Assembly (NCBI GenBank): GCA_951812585.1
Contig: OX638318.1
Span: 1,858,380 to 1,922,379, forward strand
Length of the DNA: 64,000 bases
Reading direction: 5' to 3'
Origin: Rhodothermales bacterium
GTDB taxonomy: Bacteria; Bacteroidota; Rhodothermia; Rhodothermales; Bin80
Positions within the stretch are counted from its first letter, which is position 1. Each line of letters opens with the position of its first letter. The translations under genes and the position numbers were made by a program. The notes beneath the pieces are model-generated. The model worked only from the letters and a program-made list of their open reading frames with translations, ran no database searches and was not told the DNA's origin. Of this stretch, positions 1 to 64,000 are shown piece after piece.

Positions 1-1
1 G

Positions 2-751
2 TATACCACGGGCGACCTGGGCGGCGCACTGGATTTTCTGCGCGAGTTGCAGGACACACGCGGCGAGGAGGCCGGCGTCACAGGGATCGTCTCCAAGTAC
101 TTCACCGTCATTCCGCCCGAGGAGCAGATCGCTTTCCTGGAGGAGCGGCTAGCAGACAAGCCGGGCGATCAGAAAATCATCCTCCAACTCTTCGAGTTGT
201 ACCAGCAGGAGATGTACCACGACAGGATGATGGCACTGGCACCCCAGGTGCTGGCCCTGGATCCGACGCCGGAGATGCTGCGGCTCTTGGCTAGGATGTA
301 CCTGGAGGACGGGGATGCGCCGCAGGCTATGAGCATCTTTGAGCAGCTCAAGGCGCTGCCGGACGTGGAGATCAAGGCTGAAGACTATTACAACATGGGC
401 ATCGCGCATCAGGATCTGGAGGAATTCGGTGAGGCGGCTTCCTTCTACCAGCAGGCGCTGGACGCCGATCCTGAGTACAACTCGGCTGAGCTCGCCATCG
501 CCAACCTGTACGCCACGGCGGCGTCCACATGCGGCATCGACGGGCGCGAGCAGGCTGCGGTGTTTTGGCTTATTGCCGATGCGTACACCCGTGCGGGTGA
601 TGCGGCGGGCGCACGCAGGATGCAGACGGCCTTTCCGACGGCGGAAGACATTTTCTATGTACAAAAGTGGACCAATGGCGAGCGCACGCAGGTGAGCTAT
701 TATTGTCGCGGCTTAACCATCAGCGGCAGCACCACCGTACGGCAGCAGTAG
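2..751 (+). CDS. Tetratricopeptide-repeat protein, 5' end outside the window
   Basis: The reading frame is open from base 2 and has no convincing start, so the gene begins upstream of the window and about 249 C-terminal residues are seen. Helical pairs with TPR spacing are visible, for example around DYYNMGIAHQDLEEFGEAA followed by a second helix with the A..Y..AL.ADP pattern, and an earlier pair around LLARMYLEDGDAPQAM. TPR domains mediate protein-protein contacts; no catalytic motif is visible. The C-terminal stretch past the TPRs (about 60 residues) has no recognisable domain. A rho-independent terminator lies about 100 bp downstream, so this is the last gene of its transcript. The precise partner or process cannot be told from the sequence. 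Confidence 0.8.
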   Translation, partial: YTTGDLGGALDFLRELQDTRGEEAGVTGIVSKYFTVIPPEEQIAFLEERLADKPGDQKIILQLFELYQQEMYHDRMMALAPQVLALDPTPEMLRLLARMYLEDGDAPQAMSIFEQLKALPDVEIKAEDYYNMGIAHQDLEEFGEAASFYQQALDADPEYNSAELAIANLYATAASTCGIDGREQAAVFWLIADAYTRAGDAAGARRMQTAFPTAEDIFYVQKWTNGERTQVSYYCRGLTISGSTTVRQQ

Positions 752-847
752 ACTCTTGAGGCGCTTGCTGCACATTGAGCCCAGGCCATCAGTATCACGT
801 GCCATGGTCTATGCAGGTGCAGCAGACTCTTGAGGTGCTTGCTGTAC
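743..847. repeat. Imperfect direct repeat across the stop codon of the TPR gene
   Basis: A unit of about 28 bases containing GACTCTTGAGGCGCTTGCTG (from about 743 to 773) recurs with three or four changes at about 818-847 (GACTCTTGAGGTGCTTGCTG). The first copy overlaps the stop codon and the second runs into the terminator stem. It looks like a local tandem duplication of the gene end. No function is evident. Confidence 0.6.
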
Positions 848-884
848 AAAAAGCCGGCCATCCCCGCGGGATCGCCGGCTTTTT
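848..884 (+). terminator. Rho-independent terminator after the TPR gene
   Basis: A perfect 11-bp stem, AAAAAGCCGGC pairing with GCCGGCTTTTT, closes a 15-base loop and ends in a T run. It separates the TPR transcript from the enolase gene, which starts 48 bp further on. Confidence 0.9.
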
Positions 885-913
885 GTTGCCGCTGGGCCGT
901 GCTGATCATTTGA

Positions 914-2236
<1,323 letters not shown>

Positions 2237-2240
2237 TGTC

Positions 2241-2528
2241 ATGATCGGCGGGCATTCCACGCGGTTCTCACGCATTGTTCTGCTTGTGGCGCTCACCATC
2301 CTGGGCGCACTGTGGTTTGTCTACTTTGACAGCTTCAGCCTGATGAAGCGGCGGCAGTGGAACCAGGAGTTCATGGAGTTGCAAGAGGAAAACGAGCGGC
2401 TGCGTGCGGAGATCGCCGTGCTGGAAGCGCGCCTCGAAGCGCCGCCAACGGACGAAGAGATAGAAAAGATTGCGCGCGAACAATATGGCATGCGGCGCAA
2501 GGGCGAAACGGTCTACCGCGTAGAATAG
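2241..2528 (+). CDS. ftsB: FtsB/DivIC-like septum formation initiator
   Basis: A 95-residue bitopic membrane protein: basic N terminus, one membrane helix (IVLLVALTILGALWFVYF, about residues 11-28), then a long coiled coil (QEFMELQEENERLRAEIAVL) and a small C-terminal tail with the motif DEEIEKIAREQYGM. That tail is typical of the FtsB/DivIC family, in which the coiled coil binds the FtsL partner and links early and late divisome proteins. The ATG at 2241 was chosen because it leaves 4 bp after the enolase stop and starts just before the membrane helix; a longer in-frame extension overlaps enolase and looks non-coding. The gene symbol is by family and position; DivIC would be an equal name. 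Confidence 0.88.
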   Translation: MIGGHSTRFSRIVLLVALTILGALWFVYFDSFSLMKRRQWNQEFMELQEENERLRAEIAVLEARLEAPPTDEEIEKIAREQYGMRRKGETVYRVE

Positions 2529-2534
2529 TAGCCT

Positions 2535-3527
2535 GTGCCAGCATACGCCGTCGGACTGGATCTCGGAGCGACCAGCATCAAGGCCGCACTCGTTGCGCGG
2601 GATGCCGGGATTGTGGAGTCGATGCAGGTGGACACCGGTGCGCGGCGCGGGCCTGACCATGTTCTAGGTCAGTTGGAATTGGCGGTCCGCGGCTTGGTCG
2701 GGCATGTACCGACGGAGCATATTCAGGGCATCGGCGTCGGGGCACCAGGCTCCGTTGACCTGGATCGAACCACACTGATCCGTCCGCCGAACATCCACGG
2801 CTGGGATCGCATCAACGTGCGACAGGCGCTGCGCGCGCGTCTCGACTGCGACTGGTCTATCGTTGTGGACAACGATGCCAATGCCGCTGCGCTTGGTTCC
2901 GCGCATTACGGTGCCGGTCGACCCTACGACGACTTTATCATGGTGACGCTGGGCACGGGTGTTGGCGGTGCCATCATCGTGGGCAACAAAGTGTTCAGAG
3001 GCACGAAGGGCGCCGCGGGCGAGATCGGCCACATGACCATAGACTACGCAGGCCCGCAAGATCGCGCGGGCGTGGCCGGAGCCATTGAGGCCTATCTTGG
3101 GCAGCGCTTTTTGTCGTCGCATGCCCGGCGGCGCCTGGACGCGCACCCCGACAGCGTGCTTTACGCTATGGCCGGAGCGGAGCTGGCGCTGCTGACGCCA
3201 GCGATGCTGGCGGCAGCAGCGGAGGCGGGTGATACCGGCGCGGTCGAAGTCTTGGCATGGGCGGGCCACAAACTGGGCTGCGTGCTTGGAAGTTGCATCA
3301 ACCTTCTCGATATTCGCGTGGTGGTCGTTGGCGGCGGGATTTCCCAGGCGGGTGCATTCATTTTGGAGCCGGCCCGCCAGGCCATCCTGCGCTACATCAA
3401 GCCAGGCATGCACGACGGAGTGGCCATCCTGCGGGAAACACTTGGCAACGAGGCGGGTATGCTGGGTGCTGCCTACCTGGTGTTTGAGCATGCCCATTCG
3501 CATGTGTCCGCTGCCAGGGGTACGTAG
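2535..3527 (+). CDS. ROK-family sugar kinase (glucokinase-like)
   Basis: 330 residues with the ROK/actin-like ATPase fold: phosphate-1 motif GLDLGATSIKAAL at the N terminus, the catalytic-Asp region VDNDANAAALG (about residue 115), LGTGVGGAIIVGN, GAAGEIGHMTID, and the adenosine segment VVVGGGISQAG. Members phosphorylate glucose or related sugars, or have become repressors; there is no N-terminal helix-turn-helix here, so a kinase is favoured. Odd point: the usual zinc motif CxCGxxGCxE after GEIGHM is missing its three cysteines (the segment reads DRAGVAGAIE). The GTG start at 2535 is 6 bp after the ftsB stop. The gene overlaps the start of the LptD gene by 26 bp, so the four genes eno-ftsB-ROK-lptD look like one transcript. 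Confidence 0.88.
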   Translation: MPAYAVGLDLGATSIKAALVARDAGIVESMQVDTGARRGPDHVLGQLELAVRGLVGHVPTEHIQGIGVGAPGSVDLDRTTLIRPPNIHGWDRINVRQALRARLDCDWSIVVDNDANAAALGSAHYGAGRPYDDFIMVTLGTGVGGAIIVGNKVFRGTKGAAGEIGHMTIDYAGPQDRAGVAGAIEAYLGQRFLSSHARRRLDAHPDSVLYAMAGAELALLTPAMLAAAAEAGDTGAVEVLAWAGHKLGCVLGSCINLLDIRVVVVGGGISQAGAFILEPARQAILRYIKPGMHDGVAILRETLGNEAGMLGAAYLVFEHAHSHVSAARGT

Positions 3528-6210
3528 CGTCACGCGGCGTTGGCTTCCTCGGGCATTCTTCCTGTTGATCCTGTGCGTGGCCACCGCGCCGCAAAGCAGT
3601 GCGCAGGAAGCGCTGACGCAGCCGGTTACCTTCAGCGCTTCCGATTCGCTCATCCTGCGCTTTTCCGATGAGACGGGCGATAAGGGCCGGCTGGTCGGGG
3701 CTGCTTCTGTCGTTTACGCTGATGCGCAGCTGGAGGCGCACGCGATCACCATCCTCTTTGACGAGGAGACGCTTGAGGCCCAGGGCCTGGTCGCCGATAC
3801 CGGTGTAGTAGGGCGGCCGAGGTTCACCCAGGCTGGCGAGTCCTTCGAGGGTGCGGCTCTGGCCTACAACATGGGCACGGGGCGTGGCCGCATCACGCAA
3901 GCCAGAACCCAGTTCAGCGAGGGATTCATACAGGCTGGCGTTGCAAAGGTGCGCGAGGACAGCACGGTGTACGTCCAAGGGGGCGTCTACACCACCTGCA
4001 ACTGCGCGCCGGACGAAATTCCTTCCTACTCGCTGCGGGCGGCAAAGATGAAGGTCGTGGACCAGAAGCGTGTGTACACCGGCCCGATCCAGCTTTACAT
4101 CTTCAATATTCCCACACCGATCTGGCTGCCTTTTGGGTTTCTGCCGTACCAGCAGGCGCGCCGCAGCGGGCTTCTGGCACCCGAGTACGGGGAGGATCAG
4201 CGCGGATTCTATCTGCGCAACTGGGGCTGGTACTGGGCGATTAACGACTACCTGGATTTTCAGGCGCGCTTCGGGCTTTGGACGCAGGGAAGCTGGCAGG
4301 TGCATCCGACATTTCGTTACAACAGGCGGGACCGGTACACCGGCACACTGGACTTCGACCTGGTGCGCGAGCGCAGTGGCGAGCGGGACGATCCTGATGT
4401 TGTCGTGCGCAGCAGCATTCGCCTGGCCTGGACGCACAACCAGACGCTGAGCCCGGGCGCGCGCCTGACGGGCAACGTCAATCTGACTACCAGCAGCTAC
4501 CTGCAGACCGTGTCCGACCAGTACAACGACAACGTGCGCCAGTCGGTGGGTTCGTCTGTGCGGTACAGCAAGCGCTTTGCGGGTGGTCGTTCGCTGTCGA
4601 TCAATCTGCGCCAGAACCAGGTGCTGTCGACCGGATCCGCGGATTTGGCGCTGCCCGAGCTGTCCTTTTCTCAAAGTACCAAGACGCCGTTCAAGCGTGC
4701 GGCTTCCACCCGTAATCCGAGGTTGTATGAGCGTTTGCAGTACAGTCTCAACTCGCGCGTCACCAACCGTTTCAACTTTACGCCGCTCAGCGAAGCGGAG
4801 CTTATTGCCCGCGGCGACACGTTAGCGGATGGCACGCCGGCGTCGTATGAATGGTGGGAGGTGCTCTTCGATCAGGCGCAGTACGAGCGCGCCACTGGTC
4901 GCACAGGGAGCCGGATTGATTTTCGCGCGTCGCACCGCATCCCCATCGCGGCTCCTTTTGCGATCAATGAGCTTCCGCTTTTGGGGCAGGTGCGGCTCAA
5001 CGTGTCGCCGAATGTGAACTACACCGAGGACTGGTATCTGGAAACCGAGCGTCAGACCTTGGATTCCACCGGCGTGACGCGTCGCGAGGATGTGCCTGGC
5101 TTCTTTTCTCTTCGGCAATTCAACATGGGGGTTTCCGCAAACACGACCGTATACGGGCTTTTTCCTGTGCAGCTGGGTCAGTACCGTGGGCTGCGCCATA
5201 CGGTGCGGCCGCGGCTCGGCTTTTCGTGGCGGCCGGACTTCAGCACATCAGGCTGGGGGTATACGCGTCCGTTGTACGATGTGGATGGCATGGTGGTGGT
5301 GGACACGCTTCAGAGCGGTGCGGTTATGCCGCGGCGCTATGGCGTGGTGACGGGCGTACCGTACGGGCTTTCCCAGTCCATTACGTTCGGCGTTGACAAC
5401 ACCTTCGAAACGAAGCGGGTCCGCGCAGATTCCACGGGCGACGAAGAGAGCCGGGTCATGAAGCTCTTCAACGTCAACCTCAGTAGCAGCTACAACATGG
5501 CGGCGGACTCGCTCCGGCTGGCGTCACTGCGCATATCCGCGCGCACCAATGTGCTGGGCAGGTTCAACCTGAACATTTCCGGTACGCTGTCGCCCTACGG
5601 GTTGGATGCTGCGGGCACGCGCATGGTGGATCGTTATGTGTTTTCGCTTCGCCGCTTTCGTTTTGCGCGGCTTACGCAGCTGAGTGTGCGCGGCGACTTT
5701 CAGCTTCGCGGGCGTGGGCGCGGGATGCGGCCAGTCCAGTCTGCGGCGCAGGCAGGGCCGCAGGATATGCCGGCGTTTGACGCTCCGTCGAGCGTTGGCG
5801 TAGGCAATCCTTTTTCGGGCAGTTCGGGCTTCTCGAGCGGCCTGGGCCAGTCCGGTGCGCAGGGCTGGACGCTCAACGTCAGTTTTGGTTACCGCATCAG
5901 TCGTCCATTGACCAAGCTGACGCGCAGCGCCACGGTCAACACGCGGTTCGGCTTTTCGCTGACGCCCACCTGGCGCGTGCAGGGCCAGTCGGGCTACGAC
6001 TTTGAGCGCGGCAAGCTGGTGACCACCACGCTGAATATTGCGAAGGAGTTTGAGTGCTGGGACATGGCTTTCCGCTGGATTCCTTTTGGCACATTTCAGT
6101 CCTGGGGCTTCGATCTCCATGTGAAGAGTGGCCGGCTAAGCGAGTTTCTGCGCCTGCGTCAACCCAAGTCCGAGCGCGACCGCCGTTTCGACCGCAGTTT
6201 GTCCCGCTGA
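3502..6210 (+). CDS. lptD: LptD-like outer-membrane LPS-assembly protein
   Basis: About 902 residues. A signal peptide is clear (basic RSVTRR, hydrophobic AFFLLILCVATAP, cleavage near SSAQ). The N-terminal part (about residues 40-190) resembles the OstA/LptA-like periplasmic jelly roll, with YADAQLEAHAITILFDEETLEAQG; the long remainder is rich in alternating aromatic/polar beta strands and contains LPFGFLPYQQARRSGLLAPEYG, as in LptD barrels of the Bacteroidota type. In this family LptD inserts LPS in the outer leaflet. A conserved-type cysteine pair (TTCNC) is seen near residue 165. Start: ATG 3502 gives the best signal peptide; ATG 3490 would add four residues. It overlaps the ROK gene, and nothing convincing follows for about 550 bp. 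Confidence 0.85.
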   Translation: MCPLPGVRSVTRRWLPRAFFLLILCVATAPQSSAQEALTQPVTFSASDSLILRFSDETGDKGRLVGAASVVYADAQLEAHAITILFDEETLEAQGLVADTGVVGRPRFTQAGESFEGAALAYNMGTGRGRITQARTQFSEGFIQAGVAKVREDSTVYVQGGVYTTCNCAPDEIPSYSLRAAKMKVVDQKRVYTGPIQLYIFNIPTPIWLPFGFLPYQQARRSGLLAPEYGEDQRGFYLRNWGWYWAINDYLDFQARFGLWTQGSWQVHPTFRYNRRDRYTGTLDFDLVRERSGERDDPDVVVRSSIRLAWTHNQTLSPGARLTGNVNLTTSSYLQTVSDQYNDNVRQSVGSSVRYSKRFAGGRSLSINLRQNQVLSTGSADLALPELSFSQSTKTPFKRAASTRNPRLYERLQYSLNSRVTNRFNFTPLSEAELIARGDTLADGTPASYEWWEVLFDQAQYERATGRTGSRIDFRASHRIPIAAPFAINELPLLGQVRLNVSPNVNYTEDWYLETERQTLDSTGVTRREDVPGFFSLRQFNMGVSANTTVYGLFPVQLGQYRGLRHTVRPRLGFSWRPDFSTSGWGYTRPLYDVDGMVVVDTLQSGAVMPRRYGVVTGVPYGLSQSITFGVDNTFETKRVRADSTGDEESRVMKLFNVNLSSSYNMAADSLRLASLRISARTNVLGRFNLNISGTLSPYGLDAAGTRMVDRYVFSLRRFRFARLTQLSVRGDFQLRGRGRGMRPVQSAAQAGPQDMPAFDAPSSVGVGNPFSGSSGFSSGLGQSGAQGWTLNVSFGYRISRPLTKLTRSATVNTRFGFSLTPTWRVQGQSGYDFERGKLVTTTLNIAKEFECWDMAFRWIPFGTFQSWGFDLHVKSGRLSEFLRLRQPKSERDRRFDRSLSR

Positions 6211-6759
6211 CCCAGCGCTCCAGCATCGCTTACCGAGCAGTCAGCAACCATGTATTCCGGAGCACCGTTACGATTTGCGCGCTAATCAAGTCATGTCACA
6301 GCTGCTGCGTACACGAGAAGCGTGTGGTGTGCCCCCTTCAGCCTGCGCTGCCAGCTTTCCCTGATGTTCAGATGGCTCTGCCTCCTATTGGCGAATACGA
6401 AAACGTCCCCCGAGCATTCTCCTTCAGTTCGTGGCGCACCAATCATGGTTAATGGCTTCGAGGCCGTCTCGTCGCCACAACTTCGGCGAAGAAGTGCTAG
6501 CAGTCTGCGTGGTCACAATAGACCCCTTCATGCAAGCACGATTCTATATGAGCCTGCCATTATACAAACGGCGATCATGGCCGATCGTTGCCAATGATGC
6601 CGCCGGGACCAACCGTGAGCAGTACGCACTCTCCGCAGACGAGCTTCAAGCGGCCCGCGGCGCGCCATGATCTGGATTTGCCCAAGCGCTTTGGCGAGCC
6701 CAGCTTCCTATCGCTCCATACGCGATCGGTGCTCGGCGTGTAGCGTGGCGAGAGCTAGG
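6211..6759. other. Intergenic stretch without a supported gene
   Basis: 549 bases between the LptD gene and the convergent nuclease gene. Short open frames occur on the plus strand but none has a recognisable domain, good start or coding-like composition. No repeat, tRNA or clear terminator hairpin was seen. Confidence 0.5.
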
Positions 6760-8043
6760 CTATGCCTTCTTTCCACGCCCTGAAATGCTTGGCAGCCAAA
6801 ATTCAAAGTCTACGCCGACCTTAGGCGACTGGCCCTTCGCGTTTTTGACCAAGGCTGCAAGCTTTTCGAGAATATTACTCTTAGCTGCGTTGGACAGATT
6901 CACATCGATGAACCCTTGTTCATTGCAGATTGGATGCCAAACCGCGGAGGGTCGGCCCACAGGGCGGGTGGATAGCCTTTTTAATTCGTTGACTTCCAAG
7001 AACTGCTTGGGGCCCTTTGCGTGCCATTCGAGCAGCCACTCTGCCACTTGCACATACGCTTGCTTTGCGTTTTTTGTAGGAAACCACTTGCGCCATGTAT
7101 TTGACTCATGATTAAACGTCCGCCAGGCTCTCGGCAGTTTGGAAGCCGTCAACTCACGGCCGTTGTCAAGCAGGAGGACATTGGGATCCAGGACACGTCC
7201 TGAATCGATTTCCTCTTTCGGCGGCCTGTTATCGTTATCGGGTTTGGGCTGTGGTGCTATCTCGACTGGTGTTTCTGGCCGCTCGAAGTGCTGCTCACTT
7301 GCCCACTGCGTCCAGGCCTGCTTCACTAACGCGCGCATCGATTGACTAATATGCGATCCCTTTTTTTCAAACTTATTCTCTTTCCAAAGGCAATCCAAAA
7401 ACCCTTTGCTTGGCTGCTCCAACGTTCTGTGCCACCAATGATCGAGCTTGAAAGTGAGCAGCCATTTCCGAGCATGGAACAGTAGCCTGCGTGTATCTGC
7501 ATTGGGATACTGCTCTGCTATTTCGAACAGCCAGCCAAAGACCCGTGGGCTCAGCCAATTCGCCTTGGTCACGTCAAACGTGATAAAGGGCTCTAAGCTC
7601 AGCGCATTGGTGTAGTCCAAGCAGAACCAGTACCAAACCGATCCATTGGTCCATGCCGCTATGTGGCAATCAGGCAGCTGATTGAAGTAGGGTCTTATCT
7701 CAGTCTTGACAGTGTTGCCAATAATTGCTTCTTTGGCTTTGGCTTCAATCACCACAATGGGCTGGTTCGCATGGTTGCGCAGGGCGTAGTCCACAGCGCC
7801 CTTTCTGCCATCGGGATAGTCGATCCGGAACTCTTTTTTCACTCCACCGTTGTACACATCGAGCGGCCACCCCAAGGCCGTCAGGAAGGGTTGTATAGCA
7901 TACAGGCATACTTTTCTCTCGTCCCTCGGTCCGATATGCTCCAGATTGCTGCGAGCCTTGTTCACGGCTTCCTCCAGATTACGGCGAAGCGTGTCCGCGT
8001 CTTGCCGCGATTCGATGTGTTGTACGTTCATGTCTGAAATCAT
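6760..8043 (-). CDS. Stand-alone type I restriction R-subunit N-terminal-like nuclease
   Basis: 427 residues. Residues about 20-150 match the HsdR-N class of PD-(D/E)XK nucleases as in COG4748: a helical start (RNLEEAVNKARSNLE), LTALGW, KEFRIDYPDGRKGAVDYAL with the catalytic Asp, and the QPIVVIEAKAK strand with the E-x-K pair. Such proteins share the DNA-cleavage module of type I restriction enzymes but lack the motor; no helicase, HsdM or HsdS gene lies nearby. The central part has many tryptophans and a linker rich in P, E and N (about residues 255-285). The C-terminal 140 residues (from KLPRAWRTF on) look like a separate unrecognised domain. Start ATG 8043 or ATG 8031 (MNVQHIE) are both possible. 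It may be a defence, effector or orphan gene; the function is inferred from the nuclease motif only. Confidence 0.72.
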   Translation of the reverse strand: MISDMNVQHIESRQDADTLRRNLEEAVNKARSNLEHIGPRDERKVCLYAIQPFLTALGWPLDVYNGGVKKEFRIDYPDGRKGAVDYALRNHANQPIVVIEAKAKEAIIGNTVKTEIRPYFNQLPDCHIAAWTNGSVWYWFCLDYTNALSLEPFITFDVTKANWLSPRVFGWLFEIAEQYPNADTRRLLFHARKWLLTFKLDHWWHRTLEQPSKGFLDCLWKENKFEKKGSHISQSMRALVKQAWTQWASEQHFERPETPVEIAPQPKPDNDNRPPKEEIDSGRVLDPNVLLLDNGRELTASKLPRAWRTFNHESNTWRKWFPTKNAKQAYVQVAEWLLEWHAKGPKQFLEVNELKRLSTRPVGRPSAVWHPICNEQGFIDVNLSNAAKSNILEKLAALVKNAKGQSPKVGVDFEFWLPSISGRGKKA

Positions 8044-8270
8044 TTTCGAGCCAGACTCAACTCAATATATGCAGACGCACACAGCAATGTAAAGCAACGA
8101 CGCCTGCCAGGCCGGAGGCGGCTTCAAGACCTGTCGCACTCAAACCGTCCAGGGTTAGAGGCAGGTGGGCAGCTGGCAGGTTGCAACCAAGTCGGCTTTG
8201 CGGCCGGATGCCCGGCCGACGCCAAAATGTTCGCCGGTGATGAGTGCGCACTTGCCGCCGGGGCGTGTGC

Positions 8271-10436
<2,166 letters not shown>

Positions 10437-10444
10437 TCAATCGA

Positions 10445-10463
10445 ATTGGTTCGGTCAACCAAT
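10445..10463. promoter_or_regulatory. 19-bp palindrome upstream of katG, candidate operator
   Basis: ATTGGTT and AACCAAT form a perfect 7+7 inverted repeat around CGGTC, 36-54 bp before the katG start codon on the minus strand. The position suits a transcription-factor site or the promoter region of katG. It does not match the OxyR or PerR consensus closely, so the regulator is unknown. Confidence 0.45.
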
Positions 10464-10561
10464 AAGCTGCTTCCAAGTAGGCTTCGTGCGCCCGCCATGC
10501 CAAAAGCACAGGCCGCAGGCCATAGTGTGGCTGCACTGGCCTGGCAACAGCGTGCTTTGGG

Positions 10562-10996
10562 CTACTTGCGGGCGGGGACAACCCAGGCGTCGGTCACAGG
10601 CTGAAGCCCTTCGTGCTTGAACATGCGGCCAAGATGACCGCGCACAAGCAGATCGGTGCCGCGACAACGGTCCAGAACAGACTGTATCAGAAGCCGGCCA
10701 ATACCGACGCCCTGCACATCAGGCTCTACGGCCAGATCAACGAGATAGCTGTACAGTACGCTGTCCGAAAGTACACGCGCAATGCCGACTAGGCGGCTGC
10801 TCTTCCATGCGGTGAGCACGAGCGAAGCGTGCTCGAACATCGTCCACAGCGCCGCTGGATCCGATACCGGCCTGCGGAGCGGAGCCCGGCGGTACAGCAC
10901 GGCAATACGGCCCGGGGTGAGGCCATCAAGTCCCTCACGGATTTCAATCTCGCCCGTGGCGTCGGACGATGCGGCGTGCTGGGGCGTATAGCGCAT
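10562..10996 (-). CDS. GNAT-family N-acetyltransferase
   Basis: 144 residues with the GNAT fold: LVGIARVLSD (strand beta4), LVDLAVEPDVQGVGIGRLLI containing the acetyl-CoA pyrophosphate-binding Q/RxxGxG/A motif, then LLVRGHLGRMFKHEGLQPV. It resembles small YhbS/YhfO-like acetyltransferases; the acceptor is not predictable. Its ATG overlaps the stop codon of sucC by one base (TAATG), so it is translationally coupled to sucC and lies downstream in the same minus-strand transcript. Confidence 0.85.
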   Translation of the reverse strand: MRYTPQHAASSDATGEIEIREGLDGLTPGRIAVLYRRAPLRRPVSDPAALWTMFEHASLVLTAWKSSRLVGIARVLSDSVLYSYLVDLAVEPDVQGVGIGRLLIQSVLDRCRGTDLLVRGHLGRMFKHEGLQPVTDAWVVPARK

Positions 10997-12168
10997 TATG
11001 CCGCAAGTGCCCGACGCACCTTGTCGGAAGCATCCGCAAAGTGGGTCGCAGTCTGAAGCGTCAATTCGCTCTCTTCCAGTACGCGGCGTCCCTCCTTTGC
11101 ATTAGTGCCCTGCAAACGGACAATAAGCGGAAGATTGATGCCGACCTTTTCGGCCGCTTCCACAACGCCACGTGCCACACGGTCACAGCGCACAATGCCG
11201 CCAAAGATATTCACCAGGACAGCACGGACGTTTTCGTCGCTTAAGATGATCCTGAACCCCGCTTCAGCGGTTTCCGCACTCGCCGTACCGCCTACATCAA
11301 GGAAATTGGCAGGATTGCCCCCCGACAGCTTGATGATGTCCATGGTGGCCATGGCCAGTCCGGCGCCATTGACCATGCAGCCCACGTTGCCATCCAGCTT
11401 GACATAGTTGAGGTGATGCTTGCCTGCTTCCACCTCCAACGGATCTTCCTCGGCTATGTCGCGCAGCGCGGCCAGATCCTTGTGCCTGAACAGCGCATTG
11501 TCATCCAGGGAAAGCTTTGCATCGAGCGCCAGGACCTCACCCTGCTTCGTCAGTACAAGCGGATTGATCTCGGCAAGCGAGGCGTCGCTGCCTACGTACG
11601 CGTTGTACAGCGCCGCGATGAATCGCGCCGCGGCCCGGGCCACCTTGCCTTCAAAACCCAGGCCGTATGCCAGCTGTCGCGCCTGAAACGGCAACAGTCC
11701 GCTCTCAGGGTCCACCCACGCCTTGAGGATTTTCTCGGGCGTTGCCTCCGCAACCTGCTCGATCTCCACGCCGCCCTCGGTTGATGCCATAATCACGTTC
11801 ATGCTGCGGCTACGGTCCAGCGTGACGCCCACATAGTACTCCTGGGCTATGTCCACAGCCTTTGCGATCAGCACTTTGCGAACGTGCTGCCCCTCAGGCC
11901 CCGTCTGATGTGTCACCAGGTTCATCCCCAGGATGCGCGCAGCCATCTCTCGCACGCCGGCGACGCCGCGGGCCAGCTTCACGCCGCCCCCCTTGCCGCG
12001 GCCGCCAGCATGAATCTGCGCCTTGACAACAAAACGCGTGGTGCCGTCCGCTGCAAGCCGCTGCGCTGCTTGCTCGGCTTCCTGGACGGTCTCGGCGACT
12101 TCGCCGCTGAGCACCGCCACGCCATACGACTCCAAGAGGTCCCTTGCCTGGTACTCGTGCAGTTTCAT
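10996..12168 (-). CDS. sucC: Succinyl-CoA ligase, ADP/GDP-forming, beta subunit
   Basis: 390 residues; the beta subunit binds nucleotide and, with SucD, converts succinyl-CoA to succinate with substrate-level phosphorylation in the TCA cycle. Signatures: MKLHEYQARDLLESYGV start, ATP-grasp segment KAQIHAGGRGKGGGVKLA, SLAEINPLVLT with acidic metal ligands, MVNGAGLAMATMDIIKLSGGNPANFLDVGG, and NIFGGIVRCD near the C terminus. No sucD lies in this window. The GNAT gene follows with a one-base overlap. LptF/G is divergent, its start about 72 bp away. Confidence 0.96.
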   Translation of the reverse strand: MKLHEYQARDLLESYGVAVLSGEVAETVQEAEQAAQRLAADGTTRFVVKAQIHAGGRGKGGGVKLARGVAGVREMAARILGMNLVTHQTGPEGQHVRKVLIAKAVDIAQEYYVGVTLDRSRSMNVIMASTEGGVEIEQVAEATPEKILKAWVDPESGLLPFQARQLAYGLGFEGKVARAAARFIAALYNAYVGSDASLAEINPLVLTKQGEVLALDAKLSLDDNALFRHKDLAALRDIAEEDPLEVEAGKHHLNYVKLDGNVGCMVNGAGLAMATMDIIKLSGGNPANFLDVGGTASAETAEAGFRIILSDENVRAVLVNIFGGIVRCDRVARGVVEAAEKVGINLPLIVRLQGTNAKEGRRVLEESELTLQTATHFADASDKVRRALAA

Positions 12169-12240
12169 TATGCGGGGGCTTCGCGAACAGGATCAGCCAT
12201 AAAAGGTACACGAAAGCAGTCTCACTTGTGTGAACGGCGC

Positions 12241-13317
12241 GTGACTATCATTGATCGGCACATACTTTTTCGCGTGGTGCGCGCCTATGCGTTTCTGATG
12301 GCGGCGCTTGTGGTGTTTTTCATCCTGCTGCATTACTTGGAGTATGTGGATGACTTTCTGGATCGCAAAGCGCCGCTGAATCAGCTCTATACGCGCTATT
12401 ACCCCAGCTACGTGCCGGAAATCGTACGGCTTATCTCGCCCTTGGCGCTGTTTCTAGCCGTGATCTATGTCACCGGGTCGCTAGCGCAGTCGCTGCAGAT
12501 AACGGCGCTGCAAACAGGCGGCGTTTCCATCTTCCGCCTCTTTTTACCCTATGCCGCCCTAGGCGTTTGCGTAAGCGTAGGGATGGTGCTATTCAATGGC
12601 TATATCACGCCGGTCACCAACCAGACGGTGCTGCGCTGGGATGCGATGTACCTGAAGGATGCGCCCAAACAGTTCGATGTCAACGATATTCATCGTCAAA
12701 ACAGTCCGGGAAGCGTCGTGTCGGTCGGGTACTTCGACCGCAATGCGCAAATAGCGCACCGGGTCGTGTTGCAGCGATACGACTATGACGGACACCTCCT
12801 GGAACGCGTAGATGCGCAGCAGATGATCTGGAAAGACTCCGTATGGACGATGCCCTTTGCTACGCTGCGCACATTCACCGCAAGCACCGAGCACCGGAGG
12901 GAAGCGGTAGGTCTGGACACGACACTGCAGGTGTTCCCCCGCGATTTGGCCCGCACCGAGCGTGACATTGAAACGATGACGCTGCCCGTAGCTGCAGGCT
13001 ACGTCGCTTCGCTTCGGCGAAGCGGTGCTACCAACATTGGGCCCGCGGAGGTGGGATACTACACCAAGTACACGTATCCCTTCGCGAACCTCGTCGTCGT
13101 CCTAATTGCGGTGCCCTTAGCGTTTCGCCGTCGCCGCGGCGGACAGGCTGTTCAGATAGGGCTCGGCCTGTTGTTTGCCTTCTGTTACCTGACAGCGCAG
13201 AAGCTCACCGAGCCCTTCGGCTACGCGGGGGAGCTCCACCCCATTGCGGTCGCCGTGATCCCGCATGCAATCTTTGCGCTGGTGGCCGCGGGCATGATCG
13301 TACGCGCACGTAAGTGA
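12241..13317 (+). CDS. LptF/LptG (YjgP/YjgQ) LPS-export permease
   Basis: 358 residues. Membrane subunit of the LptB2FG ABC transporter that extracts LPS from the inner membrane. Three N-terminal membrane helices (about residues 13-33, 58-80, 98-118), a periplasmic beta-jellyroll domain (about 130-270), and three C-terminal helices from YPFANLVVVLIAVPLAF onward, which is the family pattern. The segment GSLAQSLQITALQTGGVSIFRLFLPY is the conserved coupling-helix region that contacts LptB. The GTG start at 12241 was selected because it opens with TIIDRHILFRVVRAY, typical for the family; upstream codons in this frame overlap the divergent sucC gene. Whether it is LptF or LptG cannot be told alone. 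Confidence 0.88.
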   Translation: MTIIDRHILFRVVRAYAFLMAALVVFFILLHYLEYVDDFLDRKAPLNQLYTRYYPSYVPEIVRLISPLALFLAVIYVTGSLAQSLQITALQTGGVSIFRLFLPYAALGVCVSVGMVLFNGYITPVTNQTVLRWDAMYLKDAPKQFDVNDIHRQNSPGSVVSVGYFDRNAQIAHRVVLQRYDYDGHLLERVDAQQMIWKDSVWTMPFATLRTFTASTEHRREAVGLDTTLQVFPRDLARTERDIETMTLPVAAGYVASLRRSGATNIGPAEVGYYTKYTYPFANLVVVLIAVPLAFRRRRGGQAVQIGLGLLFAFCYLTAQKLTEPFGYAGELHPIAVAVIPHAIFALVAAGMIVRARK

Positions 13318-13422
13318 GTTGGCGCGGCTTTACGCAGGATCGCTGATCTTGGGGCCCTAAGGCACGGTGGTTGGTAGCCGCAGTGGGTAACCGGACGTGA
13401 CCGGCGCTGCGTGGCCGTGTCC

Positions 13423-13752
13423 CTAAGCCTCCCCGACGGTGCCTCCGCCAAACTGGATGGGCTGATCGCGCGCCGACCGCTCGGGTATGATGCCGAACGC
13501 CTTCTCGTAGCGGCCAATATTGTCACGTAGGGCGCGCAAGAAGCGCTTGGTATGCTGCGGCGTTATGATGATGCGGCTCTTCACGCGGGCGGAGCTGATG
13601 CCCGGCATGATGCGAATGAAGTCAAGGATGAACTCCTCTGGGGAGTGCGTGATCATCACCAGGTTCGCATACTGGCCCTCCGCGACCTCTTCCGAAAGCT
13701 CTATGTTGCGCTGCACTTCATTGCGAGCGGCCTTTTTTTCTTTGGCTGCCAT
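13423..13752 (-). CDS. DUF3467 family protein
   Basis: 109 residues, charged N terminus (AAKEKKAARN) followed by a compact alpha/beta segment with ANLVMITHSPEEFILDFIRIMPG and SRIIITPQHTKRFLRALRDNI, which are the hallmarks of DUF3467. The family is small, widespread and of unknown function. It is transcribed toward the convergent LptF/G gene. It lies 47 bp upstream of nothing on its own strand except the PLP-synthase gene, whose stop is about 60 bp away, so both may be one minus-strand unit. Confidence 0.85.
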   Translation of the reverse strand: MAAKEKKAARNEVQRNIELSEEVAEGQYANLVMITHSPEEFILDFIRIMPGISSARVKSRIIITPQHTKRFLRALRDNIGRYEKAFGIIPERSARDQPIQFGGGTVGEA

Positions 13753-13812
13753 GGTGCCGGGGTATGGGGTGCTATCCAGTGTCAGTGCGCTGAATGATGT
13801 GCACAGGGTACG

Positions 13813-14799
13813 TTACAGCAGACCGTGTTCACGCATCCAGTCGTCATTGTAAGTCTTGCGAAGGTAGCGAAAACCGCTGTCAGGAAGGATCACCACCGCG
13901 AGGTGGTTGGCCGTGAGCGATGCCTCGTGCGCACGCAGCCACTGCAGGGTGCCGGCGACGGCCAAGCCGCTGGACTGACCGGCAAAGATGCCCTCTTCAC
14001 GCGCAAGGCGGCGCGCCATCTGCATCGTCTGCTTGTCATTGACCCGGGTATAGTCGTCCACCAGATCGAAGTCCATGTTCTTCGCCATGATGTCTTCGCC
14101 CGCGCCTTCTGTGAGGTAGGGGTGGATTTCGTTCATATCCACCTCGCCCGTGTGGAAGTACTTGTGATAGAGCGAGCCGAACGGATCCACACCGATGACC
14201 CGGATACTGGGATTCTGCTCTTTCAGGTAGCGGGCTATGCCGGAAATGGTGCCGCCCGTGCCCGCACCGGAAAACAGATGGGTAATCTTTCCTTCCGTCT
14301 GTGCCCATATCTCGGGTCCGGTCGTCAGGTAGTGCGCTTTGGTGTTGTCCAGATTGTCGTACTGGTTCATGTAGAACGCGTTGGGCGTCTCTTCGGCGAG
14401 TCGGCGTGCCACGCTGTAGTACGAACGCGGGTCGTCGGCGTCCACATCATTGGGGCAGATGACCACCTCAGCCCCCAGCGCCTCCAAAACGTCGATCTTC
14501 TCCTGGCTCTGCTTGGTGGTCGTCGTGCAGATGCAACGGTATCCTTTGGCGATCGCGACAAGTGCCAGCCCCGCGCCGGTGTTGCCGCTGGTACCCTCAA
14601 CGATAGTTCCGCCGGGCTTAAGGTCGCCGCGGGCCTCCGCTTTCTCAACCATGACTACGGCAATGCGGTCTTTAAGCGACGCGCCGGGATTAAACGACTC
14701 AACCTTGGCCAAGAGTGTGCAGGGCAACCCGGTTGCCAGCCGGTTGATCCGAACCAGCGGCGTGTTGCCAACAGCGCCAAGGATGTCCTTATGCCACAT
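13813..14799 (-). CDS. PLP-dependent cysteine synthase / cystathionine beta-synthase
   Basis: 328 residues of fold-type II PLP enzyme. The PLP lysine is in NPGASLKDRIA, the substrate loop is EGTSGNTGAGLA, and the phosphate-binding glycine loop is SGAGTGGTISGIA. The segment EGAGEDIMAKNMDFDLVDDYTRV is closer to cystathionine beta-synthases than to CysK, so it may condense serine (or O-acetylserine) with homocysteine or sulfide. There is no C-terminal CBS-pair regulatory domain. The ATG start gives MWHKDILGAVGNTPLVRI, the usual family opening. The 240 bp to lon on the other side are GC-rich with reiterated CGTTCGAAC/TTGGCGCA-like words but no gene. Confidence 0.9.
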   Translation of the reverse strand: MWHKDILGAVGNTPLVRINRLATGLPCTLLAKVESFNPGASLKDRIAVVMVEKAEARGDLKPGGTIVEGTSGNTGAGLALVAIAKGYRCICTTTTKQSQEKIDVLEALGAEVVICPNDVDADDPRSYYSVARRLAEETPNAFYMNQYDNLDNTKAHYLTTGPEIWAQTEGKITHLFSGAGTGGTISGIARYLKEQNPSIRVIGVDPFGSLYHKYFHTGEVDMNEIHPYLTEGAGEDIMAKNMDFDLVDDYTRVNDKQTMQMARRLAREEGIFAGQSSGLAVAGTLQWLRAHEASLTANHLAVVILPDSGFRYLRKTYNDDWMREHGLL

Positions 14800-15039
14800 T
14801 AAAAACCGTTTTATGTTGTACGCAGCGCGTTGTACGCCGCTGACGCAGTTCTGTGCTGCCGTTCGCTTTGGCGCAGCCGTTCGAACTGCCGCAATCGCTT
14901 GCGTTGGCGCAGGTTCGGGCGAACCTCGGACAATATGGCAGACTGCATGGCTTGGCTTGGTTTTTGACTCGATACGGTCAATGGTATCTTAAGACCAATA
15001 CGGTACGTAACAGATGACAAGCTCTTTGAGGTGGCGCTG

Positions 15040-17511
15040 ATGTCTGACGACTGGATTGACCACACCATACGACTACCGAACGAAGAAGAGGAACGCGAGA
15101 TGTACCACGCGCCGATCCCGGAGACGCTGCCCATACTGGCGCTCCGCAACACGGTGCTTTTTCCGGGTGCCGTGCTGCCCATTACGGTCGGGCGCGATTC
15201 CTCGCAGGTGCTGGTCCAAGATGCCTTCAGGAGCGATAGGCTCATCGGCGTGGTGTCTCAACGCACCCGAGACACCGAAAACCCGTCTCCCAGCGACTTG
15301 TACTCCATTGGCACGGTGGCTACGATCGTCAAGCTGATCAAGATGCCCGACGGTGCCAAGAGCATTGTGATTCAAGCCAAGCGCCGGTTCAAGATCATCA
15401 ACTTTGTGCAGGAAGAGCCCTACTTCAGGGCGCTCGTGGAGCCGGTCGAGGAGCTTCTCAGCCAGGAGGAGGAGCTCGAGCTTATGGCGCTTACGCGCAC
15501 CGTCAAGGAGTTGGCGATCGAGATCGTCGGCCTTTCGCCGAATCTTCCGGATGAGCTGGCCATCGCAATCGACAAACTCCAGTCGCCCTCGTTTCTGATC
15601 CACCTGATCGCGAGCTACTCTGACACCAAGGTCGCCTTCAAGCAGGAAATGCTGGAAACCGACTCGCTCCTTGAGCGCACACGGCTGACGATCCGGCTTT
15701 TGCAGCGCGAACTGAGAGCGCTGAAGGTCTCGAACGAGATCAGGTCGAAGATGAAGGATGAGGTCGATCAGCAGCAACGGGAGTACTTCCTGAGGCAGCA
15801 GCTCAAGGCGATACAGGAGGAGCTCGGCGAAGGTGATGGCTCCAGCGAACTCCAGGCGCTTCGGGAGCGCGCCGAAAAAAAGTGCCTGCCCGAACACGCC
15901 CAAGAAACGTTTAATCGTGAGATGAAGAAGCTGGCGCGCAGCAATCCGAATGCGCCGGACTTCGCGGTGACACGCAATTACATTGACTGGATCCTGGACC
16001 TGCCCTGGTCGGATTACACGGAAGATCTACTGGATATCGGCAACGCCGCAAAAATTCTGGACGAGGACCATTACGGCCTGGAAAGGGTCAAGCAGCGCAT
16101 CGTAGAATACTTGGCCGTGCTTAAGCTCAGGGGCGACATGAAGGCGCCCATCCTGTGTTTTCACGGGCCGCCCGGCGTGGGCAAGACCAGTCTGGGAAAG
16201 AGTATTGCGCGCGCGCTGGGGCGCAAGTTTGTCCGTTTGAGCCTGGGCGGCGTACGGGATGAGGCGGAAATCCGTGGCCATCGCCGCACATACATCGGCG
16301 CGTTGCCGGGTCGCATCCTGCAGGGCCTCAAGAAGGCAGGCTCCGGCAACCCGGTGTTCATGCTGGACGAGATCGACAAGGTGGGCTCGTCCTGGCACGG
16401 CGATCCTTCCAGTGCGCTCCTGGAAGTTCTCGACCCTGAGCAGAACACGGCCTTCAGTGATCATTACCTGGAGTTGGACTACGACCTGTCCAACGTGCTG
16501 TTCATCGCCACGGGCAATTACCTGGATAAAATCAGTCCGCCGCTGCTTGATCGCATGGAGATCATAGAAATCACAGGCTACACCCAGGACGAAAAACTTC
16601 AGATCGCCAAGGGCTATCTCGTGCCGCGCCAGATCAAGCGCAATGGCCTTAAGCGCAAACACCTTACGCTCTACGACGATGCCATCAATGCCATCATCGA
16701 TGGATACACCCGGGAATCCGGCGTACGTCAGCTAGAGCGCACCATCGGAGGCGTGGCCCGGGGTGTGGCCAAGCGGGTCGCGGCGGAAGAGATCAAGAGC
16801 ACACGTGTCCGGGCGGCGCACCTGGAACGGTACCTGGGTGCGCGCAAACACTTCAGCGAAACGGCCGAACGAACCGAAGTGCCCGGCGTCGCCACAGGCT
16901 TGGCCTGGACGCCGTTCGGCGGAGACATCCTGTTCGTTGAGGCCTCGGTATCGCCAGGTTCCGGCAGGTTGCTGCTCACGGGCAAGCTTGGGGAGGTCAT
17001 AAAGGAGTCGGCGCAGGCAGCGCTCAGCTACGTCAAGGCGAGCGCCAGCACGTTAGGTATTCCTGCGGCAGCCTTCAAGGAGTGGGATCTGCATGTGCAT
17101 GTACCCTCAGGCGCTGTGCCGAAAGACGGCCCCAGCGCGGGCGTAGCACTGCTTTGCGCGATCGTATCTATCTATACGCAACGTCGCGTACGGCATGATG
17201 TAGCCATGACCGGAGAAGTCACACTTCGAGGACTGGTGCTTCCGGTGGGTGGTATCAAAGAGAAGGTGCTGGCGGCCAAGCGTGCCGGTATCACGCAGGT
17301 GGTCCTGCCGTACAAGAACGAAAAGGATGTCAAAGAGATACGCAGCGACGCTGTGGAAGGCCTTGACATAACGTACGTCAAGCGCATGGAGAAGGTATTG
17401 GACAGCAACTTGGAGCGCAAGCCGATGCAGGATCCCGCACAGCTGTTTGTACCTGTCGCGCCGGGTATCACCAACGGCAGCGTGGAGCAAGAGAAGCTGT
17501 CCGAAGCCTAA
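15040..17511 (+). CDS. lon: ATP-dependent Lon protease
   Basis: 823 residues with the full LonA plan: N-terminal LON substrate domain ([18 protein letters not shown]), a coiled-coil segment ([18 protein letters not shown]), the AAA+ module with Walker [13 protein letters not shown] and Walker [10 protein letters not shown], and a C-terminal Ser-Lys protease domain with the nucleophile in [11 protein letters not shown] and the lysine in [15 protein letters not shown]. Lon degrades misfolded and regulatory proteins in the cytoplasm. ATG 15040 was preferred to the in-frame GTG 15031 because an AGGTGG ribosome-binding site lies 5 bp before it and would be inside the longer form. A possible -35/-10 pair (TTGACT 14964, TATCTT 14985, 15-bp spacing) is weak. 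Confidence 0.97.
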
Positions 17512-17542
17512 GTCGACCGCCGGATTGATCGGCCGGCCCGGC

Positions 17543-17773
17543 CTAGGTCGCGTCGTTTCGCTGCGAGTCGTGCAGGCCTTCGCGGAATGCGCGCCGGGTG
17601 CGGATGGCGACGCGCGTGGCATGCCGGACGGAGGTGTCGAATGCTTTGGCACCCAGGTGTACGGCCGCACCCGCAAGCCATATCGCCCGGCCAAGCGGTG
17701 TTAGCTGATCAAACCGGATGATAGTCCGCTTCTTGTTAGGATCCACGACGCTGGGGGTGCAAAGCCCGGCCAA
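17543..17773 (-). CDS. Small basic hypothetical protein
   Basis: 76 residues, basic, with KRTIIRFDQLTPLGRAIWLAG, an amphipathic helix and a second helix HATRVAIRTRRAFREGL. It is not recognised as a named family. It lies on the minus strand between lon and another small gene, 45 bp downstream of that gene, so the two probably share a transcript. Codon composition is similar to that of its neighbours. The probability that it is a real gene is moderate. Confidence 0.5.
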   Translation of the reverse strand: MAGLCTPSVVDPNKKRTIIRFDQLTPLGRAIWLAGAAVHLGAKAFDTSVRHATRVAIRTRRAFREGLHDSQRNDAT

Positions 17774-17818
17774 GCCTCCATGGTGTGGCTTGATGGTGGG
17801 GCTTACGGCAGGGATGGT

Positions 17819-18073
17819 CTACGCCTCCGCTGATTCCGACGCTGATTCCGATTCGGGCGCGGCTTCGGGGGGATCGTCGCCGTGACGGTCATTCCCAAAG
17901 ATGTCCGCGCAACTGGATTGAACGGATTCCGCAACCTTTACAACGGCCGCGGCCACCGTGTTGATGGACTCGCTGATCAAAAAGGACACGCGGTCGTCCA
18001 GGCCGAGATGGTTGAACGCATCCCGTGCTTGATCGTAGGTGCTGCTGTGCTGCTGGTCTTCCATAGCGTTCAT
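17819..18073 (-). CDS. Small acidic hypothetical protein
   Basis: 84 residues (or 81 from ATG 18064). The segment STYDQARDAFNHLGLDDRVSF and SESINTVAAAVVKVAESV suggest two amphipathic helices, followed by a low-complexity acidic tail rich in S, E and A. No known domain is recognised. It is upstream of, and on the same strand as, the small basic gene, and is divergent from rsgA, whose start is 36 bp away. The opposite charge of the two products could mean that they interact, but this is only an inference. Confidence 0.55.
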   Translation of the reverse strand: MNAMEDQQHSSTYDQARDAFNHLGLDDRVSFLISESINTVAAAVVKVAESVQSSCADIFGNDRHGDDPPEAAPESESASESAEA

Positions 18074-18108
18074 CCGTATAAACCGTTGTAGCTACGTAGA
18101 CGCAAAAC

Positions 18109-19101
18109 GTGTCAACAAGTTTCAACACGGAAGAATTGGCTGCTGCGCCAGCGCCGCGTAACAGGACCGTCCAGGGCTTGGTATTCCGCTCCACGGGGCG
18201 CTGGGTGCATGTGAAAGCCGGCAAGGAGATCGTGCGGGCGCGGGTGCGGGGGCGGTTTAGACTGCGAAGCCAGGGCCATACGAACCCGGTGGCGGTCGGC
18301 GACAAGGTGTCCCTGCAAATTGGCACGGATGGAACAGGTATGATCACGGAAATACACCCACGCACCAATATCGTCAGCCGCCGCGCCGCAGGGCGCCGCG
18401 TAGGGAAGGAGCAGATTCTGATATCCAATGTCGATGTAGTGTGGATCGTCCAATCCGTCACGCTGCCTTGCCCCAACGCGGGCCTCATAGACCGCGTACT
18501 GGTTGCAGTGGAAGCCCAGGGCATCCAAGGCGGCATCGCCCTCAACAAGATGGACTTGGGGGCAGGAGCCATGCTGGACGAAGCCAGGATCCTGTGTAGC
18601 CGGTATGAGCAGCTCGGCTACCCGGTCATGCAGGTCAGCGCCCTGACGGGCGCGGGCATTCGAGCGTTTGGCACCATGCTGAAGGACAAGATCGGCATCC
18701 TTACGGGTCCGTCCGGAGTGGGCAAGTCCATGATGATTAATGCTTTGGACCCGAGTCTGACCTTGCGCACAGCCCGCGTGAGCACCAAGACACACAAGGG
18801 GCGCCACACGACTGCGCACACGGAACTGTACTGGCTAAAGGGGGGCGGGGCCATTGCGGACACGCCGGGCATTCGCGAATTCGGCGTGCTGGATGTAGAG
18901 CCGTGGGAACTGTCGCACCACTTCCGGGAGTTTCGGCGCTTTGTGCATGACTGCCGCTACGCGGCATGCACACACGACCATGAACCGCAATGCAAGGTCA
19001 AGGCTGCCCGCGAGGCTGGACTCATTTCCAAAGAGCGTTATTGCAGCTATATCAACATCTTGGACTCGATCCACGCAGGCGATGCCGATGTTGGCCGGTG
19101 A
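18109..19101 (+). CDS. rsgA: Small ribosomal subunit biogenesis GTPase RsgA
   Basis: 330 residues. Circularly permuted GTPase that acts in late 30S assembly. Order of motifs seen: N-terminal OB fold (GDKVSLQIG), G4 NKMD, G5-like QVSALTG, then G1 GPSGVGKS, G3 DTPG, and the C-terminal zinc finger DCRYAACTHDHEPQCKV (Cys-His-Cys ligands). The GTG start at 18109 (coding VSTSF) is close to the divergent small gene; no better ATG precedes the OB fold. The 3' end overlaps the start of the FG-GAP gene by 20 bp. Confidence 0.94.
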   Translation: MSTSFNTEELAAAPAPRNRTVQGLVFRSTGRWVHVKAGKEIVRARVRGRFRLRSQGHTNPVAVGDKVSLQIGTDGTGMITEIHPRTNIVSRRAAGRRVGKEQILISNVDVVWIVQSVTLPCPNAGLIDRVLVAVEAQGIQGGIALNKMDLGAGAMLDEARILCSRYEQLGYPVMQVSALTGAGIRAFGTMLKDKIGILTGPSGVGKSMMINALDPSLTLRTARVSTKTHKGRHTTAHTELYWLKGGGAIADTPGIREFGVLDVEPWELSHHFREFRRFVHDCRYAACTHDHEPQCKVKAAREAGLISKERYCSYINILDSIHAGDADVGR

Positions 19102-20578
19102 TCGGCGGTACCTTGCAGGTGCCGTCATCGGTGCATCACTAGTGCTGCTGCTGACCGGCAGGGCCTTCAGCCAGGCGCGCCTTGTGCCGCCGAACAGTGA
19201 TTCATTCGGCACTGCGGTCGGCGTCAGTGGCGAGCGCGTTGCGGTGGGGGCGCCATCAGAAGGATCAGGTGCGGGTGCGGCCTACGTGTATGTGTATGAT
19301 GCGTCCTCAGGCTGGACCCTGGAAGCACGGTTGATCGGCGATCAGCACGAAGCCTTCGGCAGAAGCGTGGCACTGGATGGTCGGCACCTGCTTGTTGGAG
19401 CACCCGGCGGCGGGTCGATGGCGGGCGGCGCTGCCTACCTCTTTCGCCGCGACTCCACAGGCTGGGCCCAGGCGTTCAAGCTAGAAGCGCCCAGCCCGGG
19501 CCAAGGCGACGCCTTCGGGAGCGCTGTGGCTCTGCGGGGCGTCCATTTGATGGTCGGGGCGCCGAATCGTACCGCCGGAGCTGCGGACGCGGGGGCCGTG
19601 TACGTGTTCGAGAACAGCATGCCGGGTCAATGGAACTTCAGGCAGGAGCTCACGACACTGGATGGCGGCAGCCTGTTCGGCAGTGCGATCGCACTGGAGT
19701 CTGAGTTTGCCATCATCGGCGCACCACGCGCCGATGAGCCCCGCGGGCAAGCCGCGGGCAAGGCCTTGGTCTACTTGCGCACGAGCGGTTCGGACTGGGT
19801 GCTGCGAGCGGAACTCGTGGCTAGTGATGCCAGCGCAGAAAGCGGTTTCGGCACGGCCGTGTCGATTGACCGGCACAGCCTGACGGGCCTGCATGCTGCG
19901 CTGGTGGGGGCTCCGAGAGGCGGTCTGAGCCGAGGCGGTGCGGTGTACCTGTTCATGGAGCCCGGCGGTCTGTGGACAGAACGTGCGCGGTACGAGCCCG
20001 CGATACGCAGGGCGGGCGATCAGGTCGGACAGGCGGTCGTGCTGGACGAGGACAATTTTCTGGTCGGGGTGCCCGGGCGTGACTCAAGCGCCGGCGCTGC
20101 GATATCCCTTGCCATTGACACGACCGTTTACGCATGGCATGAAACGGCCTGGCAGCGGGCACCGCAGCCGCAATCGGATGCCGGCTTTGGCTACAGTCTG
20201 CACCTCAGTGATCGATTTGCAGTCATCGGCGCACCAGGCGAAGGCCTGACTGATTCTACTTCAGGGACCGCGTATGTATACACCCGATCAGAGGCGCTGG
20301 CGCGCGAGCTCTTGCCATTGGAGCATCGCATGGCACTGTCCAGCTATCCAAATCCCTTCAGAGATGCCGTGACCATCACCGTGCATCAGGCAGTGGGGGC
20401 ACCGCTCGTGGTGGACATCTTTGATGCCGCAGGCCGTCGCGTGGCAGCACTGACTGCGGCGGGGATAGAGGGAGAGATTGTGTGGCTGCCGCCTGAGCGA
20501 ATGCCTGCGGGCACCTATGGCGTGCGCGTGCGCGGCAGCGCAACGCGCGAGACACTCTGGATTACGCGGGTGCGATAG
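19082..20578 (+). CDS. Secreted FG-GAP-repeat protein with a type IX-like C-terminal tail
   Basis: About 498 residues. Signal peptide: MPMLAGDRRYLAGAVIGASLVLLLTGRAFSQ in outline (hydrophobic core residues about 10-24). At least six or seven repeats follow with the pattern FG.AV...G.....VGAP.......GAAYV, the FG-GAP integrin-alpha beta-propeller motif. The last 85 residues contain LSSYPNPFRDAVTITV and GTYGVRVRG, the usual type IX secretion sorting domain of Bacteroidota, which directs the protein across the outer membrane to the cell surface. The ATG 19082 overlaps rsgA. A cell-surface adhesive or structural role is an inference from the repeat class. Confidence 0.87.
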   Translation: MPMLAGDRRYLAGAVIGASLVLLLTGRAFSQARLVPPNSDSFGTAVGVSGERVAVGAPSEGSGAGAAYVYVYDASSGWTLEARLIGDQHEAFGRSVALDGRHLLVGAPGGGSMAGGAAYLFRRDSTGWAQAFKLEAPSPGQGDAFGSAVALRGVHLMVGAPNRTAGAADAGAVYVFENSMPGQWNFRQELTTLDGGSLFGSAIALESEFAIIGAPRADEPRGQAAGKALVYLRTSGSDWVLRAELVASDASAESGFGTAVSIDRHSLTGLHAALVGAPRGGLSRGGAVYLFMEPGGLWTERARYEPAIRRAGDQVGQAVVLDEDNFLVGVPGRDSSAGAAISLAIDTTVYAWHETAWQRAPQPQSDAGFGYSLHLSDRFAVIGAPGEGLTDSTSGTAYVYTRSEALARELLPLEHRMALSSYPNPFRDAVTITVHQAVGAPLVVDIFDAAGRRVAALTAAGIEGEIVWLPPERMPAGTYGVRVRGSATRETLWITRVR

Positions 20579-20650
20579 CGGCGTCAAGGGACCTCGATGC
20601 CATCTGGACCCGCCGAACAGATTACGGGTAACCTGTTCGACGGTGGCGAA

Positions 20651-21817
20651 TCAATGGATGATCCGGCGCAGGCGCGATGGAATGCCTATCAGCACCACAT
20701 GGTGGCTCGTTTGGGCGAGTTGCACGATGTTGCTCACAGCGTTTGGATCTTCGGGTGACGGGCTGATAAGCGTTACCTCGTCGCCTGGGTCCACCTCATC
20801 TACGGTGCTAACGTCTATTATCGTGCCGTTCATGCATACGCGACCGACAATAGGGCACGGTATGCCTTGCACCGTAAAGGCGCCGCAGTTGGACAGCTGC
20901 GCGGGCACGCCTGTATAGTATCCGCTGGCCACTGTGGCCACCTTCATGGCCCGGTCTGCGGTAAAGGAGTGTCCGTAGCCGATGCCATCCCCGGGCGCAA
21001 CGTGGCGAACCGCCCCGATGGTGGACACCAGGCTGAGCGCCGGTTTGAGGGGTAGGGTGCGTCGTGGGCTGTTGTCGTAGCCGTAAGCGCCAAGACCCAG
21101 CCGAATCACATTGGCATCTATAAGCGATGACCAGAAGCTGCCTCCGGTGCTGGCCAGATGCAGGAATGGAATTTCGGGAAAGGACTGCCGCACTTGTGCG
21201 GCAACCTTGTTCCAAATCCGAATCTGTGCTCTCGCCACGCGGTCATCGGTGCTGATGGTTTTCGCCATATGAGAGCACGCACCCTCGAGCAGCATGTGCT
21301 TCGAATCCCCGACGATCTGCAGCGCACGGCCCAGCTCTGCTACGCTGATGCCGTAGCGCCGCATGCCCGTGTCCACCTTCAGATGAAAGCGCTGCGGACG
21401 CGTCAGCGCTTGCGCCAGCGCCCTTAGCTGGGCAAAATCGACGATGGTGAAGGCTACGTCCGCCAAACGGCTCTGCAGCACGTTTTCCGTTGCGGTATAG
21501 CCCACGACAAGAACAGGAACGCGAAGGCCCTCGTTGCGGAGTATGAGCGCTTCGTGATAGCTTTCAACGACCAGAAACGGTGGCGCAACCTCCGCGAAGA
21601 TGCGCGCAGCCTGGACCAGTCCGTGGCCGTAAGCGTTGCTCTTAAGCACCGGCGCAATGCCGACGGGCGCGTATTCGGCTTGAAACACGCGGTAGTTGTG
21701 CAGCAGGCATGCGCGCGAGATGCGCACATGTACCAGTCGCTTGTAGTCGTATCGGCGTGCCCGAGTGCGTCGCACCATTTTGCGCACCGTGCGCCTGATT
21801 GCAGTGTAGGCAGGCAT
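20651..21817 (-). CDS. alr: Alanine racemase
   Basis: About 388 residues. PLP enzyme that interconverts L- and D-alanine for peptidoglycan. PLP lysine in VLKSNAYGHG, substrate/PLP region HLKVDTGMRRYGI, the phosphate-site serine region HLASTGGSF, catalytic tyrosine in GIGYGHSFTAD, and GRVCMNGTIIDVS. In that last motif the residue after Met is Asn, where many Alr proteins carry Asp. The ATG 21817 (MPAYTAIRRTVRK) and ATG 21778 (MVRRTRARRYDY) are both possible; neither has a good ribosome-binding site, and a longer form from 21907 seems less likely. The protein begins with an unusually basic stretch of about 25 residues. Confidence 0.9.
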   Translation of the reverse strand: MPAYTAIRRTVRKMVRRTRARRYDYKRLVHVRISRACLLHNYRVFQAEYAPVGIAPVLKSNAYGHGLVQAARIFAEVAPPFLVVESYHEALILRNEGLRVPVLVVGYTATENVLQSRLADVAFTIVDFAQLRALAQALTRPQRFHLKVDTGMRRYGISVAELGRALQIVGDSKHMLLEGACSHMAKTISTDDRVARAQIRIWNKVAAQVRQSFPEIPFLHLASTGGSFWSSLIDANVIRLGLGAYGYDNSPRRTLPLKPALSLVSTIGAVRHVAPGDGIGYGHSFTADRAMKVATVASGYYTGVPAQLSNCGAFTVQGIPCPIVGRVCMNGTIIDVSTVDEVDPGDEVTLISPSPEDPNAVSNIVQLAQTSHHVVLIGIPSRLRRIIH

Positions 21818-22263
21818 AAATGTCAGGGGGCCGCTATGCGCAATTGCCCAATCCAGGTTACCACGGGTGATTACGTACGTTGGACTAAGGGCTGTTGAAC
21901 CGCGCAACCGCCGGAAGTGCCCGGTGCCTGCACAGCGCCAGCGCGCACCTGCACCTCACGCCATGCGGCGTGTCCTCAAGCCGGCGGAGTCATGGCCCGC
22001 AGCACAGGCCCATGCACAGGATTACGGACGACGCTGTTTGCTTGATCCACGGTGCTGGATTCAACAGGCCAAGCAAGCGCAGCAATGAAAAGCGGTGCTT
22101 GTGCGCCTGGTAAAGCCCCGCGCACAAAGGCATGCGTGACGTAAGCCCTGCGGCACTGGTGCGAGCGCCACGGTCAACCTTGCCTCATGCGTACCGTGGA
22201 TTGCTGCGAGACACCAAGGGCAGCAAGGAAAGGCCCCAGCCGCGTGAGCCGCTCAATCGTTGC
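21818..22263. other. Non-coding spacer before the duplicated segment
   Basis: 446 bases with no supported gene. Short open frames have no recognisable domain. The composition matches the host. The right border is the exact start of the 632-bp duplicated segment. Confidence 0.5.
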
Positions 22264-22895
22264 ACGGAAGCCTGGCCATTCATTCAGCTGCGCGTCACGC
22301 AGCCGGAACAGCCACCCCGGTTCACGGGCACAGGTGCGTGCACACAGGCGCTAACAGATTATGAACAAATGCGGCCCGACCCGCGGCGCAAAAAGAGTGC
22401 GCCGCGGGTCGATGCAATACGTTGGGCTACAGATAAAGCCGGTACGTAAGGCGAATATCGCGCCCTGGCAATGGTATAGCGTCCTTCAGGATGGAGGTGT
22501 GCGGCCGCGCAATTGCATTGGTCAGGTTGCGGCCCTGCAGCGTAAGGATGTGCACGGTGCCCGCAGCGAAGAAACGGTAGTGTACGGATCCACCGAGGAT
22601 CGTGTAGCCATCCGTGGTTGTTTCGTGCTCTGCCACGCGATCCTGCTTGCTGACGGACATTAAACTGGCTTGGAATCCCAATGCGCCCACGCCGTAGGAC
22701 AACTCGCCGCCCAAACGCATCGGAGGAATACGCGGTAGGGGCTCCGCCGAATCCGTATGTTCCGCGAACGTATAGTCGCTCCAAAGGCGCAGATTTACCG
22801 TATGCTGACCTCTTTGCATCAGGGATCCATTGGTTTCCAGCTCAAATCCGCGGAATACCGCCGGCTCCTGCTTGACGCGAAATACGGGCGCACCC
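22264..22895. repeat. 632-bp segmental duplication, copy 1 (of 27283-27914)
   Basis: Aligns without gaps with 27283-27914 at an offset of 5019 bases; I see about six substitutions (for example C/A after 22290, T/C near 22337, C/T near 22540, C/A near 22553, C/T near 22755). Copy 1 carries only the 3' end of the TonB receptor gene plus its downstream flank. The near identity points to a recent event. The left end ACGGAAGCCTGG and the right end AATACGGGC are sharp; beyond them the sequences diverge at once. Confidence 0.93.
22427..22895 (-). pseudogene. 3' fragment of a TonB-dependent receptor gene
   Basis: Encodes the last about 155 residues of the receptor whose complete gene is at 27446-29896 (same stop, same terminal beta strands, ending DIRLTYRLYL). 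The fragment is cut off at 22895, where the frame runs into an unrelated sequence. It lacks the signal peptide, plug and most of the barrel and cannot give a functional product. Confidence 0.9.
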
Positions 22896-23316
22896 ACGAG
22901 CTGCCTCCGGTAGAGTTGCCCGACCCCGCGCTACGGTCATCTGTCGCGATGCCTTGAAGGAGGCCCTGGCCGAACTGGACGCGCTACTTGAAGCAGGCTC
23001 CGATGATGCCCGAGCCGCCGAGGAGCTGGACCTACGCGGGCACCGCGACAGCCTGGGAGGACGGTTCAACGCAAAACGCATTCGCAACATTCGCGTGCGC
23101 AATAGGATGCCTGGAGGAATCGAGCGGCAACGCGAAAAGATGCGTGTACAGGGCTACAAAACCGCCAAAGAACTCGCCATACACGCTACCACGGTAGGAG
23201 TGCGAGCCCGGGAAGATAGAGGCATTGACCTGCACCGGATTCCTGCCAGAAAGCGTACCTTCGCAATGTATAAAATCAGCCCCAGGACACGAACCACACC
23301 TACGGCGTCATCATGA
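22896..23316 (+). pseudogene. C-terminal fragment of a serine-recombinase-like protein
   Basis: In the plus frame that includes 22954, the sequence reads through ALKEALAELDALLEAG, EELDLRGHRDSLGG and RFNAKRIRNIRVRNRM to KELAIHATTVGVRARED. This order (helix with LxxLLE, then N-x-RG-HR-s-G-xxF, then a helix-turn-helix) is like the C-terminal part of recombinases/resolvase-type transposon proteins. It has no start codon of its own, begins at the duplication breakpoint, and ends in an unrelated tail (TRTTPTASS). The catalytic resolvase domain is absent. Identification rests on motif order only. Confidence 0.5.
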
Positions 23317-23346
23317 ATCCTACAGGTCGCATCCAGACTCCAAAGA

Positions 23347-24108
23347 CTTGTCCCGGGGTTTTCGAACGCGGGCGGGCAAAATGCTGGTGTCGTAATAGGT
23401 AGCGAAGTCCTGATAGGTTGGATTGAGCTCTGGATCGTAGCGGTGGGCCTTCTTGACGGCAGCCTTCAAATTGTCACAAACGATTGCCTTCGGCACAGCA
23501 CCGAAGTACGATAGGGCGCGCACGTGCGCCATGATCCAGCTACACAGCGATTGATCCGGGACGGCTTCCGCATACGTGAAGTTAGAGCAGCCCAGCGCGG
23601 CTACGAAAATCTGGGCCTTGATAACCTTGCCCGTGACCGGATGAATGAGGTCTACGGTGGTGTCGGCAAAGTCCACAAACAGCTTGTCGCCCGCCTTGTG
23701 CTCCAGGCGTATGACCATCTCCTCTGAGGCGCTCCACGTCTTGTAGAGCGCGCAGAAGTGGCTGTAGCTATAGCCGTCCGGGAAGGCGGTATGGTACAAC
23801 TCCCACACCATTCGCAAAGTGACATGCTTTCGGGACACTTGCTTGTTAACCGCTACCCAGTCCAGCTGGTACCGGGCCTTGGCCGTGGACCGGGACTCCG
23901 GAAAGAACATCGCTTCCAACACATCTTCGGTGATCCCGTCCGGAAGCGGCCAACGCAGTCCCAACGCCTCCGCGCGGCAGAGGTACTTGCGCACCGTGGC
24001 CCGGGCAAGATGCATCGAGTGCCCAATCAGGCGCTTGCTGTAGCCTTCTCGGTAAAAGTAGCGAAGTACGTCTCGGATTTGTCGCATGGAGGTTCGCGCT
24101 CGGGGCAT
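23347..24108 (-). pseudogene. istA: Truncated IS21-family transposase IstA
   Basis: 254 residues homologous to the start of IstA: N-terminal helix-turn-helix (MRQIRDVLRYFYREGYSKRLI, then ARATVRKYL), then the integrase core with the first catalytic Asp in KLFVDFADTTVDLI and the second in AIVCDNLKAAVKK. The match ends at PARVRKPRDK; the last 8 codons are unrelated, and the catalytic Glu, the C-terminal domain and istB are gone. Start ATG 24108 (MPRARTSMRQ) is the family start; the longer open frame up to 24204 is not needed. A related, more decayed copy is at 40960-42390. Confidence 0.85.
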
Positions 24109-24227
24109 CGTTGTGTGCTCTTTTGGTGGAAAAGCGCAACGATAGCCCTCAGGCTTGGTCAAGCTCCAGCGCCCCAGAAGACGGCCTGATTCGGCAAAAC
24201 ACACCCCGGCAAAATCCAGCCGCCAGG

Positions 24228-24279
24228 GGTGGCACTTTGAATCAGATTACCCTGGCACTTTCGATCAGAATATGCAGGC
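24228..24279 (-). mobile_element. Terminal end of the truncated IS21 element
   Basis: Upstream of the istA start lie two copies of the word TGGCACTTT (24236 and 24254 area) followed by ATCAGA/GATCAGAATATGCAGGC. IS21 elements carry such repeated transposase-binding sites near their tips. The final 19 bases (24261-24279) match 42502-42520 near the second istA relic with two changes, supporting this as the outer terminus. Confidence 0.6.
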
Positions 24280-24287
24280 GCATCCCT

Positions 24288-25496
24288 TTAGGGCTTTACA
24301 ACCCGTGCTTGTACAAAAACAGGGGCACCGAGCTCGTCGGTGGTTTTGGCGTAGAGAATTCCATTCCGCACGGTCGTGTCACGAGACACCTGCAATGAAA
24401 AGGGAAGCCGGAGCGTCCCCAGATAGCGTCCTTTGGGGTCGAAGATATCGAATAGATAGCCTGCATCCTCAGAGTTTTCTGTTCTCTGTTCCACCCATAA
24501 ATTGCCCTCATCGTCGCAGAAGAAGGAGACCACGGCTGGCTTGGTTTCGGGAATTTTTGACCAGTCTATCTTCCCACCTTGGTTGGTGAACCACTTGGCG
24601 TCCTCCTCGTACTCTTGCCTGTCCGCAGCGGTCACCGGAAGCGTTTCATGCTCCTTGGTGACTCTCCGGAGCACATCTCCGCTGGTCGTGATCTCGGCGA
24701 GCTCATAGCGGTCGGCTAGTAGCGTCCATAGATTGCCCTTAGGGGCGAAGCGCCAATGGAAGGACCCCTGGAAGGGAACACCCATGCTAGAACTTGACCT
24801 GCCATCATCACCAACGAGTTTGAAGTACTCTGGTTCAAAAGGACTCTTTGGGATAGGGATCGTATCGATCGGGGTGAAGGATTGGTCGAACCGGGCCATC
24901 CCCCTGGTATAGGTCTCTTGGAGGGGATAACGGATATAGACGTTGAAGCGGCCCACCCGATCGAAGCCGCCGGGGTAAGGTAGAGTTATTGAGCCTGGAG
25001 CGTTGCTCCTCTCCTCTCTCAGCAGGCTCCCGGTCGAGTCAAATATATTGAGCTGGCCCTGTTGCATTTCTGTCACCCAGATCTCTCCGTTGCTGCTGAC
25101 ATCGACCGAGGTCGCTTGGACGAACTCCCCTGGTCCTTCTCCCCTGCTTCCAACCGTGCGGACAAATGCACCCTCAGAGTCGAATATGCGGATCTCCTGT
25201 GCTTGGTCGTCAAGGATATAGACCCTGCCCTGCGCATCGATGTCGAATGAGCCAATGTCTCCAAAGAGCTCCTCGGGTCCTCCACTCGTATCGCTTCCGA
25301 TCCTCCACTCTTCCTCTACCTGCCACGGTTGCGTCCAAAGTGCGTCATCGGTGTTTCGGACCTCAACCACGCCGGAGGCAAGGGTATCCATCGTGCCGGA
25401 CCAGGAACCGCTCCTGTCGGAGCTGGAGGGACCGCAGCCAGTGGCAAGCAATGACAGCGCCGCAGCAAGAGAGAAAACGATGGGAGCGGGTGACAT
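24288..25496 (-). CDS. Six-bladed beta-propeller lipoprotein
   Basis: 402 residues. N-terminal lipoprotein signal with lipobox LLATGC (Cys about residue 21). The mature part has NHL/6-bladed propeller repeats: FDIDAQGRVYILDDQAQEIRIF, GEIWVTEMQQGQLNIFD, GSRGEGPGEFVQATSV (the G-x-GPGEF turn is typical of this family), and DDEGNLWVEQRT. Such lipoproteins are common in Bacteroidota/Rhodothermota, are exported to the envelope and have no known enzyme activity. It sits next to the IS21 terminus (8 bp from its stop codon), so the insertion landed just beyond the gene. Confidence 0.85.
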   Translation of the reverse strand: MSPAPIVFSLAAALSLLATGCGPSSSDRSGSWSGTMDTLASGVVEVRNTDDALWTQPWQVEEEWRIGSDTSGGPEELFGDIGSFDIDAQGRVYILDDQAQEIRIFDSEGAFVRTVGSRGEGPGEFVQATSVDVSSNGEIWVTEMQQGQLNIFDSTGSLLREERSNAPGSITLPYPGGFDRVGRFNVYIRYPLQETYTRGMARFDQSFTPIDTIPIPKSPFEPEYFKLVGDDGRSSSSMGVPFQGSFHWRFAPKGNLWTLLADRYELAEITTSGDVLRRVTKEHETLPVTAADRQEYEEDAKWFTNQGGKIDWSKIPETKPAVVSFFCDDEGNLWVEQRTENSEDAGYLFDIFDPKGRYLGTLRLPFSLQVSRDTTVRNGILYAKTTDELGAPVFVQARVVKP

Positions 25497-25601
25497 GAGT
25501 TATCTCTGTACAGATGAAAGAGCGGGTCAGAATGGTCGAATCGAGTCGTTCTTGTTCAAACGGGTAAGGGCACGGGAAGTTGTGGACTACCCCCTCACCT
25601 T

Positions 25602-27125
25602 TCAGGGTTGTTTGAACAAGTCTTGGCGCAATGATTTCTTGGCGTGGGCGACGACTTCATTTACCGTCAAGTCTGTGATGCCCGCGGCTCGAAAATCGCG
25701 GAAATAGTCCGGATCGACCTCATTTTGGGCCAGGACCACGAGCTCATGCGCGGTCAAGTCTGTAAAGCCCGCGGCGTGTATGTCGCGGACATACTCCGGA
25801 TCGACCTCATTTCGGGCCAGGACCACGAGTTCATATATGGTCAGGCCCCTAATGCCTGCAGCGTACATAGCGCGGAAATAGTCCGGATCGATGTCATTTT
25901 CACCCAAGGCGACGAACTCGTCTACACCCAGATCAGTGAAGCCTAGCATTTCTATCTCATGGATAAACGTGCTATCGATGTCATACTTGCTGCGCAGCAT
26001 CTTGCGCTGCTCAGCGGTAAGGGTGTCCATGGATGCACTCTCCCAAATTGAGCCAGTAACTGGGGTGCTGTCGTAGCTAGTATCGATGTTGTCGTCAGTA
26101 ACGACATCTGGATCGAGGACGAAGTTCGACTCGATGTCGACGACAACTTCGGAAGCACTCCTGATGTCCTCGGTAACTGTGAAGCGTGCATCGTTGAGTG
26201 GCGGCACGGTGTCAACAGCAACGTCGCCTGCCCCCACGATGGTATCACGCTGGGCTTGGGCGGGATTGAGCACGGCCAGCGGCAGCACTATGCATGCCGC
26301 TACTACGACAGCCATGGTAGCGGCGACCCGGTTCAGGCTCCGATGGCGCAACGAGGGATCGAGAATGGCCATCAGGCGGCTCTCCAGCTGCGAAGGCCGC
26401 GCCATGGCCAGCGACGCCACCTGCGGCCATCTTGCCGAGTGCAGCGAACGGGCGGTGTCCAGCAAAATCTCGGCATACGTGGAGGCCTGCGTGCCGGCCA
26501 ACAGCACCATGTCGTCGGCAGCGCGCTCTCGCTCGATACGCGACTGGCGAGCAGCTACCCACGCCAGCGGGTTGAACCAGTGGACAGCGCAGGCGACTTG
26601 CGTCAACAGCTGCATCAGGCAATCGCGGCGTCGGACGTGCGCCAGCTCATGGAGCAACACCGTCCGGCGATGCTGCGCGTCCCACATCTTCGCCACCTCT
26701 GGCAAGATGACGGCAGGCCGCCACACGCCAACGCTCAACGGGACCGCCGTCCACGCGCTCCAGCGCAGTCGCACCGGCCGCCGGATACCCAGCCGGCTGG
26801 CCACATCGCCGGCCAGCTGACGCCAATCGTCGTCCTGCACCATCGTGCCACGGATGACAAGCAGGTGCACCCCGGCGTGCGCAATAGCCATCCGAACCAG
26901 CACGAACAGCAGACCGGCCAGCCATGCCAGAAACACCCATGTCGACCAGTGAAAGTCGAGCGCGGCAAGCAGGGGCCCTGAGGCGGCCCCCACGGCAGGA
27001 ACCTCAGCCCGGCCGGCCTGCGGCGGCGCCACAGCGACCGGCGCAGCAGCGTCGCCGAGGACAGGCGCAGCTATGGCTGGTGCAGCCGTCGGGATATCCA
27101 GGAGCGGCACAGAGGCCGGAGCCAC
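25602..27125 (-). CDS. M56 (BlaR1-like) membrane metallopeptidase, N terminus truncated
   Basis: 507 residues if the GTG at 27125 is used. One membrane helix (WVFLAWLAGLLFVLVRMAI), then the M56 catalytic segment LLHELAHVRRRDCL with the HExxH zinc motif, ERERAADDMVL, and a second helix (MAVVVAACIVLPLAV). The C terminus has three or four repeats of about 29 residues (LT.yELVvLA.nEVDPdYfRd..AAG). In full-length relatives two more membrane helices precede the first helix seen here; the same frame continues upstream only to a stop at 27174, with a P/A-rich linker, so the 5' end is lost near there. No BlaI-type repressor gene adjoins. In this family zinc proteases sense signals and cleave regulators; this copy may be inactive. 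Confidence 0.75.
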   Translation of the reverse strand: MAPASVPLLDIPTAAPAIAAPVLGDAAAPVAVAPPQAGRAEVPAVGAASGPLLAALDFHWSTWVFLAWLAGLLFVLVRMAIAHAGVHLLVIRGTMVQDDDWRQLAGDVASRLGIRRPVRLRWSAWTAVPLSVGVWRPAVILPEVAKMWDAQHRRTVLLHELAHVRRRDCLMQLLTQVACAVHWFNPLAWVAARQSRIERERAADDMVLLAGTQASTYAEILLDTARSLHSARWPQVASLAMARPSQLESRLMAILDPSLRHRSLNRVAATMAVVVAACIVLPLAVLNPAQAQRDTIVGAGDVAVDTVPPLNDARFTVTEDIRSASEVVVDIESNFVLDPDVVTDDNIDTSYDSTPVTGSIWESASMDTLTAEQRKMLRSKYDIDSTFIHEIEMLGFTDLGVDEFVALGENDIDPDYFRAMYAAGIRGLTIYELVVLARNEVDPEYVRDIHAAGFTDLTAHELVVLAQNEVDPDYFRDFRAAGITDLTVNEVVAHAKKSLRQDLFKQP

Positions 27126-27282
27126 GTGTGGCGCCGCGCGGGGAGCTTCCTGAACCAGAACGGCCGCTTGCGGCTACGGCCAATATATGACGAGGTTTCC
27201 CTATGGTCAAGGCCACATGCTAATTTTTTAGCAGTTTATTTGACCTACTGCGCTTTCCGGTGCAATTCGGCCAACTATTCGG

Positions 27283-27914
27283 ACGGAAGCCTGGCCATTC
27301 ATTCAGCTGCGAGTCACGCAGCCGGAACAGCCACCCCGGTTCACGGGCACAGGCGCGTGCACACAGGCGCTAACAGATTATGAACAAATGCGGCCCGACC
27401 CGCGGCGCAAAAAGAGTGCGCCGCGGGTCGATGCAATACGTTGGGCTACAGATAAAGCCGGTACGTAAGGCGAATATCGCGCCCTGGCAATGGTATAGCG
27501 TCCTTCAGGATGGAGGTGTGCGGCCGCGCAATTGCATTGGTCAGGTTGCGGCCCTGCAGTGTAAGGATGTGAACGGTGCCCGCAGCGAAGAAACGGTAGT
27601 GTACGGATCCACCGAGGATCGTGTAGCCATCCGTGGTTGTTTCGTGCTCTGCCACGCGATCCTGCTTGCTGACGGACATTAAACTGGCTTGGAATCCCAA
27701 TGCGCCCACGCCGTAGGACAACTCGCCGCCCAAACGCATCGGAGGAATACGCGGTAGGGGCTCCGCCGAATCTGTATGTTCCGCGAACGTATAGTCGCTC
27801 CAAAGGCGCAGATTTACCGTATGCTGACCTCTTTGCATCAGGGATCCATTGGTTTCCAGCTCAAATCCGCGGAATACCGCCGGCTCCTGCTTGACGCGAA
27901 ATACGGGCACACCC
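27283..27914. repeat. 632-bp segmental duplication, copy 2 (within the intact receptor gene)
   Basis: Partner of 22264-22895, about 99% identical. In this copy the segment is continuous with the full TonB receptor reading frame, so this is the parental location. It includes 163 bp downstream of the receptor stop codon. Confidence 0.93.
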
Positions 27915-29896
27915 TCTTCCGTTTCCTCCGTAGGGTCCAGGAAGATGAAGTTTGAGTACCTGTTTGCAAACACTGCGGCGGTAGCCTGAAAGCGCGCTCT
28001 CGTGAGATGGATGGCGCCATCCAGGCTTATGGCGGATTCCACCTCCAAGGCATCGTCACCGATTTCGTAGGCCTGTGTCGCCACATGGTGGCCGTCAGCA
28101 TAGAGCTCTGGTGCAGTGGGAATCTTGACACTTCTTGCCACGCCAAGAGAGAGCGACATCGCACGCGAATACTGATAGTTCATCCCCGCGGTGGCGGAAA
28201 CGCCACCAAGCGAACGCGCCTCGCCTGCTGCGGGTGTGATGTTGGCGTGCTCATACCGCAAGCCGCTTTCCAGGCCAAAGGGGCCGGTTTCCAGACGCTC
28301 CAGGAGGAACAGTGCGAAGCGACTCGTCTCCGATCCAGGCATGAAAGCCTCTTCGCCCACAAGGCCCAAATCGCGCTGTTCCAGATGGATGCCTGCAACG
28401 CCGTGAAAACCCTCGGCCAGTTCGTGGTCCACCTCTACCCGGCCTTCAAGCACATCGTTGGTGAACGTTGTGCCGACCACTTCATGTTCCAGCTCATCGT
28501 GTGCGTAATCTGTCAAGCCCAAACGGAAGTTTATGCCGCGCAACAGCTCACCGTTGGCACGCCACTGGCCTTCAACATCCACGCTGATCTTGTTCATGTC
28601 GACGCGGACGCCGGCATCCTCCTCCTCCTCTTCGTGTTCTTCTTCCTCTTCGTGTTCTTCTTCCTCTTCGTGTTCTTCTTCCTCTTCGTGTTCTTCTTCC
28701 TCCTCGTGTTCTTCTTCATGCTCCTCCTCGTGATGCACATGGCCAGGTATCCCGTACTGCGTGCCGTGGAAGGTCACAGCACCACCGATAAAGCCCGAGG
28801 AACCAATGTAGGACAGCCCTGCAGAGCCTCGGTTTAGCGAAATGTCGCTGTGCTCTATTGACGTAATCTCTTCCTCCTCTTCCTCCTCTTCGTGTTGCTC
28901 ACCCTCCTCTTCTTCCTCGTGATGTTCCTCAATGATGCTCCCGGGCGGCACTCCAAACTCTTCAGTGGCCCGGGTAAGTCCGTTCAGCGCCCACGCGACA
29001 TTGCCTCTGGAGCCGCGCAGCTTGGCGGCGCCCACGCGCCCCTGCGAAATCGAGGAAAACCGCCCGGTAAACGTGCCTTCAATGGCGGCGGTGGGTTTTT
29101 CATTTGGGATCGCCCCTTCATGCACATTAACCACGCCGCCAATTGCGCTGCTGCCGAACAGCAGCGTAGACGAGCCGCGGAGGATCTCAATGCGGTCAGC
29201 AAGGAGCGCTTCGACCGTGGGCGCATGATCGGGGCTGATGTCCGAGACATCTGCCGCGCGCAAACCCTGATTCAACACGCTTACGCGGTTGCCGCCCACG
29301 CCGCGAATGATCGGCCGGCTGGAACCAGGCCCGAAATACGTGGAGGTGATGCCCACCTGTCTATTGAGCGTTTCTCCAAGACTGCCCTCACTGGCCTCTA
29401 AAAGAGCCTGATGCGAAAGGGCGTCGGCCGCCTGTATCGTGCTCGACCGCGTAAGCTCGACCGGTCCTGCAGAAATAATAACCTCGTCCAATGTGTACTG
29501 GACCAGAACTTCCATGGTGAGCTTAATCGTCTGCCCGCTTACTACGGTGGCCTCGCTGATACCGCGGCCCCAGCGCGGACTCACCGCCTCGATGATGCTG
29601 CGCCCAGGTGGTACGTTCTCGAAGACAAAGCGGCCGTTCTCATCCACCGATGTCAACAGACCCATGCCGATGAGGCGAACCTCCGCGTCTAGGGCAGGCT
29701 CGCCGCTTGCATTGTGAATAACGCCTTCAATCTGTCCGGCTAGAGCAGCCAATGCGGCCGTCTGCTTCGCGGCGGTTTCTTGCTCTTCAACTTTCTCTTG
29801 CCTGCTATCCTGAGCAAGGGTGATGCACGGTGTGGCGATTAGCGCGACGAGTGCAAAAAAGCAAATCGCCCAGCTACGCTGGTATAAAGCTGACAT
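27446..29896 (-). CDS. TonB-dependent outer-membrane receptor, probably zinc/metal
   Basis: 816 residues. Signal peptide (FFALVALIATPCITLAQ), then a carboxypeptidase-like regulatory domain (about residues 55-130, IEGVIHNASGEPALDAEVRLIG), a plug with GSLGETLNRQVGITSTYFGPGSSRP and RIEILRGSSTLLFGSSAIGGVVNV, and a 22-strand-type barrel ending DIRLTYRLYL. Two extracellular-loop segments are almost pure His and Glu (about residues 325-345 and 386-425, tandem HEEEEE). His-rich loops occur in zinc importers such as ZnuD, so metal binding is likely, though not proven. It follows a small His/Cys membrane gene by 41 bp in an apparent operon. The 3' end is duplicated at 22264. Confidence 0.92.
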   Translation of the reverse strand: MSALYQRSWAICFFALVALIATPCITLAQDSRQEKVEEQETAAKQTAALAALAGQIEGVIHNASGEPALDAEVRLIGMGLLTSVDENGRFVFENVPPGRSIIEAVSPRWGRGISEATVVSGQTIKLTMEVLVQYTLDEVIISAGPVELTRSSTIQAADALSHQALLEASEGSLGETLNRQVGITSTYFGPGSSRPIIRGVGGNRVSVLNQGLRAADVSDISPDHAPTVEALLADRIEILRGSSTLLFGSSAIGGVVNVHEGAIPNEKPTAAIEGTFTGRFSSISQGRVGAAKLRGSRGNVAWALNGLTRATEEFGVPPGSIIEEHHEEEEEGEQHEEEEEEEEITSIEHSDISLNRGSAGLSYIGSSGFIGGAVTFHGTQYGIPGHVHHEEEHEEEHEEEEEHEEEEEHEEEEEHEEEEEHEEEEEDAGVRVDMNKISVDVEGQWRANGELLRGINFRLGLTDYAHDELEHEVVGTTFTNDVLEGRVEVDHELAEGFHGVAGIHLEQRDLGLVGEEAFMPGSETSRFALFLLERLETGPFGLESGLRYEHANITPAAGEARSLGGVSATAGMNYQYSRAMSLSLGVARSVKIPTAPELYADGHHVATQAYEIGDDALEVESAISLDGAIHLTRARFQATAAVFANRYSNFIFLDPTEETEEGVPVFRVKQEPAVFRGFELETNGSLMQRGQHTVNLRLWSDYTFAEHTDSAEPLPRIPPMRLGGELSYGVGALGFQASLMSVSKQDRVAEHETTTDGYTILGGSVHYRFFAAGTVHILTLQGRNLTNAIARPHTSILKDAIPLPGRDIRLTYRLYL
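28621..28738 (-). repeat. 18-bp tandem repeat encoding HEEEEE units
   Basis: About six units of an 18-base word (TTCGTGTTCTTCTTCCTC on the plus strand) lie in register with the codons and encode repeated His-Glu5. A shorter, less regular run with the same composition lies at about 28868-28930. Tandem copies of this type change number easily by slippage. Confidence 0.85.
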
Positions 29897-29937
29897 ATGG
29901 TTTTCTCCGGCTGTGCTGCAGCCAGGAAAAACCAGCT

Positions 29938-30357
29938 CTATGCCTTAAGCCAAGCACAGTTATCCCCAGCAGCAGCCATATATATGGATGATGGATGTGA
30001 TTCTGTCCGTGGCGCCGGGGGACCACGAATGGATGGCTGTCTTAAGGGGCGGTTCGGCGGCTTTAACTCTGCGATGGCCGCTGTGCGCTGAATAGTCGGC
30101 GAGGTTTCCGCAGGGAGTAGATACTGCCGCAACGCTTCAAAATCCCGCTGGCAGAGTAGGCAGTCATCTTCCTCCAGAAACTCAAAGTCAGGGTGCCACC
30201 CGCTATGCGTGTGATCACAGTCCAGACCGTAGTGGGCAGCAATACGCAGCCCATGAAGGACGCGGTGGACGGACGGCATCACCGTGCCGCCCACCAAGAA
30301 CGTCACCAGAAGGGCGACTGCGTATCGCCGGGTCACTTGTATGTGCTTAAATCGCAC
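29938..30357 (-). CDS. Small membrane protein rich in His and Cys, upstream of the receptor
   Basis: 139 residues. One N-terminal membrane helix (YAVALLVTFLVGGTVMP, about residues 12-28), then HRVLHGLRIAAHYG, DCDHTHSGWH and a CLLC pair, i.e. several metal-capable residues within about 50 positions, followed by a Pro-rich tail. No named family is recognised; a DUF2946-like relationship is possible. It precedes the His/Glu-rich TonB receptor by 41 bp and shares its promoter region, so a role in metal homeostasis is inferred. Confidence 0.6.
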   Translation of the reverse strand: MRFKHIQVTRRYAVALLVTFLVGGTVMPSVHRVLHGLRIAAHYGLDCDHTHSGWHPDFEFLEEDDCLLCQRDFEALRQYLLPAETSPTIQRTAAIAELKPPNRPLRQPSIRGPPAPRTESHPSSIYMAAAGDNCAWLKA

Positions 30358-30383
30358 CGCCTCTTGTTTCGCGCTGTTGAGCA

Positions 30384-30442
30384 GGCTTATGCATTATAAC
30401 AAGCCCAAATCCATTATACGCATCACGGAATACAAGTTTCAA
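30384..30442 (-). promoter_or_regulatory. Predicted promoter and operator-like palindrome for the receptor operon
   Basis: Read on the minus strand, TTGAAA (30442-30437) and TATAAT (30418-30413) are separated by 18 bp, a good sigma-70-type match. Just downstream, overlapping the expected transcription start, is an interrupted palindrome at 30384-30405 with arms GGCTTaT and its near complement around GCATTATA. It could be the site of a metal-dependent repressor of the Fur/Zur type, but it does not clearly match a published consensus. Confidence 0.45.
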
Positions 30443-30468
30443 GCCAATGCGTCCTGGCGCAAAAAAAC

Positions 30469-31395
30469 CTACATCACGCGGTCCACGAATTCGCGCGTAT
30501 GCACCGCAACCGGGACCTTCATGAGTTCAAGCACGCCGCGGGCCACATGCTCCGAAAGGCGCCGAAATGCTTCCTCCCCCTTCTCCTTGGTGGCGCGCAG
30601 CGGGTTGCCGATGACGCCGCTTTCTACGAACTCATGATGATCCATAGGAAAGGTGAAGTAGTTGTAGCCCTCAAACTCGACATCGGGCATTCCGTCCTTC
30701 TTCTGAAACGACTTGGGCAAAAACGCCGGAATGTGCGCCCGGGTAAACGCTGCGCGCTCCATGCGGACCAGTCGCTCATCCCAGGCTAAGTCCTGCGAAG
30801 TCTCCAGCTCACTGGCGTGCCAGCCCGGCGTCTCGTCCTCCGGGTTTTCCATCAGTCCCTTGAGGATCCCGGTGTAGCGCTCCATGTACGGCTTGACGAA
30901 GCCGATCAGCGCCCCCGTTTCGTAGCGAAGCTTGCGCAGCACCGGATCCACGACTTTCACGTTGGAGCCGTGCCCATTGACAAAGATGATGCGGTTGAAT
31001 CCGTGATGGATCAAGCTGCGCCCCACATCATACATAACAGCCAAGAGCGTGGTGCTCCGCACGGTGATGGTGCCGCGCCCTTCTCCCGGCGCATGCATAT
31101 GCTGGGGGGAGTATCCCATCCAGATGACGGGCGTGTGGATGACGCCGATCATGTGGGCAACCCGCTTGGACATGTGCACGGCCGTCACCGTGTCCGTATA
31201 GAGCGGGAGATGCGGCCCGTGCTGTTCCAGGCTGGCGACCGGGACCAGCACCGTGTCCTTGCAGGTCAGGTACTCCTTGACATCCGTCATAGTGAGGTCG
31301 CCCAAGTCCCAGGAGAGGAACCTGGCTCTGAATTTCTCGTCGCCTTCAGTGAGGCGCGGCAGGTGACTGTAGTCGTACGTGGTTGTTGCAATCAT
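30469..31395 (-). CDS. Creatininase-family amidohydrolase
   Basis: 308 residues. Creatininase/MftE-like fold with metal-binding motifs VASLEQHGPHLPLYTD (Glu, His, Asp), FVNGHGSN and WHASELETS. Members hydrolyse creatinine, formamidopyrimidine intermediates or peptide-derived rings; the substrate cannot be told. The ATG overlaps the upstream UPF0261 stop as ATGA (31392-31395), so they are translationally coupled. It is the last gene of a four-gene minus-strand operon with FAD oxidase, Fe-S protein and UPF0261 protein. The longer frame to 31524 overlaps the neighbour and is rejected. Confidence 0.87.
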   Translation of the reverse strand: MIATTTYDYSHLPRLTEGDEKFRARFLSWDLGDLTMTDVKEYLTCKDTVLVPVASLEQHGPHLPLYTDTVTAVHMSKRVAHMIGVIHTPVIWMGYSPQHMHAPGEGRGTITVRSTTLLAVMYDVGRSLIHHGFNRIIFVNGHGSNVKVVDPVLRKLRYETGALIGFVKPYMERYTGILKGLMENPEDETPGWHASELETSQDLAWDERLVRMERAAFTRAHIPAFLPKSFQKKDGMPDVEFEGYNYFTFPMDHHEFVESGVIGNPLRATKEKGEEAFRRLSEHVARGVLELMKVPVAVHTREFVDRVM

Positions 31396-32606
31396 GCGCC
31401 TTTTGACATGTTGATGAATGCTTCGGCTACCATGCGTCCGAATTCCGGGTCGTTTACGTGGTACGCACAGGTATGCACCGCAATGTCGTCTCTGATGCCC
31501 GCCTTCAGCCGGTCCAGGAAGCACTGATCGGCGGACGGATCCCAGAACACGCCGCCTGGTACGTTGGGGATGGAAAGCCCTTTAGTAGGCACCATCACGT
31601 GCACAGGGCCGCGGGCCGCGGAGAGCTTTCGGGCAAAGAGGTCGCCTAGCTGTCCCATCTCCTCATGCGTAGCGCGCACTAGTACGTATTCAGGGTTGTG
31701 GTCGTACTTGGGGCGGGCCTGCAGCGCCTCCGGCACCGTGCCGCGATTCCAGACGCTGAAGTCAATACATCCAGGCACCACCACCTGGGGCAATCCCAAA
31801 CGGCCCGCAATTTCCAGCCGATTCGGACCACCATCGTGTATCCCGCCCACCATCGGGTCATAAACCTCATTGGTGGTATAGTCGATGATGCCGACAAACT
31901 GTCCAGCCTCAGCGAGCTCCTCCATGGCGGGCCCGCCAACGCCGTTGGAGTGAAAGATCACCGCCTCGTATCCAGCGTCCGCGAGGCGTTCTTTGGCGGC
32001 CATCACGGCGGTGGTCGTGTTGCCCAGCATCGTCACCGCAACATACCTGGCTCCGGGCTGCTGCAAACGGCTCCCGTGCTCCACCATGCCCTTAAGGGCC
32101 GCAGCCACATTGTTAAAGACGGTGCAAGCCACGCTGTTCAGGCCAAGGATGTCCACAACAGAATGGACTACCATCATATCTCGCGTACCAACGAGCGGAG
32201 CAAAGTAGTGGTAGCCCGACGCGATGGGCGACACCAGCACTTTTGGCACGCCTACCGGAAGCACCATCATCGCAGCAGCACCCATCACCGCACCTTCCGC
32301 GCCTCCCATGCTCACCATGGCGTCCAGCCGGCCTTCCGCATAGAGCGTGCGTGTCAAAACCTGTAGGGCGTCGCGCATCATCGCCACGGCACGTCCCCGG
32401 CTTCCTGCCGTTTGCATGGCTTCTAGCGAGGTGCCGCCTGCTTCGGCGACGGTCGCATGGTCTATGTCCGGTACGATATCTAACGGTTCGCCCAGGATGC
32501 CTGAGTCCACGACGATGGTTTGCAGTCCGAGCGACTGCAGGCGATCCCGGAGATATGCGATCTCCGGCCCTTTGGTGTCTAGAGTGCCAACGATTACTAC
32601 CGCCAT
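31392..32606 (-). CDS. Tm-1-like / UPF0261 ATP-binding protein
   Basis: 404 residues. Opens VVIVGTLDTKGPEIAYLRD, the ATP-binding start of UPF0261/Tm-1-like proteins (the Tm-1 plant protein blocks tobamovirus replication; bacterial members are often found in catabolic operons), then SMGGAEGAVMGAAAMMVLPVG, GTRDMMVVHSVVDILGLN, and a C-terminal TIM-barrel-like domain with FHSNGVGGPAMEEL. Biochemical role in bacteria is not settled. The start lies 5 bp after the stop of the Fe-S gene, and its stop overlaps the creatininase start by 4 bp. Confidence 0.86.
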   Translation of the reverse strand: MAVVIVGTLDTKGPEIAYLRDRLQSLGLQTIVVDSGILGEPLDIVPDIDHATVAEAGGTSLEAMQTAGSRGRAVAMMRDALQVLTRTLYAEGRLDAMVSMGGAEGAVMGAAAMMVLPVGVPKVLVSPIASGYHYFAPLVGTRDMMVVHSVVDILGLNSVACTVFNNVAAALKGMVEHGSRLQQPGARYVAVTMLGNTTTAVMAAKERLADAGYEAVIFHSNGVGGPAMEELAEAGQFVGIIDYTTNEVYDPMVGGIHDGGPNRLEIAGRLGLPQVVVPGCIDFSVWNRGTVPEALQARPKYDHNPEYVLVRATHEEMGQLGDLFARKLSAARGPVHVMVPTKGLSIPNVPGGVFWDPSADQCFLDRLKAGIRDDIAVHTCAYHVNDPEFGRMVAEAFINMSKGA

Positions 32607-32611
32607 GGTCT

Positions 32612-33688
32612 CTAGGCGCGGGTCAGGGTTGCGAGCGTGTTGAACAGGCCATGGATCGTTAGTCCATACTCTGACGCATACCGCTCCAAATGGTGCAGAG
32701 TGCCTGGATCTTCGCAGAGCAACGTCGATGCTCCCGTGCGCCTGGCATCTTCCAGGCGCGCTCTGGTGAGCGCCTCCGCGATGTCCGGGCGGGAGAATTG
32801 CAATGCGGTGCTTCCTACAGGGTGTGCTCGGTCCCTTCGCCAGAACAGTTCCCGCGGCGGCTGTCCGAGGGCAGCATCACAGAGTTCTCGAACCGGCCCA
32901 AAGCGTTCCGGTGTGCGCACGGCATGCGTCGGGTCGATGTAGGTGGCGTCGCCGCTGCCAGGGCACAGTCGCAGCGTGCCTTTGGCCAGTTGGGCGGCTA
33001 GGAAGGTGGCCAGGTCCACAAGTTCGATGTCGGGCGGCCAGGTAATGTCCAGGCGCTCTGGATAGAGCTTCCGAAATGCAAACAGGTCCACTGGAGCCAG
33101 GACCAGGACCTTGCGCGCGCCGGCGGCGCGAATCTCTTCGAGGCAAGCCAGCGCTTGTGTGCGGGCAGTCTCAGGAAACCCCAGTGAACATGCCATATAG
33201 CCCGTGCTGGCACCGATGCCGATGGGTGCGACTTCAACCCTGATCGCCCGCAGCAGCGCATATACGCTCGTTACGCACGCAGGCCGCAGGTTGTGGGCTT
33301 CATCCCCTACGAATAGCGCCACATCCGCCGCCCCGGAAGACGCAAGGCGCTCGCCAAAGGCAGAGCCCGTCCGCGCAAGGCGTTCATGGATCTGATATAC
33401 GGAAGGTGGTGCCAGGCCTTCAGCGCACACGGCTGCGCGGATTGCCGCGATGGCTGCCGGCAGGCGCTGATCCGTAACGCAGTGGGCGCGGCAGTTGCCC
33501 GTGTCGGGCTCTGCATACAGCACGTCCACTGACGACGGGTTCCAATCCAGCAATCCGCGGTTTACCGAGGCAGCGACTAGCGCGATGCCATGCGGCGTGA
33601 CCGTCTCGTCGTGCATCACATGCCCAACCGGTGCTGCGTGGCGGCACATCAGGCAGTAGCGGCAGTTCTCAATGGCAGTAGCGGACAT
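32612..33688 (-). CDS. Fe-S-binding, GlcF/CCG-like partner of the FAD oxidase
   Basis: 358 residues. Near the N terminus a CRYCLMCR motif (Cys-x2-Cys-x2-Cys) can hold an iron-sulfur cluster. The rest resembles the heterodisulfide-reductase/GlcF-type Fe-S subunits: domains with LFVGDEAHNL, GIGASTGYM, KVLVLAPVDLFAF and LRLCPGSGDATYIDPTHAV. Such subunits pass electrons from flavin oxidases of glycolate, lactate or related 2-hydroxyacids to the respiratory chain. The ATG 33688 overlaps the stop of the FAD-oxidase gene (TGATG). The apparently single CxxCxxC set is fewer than in classical GlcF, so the protein is atypical. Confidence 0.8.
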   Translation of the reverse strand: MSATAIENCRYCLMCRHAAPVGHVMHDETVTPHGIALVAASVNRGLLDWNPSSVDVLYAEPDTGNCRAHCVTDQRLPAAIAAIRAAVCAEGLAPPSVYQIHERLARTGSAFGERLASSGAADVALFVGDEAHNLRPACVTSVYALLRAIRVEVAPIGIGASTGYMACSLGFPETARTQALACLEEIRAAGARKVLVLAPVDLFAFRKLYPERLDITWPPDIELVDLATFLAAQLAKGTLRLCPGSGDATYIDPTHAVRTPERFGPVRELCDAALGQPPRELFWRRDRAHPVGSTALQFSRPDIAEALTRARLEDARRTGASTLLCEDPGTLHHLERYASEYGLTIHGLFNTLATLTRA

Positions 33689-35115
33689 CAAAAGCCTACT
33701 TTACCCGGATTCATGATCCTATTGGGGTCCAATGCCTTCTTTATGCGCTCCAGGAGCGGCCACGCATCCCCGTACTGGCGTCGCATATAGCGCGACAGCT
33801 TAAGCCCCACGCCGTGGTGCTCGTTAACCATGCCGCCGTTCTCCAGCACGGCGGTCATCGCCGTATTCCAGACGCGGTTATGCAATCGCACGGCTTCTTG
33901 CGCATCCTCCGGCGGGTTCTTGATGATAAAGCGCGTGTACACCATGACACCCCAGTGGAACCAATGCGAAAAGTGGCCGATGAAGTCAATATCTCGATCC
34001 TTGAAGCCTTCCTCTACTGCGCGCTTTTCAGCGTAGTAGAGTTTTTCAATCTTGTCGTAGGTCGTTACCGTTTCAGTGGTTCCGTACATCCAGGGCAGCT
34101 TGAGGCTTTGGGGCGGATAGTAGAAGTCGTAGCGATGATTCCACCACGATTCTCCAGGCTCCCGTCCCAGGTCTTTCGCGCCGAAGCGTAAGATGATCTC
34201 CATCGCCTTCTGCTCCTGTAGTGCGGCCAGGTCTTTATCGCCGTCGAATCCTATCACCATGTAGGCACCCTCCAGTTCGTACCCCAGAATCTTCTTCACA
34301 CGCGAAGCCGTGGAGCGCGGGTCGTAGAGCCGGATCACGAAGGGATCCAAGCGCCGCGTCATGATCTGCCGACCCGCCTCGATAGCGTCCGCCAGGTTTT
34401 CGAAGAGCACAGCCCTTAACAGGCGCGCCTCCGGCAGATAGTCCAGCTGCATGGTGGCCTCCGTGATGACGCCAAGGGTTCCTTCCGCGCCCAGAAAGAG
34501 GCGATAGAAGTCTGGTCCCGCTGCATGCTGTGGCACGACGGGCGTGCGCATGATATGGCCATCGGGCAGGACGACCTGCATGCTCAGTACCAGGTCTTCC
34601 GCTTTGCCGTACTTCGTGCTGATGGTGCCCGTGCCGCGCGGCGAAAGGTAGCCGCCCAGCGTAGCGCAGTTGGCAGAAGCGGGGTAGTGCGGCAGCATCA
34701 GACCCTTGTCGTTGAGCGCCCATTCCAGCTGTGCGCCGTTGATGCCCGCTTGGGCCGTCACGGTCAGCGACTTCTCATCGATCTCAATGATGCGGTTCAT
34801 CCGTTTGGTATCCAGGATGATGCCGCCATAGATGCTCAGTGCGCCGCCTTGCGAACCAGATCCGCCGCCCCATGGGATCACCGGGATGCGGTAGGTGTTC
34901 GCGATCTGAAGGATGGCCGATACCTCTTCGGCATTACCTGGCCGCACGATATAGTCGGGCTTGCGCGGCTTTTCGCCCCGATCTAGCCACATCTGCGGCA
35001 GCCAGAACCAGTCTGTAGCATAGACCAGCCGGGCGGTGTCGTCCGTCGAGAGGTTCGGCGTGCCGACGACTTCCTCCAGTTCGCTGCGAATCATTTCGGC
35101 CTGCAAGCCTACCAT
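33688..35115 (-). CDS. FAD-linked oxidase (GlcD/alkyl-DHAP-synthase-like)
   Basis: 475 residues. FAD_binding_4 domain with RPGNAEEVSAIL, PWGGGSGSQGGAL (the FAD pyrophosphate-binding loop), ANCATLGGYLSPRGTGTISTKYG, LFLGAEGTLGVITEATM, and the FAD-oxidase C-terminal domain ending DPNRIMNPGKVGF. These enzymes oxidise 2-hydroxyacids or glycerol-phosphate-like compounds. ATG 35115 is preceded by AGGCGGAG, a strong ribosome-binding site; the longer frame to 35259 lacks one and overlaps the divergent ThuA gene. It heads the operon with the Fe-S, UPF0261 and creatininase genes. Confidence 0.87.
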   Translation of the reverse strand: MVGLQAEMIRSELEEVVGTPNLSTDDTARLVYATDWFWLPQMWLDRGEKPRKPDYIVRPGNAEEVSAILQIANTYRIPVIPWGGGSGSQGGALSIYGGIILDTKRMNRIIEIDEKSLTVTAQAGINGAQLEWALNDKGLMLPHYPASANCATLGGYLSPRGTGTISTKYGKAEDLVLSMQVVLPDGHIMRTPVVPQHAAGPDFYRLFLGAEGTLGVITEATMQLDYLPEARLLRAVLFENLADAIEAGRQIMTRRLDPFVIRLYDPRSTASRVKKILGYELEGAYMVIGFDGDKDLAALQEQKAMEIILRFGAKDLGREPGESWWNHRYDFYYPPQSLKLPWMYGTTETVTTYDKIEKLYYAEKRAVEEGFKDRDIDFIGHFSHWFHWGVMVYTRFIIKNPPEDAQEAVRLHNRVWNTAMTAVLENGGMVNEHHGVGLKLSRYMRRQYGDAWPLLERIKKALDPNRIMNPGKVGF

Positions 35116-35197
35116 CGGTCTCCGCCTTTCTGCGAAAGTGATGCCATTAGCAGTATAATACGGTATTCCATCAGGCATTCGTAAACCGTGCAGTGCC

Positions 35198-36061
35198 ATG
35201 TCCTTGCTCTTTGCTGCTATTGCGGTGCTTACCGCAAACCCGTCGGTGCTTTTGATCACCGGTCAGAACAATCACGACTGGGAGCGCACCACGCCCATGC
35301 TCGAATCCATACTGCAGTCCCAATTTGAGGTCACGCTATCGCAGACGCCGCCCAGGGGTGCAGCGTCCGCGGCATGGGATGCGTGGCGCCCGGACTTCGG
35401 CGCATACGATGTGGTGCTGCTCAATTACAATGGAGAGGCGTGGCCATTGGCTGTTCAGGCAGACTTTGAAGCGTATGTCGCGGGCGGCGGCGCGGTTTTG
35501 GTGCAGCATGCATCCAACAACTCCTTCCGGGGCTGGGAGGCCTACGAATCGATGGTGGGACTGTTGTGGCGGAGTCCGGACGCGGGCTACGGCGCTCACC
35601 TTGACAGCACGGGTGCTCTGGTGCGCGTACCGCCGGGCGAAGGCCGCGGCGCGGGTCATGGCCGGCTGCATGACTGGCAGATCATGACGCGTGACGCGGA
35701 GCATCCCATCATGGTGGGGCTGCCTGCGGTGTGGATGCATCCGCACGACGAGCTATACCACAGCCAGCGGGGGCCTGCGGAGGATATGCATGTCCTGGCT
35801 TCCGCTTGGTCCGATCCCAAGTACGGCGGCACGGGAGCACACGAGCTTATGGTGTGGTGGATTCCGTACGGCAGCGGTAAGGTGTTGACACTCTTGCCGG
35901 GCCATTTGTGGCGCGACCAAGACGACGATCGCGCCATGCGGTGCGCGGGGTTTCAGACGCTTTTGCAGCGAAGCGTCGAGTGGCTTGCCACGAACGCGGT
36001 CACCATTCCGGTACCGGACGACTTTCCTACCGCAGACCAGGCCAGCGTGCGCGCCTGGTGA
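35198..36061 (+). CDS. ThuA-domain protein
   Basis: 287 residues. The N-terminal stretch (MSLLFAAIAVLTANPS) could be a short signal peptide. ThuA-like (class I glutamine-amidotransferase-fold, trehalose-utilisation type) features: LLITGQNNHDWERTTPMLESIL, DVVLLNYNGEAWP, FEAYVAGGGAVLVQHASNNSF, DAEHPIMVGLPAVWMHPHDELY, and GSGKVLTLLPGHLW. ThuA proteins are linked to sugar metabolism but most have no assigned reaction. It is divergent from the FAD-oxidase operon (82 bp between starts) and is probably controlled from the same intergenic region. Confidence 0.86.
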   Translation: MSLLFAAIAVLTANPSVLLITGQNNHDWERTTPMLESILQSQFEVTLSQTPPRGAASAAWDAWRPDFGAYDVVLLNYNGEAWPLAVQADFEAYVAGGGAVLVQHASNNSFRGWEAYESMVGLLWRSPDAGYGAHLDSTGALVRVPPGEGRGAGHGRLHDWQIMTRDAEHPIMVGLPAVWMHPHDELYHSQRGPAEDMHVLASAWSDPKYGGTGAHELMVWWIPYGSGKVLTLLPGHLWRDQDDDRAMRCAGFQTLLQRSVEWLATNAVTIPVPDDFPTADQASVRAW

Positions 36062-36098
36062 TCATGCCAGGATCGGTCAAGGGATCTAGCCCTGATGG

Positions 36099-37052
36099 CT
36101 ACAGATCTTCTGGCCGCATCCCAGCCTTGAATTTGTCGCCGAAGCCGGAGTTGTTCGGATCGAACGGCGCTGCCAGCGCCGCGTTGGCTCCACCTTCGGG
36201 TACGTCGTGCCCTAGGGCCCAGAGGATTCCGTTAAGTGCAAGCCGTCGCATCGATGCATCCTTGAAGTCGTACGGGTGTCCGAGCGTGGTGAAGAAGACG
36301 CGCGCCGCCGTACCCGAAGCGCCGGTATAGGTCTTGGTCCAGGCCACCGGATTGGTCAGCGGAAACCGGTCCAGGCGGTTGTTATTGGCATGGCCGGATT
36401 TGAGCGCCTTGCCCATGAGGAGCGGTTCGCTATCGCCATACAGTGCGTAATCGCCGCCATGGACATGGTACAGCCAGGAGTATGCCTGAAACGGCTCCAC
36501 GCCGCTAAGGACCGGATGATCGGCCATATCCTCGATGAGTGTCACATCCGTGAGCGGGTTGGCTCCATCATCAAAATGCCCGTGGTGCGTAATCCATTTC
36601 TGTCCAAAGACTTTGATCGGCCAGTCGTCGTTAAGGTGGACACGCGCCGCATCGTCTCTGTACAGGAATGCGTGCGTCGCAGTTCTGAATCCCGCCATCG
36701 GCTTGCCGGATTCCGCAAAGTCCAGGATGTACTTGGCCTGGCTGTCCGGCAGCGCCCGAAACCGCGTGAACATGACCATCATGTCGGCCTCTTCCAAGGC
36801 GTTCAGCCCTGCGATGTTGTCCAGCACGTTGGGGTCGATGTAGCCTTCCTCATTGAGTGCATAGAGCACCGTTACGTCAAAGCCGTAGTCTCGTTTAAGG
36901 ATTTTGGCGAGCATCGGCATGGACTCTTCGGAGCGGTACTCTTCATCTCCTGTGACAAAGACGATATGCGTAGGCGGGTCCGCCGGCTGCGGTGCAGCGC
37001 AGCTCATGAGCAGCAGGGTCGCGATTCCGAAGCGCATATAGGGCATCAGCAA
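36099..37052 (-). CDS. ThuA-domain lipoprotein
   Basis: 317 residues; the likely start is MRFGIATLLL within the open frame (ATG about 37037). A lipobox LLMSC gives a lipoprotein. The ThuA domain is visible in HIVFVTGDEEYRSEESMPMLAKIL, EADMMVMFTRFRALPDSQ, GFRTATHAF, HHGHFDDGANPLTDVTLIEDMADHPVLSGV, and FTTLGHPYDFKDASMRRLALNGILWALG. The second ThuA gene is convergent with the first. Their products share the same fold but low sequence identity, so they are not a recent duplication. The substrate is unknown. Confidence 0.85.
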   Translation of the reverse strand: MLMPYMRFGIATLLLMSCAAPQPADPPTHIVFVTGDEEYRSEESMPMLAKILKRDYGFDVTVLYALNEEGYIDPNVLDNIAGLNALEEADMMVMFTRFRALPDSQAKYILDFAESGKPMAGFRTATHAFLYRDDAARVHLNDDWPIKVFGQKWITHHGHFDDGANPLTDVTLIEDMADHPVLSGVEPFQAYSWLYHVHGGDYALYGDSEPLLMGKALKSGHANNNRLDRFPLTNPVAWTKTYTGASGTAARVFFTTLGHPYDFKDASMRRLALNGILWALGHDVPEGGANAALAAPFDPNNSGFGDKFKAGMRPEDL

Positions 37053-37350
37053 TGGCTCAGTAGTCTATCACCAATGTACGTCAGGACACCAGTGAACCGC
37101 AAAGGGGCAAGCATGCACGCCAGCAATTACGTCGGCTCCTTAGATGCCCTGAGCCGGGACTCCTACCAGGTTATGGTTGCTGGTGGCGACAGCTTTTCGC
37201 AGAGGGCACTTCCAAATACTCGCGGATAAGTGCGTGGGCGGACGACGATAATTAGTTTGAACTGACCGCCAATACCGGCGTGACCTGCCACAATACTATC
37301 TTCTACTCAATTTGCTGAAGATTCCCAAACCTGACTGGCGGAGAATCCAA

Positions 37351-37670
37351 ATGGACCAGAAGCACGGCGCGCAAACAGCATGGGCAAAAGCACAAGATGG
37401 CGTGCCTACACTGACCCTTGTTGACCACTCAATTGATGTCGCTGCGGTCGCCGAGGCATTACTGCGGCTGCCGACCGTTGCTGATCGGCTTTCGAGGCTT
37501 GCGGAATCCGAGATCACCGCTGTTGACAGGGCCCGCCTCGCGTTCTTCATAGGCTTGCATGACGTTGGAAAGGCAAACAGCGGATTCCAAAGGAAACTGC
37601 GCTCACAAAAGCCGAGTGCCGGCCACATAGGACCTATTTGGGATATTCTGTGCGGACCTCTTGTCTACAA
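37351..37670 (+). pseudogene. cas3: cas3 remnant: HD-nuclease start of a type I-E Cas3
   Basis: 106 residues, opening MDQKHGAQTAWAKAQDG and continuing to DHSIDVAAVAEALLRLP (the first metal-binding His), then LAFFIGLHDVGKANSGFQRKL, which is the HD motif in the form seen in type I-E Cas3 (IALHDIGK..FQ). The frame stops at 37674 in a codon created by the left end of an IS1634-type element; the remainder of the HD domain and the helicase are gone. Its plus strand orientation matches the cse1 and cse2 relics at 55.1-56.1 kb. The in-frame TTG 37312 gives a longer form; the ATG is preferred. Confidence 0.7.
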
Positions 37671-39816
37671 CTGAACTTCATAGTAGTCGGGCGCAGCCTC
37701 ACCCTCGCGGCGCAGTCGGGAGGCCCATTTTGACACCTTTTTCAGTCGTTTTTGGGCCGATTTGGGCACAAATGGCCCTTAAAGTGGGATTTTCGCCGTG
37801 ATTTGAGGCGATTGTCAACCTGATGGTCCGTTTTCGGGCTGCCCGTGTGTCGCCAGATCACGGTGAACGACGAAACGGCACAATATGTGAGAATAATGTC
37901 ATTATTTTCGCCTTTTCTTGCATATATCGCCCCCTTCCTTGTGGGCATACGACACCATAGCATATCTGCCCATGTATGTAGCACGCATCCCGAATCGGAA
38001 TTCAAACCCCACGTGGCTGCTGCGGCAGTCCACCTGGAAGAACGGCAAGAGCGTGAAAACCACCCTCAGCAACCTGACCAAGGTGCCGCACGAGTTCAGA
38101 ATGCAAATCCGAGCGCTGTGCAGGGGGGGCATTGTTGTGCGCGATGTGCGGGGGTATTTCAGGGAAGTGTACCAGAGCGCGCAAAGCGCGCCACACGGAC
38201 CTGTGGCTGCTACGCAGGGGACCCTGCGCAAGCTAAAACGCGATCAGCTCATCAGCGCGCGCACCCCGCGGGTGCGTACCATCGTGCTGGCCCTCCTTGT
38301 CCGTCGCATCCTCAACCCCGGCAGCAAGTATGCCCCCGCAGCGCGCTTCGGGCGGAAGCCCAGCCCCGCAGCCTGGGAGGGGAGCTCGCACTGGAGCACG
38401 TGCACGAGAACGCGATCTACCAGGCCATGGATTGGCTCTACAAGCGCAAGGACGCCATTGAACAGGAGCTCGCAGCCCGTCATCTGAAGGAGGGATCGGT
38501 CGTGCTCTGTGACGTCCCATCCCCGTACGTAGTGGGCCACGGCGCCGATCTGGCTGCATTCGGCTACTGCAGAGACAAGAAGAAGGGCACCAAGCAGATC
38601 CACTTCGGTCTGCTCTGCGACAAGGCCGGCCGGCCGGTGGGGGTGGAGATGTTTTCGGGCAATACGGCCGATCCCGCTACGCTTACTGCGCAGCTGCAGA
38701 AGCGCAAGGAGCGTTTTGGCCTGTGCCGGGTCACGATTGTAGGAGACCGCGGACTGCTGACGCATGCGCGGCTCACCGAAGCAGTGCAGCCGGCCGGCTA
38801 TGACTGGATCACCGGCCTGCGCAAAGGCGCCCTCCATCGCCTGGTGCAGAAAGAGGACCGCCCGCTGACGCTGTTTGACGAGAGGGATCTCGCGGAGATC
38901 ACCAGCGACGGCTATCCCGGCGAGCGGCGCATCGTGTGCCGCAACCCGCTGATGGCCGCGCGTGCAAGGCATAAACGCGCGGCATGGTTCCAGGCTACGG
39001 AAAAGAAGCTGGACGCACGGGTGGCGGCCGCCGTGCGCAAGCGGAGGCCGCTCCGGGGCACGGACAAGATTGCCCTGCGCGCAGGCGCCCTCCTGGGCCG
39101 CTACAAAATGCAGAAGCACATTACGACGGTCATCTCTGACGAAGCCTTCAGCTACCCGCGCGACGAAGCATCCATAGCGCTGGAAGCCCGTCTGGACGGC
39201 ATGTACGCGATTCGCACCAATGTGACCGAGGACGCGCTCGCATCCGACGAGGCCGCCGCTTCCTACAAGCAGCGGGCGGTAGTGGAAAAGGCCTTCCGCA
39301 GCCTCAAGACCGTTGATCTGAAGGAGCGCCCCATCTACCACGATCGGGCCCGCCGCCTTCAGTGCCCCCTCTTCCTGTGTATGCTGGCCTATTACGTACA
39401 GTGGCACATGAAAGACAAGCTGGCCCCCATGCTGTTCGCGGAGGAGGATCTGGCGGCGGCCAAAGCGGCCCGTGCCAGCGTGGTGGCGCCGGCGGAACCC
39501 TCCCCGGAGGCACAAAGTAAGGCACGAACCAAAAAGACCAGCGACGGCGCTCGCGCCACCAGCTTCCAGTCGCTGCTGCGCCACCTGGCTCAGCTGGGCA
39601 AGTGCAAGCTGGTAGAGAAGAACAAGCCTGAGGAGACGATCAGGCTGGTGCTGCAGACGCTAAGCCCCAAGCAGAAGAAGGCCTTCAGGCTGCTCGGCGT
39701 AAGCCACCACTAGGCGGGCCGACAGCGCAGCCAGCCAGCGGCACTCGTCGCAAATTCCACAAAAAAAACAAGCGCCTTCTCGGTCCCCTTGCCGGGTAGA
39801 ATACTATGAAGTTCAG
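37671..39816 (+). mobile_element. IS1634-type insertion sequence with 15-bp terminal inverted repeats
   Basis: Left end CTGAACTTCATAGTA (37671-37685) is the exact reverse complement of TACTATGAAGTTCAG (39802-39816). The enclosed DNA holds a single transposase gene in plus orientation with long flanks (about 300 bp left, 90 bp right). I see no clear target-site duplication (TCTACAA on the left versus ATTAGAG on the right), so the surrounding DNA may have been deleted or rearranged after insertion. The left end interrupts cas3. Confidence 0.82.
37972..39713 (+). pseudogene. IS1634-family transposase, frameshifted
   Basis: The N terminus (ATG 37972, MYVARIPNRNSNPTWLLRQS) runs in one frame to about 38350; from there the C-terminal 440 residues continue in the next frame (EHVHENAIYQAMDWLYKRKD..., VLCDVPSPYVVG, TIVGDRGLLT with catalytic Asp, QRAVVEKAFRSLKTVDLKERP with catalytic Glu). 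Family proteins are one continuous chain, and the junction reads RFG|AEAQP. It is best explained by loss of one base in the TTCGGGCGGAAG run (38347-38358). DDE residues are kept. A programmed shift is not suggested by a slippery site. Probably inactive. Confidence 0.82.
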
Positions 39817-39963
39817 ATTAGAGATGAGTCTGGCCTGATCAGGTTTCGGTACGGTTCTCATGAGTATTGTTATGACCGTTTTGGGCTCTCTCGCGCAGAT
39901 CAATGAATTGCACCGCAACGGAATCATCTGCATGCTGCGCATGAAAGCTAACAGGCATAAATC

Positions 39964-39984
39964 GTGCGCCTTTTCACGGCGCAC
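39964..39984. terminator. Hairpin downstream of cas6
   Basis: GTGCGCC (39964-39970) and GGCGCAC (39978-39984) form a perfect 7-bp stem with a 7-base loop. It is 50 bp beyond the cas6 stop on the minus strand and is followed there by GATTTATG, a weak T-containing tail. It may end the cas6 transcript. Confidence 0.4.
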
Positions 39985-40033
39985 GGTAAACTTGGGTTAA
40001 AAAATTTAGCGAGTCATTCGGCAGGCGGAACAT

Positions 40034-40888
40034 TCATTCTGGAGATCCGGACACGGGCTGTGTTACTTCGAGTTGCCCCATCCCAAACACACTCCCCTTC
40101 CCCACATGCAGCCAGCGCAGTGCAGCGAGCAGAGGCCACAACTCACCAGGGCCGTGAGGAAGCCACATGCTTCCCGTAACCCCGTAAAGCTTGACTTCCC
40201 GCTTTTGAGCAGCTGACCAGCGAACCAAGTCTGCCCGCTCACCGTGCCACGCTGTTGAAGGTACACGGACTGCTGCAACCCTAATCCGCTCTTGGAAGTG
40301 TCGATATTCGGTGCCTCTGCCCAGCCCAGCCAAGTGTGCCAACCGCCGACCTCCCGCGACAGCCAGGTCAAGCAAAGAAGGGTCCTCCAGCAGTTTGCCT
40401 TTGCGAAGGATTCGAAGGGGCGTAGGAAAAGTAAGCTTGCACGCGGCCCTCGCTGGATCTTCACCCACGGGCCAATCGCAGGCAAGGGAATCCAACGCAT
40501 TGGTATCGCGGCCCACTGAAATGAGCAGCGCCTTTTCACGAACGCGAAACGGCTCTCGTTGTGCTCCCAAGCCCATCCCACAGGCCATAAGCCATGCCTG
40601 CCACAGCACGGTCTCAGTTGACGGCTCTACGTTAACCAGGATAAAATCGATGGCTGGCGCAGTGATGGGATCTGGGGGAGCCGGGCGAATGATGTATTTC
40701 GGAACGCGCTGGCTGGCAGCTCCACCGCCCTGGAATACGTCTGCATAGGCGTGTTCATTCAGAAACTTAAGCGCTCGTCCCCACACACCGCGCAACATCG
40801 GTGTCGTTGCATGCACAAGAGGGGTCTCCAGTAAGAGTCTCCAAGCAGAGAAGCTGATACGGCCAAGAATGTCCTCCAGCTGTGCCAT
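40034..40888 (-). CDS. cas6: CRISPR precrRNA endoribonuclease Cas6 (RAMP family)
   Basis: About 284 residues. Cas6 cuts precursor crRNA within repeats to give guides with an 8-nt 5' tag. The RAMP fold is seen in the C-terminal glycine-rich loop HVGKGSVFGMGQLEV, the hallmark of Cas6 and other RAMP proteins; the length and the long N-terminal domain (FILVNVEPSTETVLWQAWLMACG) fit the COG5551 type found with type III-B systems. The catalytic histidine cannot be assigned safely. GTG 40900 is an alternative start. Cas6 is cut off from the rest of the locus by the IS21 relic and the array, but lies on the same strand. Confidence 0.85.
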   Translation of the reverse strand: MAQLEDILGRISFSAWRLLLETPLVHATTPMLRGVWGRALKFLNEHAYADVFQGGGAASQRVPKYIIRPAPPDPITAPAIDFILVNVEPSTETVLWQAWLMACGMGLGAQREPFRVREKALLISVGRDTNALDSLACDWPVGEDPARAACKLTFPTPLRILRKGKLLEDPSLLDLAVAGGRRLAHLAGLGRGTEYRHFQERIRVAAVRVPSTAWHGERADLVRWSAAQKREVKLYGVTGSMWLPHGPGELWPLLAALRWLHVGKGSVFGMGQLEVTQPVSGSPE

Positions 40889-40959
40889 TGAGCTTTGCAC
40901 TTACCGCTGTTGAAGCTAGCGCTGAAATTAGTCATAGATTCCATACCGATTCGTTGGGA

Positions 40960-42390
40960 TCTGAGGATGCTGCGGTGTAATAGGCTGCTCTGCGGATGTT
41001 GGCGTGCTGGATCACCGGCGGATCCGCTTCAGGGGCTTCATCGCGGTCCCGGCCGGTCTTGAGAAATGGAGGCGACGCTCTTGTAATTGCAAGTGCCCAG
41101 CACCAGTGTGAGACGGCAGGCAGCTTCGAGTCGTGCCTTCGGATACTTGTTCGCCAGAGTACCATGGTGCTCTCGAAGCCCTGCTCCAGATGCTGGCGAG
41201 GGCCATGATGGTCTCCGCCAGCACCTCTGCAAAGGGTCCCATGGCCCCGGTTCGCTTCAATAAGCGTGTCTGGTCCTGATACTGGCGATGTTCGCTGGGC
41301 ATGTGCGCCGGCTTGGTGTGATGAAAGTCTTGAGTCGAATGCGTTGGCTGCGGATAAAGATTTCGACCATGTGTTCGCTCATGCAAACGTCCACCTTCTT
41401 GCGCACAAACCGGTAGGGTATGCTGTAATGTAATAGGCGTAGTTCACCTAGGCATGGTAATCATCGATGTTGGCTGTACGCTTCTTCCACTCCGCTCGTA
41501 AAGGTGGACGGCCCCGGAGGAAGCGGGCGCATAGCAGGCCGGTCCGACTCCCTCAAAATGGCTGTGCCGAGCTTCTTCTGAAAAGGTTTGTCGTTAAGCT
41601 GCGCCAATAACGGTGCGATGGCTCTCCGACAAGCTGAAGAATTGCCGATCATGCAGCCGGCCCAGAGTCCACGTTCCAACGAAGCGGACCGCTTGCTCGA
41701 CACAGGTTTTACCCCGGAGCTTTCTCACGCGAGCAGCCAGCATTGCCGTGTCGTAGTGCCTGGGCAACTGCTGGTACGTCCGGTTGATGTCGGGATCGTA
41801 GCGATGGGGCTTCTTGACGGCCGCCTTCAGATTGTCGCAGACTACGGCAGCCGGTCACGGCGCCAAAGGATGCAAAGGCGCGCACATGTACGCCAATCCA
41901 GCTGCGTAGTGTCTGATCCGGCGCCAGTTCAGCATAACGTGTAATGCGAACAGCCGAGTGTGGCCACAAAGATCTGTGCCTGTGACACTGTACCCGTACC
42001 AGAAGCAATGACCGGCACGGTGGTGCCGGCAAAGTCCACCAATAGTTTGTCTCCGGCCTGGTGCTCCAAGCGCATGACCATTGGCTGCTTCTCCAGTCCT
42101 TAGTAGAGCTGGTAGAAATGGCTGTAGCTGTAGCCATCAGGCTGTGCTGCGTGGTAGTCTTTGCCAGACCTGCTCCGGCGTCATGCCCTTGCGGCTACCT
42201 TCTTTGTGATGTCGGGCCGATCAGGCTGGGACCGCACGGGCGTCGCTGCAGTCTCTGGATACAAGAGCAGTGCAAGCGTCGCGTCTCCCAGCTCTCCGGA
42301 GCAATACGCATGCTGCGCGCAATCAAGCGCTTGATGAGATGCTCCCGATGATAGTAGCGGGGTACGTCTCTGACTTTTCGCATGGAAGTT
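40960..42390 (-). pseudogene. istA: Degenerate IS21-family istA between cas6 and the CRISPR array
   Basis: IstA is recognisable in pieces spread over all three minus frames: N terminus TSMRKVRDVPRYYHREHLIKRLI near 42383; TYAELAPDQTLRSWIGVHVRAFASFGAV near 41900; RRAIAPLLAQLNDKPFQKK and SDRPAMRPLPP near 41550; HTKPAHMPSEHRQYQ near 41300; KARLEAACRLTLVLGTCNYKSVASI near 41100; and HANIRRAAYY near 40980. They are in the order of a full-length IstA, so one complete gene has decayed by several frameshifts. No istB remains. It is related to, but older than, the truncated copy at 23347-24108. Confidence 0.85.
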
Positions 42391-42501
42391 CGCTTCTGTG
42401 TCGTCGTGCTCCGGTTGGTGAAAAGAGCAGCGAAAGCCTTACTGCGAGGCATGCTCCAACATCCGATGACTTTAGACTGAATACACTCCGAGTAGGTAGT
42501 C

Positions 42502-42520
42502 TCAATCGGAATATGCAGGC
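42502..42520 (-). mobile_element. Terminal sequence of the IS21 relic
   Basis: TCAATCGGAATATGCAGGC matches the terminus at 24261-24279 in 17 of 19 positions. It ends about 30 bp from the first CRISPR repeat, so the element inserted next to, or into, the distal end of the array. Confidence 0.65.
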
Positions 42521-42549
42521 AGGTACAGCCTTTTTCCTGGCAGGCTGCG

Positions 42550-43183
42550 GTTTCAATCCCCTGTAGAGCGGGGCGTGCCTTGCAAGTAGGGTCAACGTAT
42601 CCAATGCACCCACCAATGTGTCCGGTGTTTCAATCCCCTGTAGAGCGGGGCGTGCCTTGCAAGGTCGGGATTTTGAACTTTTTCTTCGGCACCAACGAGG
42701 AGTTTCAATCCCCTGTAGAGCGGGGCGTGCCTTGCAAGCACTCAGCTTCGGCAAAATACCCTACGGATTTTCAGGGTTTCAATCCCCTGTAGAGCGGGGC
42801 GTGCCTTGCAAGCGAGCCAGCGCCCGATACCCGACAAAGCGATGTTTCAATCCCCTGTAGAGCGGGGCGTGCCTTGCAAGCTGAAAGAGCTGGAAATCGA
42901 AGGTCACAGGCTATCGGCCGTTTCAATCCCCTGTAGAGCGGGGCGTGCCTTGCAAGTTCCGTGAACTTCGTTCTTTGAAACAAAAATGGAGGAAGGTTTC
43001 AATCCCCTGTAGAGCGGGGCGTGCCTTGCAAGATGAGAGCGGCGAAACGCTACAGGCAGAAGCGGCCCCGAGTTTCAATCCCCTGTAGAGCGGGGCGTGC
43101 CTTGCAAGCATGCGCCCGAAGTCCGATTGGGCGAGTTGCAATTCGAGTTTCAATCCCCTGTAGAGCGGGGCGTGCCTTGCAAG
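42550..43183 (-). CRISPR. CRISPR array, 9 identical 37-bp repeats and 8 spacers
   Basis: Repeats start at 42550, 42627, 42702, 42776, 42844, 42920, 42996, 43072 and 43147. Each is 37 bp, begins GTTTCAATCCCC on the plus strand and ends CTTGCAAG; all nine look identical. Spacers are 40, 38, 37, 31, 39, 39, 39 and 38 bp. On the minus strand the repeat ends ATTGAAAC, the usual 5'-tag of type III crRNAs, and the CCCC...GGGG core can form a short stem. That orients transcription leftward, with the leader on the right, next to cas2-cas1. The distal end abuts the IS21 relic. Spacer origins cannot be determined here. Confidence 0.98.
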
Positions 43184-43724
43184 GGCACCCGACATTTCGA
43201 GTTTCGAACGTATTTTGCCAAGTGCAGGCACACTAACACAAGTAGAACACGCAAGTTGCCGCCAAAGTAGCGGATTTGGATGAAAAAAGCACGGCAAAGG
43301 CATAAATCGCGGGCTTCTGCGCACATTAGGACCCAGTGATCCGATCCATTTTCAAGATATCGTAACGTCCTGCGGTGCCCTCACAGTGGCGTAGTAACGA
43401 ATTCCAGTAGTGGCTGAGTACGCCGACCCACCAGAGAAGACCATGTGGCAGTGTGAATCCGCATTCAAACCAGCACTTGACGGGGTCAAAGGTGCTAATT
43501 CCACCGCAGAAATCACGCCAGAAGGCTGCTTTATTGACCTAAAGTACAGACTGTACACCCGAACTCACGCTGTTACCAGACCATCGCAATACCAAAGGCC
43601 TCCTCGATGAGGCATAGCAATCTTGTCAAAGAACAACTACATCGCTATGCAACGGCGTGAAGCGCTACGGGTTCGTAACCATGCCGTTTAGTGCCGCATT
43701 GACACGGTTACGAATATCCCCTTT
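43184..43724. other. Probable CRISPR leader and cas2-array spacer
   Basis: 541 bases between the array and cas2. By repeat orientation this side should be the leader. It is less GC-rich than the genes (for example GTATTTTGCC and GGATGAAAAAAGC). The short open frames inside have no domain. A 9-bp inverted repeat at 43672-43714 is listed separately. No gene is supported. Confidence 0.55.
43672..43714. repeat. Inverted repeat downstream of cas2
   Basis: TTCGTAACC (43672-43680) and GGTTACGAA (43706-43714) pair perfectly across a 25-base loop, ten bases beyond the cas2 stop; it is flanked by CCCCTTTTT on the plus strand. It could stop or slow cas-operon transcripts before the leader, or be part of the leader. 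Confidence 0.55.
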
Positions 43725-44012
43725 TTAGGCGATAAACACCTGCTCCTCCCCAATGGTTCTGGCCTTTGCACTTGACCCATGATAGCGCCGGTTACTCTCG
43801 CAATTTGCACACAGATGGTAAACGGCCACCTGGTCTACCACTGGATCAATAAGCGCGTTGACTTGATCTAGGCACCGCTTGTAATTCCGGAGGCTCACTT
43901 TCAGTTCAAAAACGCTCTTTTGCGCCCGGTCTCCGTAGGAATCCAGACAGTCGGCGACCTTTTTTCGCCGTTTATTGTTTGTAATATCGTAGCAGACGAC
44001 GTAGCGAGGCAT
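43725..44012 (-). CDS. cas2: CRISPR adaptation endonuclease Cas2
   Basis: 95 residues, typical length. Starts PRYVVCYDITNNKRRKKVADCLDSYGDRAQKSVFEL, with the conserved first-strand Asp (YDIT) and the R-x-QKSVFE dimer strand of Cas2. Together with Cas1 it forms the integrase complex that inserts new spacers at the leader-proximal repeat. It starts 15 bp after the cas1 stop and is the last protein gene before the leader. Confidence 0.95.
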   Translation of the reverse strand: MPRYVVCYDITNNKRRKKVADCLDSYGDRAQKSVFELKVSLRNYKRCLDQVNALIDPVVDQVAVYHLCANCESNRRYHGSSAKARTIGEEQVFIA

Positions 44013-44027
44013 GGGCTCTCTTTCAAT

Positions 44028-45059
44028 TTAGCCAGAGAATATCGGAGTGTACTTCGCTCGTCCCCGCACATGGGACGCCAGTCGGTTTGCTTGGCGCCTC
44101 ATAAGCTCTTCCGGCGAAATGCGCTCCTTCAATCCGGGTAGCGGCTGGTCCATGAAGGCCTCCCATAAGCGGAAAAACGTTCGCATCCCGCTTCGCGTAA
44201 GCCTGACGCCACCGCGCGCCGTATCAGCTTCGAAATGCTCCGGGCGAAGCTCACGCCTGTTGCAGACCCGAAGAACAAATCGGTCCACCACGGGATGCCG
44301 GAATTCTTCCGTCAGGTCGAGTGCCAAACTGGGGCGGCCGGATCGAACTGCATGCAAAACCCCGACGTAGGGATCAAATCCACGTGCCTCCAGGAGACTC
44401 GCAAACGCATTGACCAAGATTACATACCCGAAGGATAGTAGTGCATTTGCGGGGTCTGGAGGCGGCCTGCGTGCCCTGCCGGTGAAAGGTACGCCACCGT
44501 CAAAGGCCGCCCTCAAGCCTGCGAAATAATGCCGTGCCGCATTTCCCTCAAATCCAAGCAAATCTTCCTTAACGGTCACCGCCTGTACGGCCTCGAGCAT
44601 CGACCTAAGTTCACGAATTGCATCGCCGAATTCGGGTCGACCCGCGCGGTTGGATCGAACCGCGGACAGGACCGCAATAGCGCTTCGGAGCTTGGAAGCG
44701 ATGAAAACCCGCGCTAGTTCGAGCGAGCGGGTATCGTCACTGATCATGCGAAACTGCGCAAGACGAAGGTCAGCAGTTCGTGACAACTCCGGTACTAGGC
44801 GGCCCAGAAAGTCCCCGCTTCTCCTGAACCAGGCAACAGCGATGCCTTGCTGGAGACACAGTTGGGTCGCGGATGAAGTGATGTGCGCACGGCCAACCAG
44901 CGCAATCATCTCAAGCCGATGCGGCTCTACCTCAATCAGCTCCTTCTTTTTTTCAGGCAGGGGCCCGCGGCCATCGGGATCCCGGGTAATTGTGACCACT
45001 ATGGATCCTGCAGAACGGCGAACTACGGCGCCTGGTTCAGTTACGTATAAGGTCGGCAT
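44028..45059 (-). CDS. cas1: CRISPR adaptation integrase Cas1
   Basis: 343 residues. N-terminal beta domain (TLYVTEPGAVVRRSAGSIVV), then the helical catalytic domain with the metal-binding residues in LLGFEGNAARHYF (Glu), GVLHAVRSGRPSLALDLTEEFR (His and Asp/Glu), and the usual PDPANALLSFGYVIL. Catalyses spacer integration. It follows the CARF-HEPN gene by 6 bp. No reverse transcriptase is fused to it. Confidence 0.95.
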   Translation of the reverse strand: MPTLYVTEPGAVVRRSAGSIVVTITRDPDGRGPLPEKKKELIEVEPHRLEMIALVGRAHITSSATQLCLQQGIAVAWFRRSGDFLGRLVPELSRTADLRLAQFRMISDDTRSLELARVFIASKLRSAIAVLSAVRSNRAGRPEFGDAIRELRSMLEAVQAVTVKEDLLGFEGNAARHYFAGLRAAFDGGVPFTGRARRPPPDPANALLSFGYVILVNAFASLLEARGFDPYVGVLHAVRSGRPSLALDLTEEFRHPVVDRFVLRVCNRRELRPEHFEADTARGGVRLTRSGMRTFFRLWEAFMDQPLPGLKERISPEELMRRQANRLASHVRGRAKYTPIFSG

Positions 45060-45065
45060 ATCCCC

Positions 45066-46397
45066 CTACGCGCGCGAAAAGTCCAACGATCGGGCTACGG
45101 TTAGCCTTCTTCGAGCTGCTTCAGGGTCGTTGCCGTCCAATAGCTCTTCAAGGGTCTTGATGTATGTATGGAGTTGCGCCCGTAGTTCTGGGGACATTGC
45201 CGTGAAACCGTGGATCAAAATCCCCTCATTGCGAGCTTTGATATGCTCCTCAAAGGACTGTTCGAATCCAAGAAGTTTTTTGGCAACTGGATCCCCCATA
45301 GACTTGAGCAACCCTGCAACCTGTCGCCGGCTCGCGGCTAAGGTACCCCTGAGGTCCTTGCGCGTGTTCTCGCGAAGAGGATGACTTTTCTTCTTCTTCA
45401 GTTTCGCCTGGTAAGCAGCTACTTTGCAATCATCAGCGGGCAGACATGCGCTGTCATAACCCCGGTCAAACAATCGTATCTGCCCAACCAATTCCAGAAC
45501 CCGGTAACACCGTATGGCCGCGTCTTCCCAGTGTCCGTCACGTACCCTGCGCTCCGCGCTGGCCAGAACGTCGCACGCCAAGTGCCGCAGGTACTCGGCG
45601 GCCTTCATGTGGTCGCTCTTGTCAAGCTTCTGCGAAAGCGTGGCAATCCAATGCGCCATTGCTTCGGTCGGCGCAAATTGTTGTGCGAACCGGGCACGCT
45701 CGCAGAACATTGCGGCTAACCTAACGGCACCTTCATAATCAAAACGATCCCAAGCAGCGTAGATGGCAGCAGCAGAGCCATAGGCCTTTAACCTGCTTTG
45801 CAGTGACTCGGGCAGATCGGATTGCGTACTGCCGCCATTCTCGATTAGCGTGCGTACAGCCTCAAAAGACCCTCTTCGCATAAGGTGCTCGGCCAAGTCA
45901 AGCCTTTGCCGCGCACTGGCGACCTCCGTACGCACTTCCCGGATCTCCTCCGTACCCGCAAGTACTGTACCGGTTGAATCACGATCTCCTTGTATGTAGC
46001 GTAACACAGGGACTCGTCTGCCGACGCCAGCCAGAACCAGCGCAGCACTCATGGCCTTCGTTCCGCGAGTAAAGTCCAGCGTTATGTTCGCTGGATCGTA
46101 GCCGCTCGCAATAATCTCTCCCAGCACTTCGTCAAAATGAGCGAAGCAGGCATCCACATCGTTTTCGCTGCCCTTACCCGGTATCTGGCGGATATCTACC
46201 GATATTTCTGGAATTCGATCTTTCAGCTTCTTGGCTTGGCATACCGTAACCTGCGAAGATAAGAGCACCACATGCTCCCAACTGTCGGTCTCTATACTCT
46301 TGAGTAGCGGCGCATAAATCGAGTGCTCCAGATCCTTGACATTGCCGGTTCCCACGGTGAGCACCAGCATGGACGGGTTAGAATTACCAATACTCAT
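45066..46397 (-). CDS. CARF-HEPN protein, TIGR02710 family (Csm6/Csx1-like)
   Basis: 443 residues. N-terminal CARF domain: VLTVGTGNVKDLEHSIY for ligand binding and TLDFTRGTKAMSAALVLAGVG, the DxTxGTK signature of TIGR02710 (Cas_02710) proteins. The middle is helical. The C terminus contains RNEGILIHG (Arg389 ... His396), an R-x6-H motif of the HEPN ribonuclease class. CARF domains bind cyclic oligoadenylate made by Cas10, which activates the ribonuclease; this role is inferred from the domain pair. It lies in the middle of the cas operon, overlapping the fused effector gene by 4 bp (ATGA). Confidence 0.87.
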   Translation of the reverse strand: MSIGNSNPSMLVLTVGTGNVKDLEHSIYAPLLKSIETDSWEHVVLLSSQVTVCQAKKLKDRIPEISVDIRQIPGKGSENDVDACFAHFDEVLGEIIASGYDPANITLDFTRGTKAMSAALVLAGVGRRVPVLRYIQGDRDSTGTVLAGTEEIREVRTEVASARQRLDLAEHLMRRGSFEAVRTLIENGGSTQSDLPESLQSRLKAYGSAAAIYAAWDRFDYEGAVRLAAMFCERARFAQQFAPTEAMAHWIATLSQKLDKSDHMKAAEYLRHLACDVLASAERRVRDGHWEDAAIRCYRVLELVGQIRLFDRGYDSACLPADDCKVAAYQAKLKKKKSHPLRENTRKDLRGTLAASRRQVAGLLKSMGDPVAKKLLGFEQSFEEHIKARNEGILIHGFTAMSPELRAQLHTYIKTLEELLDGNDPEAARRRLTVARSLDFSRA

Positions 46398-49027
46398 CTT
46401 CGCTTCCTCCTTCTCTTTTGGCTTCTGGCGGGAGGACGATCGGACCTCGCTGAATCGGTCTTGCTCCTTTTGGACTGTGGCTTAAACCGAAATGCTATCT
46501 CGTCTCTTTCAGGTTTGACATATTGAACAAACAGGTCTATGGTTTGCCCAGGTACTACATCACCTGGGATGTCATCCTGCACGACGCCGATTAAGCCGCT
46601 TTCCCGATGCAGTGCCTTCCACTTACTCCTCCTTGTTTTCTCCTTTAGCAGTTCAACCTTCGCGCGCGTCCCACTCTTTGGGAATTTCGCTGGCTGTTCA
46701 TTTGCACGAGCTTTTAGCTCTTTTAGCTGCTGGTCAGCTTCATCTCGAAACGCCTTCAGAATCCGGACACTCTCTAGGTGATTGGGCAGCTTTGAAGACG
46801 GGAATGCGATAAGCCGAACTGCAATCCGGTCATCATCTTGGCGCGTAAGGCTCCAATGCACGGGCGAGGCGTGCCTTTGTAGGCTACTGTCGGCACCCCT
46901 CCGTGGTAGCCCTAGCCCGGCGCGCTCCCTCTTGTTAATCGACTTGGTGGCATGCTGCAAGACGGTGCCCACCTGATGACAGGCGTAAAACGGATTATCC
47001 CCATTCCATTTCGTTGCAACATCTGGGAGGATTAGCCCTTCCTCCAATGCCGGCGCGTAGTATCCCGGTCTGGATGCGACCCGAATCGGTAGCTTCTTCA
47101 AAAAAATTTGTGCAAGCGTGTTGCAGTCCTCGATGGACGCAATACCGGGCACCGTAATGTCCAGAAATGACCCGAAACCCTTCCGTGCCTTCGATCCAGC
47201 ACCGCCATACTTTGCGAGGAGCCAAAGTGCAGCGGAGGCCTGATCCAAGAGCGCTTTTGCGCTTAGCGCCACGAACCGCTTATTGGCCGAACGGAAATGC
47301 CCGCCCCGGGCGGTAATCACTAACTGCCATTGGCACCCCGCGGGGCGATACCAACGCTTTCTATGCTTCTCAGCCATTCCGTAGGAGGCGTAGTAAAGTC
47401 CCAGCGTTACTTTCGTGCCTTGGCGAGGTCCATCCGGGATGCCATGCTCGCGCCGAAACTCCGGGGACTTGCTGAACTGTTCCGGAGATTTATCTTCTGT
47501 CATACGCACTGCAATCCGCACGGGGCTACCCTGTTCAGTATTGCCCCAAACAGCTGCTTCTAAAGTGCGCAGCGTCTCTACATTGACCTTGCCCGCGTAC
47601 ATGGTGCGCCACCACCAGCGCAAAAGGCCCCGCAATGTGGCACCACGCAGGGTGCAGTCTTCGCGGTCCTGTGCTGCACCTGCCAAAAAGGCTGGCGTAA
47701 CAAGCTCGAGCACGTACTCTCTGCTGCTGAAGCCGGACGGAACTTGCAGCTTTTTGCCCGCAGCTGCAACAAATCGGCCGTACCCGGCAGCGGTTTTGGC
47801 ACCGGCCCCCTCGATCTGCAGCGCGTTACGAATCCACCCCTCGACCAACGCTAGCGTACCGTCCCCGCAGGATTTTCGATCTGAAATGGCAAAAGTAAAT
47901 CGCACATCCTTGCATGCAGATAGGAAATACACCAGGTTTGGGTTCTCCCAGTCTCCTGGATCGTCCTTTTGGCTGTAGTAGCCCGAATGGTGGTTGTTTG
48001 CGACATCCACCTCGAGCCGCGGCCATTTTTTGGGCCACGCATCATGGAACACAATCCTGCCTGCGCTGGCGCCTTTCTGAGGCCTAACAGCTTGGGGGTG
48101 CCAGTCAGGCAAGCCCGCCTGCTTTTGCGGAAACTTGTGCCCTTCCGAGCGCGGACTGAATCCAAAAACATCCTCAATCCTGCGCCAAGCTGCTTCCTGA
48201 TCTTCTTGCGCCAGTGCCCAGGCGGTTTCTGCCCAGCTTCGCACGAGGCCCTTGATGCCGCTGCCCGGCAAGTAGACGAACCCGTACACAGGATGCAGGC
48301 AAATCCCAGCGTTTTCCCATGTACCGGCACGAGAAAGGTGCAGCGTCAAGGGACCGGCCGTAACCATATTCACCATGCGCGCACCAACTTCGTCAAACAT
48401 AGCGGTGCGCCTTTGGTTCAGCTCGGACAGCAACGCTGAATCTCCAAGGATCTTCGTGACTTTGGCAATGGCCTCCTTCTGACGCTTCATAACGCCGCCC
48501 TCCGCAAGCCCAATGCCCGAAAATTTGTCCAGTTGCAGCCCTGGATGCCGCCCTTGCAATGGGAATGCCCCTTTCTCCTCTACCAGCCGGGCCGTAGACT
48601 GTGGGAGAAACGGTCTCACACAGGCCTTAAATTCCGCCTCAGCAAACCGTGAAAGCCATTGCAGGTAAAGAAGAGCTTCTTCGGTGGCACGACGCAAGAG
48701 GTCCGAATCCCCATCCATGATGGCACGAATCACCGCGTTACGATCGCTTGACTGCTGTGGCCGTTTTGCTAGCGAACGTCGGTCCAAAAGCCATTCTGCC
48801 AAGCACCGCAAAATGCGACCTCTTCCGTCTTGGTCTGAGTCATCCGACTTTGCGTAAAGGAAGCCCAAGGCCTGCCCCAGACCGGCAGTACGAATTCTGA
48901 CAGGAAGCCGCTTGACCTCCCGTGCGAAATCCTTAGACTCGCTGTCTTTAGCGCTTCGTACGCATTCAACGGTACGCCATGCGTGCCGCGCCCGAAGCTG
49001 ATCCAATGTTGCGCGACCCTTCATCAT
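46394..49027 (-). CDS. Three-part Cmr5-Cmr6-Cmr1 fusion effector subunit
   Basis: 877 residues. Residues about 1-140 match Cmr5 (RIRTAGLGQALGFLYAKS, EALLYLQWLSRFAEAEF). Residues about 150-425 match Cmr6 (LTLHLSRAGTWENAGICLHP, LPGSGIKGLVRSW, GRIVFHDAWPKKWPRL, HHSGYYS). Residues about 430-745 match Cmr1 (LELVTPAFLAGA, LRGATLRGLLRWWWR, AKYGGAGSKARKGFGSF). A C-terminal part of about 130 residues adds ESGLIGVVQDDIPGDVVPGQ, which looks like a small beta barrel, and a Lys/Arg-rich tail. In normal III-B systems these are three separate genes; Cmr5 and Cmr6 are small backbone subunits and Cmr1 caps the crRNA 3' end. I see no stop or frameshift between the parts. Start: two ATGs in tandem; the upstream one overlaps the Cmr4 stop. 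Confidence 0.93.
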   Translation of the reverse strand: MMKGRATLDQLRARHAWRTVECVRSAKDSESKDFAREVKRLPVRIRTAGLGQALGFLYAKSDDSDQDGRGRILRCLAEWLLDRRSLAKRPQQSSDRNAVIRAIMDGDSDLLRRATEEALLYLQWLSRFAEAEFKACVRPFLPQSTARLVEEKGAFPLQGRHPGLQLDKFSGIGLAEGGVMKRQKEAIAKVTKILGDSALLSELNQRRTAMFDEVGARMVNMVTAGPLTLHLSRAGTWENAGICLHPVYGFVYLPGSGIKGLVRSWAETAWALAQEDQEAAWRRIEDVFGFSPRSEGHKFPQKQAGLPDWHPQAVRPQKGASAGRIVFHDAWPKKWPRLEVDVANNHHSGYYSQKDDPGDWENPNLVYFLSACKDVRFTFAISDRKSCGDGTLALVEGWIRNALQIEGAGAKTAAGYGRFVAAAGKKLQVPSGFSSREYVLELVTPAFLAGAAQDREDCTLRGATLRGLLRWWWRTMYAGKVNVETLRTLEAAVWGNTEQGSPVRIAVRMTEDKSPEQFSKSPEFRREHGIPDGPRQGTKVTLGLYYASYGMAEKHRKRWYRPAGCQWQLVITARGGHFRSANKRFVALSAKALLDQASAALWLLAKYGGAGSKARKGFGSFLDITVPGIASIEDCNTLAQIFLKKLPIRVASRPGYYAPALEEGLILPDVATKWNGDNPFYACHQVGTVLQHATKSINKRERAGLGLPRRGADSSLQRHASPVHWSLTRQDDDRIAVRLIAFPSSKLPNHLESVRILKAFRDEADQQLKELKARANEQPAKFPKSGTRAKVELLKEKTRRSKWKALHRESGLIGVVQDDIPGDVVPGQTIDLFVQYVKPERDEIAFRFKPQSKRSKTDSARSDRPPARSQKRRRKRR

Positions 49028-49926
49028 TGTACGGCGTTTGCTGAAGCGGGAGCAAATTGGATCGAGCAGATCCCCTTGCCGACTGTCTCACCGCCACCGA
49101 TCTGGAGATGCTGTATTTGCCGGCTCCGAAACCACTCTAGGATTTCTGCTCCGCTGGCGGGATGCTGCTTGTAATAGCTTCTACGGCAGAGCACCAGAGA
49201 ATAGAACAGCGTCTCAGCCGGCAAGTATTCCTCGTAGAACAGAGCACCGGACCGCACGGTTTTGGTATCGTAATTAAGCCCGATACGTGCCACGACTTCG
49301 GTTCCGTGCCGAACGAAATGCGTAAAGTCGTCATCGTGCAGCACGGCGACATGCTGTCTTATGCGTTCGCGAGTGTCTTGGTCCCCTATCGCATGATCAG
49401 CAATCCATTCAGCTACACTGGCCCCGGCTTCATCACACGAAAACTCGAACTCCTCCAGGATCATCTTACAGTTGGGTGTAACAAGCGGACTGCTCGCGGC
49501 ACATGAAGCGGCGTCGCGGCTTGGATTCGGAACATCACGCAGTGCCACTCTGCCAACGATGGCAAGGTCACGTGACAGCCGATTTAGAACGCCGGGACAC
49601 GTAATCCACGCAAACACACCTCGCAGAGACCGGACCGGAAAAGCCAGAATTCGGGCATCAGATAGTGTTACGGCCCCTGCATGCTCCGAGGCAGATCCGG
49701 TGGGCGGTCCAAAAGCCGCCAGCACCTCGGGGCACTTGTCGGGTGCTTTGCCGGACCTGCGGTTGCATTCGGCACGCAGTACGCCTTTGAGTGACGAACC
49801 TGGGATGAGCGGCCATTCCGTGTGGCGCTCCCGCTGCACAGGGAGGTCCACTACGCCGAGCGCGGTACCGCCGCCCGGGTGTAGCCCTGTGAGCGCGTGA
49901 ACAAATAGCAGGGTTTTATCAGACAT
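49024..49926 (-). CDS. cmr4: Type III-B RAMP backbone subunit Cmr4 (Cas7 family)
   Basis: 300 residues. Opens KTLLFVHALTGLHPGGGTALGVVDLPVQRERHTEWPLIPGSSLKGVLR, the most conserved part of Cmr4, with the GSSLKG RAMP loop. In the complex several copies line the crRNA and a conserved Asp cuts target RNA at 6-nt intervals. C-terminal GGGETVGKGICSIQF supplies the second glycine loop. ATG 49926 overlaps the Cmr3 end by 8 bp and gives the usual start; the longer frame to 50118 is not used. It overlaps the start of the fusion gene by 4 bp. Confidence 0.93.
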   Translation of the reverse strand: MSDKTLLFVHALTGLHPGGGTALGVVDLPVQRERHTEWPLIPGSSLKGVLRAECNRRSGKAPDKCPEVLAAFGPPTGSASEHAGAVTLSDARILAFPVRSLRGVFAWITCPGVLNRLSRDLAIVGRVALRDVPNPSRDAASCAASSPLVTPNCKMILEEFEFSCDEAGASVAEWIADHAIGDQDTRERIRQHVAVLHDDDFTHFVRHGTEVVARIGLNYDTKTVRSGALFYEEYLPAETLFYSLVLCRRSYYKQHPASGAEILEWFRSRQIQHLQIGGGETVGKGICSIQFAPASANAVQ

Positions 49927-51010
49927 AGTTCCAGTTTCCCTCCAAAAAATGACCCCAGCCGATCTGGCTGTCTTCGGCAAGGCCCAGATAGGGCGGTACC
50001 TGTGCACCTGTGCATAGAAAATACACCGAACCCGCAGGTACCATGAATCGGTTGGGCTTCGGGCCCCCGCGCGCCATATTCCACCCCGAAACCGCCTGCG
50101 GCTTGCCAACAGCAGCACTTACCAAATCCAGCCCATTGGGTCTCCAACCATCAAGTGCTGCCGGTGTGGTAAGAAGCAATATTTTCCCTTGGCCAGCCTC
50201 TCGCGGTATAGGCGGCCAACGGGCGAGCGTGGTGGAAGATTGCACGGAGACGTATTTGCCTTCTCCGCCGAATCGCATGAGAACCTGATCATCCAAGAGT
50301 GGTGCCAGCGCTGACTCTGGGCCCGATAATTCCGCGTAGAATGTCACGCCGGGCTTGAGTTCCAGCAGGCTGGTAGAGTATATAAGACCGGTAGCCGCCG
50401 TCCCAGTGGCTGAGTCCAAGCCTATCCCAACGCGCACATCCATTGTGTACAGTTTATCGCGATCCACCAACGCGCATGCCTTGGGAACATCGCCTTCAAG
50501 GAACACTGCCAGCCCTTGGGGCCGCAAGTACGTAGTCGGCCCCAAGGGCTTTAATCGTTCGCGTCCGTAGCGCCAAAGGGGCAACATGCCGCCCGCAGCG
50601 GGTGCCCAGCCGGGCGGCGGCTTTCTGAGAGGGTCAAGGCGCACGACCCCATCGCTCATTTCCCCGCCAGTTTTCTGCCGGAGGTTGGCAGGGGCGGGCA
50701 CCAGAACTTCGTTGTCCCTCTTGATCCACGGTCCGCAAATCGTGACTTTACCGATGGCGGCAAAGTCCGGTCCCAGCTCCTCCAAGGCGCGTTGCAACGA
50801 GCCGTACTGACGAGTTCCATTTGCCACTCTACTCCAATCCACATCGTGACGCTCCAAGAGCATGGTCCGTATGGCCCCGGCAAGCGTCTGTGGTGTGGGA
50901 AGGCCCGAACGTCCCTGACCGGCAGGCCCGAAGGGCCGCGCATCCCTGAAGAACAAGGTGTCAATCGGCCGTATGTCAAGCGCTAGCTGCATCGCCCTTT
51001 CATTCAGCAT
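49919..51010 (-). CDS. cmr3: Type III-B RAMP subunit Cmr3 (Cas5 family)
   Basis: 363 residues from ATG 51010 (a TTG at 51022 would add four). LDIRPIDTLFFRDARPFGP at the N terminus and LPTPQTLAGAIRTMLL are the family hallmarks; AEDSQIGWGHFLEGNW at the C terminus carries the glycine-rich loop. Cmr3 contacts Cas10 and holds the crRNA 5' tag. It overlaps the Cas10 stop by 11 bp, part of a chain of overlapping genes. Confidence 0.9.
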   Translation of the reverse strand: MLNERAMQLALDIRPIDTLFFRDARPFGPAGQGRSGLPTPQTLAGAIRTMLLERHDVDWSRVANGTRQYGSLQRALEELGPDFAAIGKVTICGPWIKRDNEVLVPAPANLRQKTGGEMSDGVVRLDPLRKPPPGWAPAAGGMLPLWRYGRERLKPLGPTTYLRPQGLAVFLEGDVPKACALVDRDKLYTMDVRVGIGLDSATGTAATGLIYSTSLLELKPGVTFYAELSGPESALAPLLDDQVLMRFGGEGKYVSVQSSTTLARWPPIPREAGQGKILLLTTPAALDGWRPNGLDLVSAAVGKPQAVSGWNMARGGPKPNRFMVPAGSVYFLCTGAQVPPYLGLAEDSQIGWGHFLEGNWNYV

Positions 51011-53561
51011 GTCCACGCGCAATGAAGGAAGCCCCTAGGCATAAGTGGGTGAAGGCCCTAACGGAGCACTTGCCGCTGTCCGCGAGACTGCAATACTCCT
51101 CCCACCACTCTTCCGGACGTGATGCCGGACTGCCTTCGCCTTGCGCATCCTGATCCTGACTGCGGGCGACGAGTCGGCGAATTTCTCCGGCAACCGCAGC
51201 TGCGGGCAGTCCCGCATCGCTTAGCGTGGGAAGCTCGCGGCGGAGATGGTACAGCCAACGGTCGGATACGCCAGAAGCGAATGCTTCCACAATCGATTGG
51301 AGCCAAGGAATAAGGTTCCATGTGAGCTTAATGACGGGCTTTTTCCCAGAGCGGTGGACGATTCTAAGCGTGATCCGATTCCTGCCGTGATCCTTTGAGA
51401 ATTTTTCCGCCTTGCGTGCAGCCCCAATGGCTTCTCTGAGGTCATGCTTATAGTGAACAAACGCCAGCCCAGCAGACAACGTGGCTTTGCACCCCATGGA
51501 CAGGTATTGGTGCCCGTCAATCTCTGTCCAACCGGGGACGCCTCTTCCCTCACCTTGAAAGGCCTGCCGGAGTTTTTTAGTGCAGTCCAGCGCCTGATGC
51601 GCGGGAAGCAGAGCCAGCACATCATCCCCGCCAGAATAAATCAACGTTCCATGAAACTCCTTGACAATCCGCGGAGCCATGTGGCTCGCGAAGTTGTTCA
51701 GTGCCTCGCTGATCGCTGCATGCAGCGCCGGGCCCACCGGCCGCTTCACGTCAAGGTCGGCGCCCTCCAGCTTCCTGAAGTAGTCGACGAGCTTGGGATG
51801 GATAACATCGGCGGCCTTCGGAGCGAATTCACCATTCAGCCAGCGGCCCATATTGTCCGCGTCCATCATCAGCACAGCATAGTACGACGGTGGATTGCCC
51901 AAACGCTTACGCGCCATTGTGATGCGGTTCCACACCTCCTCCGAAGGTACTTCGTCGCCCGGTTCCACCTCGTCCCGCTTCCGCTGGTGCAGCCAGCGGC
52001 CACTCCACCTTTCGCCCACAGTTACGGATGCTTCATTCAGCCAGGCCTCTGCGGCGACGGTAGCCGTGTCAGGAAACCGCAGGTCTTCCAAACATAGATT
52101 CAGCTCTTGGTAGAGTAGCGTTTCGGCAGCGAAACGCTTGCAGAGTGCTATCGCTGAAAACCGCTCACGCTCACGCAGCCGAAGGCGGCTTGCTTGTGCA
52201 TGCCGCCAGAACTCTGCGGATGCACTTAGCTCTGCCGGCCCCATCTGTTCGTACGAGCCGAGCAGGCTGCACTTTTGGGGAGTCGTTGCATCCGCAGGCA
52301 GCACGGGAACATGCCGAATGGCGCGCTGTGCCCCCACTAGCCGCGCCGACAATTCCAACTTCGCCTGCCACCTTCCGGCACCATTCTGAGGAAACCTGTA
52401 GCGCTCAGAAGACGGGATGCACCGGCTCAACTCGCGAACCTTATACGCATCTTCCCACACATCGCCAAAGCTGCGGGAGTTACCAACAAGTCCAGCGAGC
52501 ATCTCGTCCGTAAGTGGCTTATCGGGAAGTAAAGAGATTGTGATTTCAAAAAAGCTTTCAACCTGGTCTGACCAGCGGTCATCCCAGTTCGAATCGAAAC
52601 GGCGGAAAACAGGATCGACATGGCTATGCACTGCGTCAGATACCTGGTGCCAGCCTGCCCTGATGGCCTCTTCGCACTGCTGCGCTATACACTTGGCTAC
52701 TTCTCCGTCTGATCCCCAAGGCACGAGCGCCAAAAACCTGTTGGGAATGGATGGTGCACGCCGTGCCTCAACAGATGGAAGGGGCACGTGATCTTCTAGC
52801 CCACCCTGGTCACGCAGCCACAGATCGGCCAGTGGGTTGGCACGCAGCGCAGGAAAAACCAAGGCCGTAGGACCAAATTGCTTGAGGACGGGTCGCATGC
52901 CTTGGAATACGAGCCACGATAGCAAAGCACTACCAGTCCAGAGGTCACGAACGCTGCGCGCGGCCTCGATGAACGCCTGAACCGGGCCAATAGCCACCGA
53001 CAGGTAGGCGTAGCCACCTTGGCTCTGCGATCCGGTAGAAATGCCCGTGGCGATATCGGAATGCTGAAAAAGCGAGTGATCCGGTACGCGCGTATCGGCT
53101 GGCAGTAGAGCAAAATCGCGTCCCAACTTCTTGGCAAGCCGTTCGGGCAATAGGCGCCACAATGCCAGAAATCGCGCACGCGGACTTGTGGGCAGCGTCC
53201 TGACGATATCCTCAATCACACAGCGAACGGCCGCCTCGTCAAGAACAAGATTCGTTAGAGTATGCTTTTCGGCACTTACGGGATGCCGAATCTCAAGCGG
53301 GCAATCCCCAAGCTCTACGGCACGCTTACCACCCATTCCCGCATTGGGCATTGGCAAGCGATCCGCTATGGCTGCGGCTATGTCCGCCGACTTGACCGCA
53401 ACATCTATGTCACGGTACGTAACAGGTTTTCCCACTGCGCAGCTGACGTAACGGGCCGCCCGCGACTTGTGAGTCCCTACGTCGAGTGCTTTGTCCACGG
53501 GATCGTGCATCCATACGTACAATACCTTTGTCCAGTTGGTATTGATTTGGTTGACACGCAT
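51000..53561 (-). CDS. cas10: Type III-B large subunit Cas10/Cmr2
   Basis: 853 residues from ATG 53561. N-terminal HD segment WMHDPVDKALDVGTHKSR (His19-Asp20), as in Cmr2 proteins with a DNase domain. Palm domains follow: YYAVLMMDADNMGRWL (about residues 560-576) and YSGGDDVLALL with the GGDD motif at 644-647. The GGDD site makes cyclic oligoadenylates from ATP, and the HD domain cuts ssDNA in active systems; both sites look intact. It is the first gene of the minus-strand operon. The upstream part of the open frame (53562-53678) runs into an IS3-like relic, so the promoter may have been supplied or disrupted by it. Confidence 0.93.
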   Translation of the reverse strand: MRVNQINTNWTKVLYVWMHDPVDKALDVGTHKSRAARYVSCAVGKPVTYRDIDVAVKSADIAAAIADRLPMPNAGMGGKRAVELGDCPLEIRHPVSAEKHTLTNLVLDEAAVRCVIEDIVRTLPTSPRARFLALWRLLPERLAKKLGRDFALLPADTRVPDHSLFQHSDIATGISTGSQSQGGYAYLSVAIGPVQAFIEAARSVRDLWTGSALLSWLVFQGMRPVLKQFGPTALVFPALRANPLADLWLRDQGGLEDHVPLPSVEARRAPSIPNRFLALVPWGSDGEVAKCIAQQCEEAIRAGWHQVSDAVHSHVDPVFRRFDSNWDDRWSDQVESFFEITISLLPDKPLTDEMLAGLVGNSRSFGDVWEDAYKVRELSRCIPSSERYRFPQNGAGRWQAKLELSARLVGAQRAIRHVPVLPADATTPQKCSLLGSYEQMGPAELSASAEFWRHAQASRLRLRERERFSAIALCKRFAAETLLYQELNLCLEDLRFPDTATVAAEAWLNEASVTVGERWSGRWLHQRKRDEVEPGDEVPSEEVWNRITMARKRLGNPPSYYAVLMMDADNMGRWLNGEFAPKAADVIHPKLVDYFRKLEGADLDVKRPVGPALHAAISEALNNFASHMAPRIVKEFHGTLIYSGGDDVLALLPAHQALDCTKKLRQAFQGEGRGVPGWTEIDGHQYLSMGCKATLSAGLAFVHYKHDLREAIGAARKAEKFSKDHGRNRITLRIVHRSGKKPVIKLTWNLIPWLQSIVEAFASGVSDRWLYHLRRELPTLSDAGLPAAAVAGEIRRLVARSQDQDAQGEGSPASRPEEWWEEYCSLADSGKCSVRAFTHLCLGASFIARGHAE

Positions 53562-53639
53562 CAAAAGCGATTGAGAACTATTCTCCACCCTGATTTCGGT
53601 TGGAAAGTTACGCAGCCTATCCAAAAAATGGAGGGTTAT

Positions 53640-54996
53640 ACACCATAATAACGAACCAAAGTGCAATGTGCATGGCAAAATGAGACCAGTGCTCGTGAGG
53701 TCTTAATAAATTGAGTGCCCACGGAGGGGTATGGTTAGTGAACGGGTTCAGGGTAGGACCGGCGTCTGCTTGTGGCTTGGCCTTCCGGCGGCCCTGGAGG
53801 TGTGTGCATAGGCTATTGGATCTGTTTATCCAGTTCCTGGCATCCTGCAAGGACCCGAATCGGTGCGGATAGCCTGTATGGTACTTCATCGTCTTGAACT
53901 GCGTTTCGGAGAAGGCGTTATCATTCGAGCGGTAGGGCCGTGAGAAAGAGCGATGCACGCCCAGATCGGCCAACAGCTGGGTATACGTCTTGGACACGAT
54001 GGGTGCACCACGGTCGCAGTGGATGACCAACTGGTGGGGGCTGACGCCCTGACGCATACAGGTCGTGTTGATGAACTCCCGGGCCAGATCGGCCGATTCA
54101 CCCGGCACCACCATCCAGTCTACCACGTACCGGCTGAAGATGTCGAGCATCACGTACAGCGTGTAACGGGTCCACTTCTGCGGCCCACGAAGCTTGGTCG
54201 TATCCCAACTCCACGCCTGGTTGGGGGCTGTGGCCAACAGCTCCGGTTCTTGTACGGCGGGTGGACGAGTTGATTGCGCCGATCGCGTATCTCTTTGTAT
54301 TTCGTTGAGGATAGCATACATCGTGCGCCAGTGGCACAGGTACTTCCCTCGTCCAGCAACGTAGTCCAGATTTGACGCGGAGGCATGTCCCAGAACCGCC
54401 CCGAGTTCATGATCGCATGGATCCGGGCTCGCTCCTTCGCAGGGAGCCGATTCTTGTGGGGCTTGCGTCGCTTCGTTTGCCGCACGACAGCAGGCCGCTG
54501 GCTCCGGTAGTAGGTAGCTCTCGAGAGGCCCACAGGCAGGCAGGCGGCACGAACTCCCATGATTGGCACAAGCTGCTTCACGATCTCTGTCTTCAGCAAT
54601 CTTCGTCGCTTGGGCTGCTGATCCCAAAAACATCCGAGATTTTTTTTTTGCACCTCGATGATTGCCTCCGCCTGAGAGAGCCACTTCTTGAGACGCTGGT
54701 TCTCCTTCTTGGCCGTCTCCAGCTGAGCCGTCAGGGTGGTTATCTCCGTAGCGGCCTGCTGGCCGCCTACCAACACACCCTCGCTGCGCTGCTTGCGCCA
54801 CTGTGACAGCTGGGAAGCGTAGAGCGCTTCCCTGCGCAGCGCGAACCGATTTCCTTGCTCTGCTTGCAGGCATCGGCCTCCTGGAGAATCCGAAGCTTGT
54901 ACGCTGCCGAGAGTCGACGCCGACGGGTCCGTGGAACTACTTCCGTGGGCGGGTGTCGACTGCCCCGTTAGTCTGTGATGTGAGGTCGTCTTCCAT
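53640..54996 (-). pseudogene. Degenerate IS3-like transposase between cas10 and the cse relics
   Basis: Transposase parts are in two or three minus frames: RRRRLSAAYKLRILQEAD (about 54900), LYASQLSQWRKQR, the coiled coil QLETAKKENQRLKKWLSQAEAII, VGLSRATYYRSQRP and RIHAIMNSGRFWD in one frame, then CHWRTMYAILNEI, WSWDTTKLRGPQKW, IHCDRGAPIVS and AFSETQFKTMKYHTGYP in another. The D-D-E residues (WSWD, HCD, SE) can be found, but frameshifts near 54340 and elsewhere show that the gene is broken. The family resembles IS3-type orfAB transposases. The element separates the type III-B operon from the cse1 fragment. Confidence 0.8.
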
Positions 54997-55121
54997 GGCA
55001 TTAAGTAGTTGAGTGAGTCTGGAAAAGACTGCCGAACATGGCCATCTCTCCCCTCGACGCAAGGCACGTCATTTCACTAATTCCGGTCGCAATGTGTCTC
55101 GCTTAATCTATGCACTGAGGG

Positions 55122-55503
55122 ATGGTCACACTTGCTGGAGAAGCGCGGAAGATTCTGAGGCAGGCGGTGCTGATTTTTCTGCTTGGGCCAGAAAACACTG
55201 ACTTTAAGAGCAAGGGTGCGGATACGGTATCTGGTGATTTTGATCGCAAGGTAGACGCACGATACTTCGAACATCTTTTCGCGGCGCCAGAGCAAGGTAG
55301 CGATGAGATTCTCGAGGGGGTGGAAGCGGTTCCTTAAGGAGTTGGCATTCTCTCAAGCCGATGTGGTATGGAAGAGCGGATCACCCCCTAGAGCACGGCG
55401 AGAATTGGCTCGGGCAAGGTCTGAAGCACGTCTTGTCGTAGGGCTGCGGAAGGTGCTGCCCGAAGCATTTTCCCGTATAGATTCACCAGACGGAGGTCAA
55501 TAG
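55122..55503 (+). pseudogene. cse1: cse1 (cas8e) 3' remnant of a type I-E system
   Basis: In two frames that join near 55330: GEARKILRQAVLIFLLGP, DFDRKVDARYFEHLFAAPEQ, then RFLKELAFSQADVVW, RARRELARARSEARLVVGLRKVLPEAF. This alternation of helices (A..vL..Av..fL; W...L...A..v; AR......F...LRK.LP) corresponds to the C-terminal four-helix bundle of Cse1, the large Cascade subunit. The terminal stop (TAG 55501) is followed by GGAGG-spaced ATG 55506 of cse2, the usual cse1-cse2 order. The N-terminal domains are missing. Identification is from pattern and gene order, so moderate. Confidence 0.6.
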
Positions 55504-55505
55504 GA

Positions 55506-56075
55506 ATGGATGTATCGGCGGGCGAGCCGGTTCTAGCACCTCAGGCGGATTCGCGCCGGCTGGGACAGGTGATCGCCTCAATTTCTCACCGCCTTAGCGC
55601 TGAACGTATCGGTCGGTACCGGAGCATTGGCGACTGTACCTCGCAGATAACGTTGTCCCTCCATATTGGCGCGATAGACTTGGGACCTCTCAAATCCGAG
55701 TTGACCGGGCATGGGCGAGCCTGATTCGGGCCATGGTAGAAATGGCACCGATTCCGCACTCCTTTAAGTTTAAGCGACCGTTCGGGACGGCCCTAGGCCT
55801 CCCCATTACTCACACTTTGAACTTAACAAGGGGGTCTGCCTGGCGCTTATGGCGAGGGCAGTGCGACGTAGTACCGCTTATGTTGACGGTGAATTCCGCA
55901 AAGATCGTCGTGGTCGGCTTTCTTGCTTTTGCCATGGGGGCTGCGCGGACGACTTGTCGAGGCGTCCTTACCGGTAGCGTACAATCTGCTTGATCAACGC
56001 GTCGCATGGACATACCTCTGGCGACACCATTTTGGGCGGAATGTGAAGAAAGCGAGATTGCGCGCGGAAGGGTGA
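55506..56075 (+). pseudogene. cse2: cse2 (cas11) relic with frameshifts
   Basis: ATG 55506 opens a frame with RRLGQVIASISHRL; the next part shifts to GTGALA.VPRR, then to RVDRAWASLIRAMVEMAPI and RPFGTALGLP, a pattern like Cse2 (TG.LA.LRR, then W..Li..m..m.P, P.G.ALa). A final segment VAWTYLWRHHFGRNVKK ends with a stop at 56073-56075. Cse2 is the small subunit of type I-E Cascade. At least three frameshifts break the gene. The next Cascade gene (cse4) is not seen; the IS4 relic starts a few bases later. Confidence 0.6.
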
Positions 56076-56089
56076 AGCGATGAAGCGCG

Positions 56090-56851
56090 TTATGGGGGCG
56101 GACGCTCCACTAGGTCATAAAACGCCCCCAGCTCCTCGTAGGCAACCGCCCGGATCTGCAACCGTCCGTACCCACGCCACACGACTGTGTGTCCCGGAGG
56201 AGGATCGTGCTTCCGGTTCATGTAGCCCCCCATCATCGCCACCAGCAGAATCGCCGAGGCCAGATTGGTGAGTTCGACCAGACTGTAGCGCCGGGAGTAC
56301 ACCCGCAGCATCTCCAATTCTGCATCGGTGAAGAGCACGTCGGCTTCCAGTTCGCTCACCGCGCGACCCAGCAGTGTCATCAGCATGATGCGCCAGGCCG
56401 TTACTAGGTGAAGCGTGATCATGCTGTGCAAAAGCGACGCTTGTTGCATGCGCAACTTTTCCACCTTGCACCCGCTTTTGAGTATCCGGAAGATGTTCTC
56501 CACGCGCCAGCGCAGCACGTAGAATCCCACCATCTCCAGGGCTTGTTCCAGCGTAGTGACTGCTGCGGTGGTCAGCAGGTACCATTCGATACGCTCTGCT
56601 CCTTCCGGCGGTGCAATCTCTCTGATGTGGATCGCCGATACACGCACCGGGTCTTGCGACGCGTCCTCGATCGGCGGCAGCGTGACCCTGTAAAAGCGCA
56701 CCTCCATACGGGCATGGCGGGCCGGCCGGCCTTCGTGGGTTACACGCCCGGACTTCGCGCGAAGACTCAAACGCGCCACAGACAACGCCAAGACACCCGC
56801 CGGGGGGCCTTGGCGCATCACCTTGAACAGAGGATGAGAATGGCTAAACAA
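56090..56851 (-). pseudogene. IS4-family transposase, N-terminal half missing
   Basis: 253 residues matching the C-terminal part of Tn5-type IS4 transposases: WYLLTTAAVTTLEQALEMVGFYVLRWRVENIFRILKSGCKVEKLRM contains the Y..RW.iE..fr.LK catalytic-Glu (YREK-like) motif, followed by SLLHSMITLHLVTAWRIMLM and a C-terminal TNLASAILLVAMMGGYMNRK. Full-length members have about 450 residues with two catalytic Asp in the missing half. It ends 15 bp from the last cse2 codon. Confidence 0.82.
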
Positions 56852-56866
56852 AGGACATCACATCAG

Positions 56867-57103
56867 ATGAACACCAATCCTTATCGGCCCCGACACTGGC
56901 TCGCGGCCGTGGCTGTCGCTTGCATCATAGGCTCCAATGGAGCCGCCGCGGCGCTTCTGCTGCTGTTGGAGGGCCGCGCTGTCATATGGTGGAGCTGGGT
57001 TCCGATGCTATTCATGATCGGCGCGGCCGCATCGCTTCTTGTCTATTGCACTCAATGGATTGTGACGCTGGTACGGCATACCCTTGATGAGTCAACCCGA
57101 TGA
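56867..57103 (+). CDS. Small two-helix membrane protein
   Basis: 78 residues (an upstream ATG at 56834 would add eleven). Two predicted membrane helices: HWLAAVAVACIIGSNGAAAALLLL and VPMLFMIGAAASLLVYCTQWIV, joined by EGRAVIWWSW; the C terminus is charged. No family is recognised. It begins next to the N-terminal side of the IS4 relic and precedes a spacer of about 260 bp and the SulP gene. It could be real, but the small size keeps confidence low. Confidence 0.45.
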   Translation: MNTNPYRPRHWLAAVAVACIIGSNGAAAALLLLLEGRAVIWWSWVPMLFMIGAAASLLVYCTQWIVTLVRHTLDESTR

Positions 57104-57361
57104 AGGTTGAATGTACCTGTGGGCATCGCCCTTTTGGTGGGCTTCCCTCGCACTCGCGGGGATGTACCCATCCATGGCAGGGCGTATTGCACGGGAGGCG
57201 TGGCCGGTGGTATGTGCGATCCTCAGCGTATATTGAGGGTTGTCACCGGAACATTAAGAGTCAAGCTTGCCTAGGAATATGTGCATGCGCCGACAAGCCC
57301 TCGGTCGGCGTGTCCTAAAGACTTTCGGTGACGGGATTCGCTTTCGCACGAACTCCCGATA

Positions 57362-59611
57362 GTGACGCGGCCACTTCGCAATCTTGCTTCGGAACTGCGC
57401 GCAGACACAGTCTCTGCGAAGGTTGTGCCGGCACTGGCGGCGGGCCTTACCTCAGGCCTGGCCTTGCTCGTCGCGCAGGTCGCCTACGCTAGCCTGATAT
57501 ACTCAGGGCCGCTTGCGCCATATTCCTCGCAAGGCGTCGGACTGGTGCTGTTCGGCAACTTTGCTGCCTGCCTGGTCATCGCGCTTGGCGGAGGGTTCCG
57601 CGGAACGATATCGGGGCTGTCTCCTGCACTGGTCATCGTGATGGCGCAGGTCGGTGCTACAATGGGTATCCAAGGCACCCCTTTATTTGCCACTACCGCA
57701 ACAGTGCTCATCATCGGTGCGGTAGCCGCTGGCCTGTGCTTTCTGGTGATTGGGCGGTACGGACTTGCCAATCTGGTGCGCTTCATTCCGTATTCGGTGG
57801 CAGGCGGCTTCGTGGCCGGCATCGGAGGCGCTGTATGCCTTGCCGCCATGTCGCTAATGGGGGCGGAGATGGACTGGCGTGCGATCTTTGTACTGGCCGA
57901 ACCGCCGGTGCTCTGGAGGTGGAGCCCCGGCGTGCTGTTCGGGGTGGTCCTTTACGTCGCGATGAAGCGGTGGGGCCGTCCGCTCATCCTGCCTGTCGGT
58001 GTCGCGGGTGCTGTCGGTGCATATCACCTCGGACTAGCCCTCCTCGGCATTTCTGGCGACGAAGCGAGGACGGCAGGTCTACTGCTGACTAATACCTCGG
58101 AAACAAGCTTGTGGCCTGCGCTGATGCCTGGGGATCTGGTGTATGTGGACTGGACCGCGATGGCTGTGCAGGGTCCTACCGTGTTTCTGCTGGTGCTGAT
58201 CGCGCTGGTCGTTGTGATCATGAATCTCGCCGGCCTCGAGATGGCTGCGAACCAGGATCTGGACTGGAACCGAGAGTTTCGCGCAACAGGAATCGCGAAT
58301 GTGGTGGCGGGTCTCGGCGGTGGCACAACCGCGAGCATGATCGTGCCCGCGTCGCTGCGCAGCAAACTATTCGGAGCAACCAGCCGCTTAACCGGAATCA
58401 TCGCGGCCCTCGTCATCGCGGCCGCCCTGTTCCTGGGTGATGGGATGCTAGAACTGGTCCCCGTGCCGCTCGTCGGTGGCGTTCTGGTCTTCGCGGGCCT
58501 CAGTATGCTGGATGAAGGGCTCATTAGAAGTCGGAGACGTCTCCCTTGGACGGAGTACGGCGTCATCGTGCTGATCGCAGGTGTGACCTTGGTGTTCGGA
58601 CTCTTCGAAGGTGTGGGTGTCGGGATGCTGGTCACGCTCGTATTCTTTGCTGTCCGATTGAGCCGTGTGGATCCGATCAGATCGCACTTTACGGTGCGCG
58701 AGCGCCAGAGCACCAAAGCACGTTCAATCCCGGATCGCGTCATTCTCCACCAGGAGGGCGACCGCGCACTGGGGTGGAGGCTGCGCGGCTATATATTTTT
58801 TGGCAGCGTGAATCCTCTCGCCGATCAGCTTAAGGAGTCACTAGGCGGCGATCCGCGTCCCGTCTGCATGATGCTGGATTTCACGAGCGTATCCGGCTTT
58901 GACTATTCGGCGGTGAATGTCCTCGCTAGATTTCTGCAATCGGCAACTACCGCCGATGTGAAGGTGGTCCTTAGCGCACCGTCGGAGCAGGTGCGGGTCG
59001 GGCTGAGACGCAACCTTTCCTCATCCACACTTGCCTTGTTGCGTATCGAGCCCGATTTGGACCGCGCGCTTGAGCAGTGTGAAGAGATAGTCATAGACGA
59101 ATGGAAGGCAAATGCACGGACAGGTGACGACTACCGGGCCCATGTGCTCGAGCGTGTCGCCGACGACCTGGATAGCCAATTGGCGCGGCAAGTCCGCTTC
59201 GAAGACCTGATCGACGAGCTTCAAAGCTGGCTGCGTCCGTGCCGGTACGCCTCCGGGGGCATCTTGGCAGGTCCGCGCACGCGGAGCGAAGGTATGCAGC
59301 TGCTGACGTCTGGGCGGGCCTTCGCCCATGATACCCGGGGGAGGCGGTACCGTCAGTACGGCCCGGGCGATGCGATCTGGCCGGTCGATCCTTCCGACGT
59401 GCTGGCCCCTACGGTGAGTGCCGACGGTCCCTGCAAGACGGTGGTGTTGACACCGGTTGCCCGGCGACGGCTGGAGGAGCGTGAAAATCTGCTCGCAATG
59501 AAGCTGTATCGATATCTGCTGGTTCGACAGTTTGAAGGCGAGCCGATGGATTTCCCGCAGGATGATGCAGTCACACCGAAGCCCGGCTCACTATCGGAGT
59601 CCGGTGCATGA
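57362..59611 (+). CDS. SulP-family anion transporter with STAS and extra C-terminal domain
   Basis: 749 residues. Residues about 20-430 are the SulP transport domain with ten or more membrane segments and the family signature LALLVAQVAYASLIYSGPLAPYSSQG. Residues about 455-580 are a STAS domain (LRGYIFFGSVNPLADQL, MMLDFTSVSGFDYSAVNVLARF, KVVLSAPSEQVRVGLRR). A further 160 residues from about 590 on (FEDLIDELQSWLRPCRYASGGILAG and YGPGDAIWPVDPSDV) resemble a degenerate cyclic-nucleotide-binding-like fold. SulP proteins import sulfate, bicarbonate or other anions. The GTG start at 57362 gives MTRPLRNLASELRAD. The 258 bases upstream hold no other supported gene. Confidence 0.9.
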   Translation: MTRPLRNLASELRADTVSAKVVPALAAGLTSGLALLVAQVAYASLIYSGPLAPYSSQGVGLVLFGNFAACLVIALGGGFRGTISGLSPALVIVMAQVGATMGIQGTPLFATTATVLIIGAVAAGLCFLVIGRYGLANLVRFIPYSVAGGFVAGIGGAVCLAAMSLMGAEMDWRAIFVLAEPPVLWRWSPGVLFGVVLYVAMKRWGRPLILPVGVAGAVGAYHLGLALLGISGDEARTAGLLLTNTSETSLWPALMPGDLVYVDWTAMAVQGPTVFLLVLIALVVVIMNLAGLEMAANQDLDWNREFRATGIANVVAGLGGGTTASMIVPASLRSKLFGATSRLTGIIAALVIAAALFLGDGMLELVPVPLVGGVLVFAGLSMLDEGLIRSRRRLPWTEYGVIVLIAGVTLVFGLFEGVGVGMLVTLVFFAVRLSRVDPIRSHFTVRERQSTKARSIPDRVILHQEGDRALGWRLRGYIFFGSVNPLADQLKESLGGDPRPVCMMLDFTSVSGFDYSAVNVLARFLQSATTADVKVVLSAPSEQVRVGLRRNLSSSTLALLRIEPDLDRALEQCEEIVIDEWKANARTGDDYRAHVLERVADDLDSQLARQVRFEDLIDELQSWLRPCRYASGGILAGPRTRSEGMQLLTSGRAFAHDTRGRRYRQYGPGDAIWPVDPSDVLAPTVSADGPCKTVVLTPVARRRLEERENLLAMKLYRYLLVRQFEGEPMDFPQDDAVTPKPGSLSESGA

Positions 59612-59649
59612 AGCGAATCCGTGTTACAACGCCCTGCTCTGGACCCGTG

Positions 59650-59866
59650 GTGATGGCCGCGCCGGAAACCTGCCTTAAGAGCGGTGCACGGTGCGTGATA
59701 GCCAAGGCGGAATGGCTGCCTGGACCGCGCGGCTACAACGCACGATTCGTGGTCACCCATTTCAGCGTAGACGCGTACGACGCGCGCACGCTATATGAGG
59801 ATGGGTATTGTGCGCGTGGAGACATAACCGGATCGAGGAGCAGCAGCTGACCCTGTTCGCTGACCA
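59650..59866 (+). pseudogene. IS1380-family transposase fragment
   Basis: RCVIAKAEWLPGPRGYNARFVVTHF then TLYEDGYCARGD in one frame and NRIEEQQLTLFADH in the next give the IS1380 order (VIAKAE.L..G...RFVVT......LYE..YCARGDMENRIKEQQL.LFAD). One frameshift at about 59822 is needed. The rest of the transposase is absent on both sides; at the right the sequence passes directly into an ARPP-1-like gene. Confidence 0.75.
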
Positions 59867-60570
59867 CTACGTCCATGATGGAGAGGAGCTGATCGGTGCC
59901 AAGCAGAACCGGGTTGCCAACCTTACCATGCTGATCCCGGCGGCGAAGACCACCAACATTCCCGTCTCTTGCGTGGAAGCAGGACGGTGTCTTACAGCAG
60001 GCAGGACTTCGGGGTCAGCGACCGCGTTCAGAATTCGCGCGGGCGCTGAAAAGCTCCAGGATGTCCGGGAATCGCTTCGGACGAGCGGCATCCCTCGTTC
60101 CGATCAAGGACATGTATGGAGTTCTATTGATGACGCGGCAGAAGAGCTCGAAGCGAGTTCCGGACATCACAGCCATGAGTACGATCTTCGAGCGCCACGC
60201 CGCCACGCTCAATGAACATGTAGACGTGCTTGAGGCCGAGCCAGGCCAGGTTGGTGCGATCTTCTCAATGGGCGGCTCGAGCTTCAGCCTTGACTTCTTC
60301 GACAATTCCTCAACCTTTGAGGCCTTCTTGCTCAAGCTCATCCGTAGCTATGCCGTCGACACTCTGCGGCGCGGGAGTGGGCGGACCAAATTCGTGAAAA
60401 CCGACGCAGCTGCCTTTGTCCAAGACGTGATCGCAGGCAAGTACGACGACCACCTGGCTGTCGGTCTCGGCACAGATGTCGGCATCGTCGGCGACGGCAT
60501 TGTAGCCGGAGCGCTGGTGCACAACGACACCGTCGTACATCTGGCGGCCTTTCCGAACCCCAGCGTTTTT
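59866..60570 (+). pseudogene. ARPP-1-domain protein, frameshifted
   Basis: HDGEELIGAKQNRVANLTMLIPAAKTTNIPVSCVEAG, YSRQDFGVSDRV, GIPRSDQGHVWSSIDDAAEELE, TIFERHAATLNEHVDVLEAEPGQVGAIFSMGG, DFFDNSSTFEAFLLKLIRSYAVDTL and VAGALVHNDTVVHLAAF are in the order of the ARPP-1 family domain (associated with ADP-ribosyl-glycohydrolase and rhodanese-phosphatase clusters). At least two frameshifts (near 59990 and 60165) break the reading frame, and the start is replaced by the IS1380 fragment. The family has no proven enzyme function. Confidence 0.75.
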
Positions 60571-60739
60571 CGGAGCTGCCCGTCGAGTATCCCCCGCACC
60601 AAAGCAGGCGCGATTTTCTGCACGGCCGCTACGAGTAGCCGCTGCGGTGTGCTCGCGCCGCCATTGTCCACGGCGGCGCGAGCGTCGCACGCGGAGCATC
60701 GGCTAGGAACGGAGTGTGGGCAAAAGTGCAATCCAGAGC

Positions 60740-62158
60740 TTACTTGCCAGAGTTGGCGGTATTGCTGCCGCGCCGCAAAACGGTTCGGGGCGGGGCTGTG
60801 GCCTTCCTGAATCGCCATCCGTACATGATAGCGCCGTAGTGGTTGAACGCGCGACGCGCCTCGGCATTATCGAACGGATAATCTGCACCTAGTTGCCTCG
60901 CGGCAGCAAGCCCGCTGACGAAGCAGGTCTCCTGGCTGTTGAGCAGCGTATGGGCTCCACAATGCCATGTCCGCCGCCTGCCCTGTATGCGCCGGAAGAG
61001 AGGCACCAGCCAGGCAACATGGCGCACGTCGTGTACGACATGCTGAAACCACCATCTCCCAATGATCTTCTGCTCGTCGATCCGGCTGATCGGATTGTAG
61101 GTCACCAAGCACGGTTTTTCGGAGCGGCTGGCCCACGGCTGCTGGTTGTGCATGATGTAGGTGATTTCGTAATTGTCGGGCCTGGACCCGTATTGTTCTA
61201 TATGATTGCTGCGCGTGGACAAGGGCTTTGCCTCGTTGTCTGGAAGAACTGAGGCATCATGGTGGACGATCGTATGGTTGTGCAACTCGCTCTCATACCG
61301 AATGGACGACAAGATGTAGCGCTCCAACATCGTCGGCCTGTCGAGGATCATCAGCGTCTGGTTCGCATTGCACGCGACAATTACTTGGTCGAAGCGCTCC
61401 CTGACCCCGTGTTCATCTTCGACCTCGACGTGCGACGCATGACGATACACCTTGCGGATTGCTCGGTTGACATGAATCTTGTCCAAGAAACCAGCCACCA
61501 TGTGTTCGTATATACGCCGCGTTCCCTGATCCCAGGTCTGCATGGGCGTGGCGGACTCGATGTCAAAGAATTGTAGGTACTTTGCGAACAGGGATGCGGG
61601 CATGTCGAAGACGTTCGTCGCCATTAAGAAGTTGACGAACATAGGCTTAAGCACCTGGTACCTGAAGTCGCCAGAATAGCCGCCCAGGTTTAGCAGTGTT
61701 CCCATGCTCAAGTAGTTGAACGGATTGAGAGCGTTCACCACCGTCGAGCGAGAATCCGTAAGGCGGCCAAAGCGGTGAAGACGCTTAAGCAACCGTTGAA
61801 ACGCTGCAATCTCACCCTGCAGTCGCTCCTTTATATCGGAGTCGAAGTCGTGGGCATAGATGCCGCTGCCATACTTCACGCTGTAGCTGAACCTGGTCTT
61901 GACAAGATCAATTCCGAATCTCGCCAGCAAGAGCACGACATGGTGATACTGCGAAGCAATGCAGGCTGTGACGGAGATATCGAACGGAATAGATCCGCCG
62001 CCGCTCTGAGGCATGTCGGCCGTGATGGCGTTGCCGCCAATTTCTTCCTTGGCTTCGAACAGAAGAAAATCGAAACGATCAGGGTGCTGGCTAAGTGCCC
62101 AAGCGGCTCCGAGCCCAGACATGCCGCCGCCAATGATTGCTATTCTGCGTCTTGCCAT
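60740..62158 (-). CDS. FAD-dependent NAD(P)/FAD-binding oxidoreductase
   Basis: 472 residues. N-terminal dinucleotide-binding site RRIAIIGGGMSGLGAAWALSQHP with an acidic residue (FLLFEAKEEIGGNAIT) typical of Rossmann FAD sites, FDQVIVACNANQTLMILD in the middle, and a C-terminal SGLAAARQLGADYPFDNAEARRAF that contacts FAD. It resembles COG2907 proteins, related to amine oxidases and often found with fatty-acid or cyclopropane-synthase clusters; none of those genes are nearby. The substrate is unknown. The start ATG is preceded by about 50 bp of GC-rich DNA without an obvious ribosome-binding site. Confidence 0.86.
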   Translation of the reverse strand: MARRRIAIIGGGMSGLGAAWALSQHPDRFDFLLFEAKEEIGGNAITADMPQSGGGSIPFDISVTACIASQYHHVVLLLARFGIDLVKTRFSYSVKYGSGIYAHDFDSDIKERLQGEIAAFQRLLKRLHRFGRLTDSRSTVVNALNPFNYLSMGTLLNLGGYSGDFRYQVLKPMFVNFLMATNVFDMPASLFAKYLQFFDIESATPMQTWDQGTRRIYEHMVAGFLDKIHVNRAIRKVYRHASHVEVEDEHGVRERFDQVIVACNANQTLMILDRPTMLERYILSSIRYESELHNHTIVHHDASVLPDNEAKPLSTRSNHIEQYGSRPDNYEITYIMHNQQPWASRSEKPCLVTYNPISRIDEQKIIGRWWFQHVVHDVRHVAWLVPLFRRIQGRRRTWHCGAHTLLNSQETCFVSGLAAARQLGADYPFDNAEARRAFNHYGAIMYGWRFRKATAPPRTVLRRGSNTANSGK

Positions 62159-62388
62159 ACGTCCGTCCTAGTTTGGGGTGCGGTTGCGCCGCCCCGGGTC
62201 AGAGCAGTGCCCGCCTCATGGCGGCCACGCGGATCTTGAACGCGTTTTTTTTGACTTCACGACCGAGAAGGATCGCACGCCGTCATCACGCCGCTCGAAA
62301 GCAAAATAGTGCATAGCGTACAGAGTCACTTCCCGAATCGCTTCTGTGCGCTTTTGCTTCGGGACGATTCGAGGCAAAACCCCGTAAA

Positions 62389-62698
62389 ATGCGGGCAAGT
62401 CTGCACCGGAATTTTGCCTTGGAAGCTGCCGTTCATCAAGCAGGCATGTACGTGAATCTAAACAGAAAAGAGAGGTCCTTGCCAGAGGAGCTGTTTGTGC
62501 CTGCGTATTACAAGACGCTCTTGGAGGCCCTCGAGGAAGTGCGACGGCGCGCAGCGATGGCTGATGGCATGATCACGCGATACGAGAAGTGTCCAGGGGG
62601 TATCGGTCTACAGCATTGATGCTGAGTTGTATGTGGACGATCTTGCGGAACCCTTGCCTACCAGCATTCGGCGCGACTCCTTCCGACTATACCAATGA
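62389..62698 (+). pseudogene. Broken small hypothetical gene
   Basis: A 76-residue open frame (LNRKERSLPEELFVPAYYKTLLEALEEVRRRAAMADG) ends early at 62619, while the next frame continues with VYSIDAELYVDDLAEPLP to a stop at 62698 that overlaps the start of the following small gene as ATGA. This fits one gene of about 100 residues with a frameshift near 62598. No family is recognised. Confidence 0.4.
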
Positions 62699-63140
62699 GC
62701 GAGCAGCCGGACGCGAAGGGCCCAAAGGGGACTTGCGGTCCGAAGATCTGTAAGCGAACCACCGCAGGATGTTCACCACGCACTGACAAGATTCTCTGCC
62801 TCGAGCATTCGCATATCGATAGCGTCAATCGGCGTACGGATCTCGCAATAAAGGCGATTGAAGCAGCCGACGCATCTGACAAGCGATACTACGATATCGA
62901 AGTCGAGAGGCTGCGCACGAACGCTGAGGACGGCCGGCAAGAGCGTCGTTTTATGGACAGGCTCGCATGGACAAGTAGTGGCGTGTTCATCTTGCTTGCC
63001 GCATTTGTGCTGCTGATGCTCTTTTTCGGTTCCGCCCCCAGCGGAAGGTGGCAAGCGACTTGCTGCGAACGTTTGCGACTGGACTCGGTGGATCAGGAGT
63101 TGCATGGCTACTTAGAGCACTGACATTACGAACCATGAGC
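62695..63140 (+). pseudogene. Broken small membrane protein with coiled coil
   Basis: From ATG 62695 the frame encodes a Cys-rich start (GTCGPKICKRTTAGC), a helical segment (DLAIKAIEAADASDKRYYDIEVERLR), and a membrane helix (SSGVFILLAAFVLLMLFFG). The last 30 residues are unlike it, whereas the next frame, from about 63045, reads ASDLLRTFATGLGGSGVAWLL and gives a second helix, so a base seems lost near 63045. It is coupled to the preceding broken gene. The family is unknown; a phage or toxin-system component is possible. Confidence 0.45.
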
Positions 63141-63200
63141 GCCGCATCAATTGATGCGACGCTCATGCATTCAAGTGGTCTTGCAGGTCGCGCCCGCTGC

Positions 63201-63524
63201 TTAAGGCAAGTCGGACAGGGGAATCTTGGAGATCAGCTTGCCTAACTCATGCGCAAGTGCCAACTTGACTTTCATGCCAGCGGTCGGGGGGACATCGAGC
63301 GCCCAAACAATGTCGCACGCCCGCAGCCACGCGAGGCCGCACGCCATGCCCGCCTCCCGGTCGTCAGGATCCGCGTCGTCTAACCACTGCGGGTAGAGGA
63401 GGTGCGGCGCAAAAGGCGTGAGACCTGCGCTGACAGCCCGCCGGCACAGCCGCATTGCTAAGATGGTATTGTGCTCAGTACCCCCGAAAGGGGAGCAGAC
63501 AAAAACCCGTTTGCGGTTGTCCAT
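63201..63524 (-). CDS. DUF4406/DUF7768-like deoxyribosyltransferase-fold protein
   Basis: 107 residues. VFVCSPFGGTEHNTILAMRLCRRAVSAGLTPFAPHLLYPQWLDD, followed by GMACGLAWLRACDIVWALDV, is the pattern of short phage- and plasmid-associated proteins with a nucleoside 2-deoxyribosyltransferase-like Rossmann fold. Its biochemical role is unknown. It ends near the broken small membrane gene and lies about 20 bp from no other minus-strand gene in view. Start ATG 63524 gives MDNRKRVFV. Confidence 0.72.
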   Translation of the reverse strand: MDNRKRVFVCSPFGGTEHNTILAMRLCRRAVSAGLTPFAPHLLYPQWLDDADPDDREAGMACGLAWLRACDIVWALDVPPTAGMKVKLALAHELGKLISKIPLSDLP

Positions 63525-64000
63525 AGGTCATTGAAGCTTCTGGCGTTTGACTCATGCAGTCCCGCAGTATAAGAGCAAAGCGTGGGTGTTGCGCTTGAGC
63601 CCCTCTGATTTCGGGCCGACGGACGCGCGGCCTGCCCTCAAGGGCACGGGCATCGGAATCTGCTGCATTGTCGACGATCGTTTAAGCCCCACAGCGGGTC
63701 GGGAGCACGAAAGTGCTGTATAAACCCGACGGCAAGGGCGCGCGTGCTTCCTGTTCTGACCGATCAATCAGCCTGGTTTGCGAACGGCTTGACCGGTTGG
63801 GGTGCCGCATCTGCGTAAGGGATCGATGCTGGTGCTCAAGTTGTTGGGGCGAGACTGGTACACAGTGGATGGCCATATGCGCAGGGGTGCGTTGCGCTGT
63901 CACTAAGGTCTTTTTCGGTCAAACTGTGGTCGGCGTAGTGGCAAGCTGCTGAACCGAAGCCGAAACTTGCTACTACGTCAGTAGGTTGGACGTTGTCCCC
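63525..64000. other. Right-end region without a supported gene
   Basis: 476 bases with only short frames, none with a domain, good start or partner. The window ends before any further gene can be identified. Confidence 0.4.

Follow-up and report, generated by a model that had tools for sequence, protein, structure and literature searches.

A conserved operon of FAD, Fe-S, UPF0261, and creatininase-family genes in a Rhodothermales bacterium: a possible catabolic core for a polyhydroxylated compound

Several described systems bear on the locus reported here, among them the inositol operon of Thermotoga maritima, whose source study is said to be that of Rodionova et al. from 2013. A second group comprises the GlcDF, LutABC, LdhH, and EtfD systems, in which a FAD_binding_4/FAD-oxidase_C protein is paired with a two-ferredoxin, two-CCG-fold subunit, an architecture that our locus shares. 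The T. maritima operon, as laid out in PMC5931981 and PMC12632266, spans TM0411-TM0416 and encodes IolG, IolM, IolN, IolK, and IolO, the last being a 5-keto-L-gluconate 4-epimerase (PMC12632266). According to PMC5028733, UPF0261 proteins co-evolve with a TIM-barrel TBST protein, PF09370.

Here, we compare these systems with a locus in a 64,000-nucleotide stretch of DNA from a Rhodothermales bacterium (the window), where four minus-strand open reading frames at 30469-35115, read from the window sequence, form an operon (Table 1). The FAD and Fe-S genes overlap by 1 bp (TGATG), the Fe-S and UPF0261 genes are separated by a 5 bp gap, and the UPF0261 and creatininase-family genes overlap by 4 bp (ATGA), exactly the layout of 1-4 bp overlaps or a 5-bp gap given in the original prediction. 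Between 30100 and 35400, a promoter scan gave 4 sites versus 1.7 expected, none of them a minus-strand site ahead of the FAD gene, and a terminator scan gave no excess over chance. No published description of this gene set was found in the open-licence papers searched.

Table 1. Features of the operon and its ThuA-domain neighbours, in window coordinates.
Feature	Position	Strand	Length	Basis
FAD-binding oxidoreductase, FAD_binding_4 and FAD-oxidase_C	33688..35115	-	475 aa	ORF and Pfam
Fe-S subunit, GlcF/LutA/HdrD-type without CCG cysteines	32612..33688	-	358 aa	ORF, alignment, model
CxxCxxC (C9, C12, C15) in Fe-S protein, predicted three ligands of the sole remaining cluster	33644..33664	-		
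C66...C70 in Fe-S protein; C70, expected fourth ligand of the CxxCxxC cluster	33479..33493	-		
UPF0261/Tm-1-like protein, predicted small-molecule kinase	31392..32606	-	404 aa	Pfam, model
Creatininase-family hydrolase	30469..31395	-	308 aa	Pfam, conserved residues
ThuA-domain protein, divergent neighbour, probably linked	35198..36061	+		Pfam ThuA
Second ThuA-domain protein, looser link	36099..37052	-		Pfam ThuA

A search of 59 related genomes places the FAD and Fe-S genes in the same 16, and the creatininase gene in those 16 plus one contig-edge fragment. Because 16/16 Fe-S-bearing relatives have the FAD and creatininase genes, with gene order kept among their loci, the four-gene set is conserved far beyond chance, and the same order and co-occurrence indicate that the four products very probably work together. 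In public data, an Fe-S match is listed in 50/50 loci; a gene count of 47/50 is too low, as the Fe-S ORF in L065 and L074 was displaced by an overlapping frame. Of these 50 loci, 22, from Chloroflexota, Deinococcota, Bacteroidota/Rhodothermota, and Acidobacteriota, have the order FAD–FeS–epimerase–UPF0261–creatininase; most of the others carry all four genes of the window set. The cooperation foreseen from the tight gene spacing is thus borne out across relatives and public loci, and the survey of the four families suggested at that time found the set conserved in other genomes, the opposite of the result named as evidence against it. In two distant relatives (L079 and L081), neither UPF0261 nor creatininase lies near the FAD and Fe-S genes, and in Mesorhizobium, the FAD gene (54%) comes after a xylulokinase gene, not before UPF0261. 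A plasmid search with the Fe-S protein returned 1 record, from Georgenia (26.3%, 65% of the query).

Around the operon, the conserved genes are of sugar type. Any Gfo/Idh/MocA gene is near the operon in 15/50 loci, further TIM-barrel isomerases in 14/50 (cluster c6) and 7/50 (c12), xylulokinase in 4/50, and ribokinase in 3/50; ketose-3-epimerase-like, SDR, sugar ABC importer, and GntR-FCD genes are also conserved. The epimerase gene that completes the five-gene order elsewhere is, in the window's genome (G000), grouped with SDR and ribose-type ABC importer genes in a second operon (G000:C1:2565360-2572548, the epimerase itself at C1:2571664). It occurs in 10/10 same-family genomes searched and stands beside an SDR and an RbsB/RbsA/RbsC-type importer in 7/7 regions fetched. 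The link between the two operons is not strict: one genome (G002) has the second operon while its FAD and Fe-S genes are both absent. The best PDB match of the epimerase is TM_0416, and its best NCBIfam match is IolO (NF041099), at 130 bits, below the cut-off of 300.

The best reading of these genes is a route by which a cyclitol or sugar acid would be oxidized, opened by hydrolysis, phosphorylated, and epimerised. Our data establish which genes are present, their linkage and co-occurrence, their families, the conservation of candidate active-site residues, and the loss of Fe-S ligands, whereas we infer the reactions, their order, and the substrate class alike. The substrate would be imported by the ribose-type ABC transporter and first oxidized by the SDR, both of the second operon, and a second oxidation would fall to the FAD protein and its Fe-S partner. 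The creatininase-family metal enzyme may then open the resulting dicarbonyl or lactone by hydrolysis, the ketose-3-epimerase-like TIM barrel would rearrange the opened product, and phosphorylation by the UPF0261 protein would let the product enter central metabolism. We find it almost evenly balanced, leaning slightly to doubt, whether the operon encodes the central steps by which a polyhydroxylated and probably ring-shaped compound (a cyclitol, lactone, or sugar acid) is broken down, working like the T. maritima inositol route without belonging to it. Oxidation, a creatininase-family hydrolase, a kinase, a ketose-3-epimerase-like enzyme, and a sugar importer are common to both. The differences are that an FAD/Fe-S pair is found here instead of NAD dehydrogenases, a UPF0261 protein instead of a ribokinase-family kinase, and that the hydrolase (IolN, NF041098, 89.6 bits, cut-off 245), like the epimerase, scores under its cut-off; straight IolN/IolO membership was therefore rejected. 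A Thermus plasmid cluster also has adjacent creatininase (47.5% identical) and UPF0261 (38.3% identical) genes, but it is without the FAD/Fe-S pair and has a Zn dehydrogenase, a class II aldolase, and a tripartite tricarboxylate transporter. Its creatininase-UPF0261 pair overlaps the aldolase gene and lies near the dehydrogenase and isomerase genes, of which the former scores higher as threonine dehydrogenase (244.8) than as IolM (225.2), and the latter is only 23% identical to the operon's isomerase.

ThuA proteins are linked to 3-keto-sugars, and the operon could instead process 3-keto-sugars (glycosides), the FAD enzyme generating a keto-sugar that ThuA, the isomerase, and the hydrolase rearrange and release. 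A homologue of the divergent ThuA gene is present in 13/15 wide loci around the Fe-S gene (that of the second ThuA gene in 5/15), and in Chloroflexota, Gfo/Idh and several AP_endonuc_2 proteins are encoded nearby. However, ThuA accompanies the operon in only 12/50 public loci, all from the window's own lineage, and no glycoside hydrolase recurs near the operon, so we consider this explanation quite unlikely.

The hydrolase falls within the creatininase superfamily (Pfam PF02633, 200.5 bits, cut-off 31.3). E57, H59, H142, H193, E196, and E198 are invariant in 22 sequences, and D68 nearly so; from the known roles in creatininase, we take E57, H59, H142, and D68 to be metal ligands. The original prediction had proposed a nitrogen-containing or hydroxyacid substrate, and breakdown of a nitrogen ring or amide would suit both the family name and the nearest solved structures, which are creatinine amidohydrolases. 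Against this, the creatininase enzyme model (TIGR04448) gives 112.3 bits versus a cut-off of 235, and S144 occupies, in all 22 sequences, the position of creatininase E122, presumably a ligand in that enzyme; on both grounds, membership among creatininase enzymes was rejected. The creatininase score and that for MftE (100.1) are both above that for IolN. No nitrogen-compound genes recur near the operon among the neighbour clusters of the 50 public loci, and with sugar-type genes as its conserved surroundings, there is no support for a nitrogen substrate; we set it aside as extremely improbable, while the hydroxy-compound half of the proposal is still sensible.

The UPF0261 protein contains the N- and C-domains of its family (Pfam, 165.2 and 228.3 bits, cut-offs 27), and its model (pLDDT 90.1) has the fold of the tomato Tm-1 N-domain (3wrw, Z 42.1) and of Saro_1862 (9MPY, Z 33.1); among enzymes outside the UPF0261 family, the fold search found Rossmann-like and alpha/beta-hydrolase matches alone, with middling Z scores. 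Saro_1862 in 9MPY is bound to acetovanillone, which makes it the nearest ligand-bound UPF0261 structure in the PDB and the only small-molecule-bound one found by fold search there. At 32% overall identity, 43/58 invariant UPF0261 columns are identical in 9MPY, and the conserved residues of the acetovanillone-bound protein, by which we judged likeness to MarK, are thus in place. Acetovanillone breakdown in the source organism of 9MPY reportedly starts with the kinase MarK, and Saro_1862 is probably MarK itself; because 9MPY holds the compound whose breakdown MarK initiates, the UPF0261 protein is, by analogy, probably the operon's kinase. The statement that the role of UPF0261 proteins is unsettled is therefore in part out of date. 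The substrate known for MarK, an aromatic ketone, is no sugar, which tells against the sugar reading. The operon might instead degrade an aromatic, lignin-type phenol or ketone by means of a flavoenzyme of the VAO superfamily, a kinase like MarK that would phosphorylate the phenolic hydroxyl, and a hydrolase that would cleave a beta-dicarbonyl. The ligand of 9MPY favours such a substrate, as do the vanillyl-alcohol and eugenol oxidases among the distant matches of the FAD protein, but these matches are far weaker than its best (about 1e-15 vs 1.8e-60). Conserved genes around the operon encode a ketose epimerase, sugar kinases, and sugar importers, and no aromatic-ring gene recurs among the neighbour clusters examined, all of which makes an aromatic substrate very unlikely. 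Unlike in UPF0261-TBST pairs, the UPF0261 partner here is a creatininase-family protein: G000 has a single PF09370 gene, at C1:2181766, a long way from the window operon at about C1:1889000. A second UPF0261 gene of this genome (G000:C1:1798374) lies beside a cupin gene and a gene for a ThuA-DUF7133-copper protein, a setting that offered no hint of a substrate.

At the domain level, the FAD protein is GlcD-like, as first proposed (FAD_binding_4, 143.8 bits, cut-off 26.4; FAD-oxidase_C, 102.9 bits, cut-off 21.2). Its nearest solved structures are alkyl-DHAP synthase, a non-redox flavoenzyme, and then D-lactate dehydrogenase. With alkyldihydroxyacetonephosphate synthase (ADPS), it shares HxSH and HHG(V)G segments, but a His in ADPS is E432 here, the sequence N-E-H-H-G-V-G replaces the HHH motif before GVG, and the protein, unlike ADPS, is paired with an Fe-S subunit in a catabolic setting. 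H381, H384, H433, and H434 are invariant in 46/46 aligned relatives, and E432 is present in 45/46; the FAD tree was built from 47 rows, then from 45 without the long branches L046 and the Mesorhizobium row. Plain D-2-hydroxyacid catabolism, with the FAD/Fe-S pair as a GlcDF-type dehydrogenase to quinone and the other two genes processing the 2-oxoacid, would account for GlcD and D-lactate dehydrogenase among the FAD matches, for the GlcF-type fold retained by the Fe-S subunit, and for a LarA-type racemase gene nearby in 4/50 loci. However, the GlcD equivalog (TIGR00387) scores 189 bits versus a cut-off of 567.9, the D-LDH signatures GHxGDGNxH and EHG are altered to GHFSHWFHW and NEHHG, and the Fe-S subunit lacks every CCG cysteine and, in many sequences, a ferredoxin cluster. 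We regard this alternative as unlikely, and GlcDF membership was rejected on the GlcD score and the missing Fe-S ligands.

The Fe-S protein matches no Pfam family at E<=0.1, but its model (pLDDT 92.4) has EtfD, LutA, and HdrB as best fold matches, and it aligns with an HdrD-like protein of the same genome (hhalign 99.6%). A GlcF-type partner has two [4Fe-4S] sites and CCG cysteines; the window protein has one full site, as it retains no more than five cysteines at ferredoxin positions, which suffice for a single [4Fe-4S] cluster. The original label of Fe-S partner needs correcting to this extent: the fold is of GlcF/LutA type, but the cysteines are those of one cluster. In the 44-sequence alignment, C9, C12, and C15 are each present in 43/44 and C70 in 43/44, whereas C66 is found in 32/44; C70 is presumably the fourth ligand, by the topology of two-[4Fe-4S] ferredoxins. 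The cysteine motifs CCG, DPCHxGR, and CPxC are replaced, the CCG cysteines being gone in 44/44 sequences, and the second ferredoxin cluster is lost in 25/44, its key cysteines going together. These losses make the predicted electron transfer through the Fe-S protein doubtful. Taken together, and as a tentative idea that we hold to be somewhat unlikely, the GlcF-type partner may no longer be an electron wire: both CCG sites would have been lost before the family spread, then one whole ferredoxin cluster at least three or four times, and all clusters in a Mesorhizobium relative, with the gene staying fixed beside the flavoprotein. The partner might then have a structural, substrate-channelling, or single-step redox role, and the electrons of the flavoprotein may go elsewhere, or the flavoprotein may catalyse no redox step at all, as in alkyl-DHAP synthase. 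In this view, UPF0261 would be the kinase of the pathway and would work with a ring-opening hydrolase of the creatininase type in place of the TIM-barrel protein with which it is usually paired.

If the pathway for a polyhydroxylated compound proves true, families that usually are annotated only by name would make up a catabolic pathway shared by uncultured Chloroflexota, Rhodothermales, Trueperaceae, and others, and UPF0261, to which the tomato Tm-1 resistance protein belongs, would gain a metabolic role as the kinase of a defined pathway. Fe-S subunits with two clusters, one, and none would then also offer a natural series for asking what purpose the Fe-S partner of a flavoprotein serves.

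The window (positions 1858380–1922379 of a 3.2-Mb single-contig genome) contains a real, widely conserved catabolic operon. As originally described, four ORFs on the same strand, encoding an FAD protein, an Fe-S protein, a UPF0261 protein and a creatininase-type hydrolase, are joined in this order by a 1-bp overlap, a 5-bp gap and a 4-bp overlap (see table). The Fe-S gene is found in 16 of the 59 relatives searched (14/16 same-family genomes and 2/43 others of the order) and the FAD gene in the identical set. The creatininase gene is present in all 16 and in one further genome, G010, where a contig edge leaves only the gene end. The co-occurrence survey bears out the predicted conservation of the set, with the order uninterrupted in the 14 same-family genomes carrying the Fe-S gene and Fe-S matches recovered at 50 public loci, many of them with the other operon genes.

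Features of the window, related genomes (G; G000, the window's own genome) and individual loci (L)
Feature	Location	Strand	Remarks
FAD protein gene	window 33688-35115	minus	Pfam: FAD_binding_4, FAD-oxidase_C; nearest solved structures: alkyl-DHAP synthase, D-lactate dehydrogenase
Fe-S protein gene	window 32612-33688	minus	No family in the Pfam search; no match in the sequence search of solved structures
UPF0261 gene	window 31392-32606	minus	Pfam: UPF0261 N and C domains; nearest solved structures: tomato Tm-1, 9MPY
Hydrolase gene	window 30469-31395	minus	Pfam: Creatininase; nearest solved structure: creatininase
Second UPF0261 gene	G000:C1:1798374-1799567 (L002, L034)		38% identical; then cupin gene, then ThuA-DUF7133-plastocyanin-like protein gene
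Mesorhizobium sp. B2-1-8 plasmid FAD gene	L086:9974-12558		54% identical; preceded by xylulokinase gene, followed by gene for protein weakly similar to Fe-S subunit, almost without ferredoxin cysteines
Extra decayed creatininase copies	G005:C3:1452019-1452907; G013:C26:9863-10420		Stop codons; intact operon copies elsewhere
Transposase ORF	window 23320-24204		Matches integrase core domain
TonB-dependent receptor	window 27446-29896		Long internal His/Glu repeat run (HEEEE...)
120-aa ORF	window 37312-37674		Matches first part of Cas3 HD domain only
DDE transposase gene	window 37845-39713		Directly after the 120-aa ORF
Type III (Cmr-type) CRISPR-Cas locus	window 40034-53678		Cas6, Cas1, Csm6-type HEPN protein, Cmr5-RAMP fusion (single ORF, 877 aa), Cmr2/Cas10
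CRISPR array	window 42547-43193		9 repeats, ~37 nt shared
Putative transposase	window 53617-55067		Pair of overlapping ORFs

The public loci, mostly from metagenome-assembled genomes, came from scanning public contigs with an Fe-S alignment built from 13 of the 16 relative hits. They belong to Chloroflexota, Rhodothermota/Bacteroidota, Trueperaceae, Poribacteria, Balneolota and Acidobacteria, apart from a few distant loci. Gene picking found the FAD gene at 48, Fe-S at 47, UPF0261 at 41, creatininase at 40, and a fifth gene, for a ketose-3-epimerase-like protein, at 33; many misses are contig ends, and two of the Fe-S misses are gene-picking errors. The order FAD–FeS–epimerase–UPF0261–creatininase occurs at 22 of the 50 loci, the four genes with a divergent ThuA gene at seven, and the same with a convergent epimerase at five more. 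In Chloroflexota, the surroundings include Gfo/Idh/MocA dehydrogenases (15/50 loci), further TIM-barrel isomerases, cupins, LarA, sugar kinases and aldolases, while the Trueperaceae operon adjoins a GntR–FCD regulator and a sugar importer. Neither these neighbors nor the family matches point to nitrogen, a possible constituent of the substrate in the original prediction.

The epimerase-like protein (AP_endonuc_2) is found in 10/10 same-family genomes searched, as the last gene of a second operon in all seven regions fetched, G000 included. This operon, whose first gene is cut off in some contigs, encodes a planctomycete-type PSCyt1/PSCyt2/PSD1 protein, a DUF1501 protein, an SDR, RbsB-, RbsA- and RbsC-type importer components, and the epimerase, in variable surroundings in G005 and elsewhere. 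G002, a same-family genome devoid of the FAD and Fe-S genes, carries the second operon without the first, which argues against a strict tie between the two.

The FAD protein is the most conserved member of the set (73–90% identity in relatives), with H381, H384, H433 and H434 invariant among 46 aligned relatives. Its residue pattern is intermediate between D-lactate dehydrogenase and alkyl-DHAP synthase, making a redox role likely. In a profile comparison, the Fe-S protein aligns full length (99.6%) to an HdrD-like protein encoded in the same genome and equipped with two ferredoxin motifs plus two CCG domains. The model of the Fe-S protein resembles EtfD (TM 0.78), LutA and HdrB. In an alignment of 44 sequences (the window, 41 of the 50 loci, one relative and one Mesorhizobium protein), the CCG, DPCHxGR and CPxC motifs are replaced. 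All eight ferredoxin cysteines are present in 18/44; only position 12 is missing in one, positions 19, 60 and 63 in 13, these plus 66 in 11, and the Mesorhizobium protein retains one of eight. In total, cysteines 19, 60 and 63 occur as a set in 19/44 and are all missing from 25/44. From ferredoxin topology, we assign positions 19, 60, 63 and 66 to one cluster as its ligands, and positions 9, 12, 15 and 70 to the other. On the FAD-protein tree (47 rows), the two cluster states require five changes, at least four forced by well-supported branches; without two long branches, four changes, at least three forced. The cluster of positions 19, 60, 63 and 66 was therefore lost repeatedly, as a unit, while the gene was kept.

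The predicted model of the UPF0261 protein (pLDDT 90.1) matches Tm-1 and 9MPY over its full length. The latter is Saro_1862 of Novosphingobium aromaticivorans with acetovanillone bound, which we infer to be MarK, the kinase starting acetovanillone breakdown. Across 40 UPF0261 sequences from operon loci, 58 alignment columns are invariant, and 9MPY shares the residue at 43 of them, compared with an overall identity of 32%. Co-evolution of the family with a TIM-barrel (TBST) protein has been reported: UPF0261 occurs in 491 of 504 TBST-bearing bacterial genomes (PMC5028733). Since same-family genomes have one TBST gene (16/16) and mostly two UPF0261 genes, the copy in the operon seems to be of a second type, linked to creatininase. 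On Thermus plasmids, too, creatininase and UPF0261 genes are paired, and the pair overlaps a gene for a class II aldolase, an arrangement consistent with a lyase acting after a kinase.

Elsewhere in the window, the 120-aa ORF and adjoining DDE transposase look like a cas3 gene interrupted by insertion, and the single-ORF Cmr5-RAMP fusion is, to our knowledge, unusual. The His/Glu run of the TonB-dependent receptor suggests a metal substrate.

The best matches of the epimerase are IolO (NCBIfam) and TM_0416 (PDB), while for the hydrolase NCBIfam gives creatininase, MftE and IolN, each under its cut-off; from these matches, IolN, the hydrolase of the Thermotoga inositol route, would belong to the creatininase family. 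IolO is described as a 5-keto-L-gluconate 4-epimerase (PMC12632266), and TM0416 has also been assigned as an L-ribulose 3-epimerase (PMC8167858); in one study, inositol did not support T. maritima growth (PMC3750489). The exact substrate can be named with far less assurance than the class of pathway, and a kinase function predicted for UPF0261 by itself with more. The operon may serve a cyclitol or sugar acid, in a pathway that resembles the inositol route of Thermotoga but draws on other dehydrogenase and kinase families.
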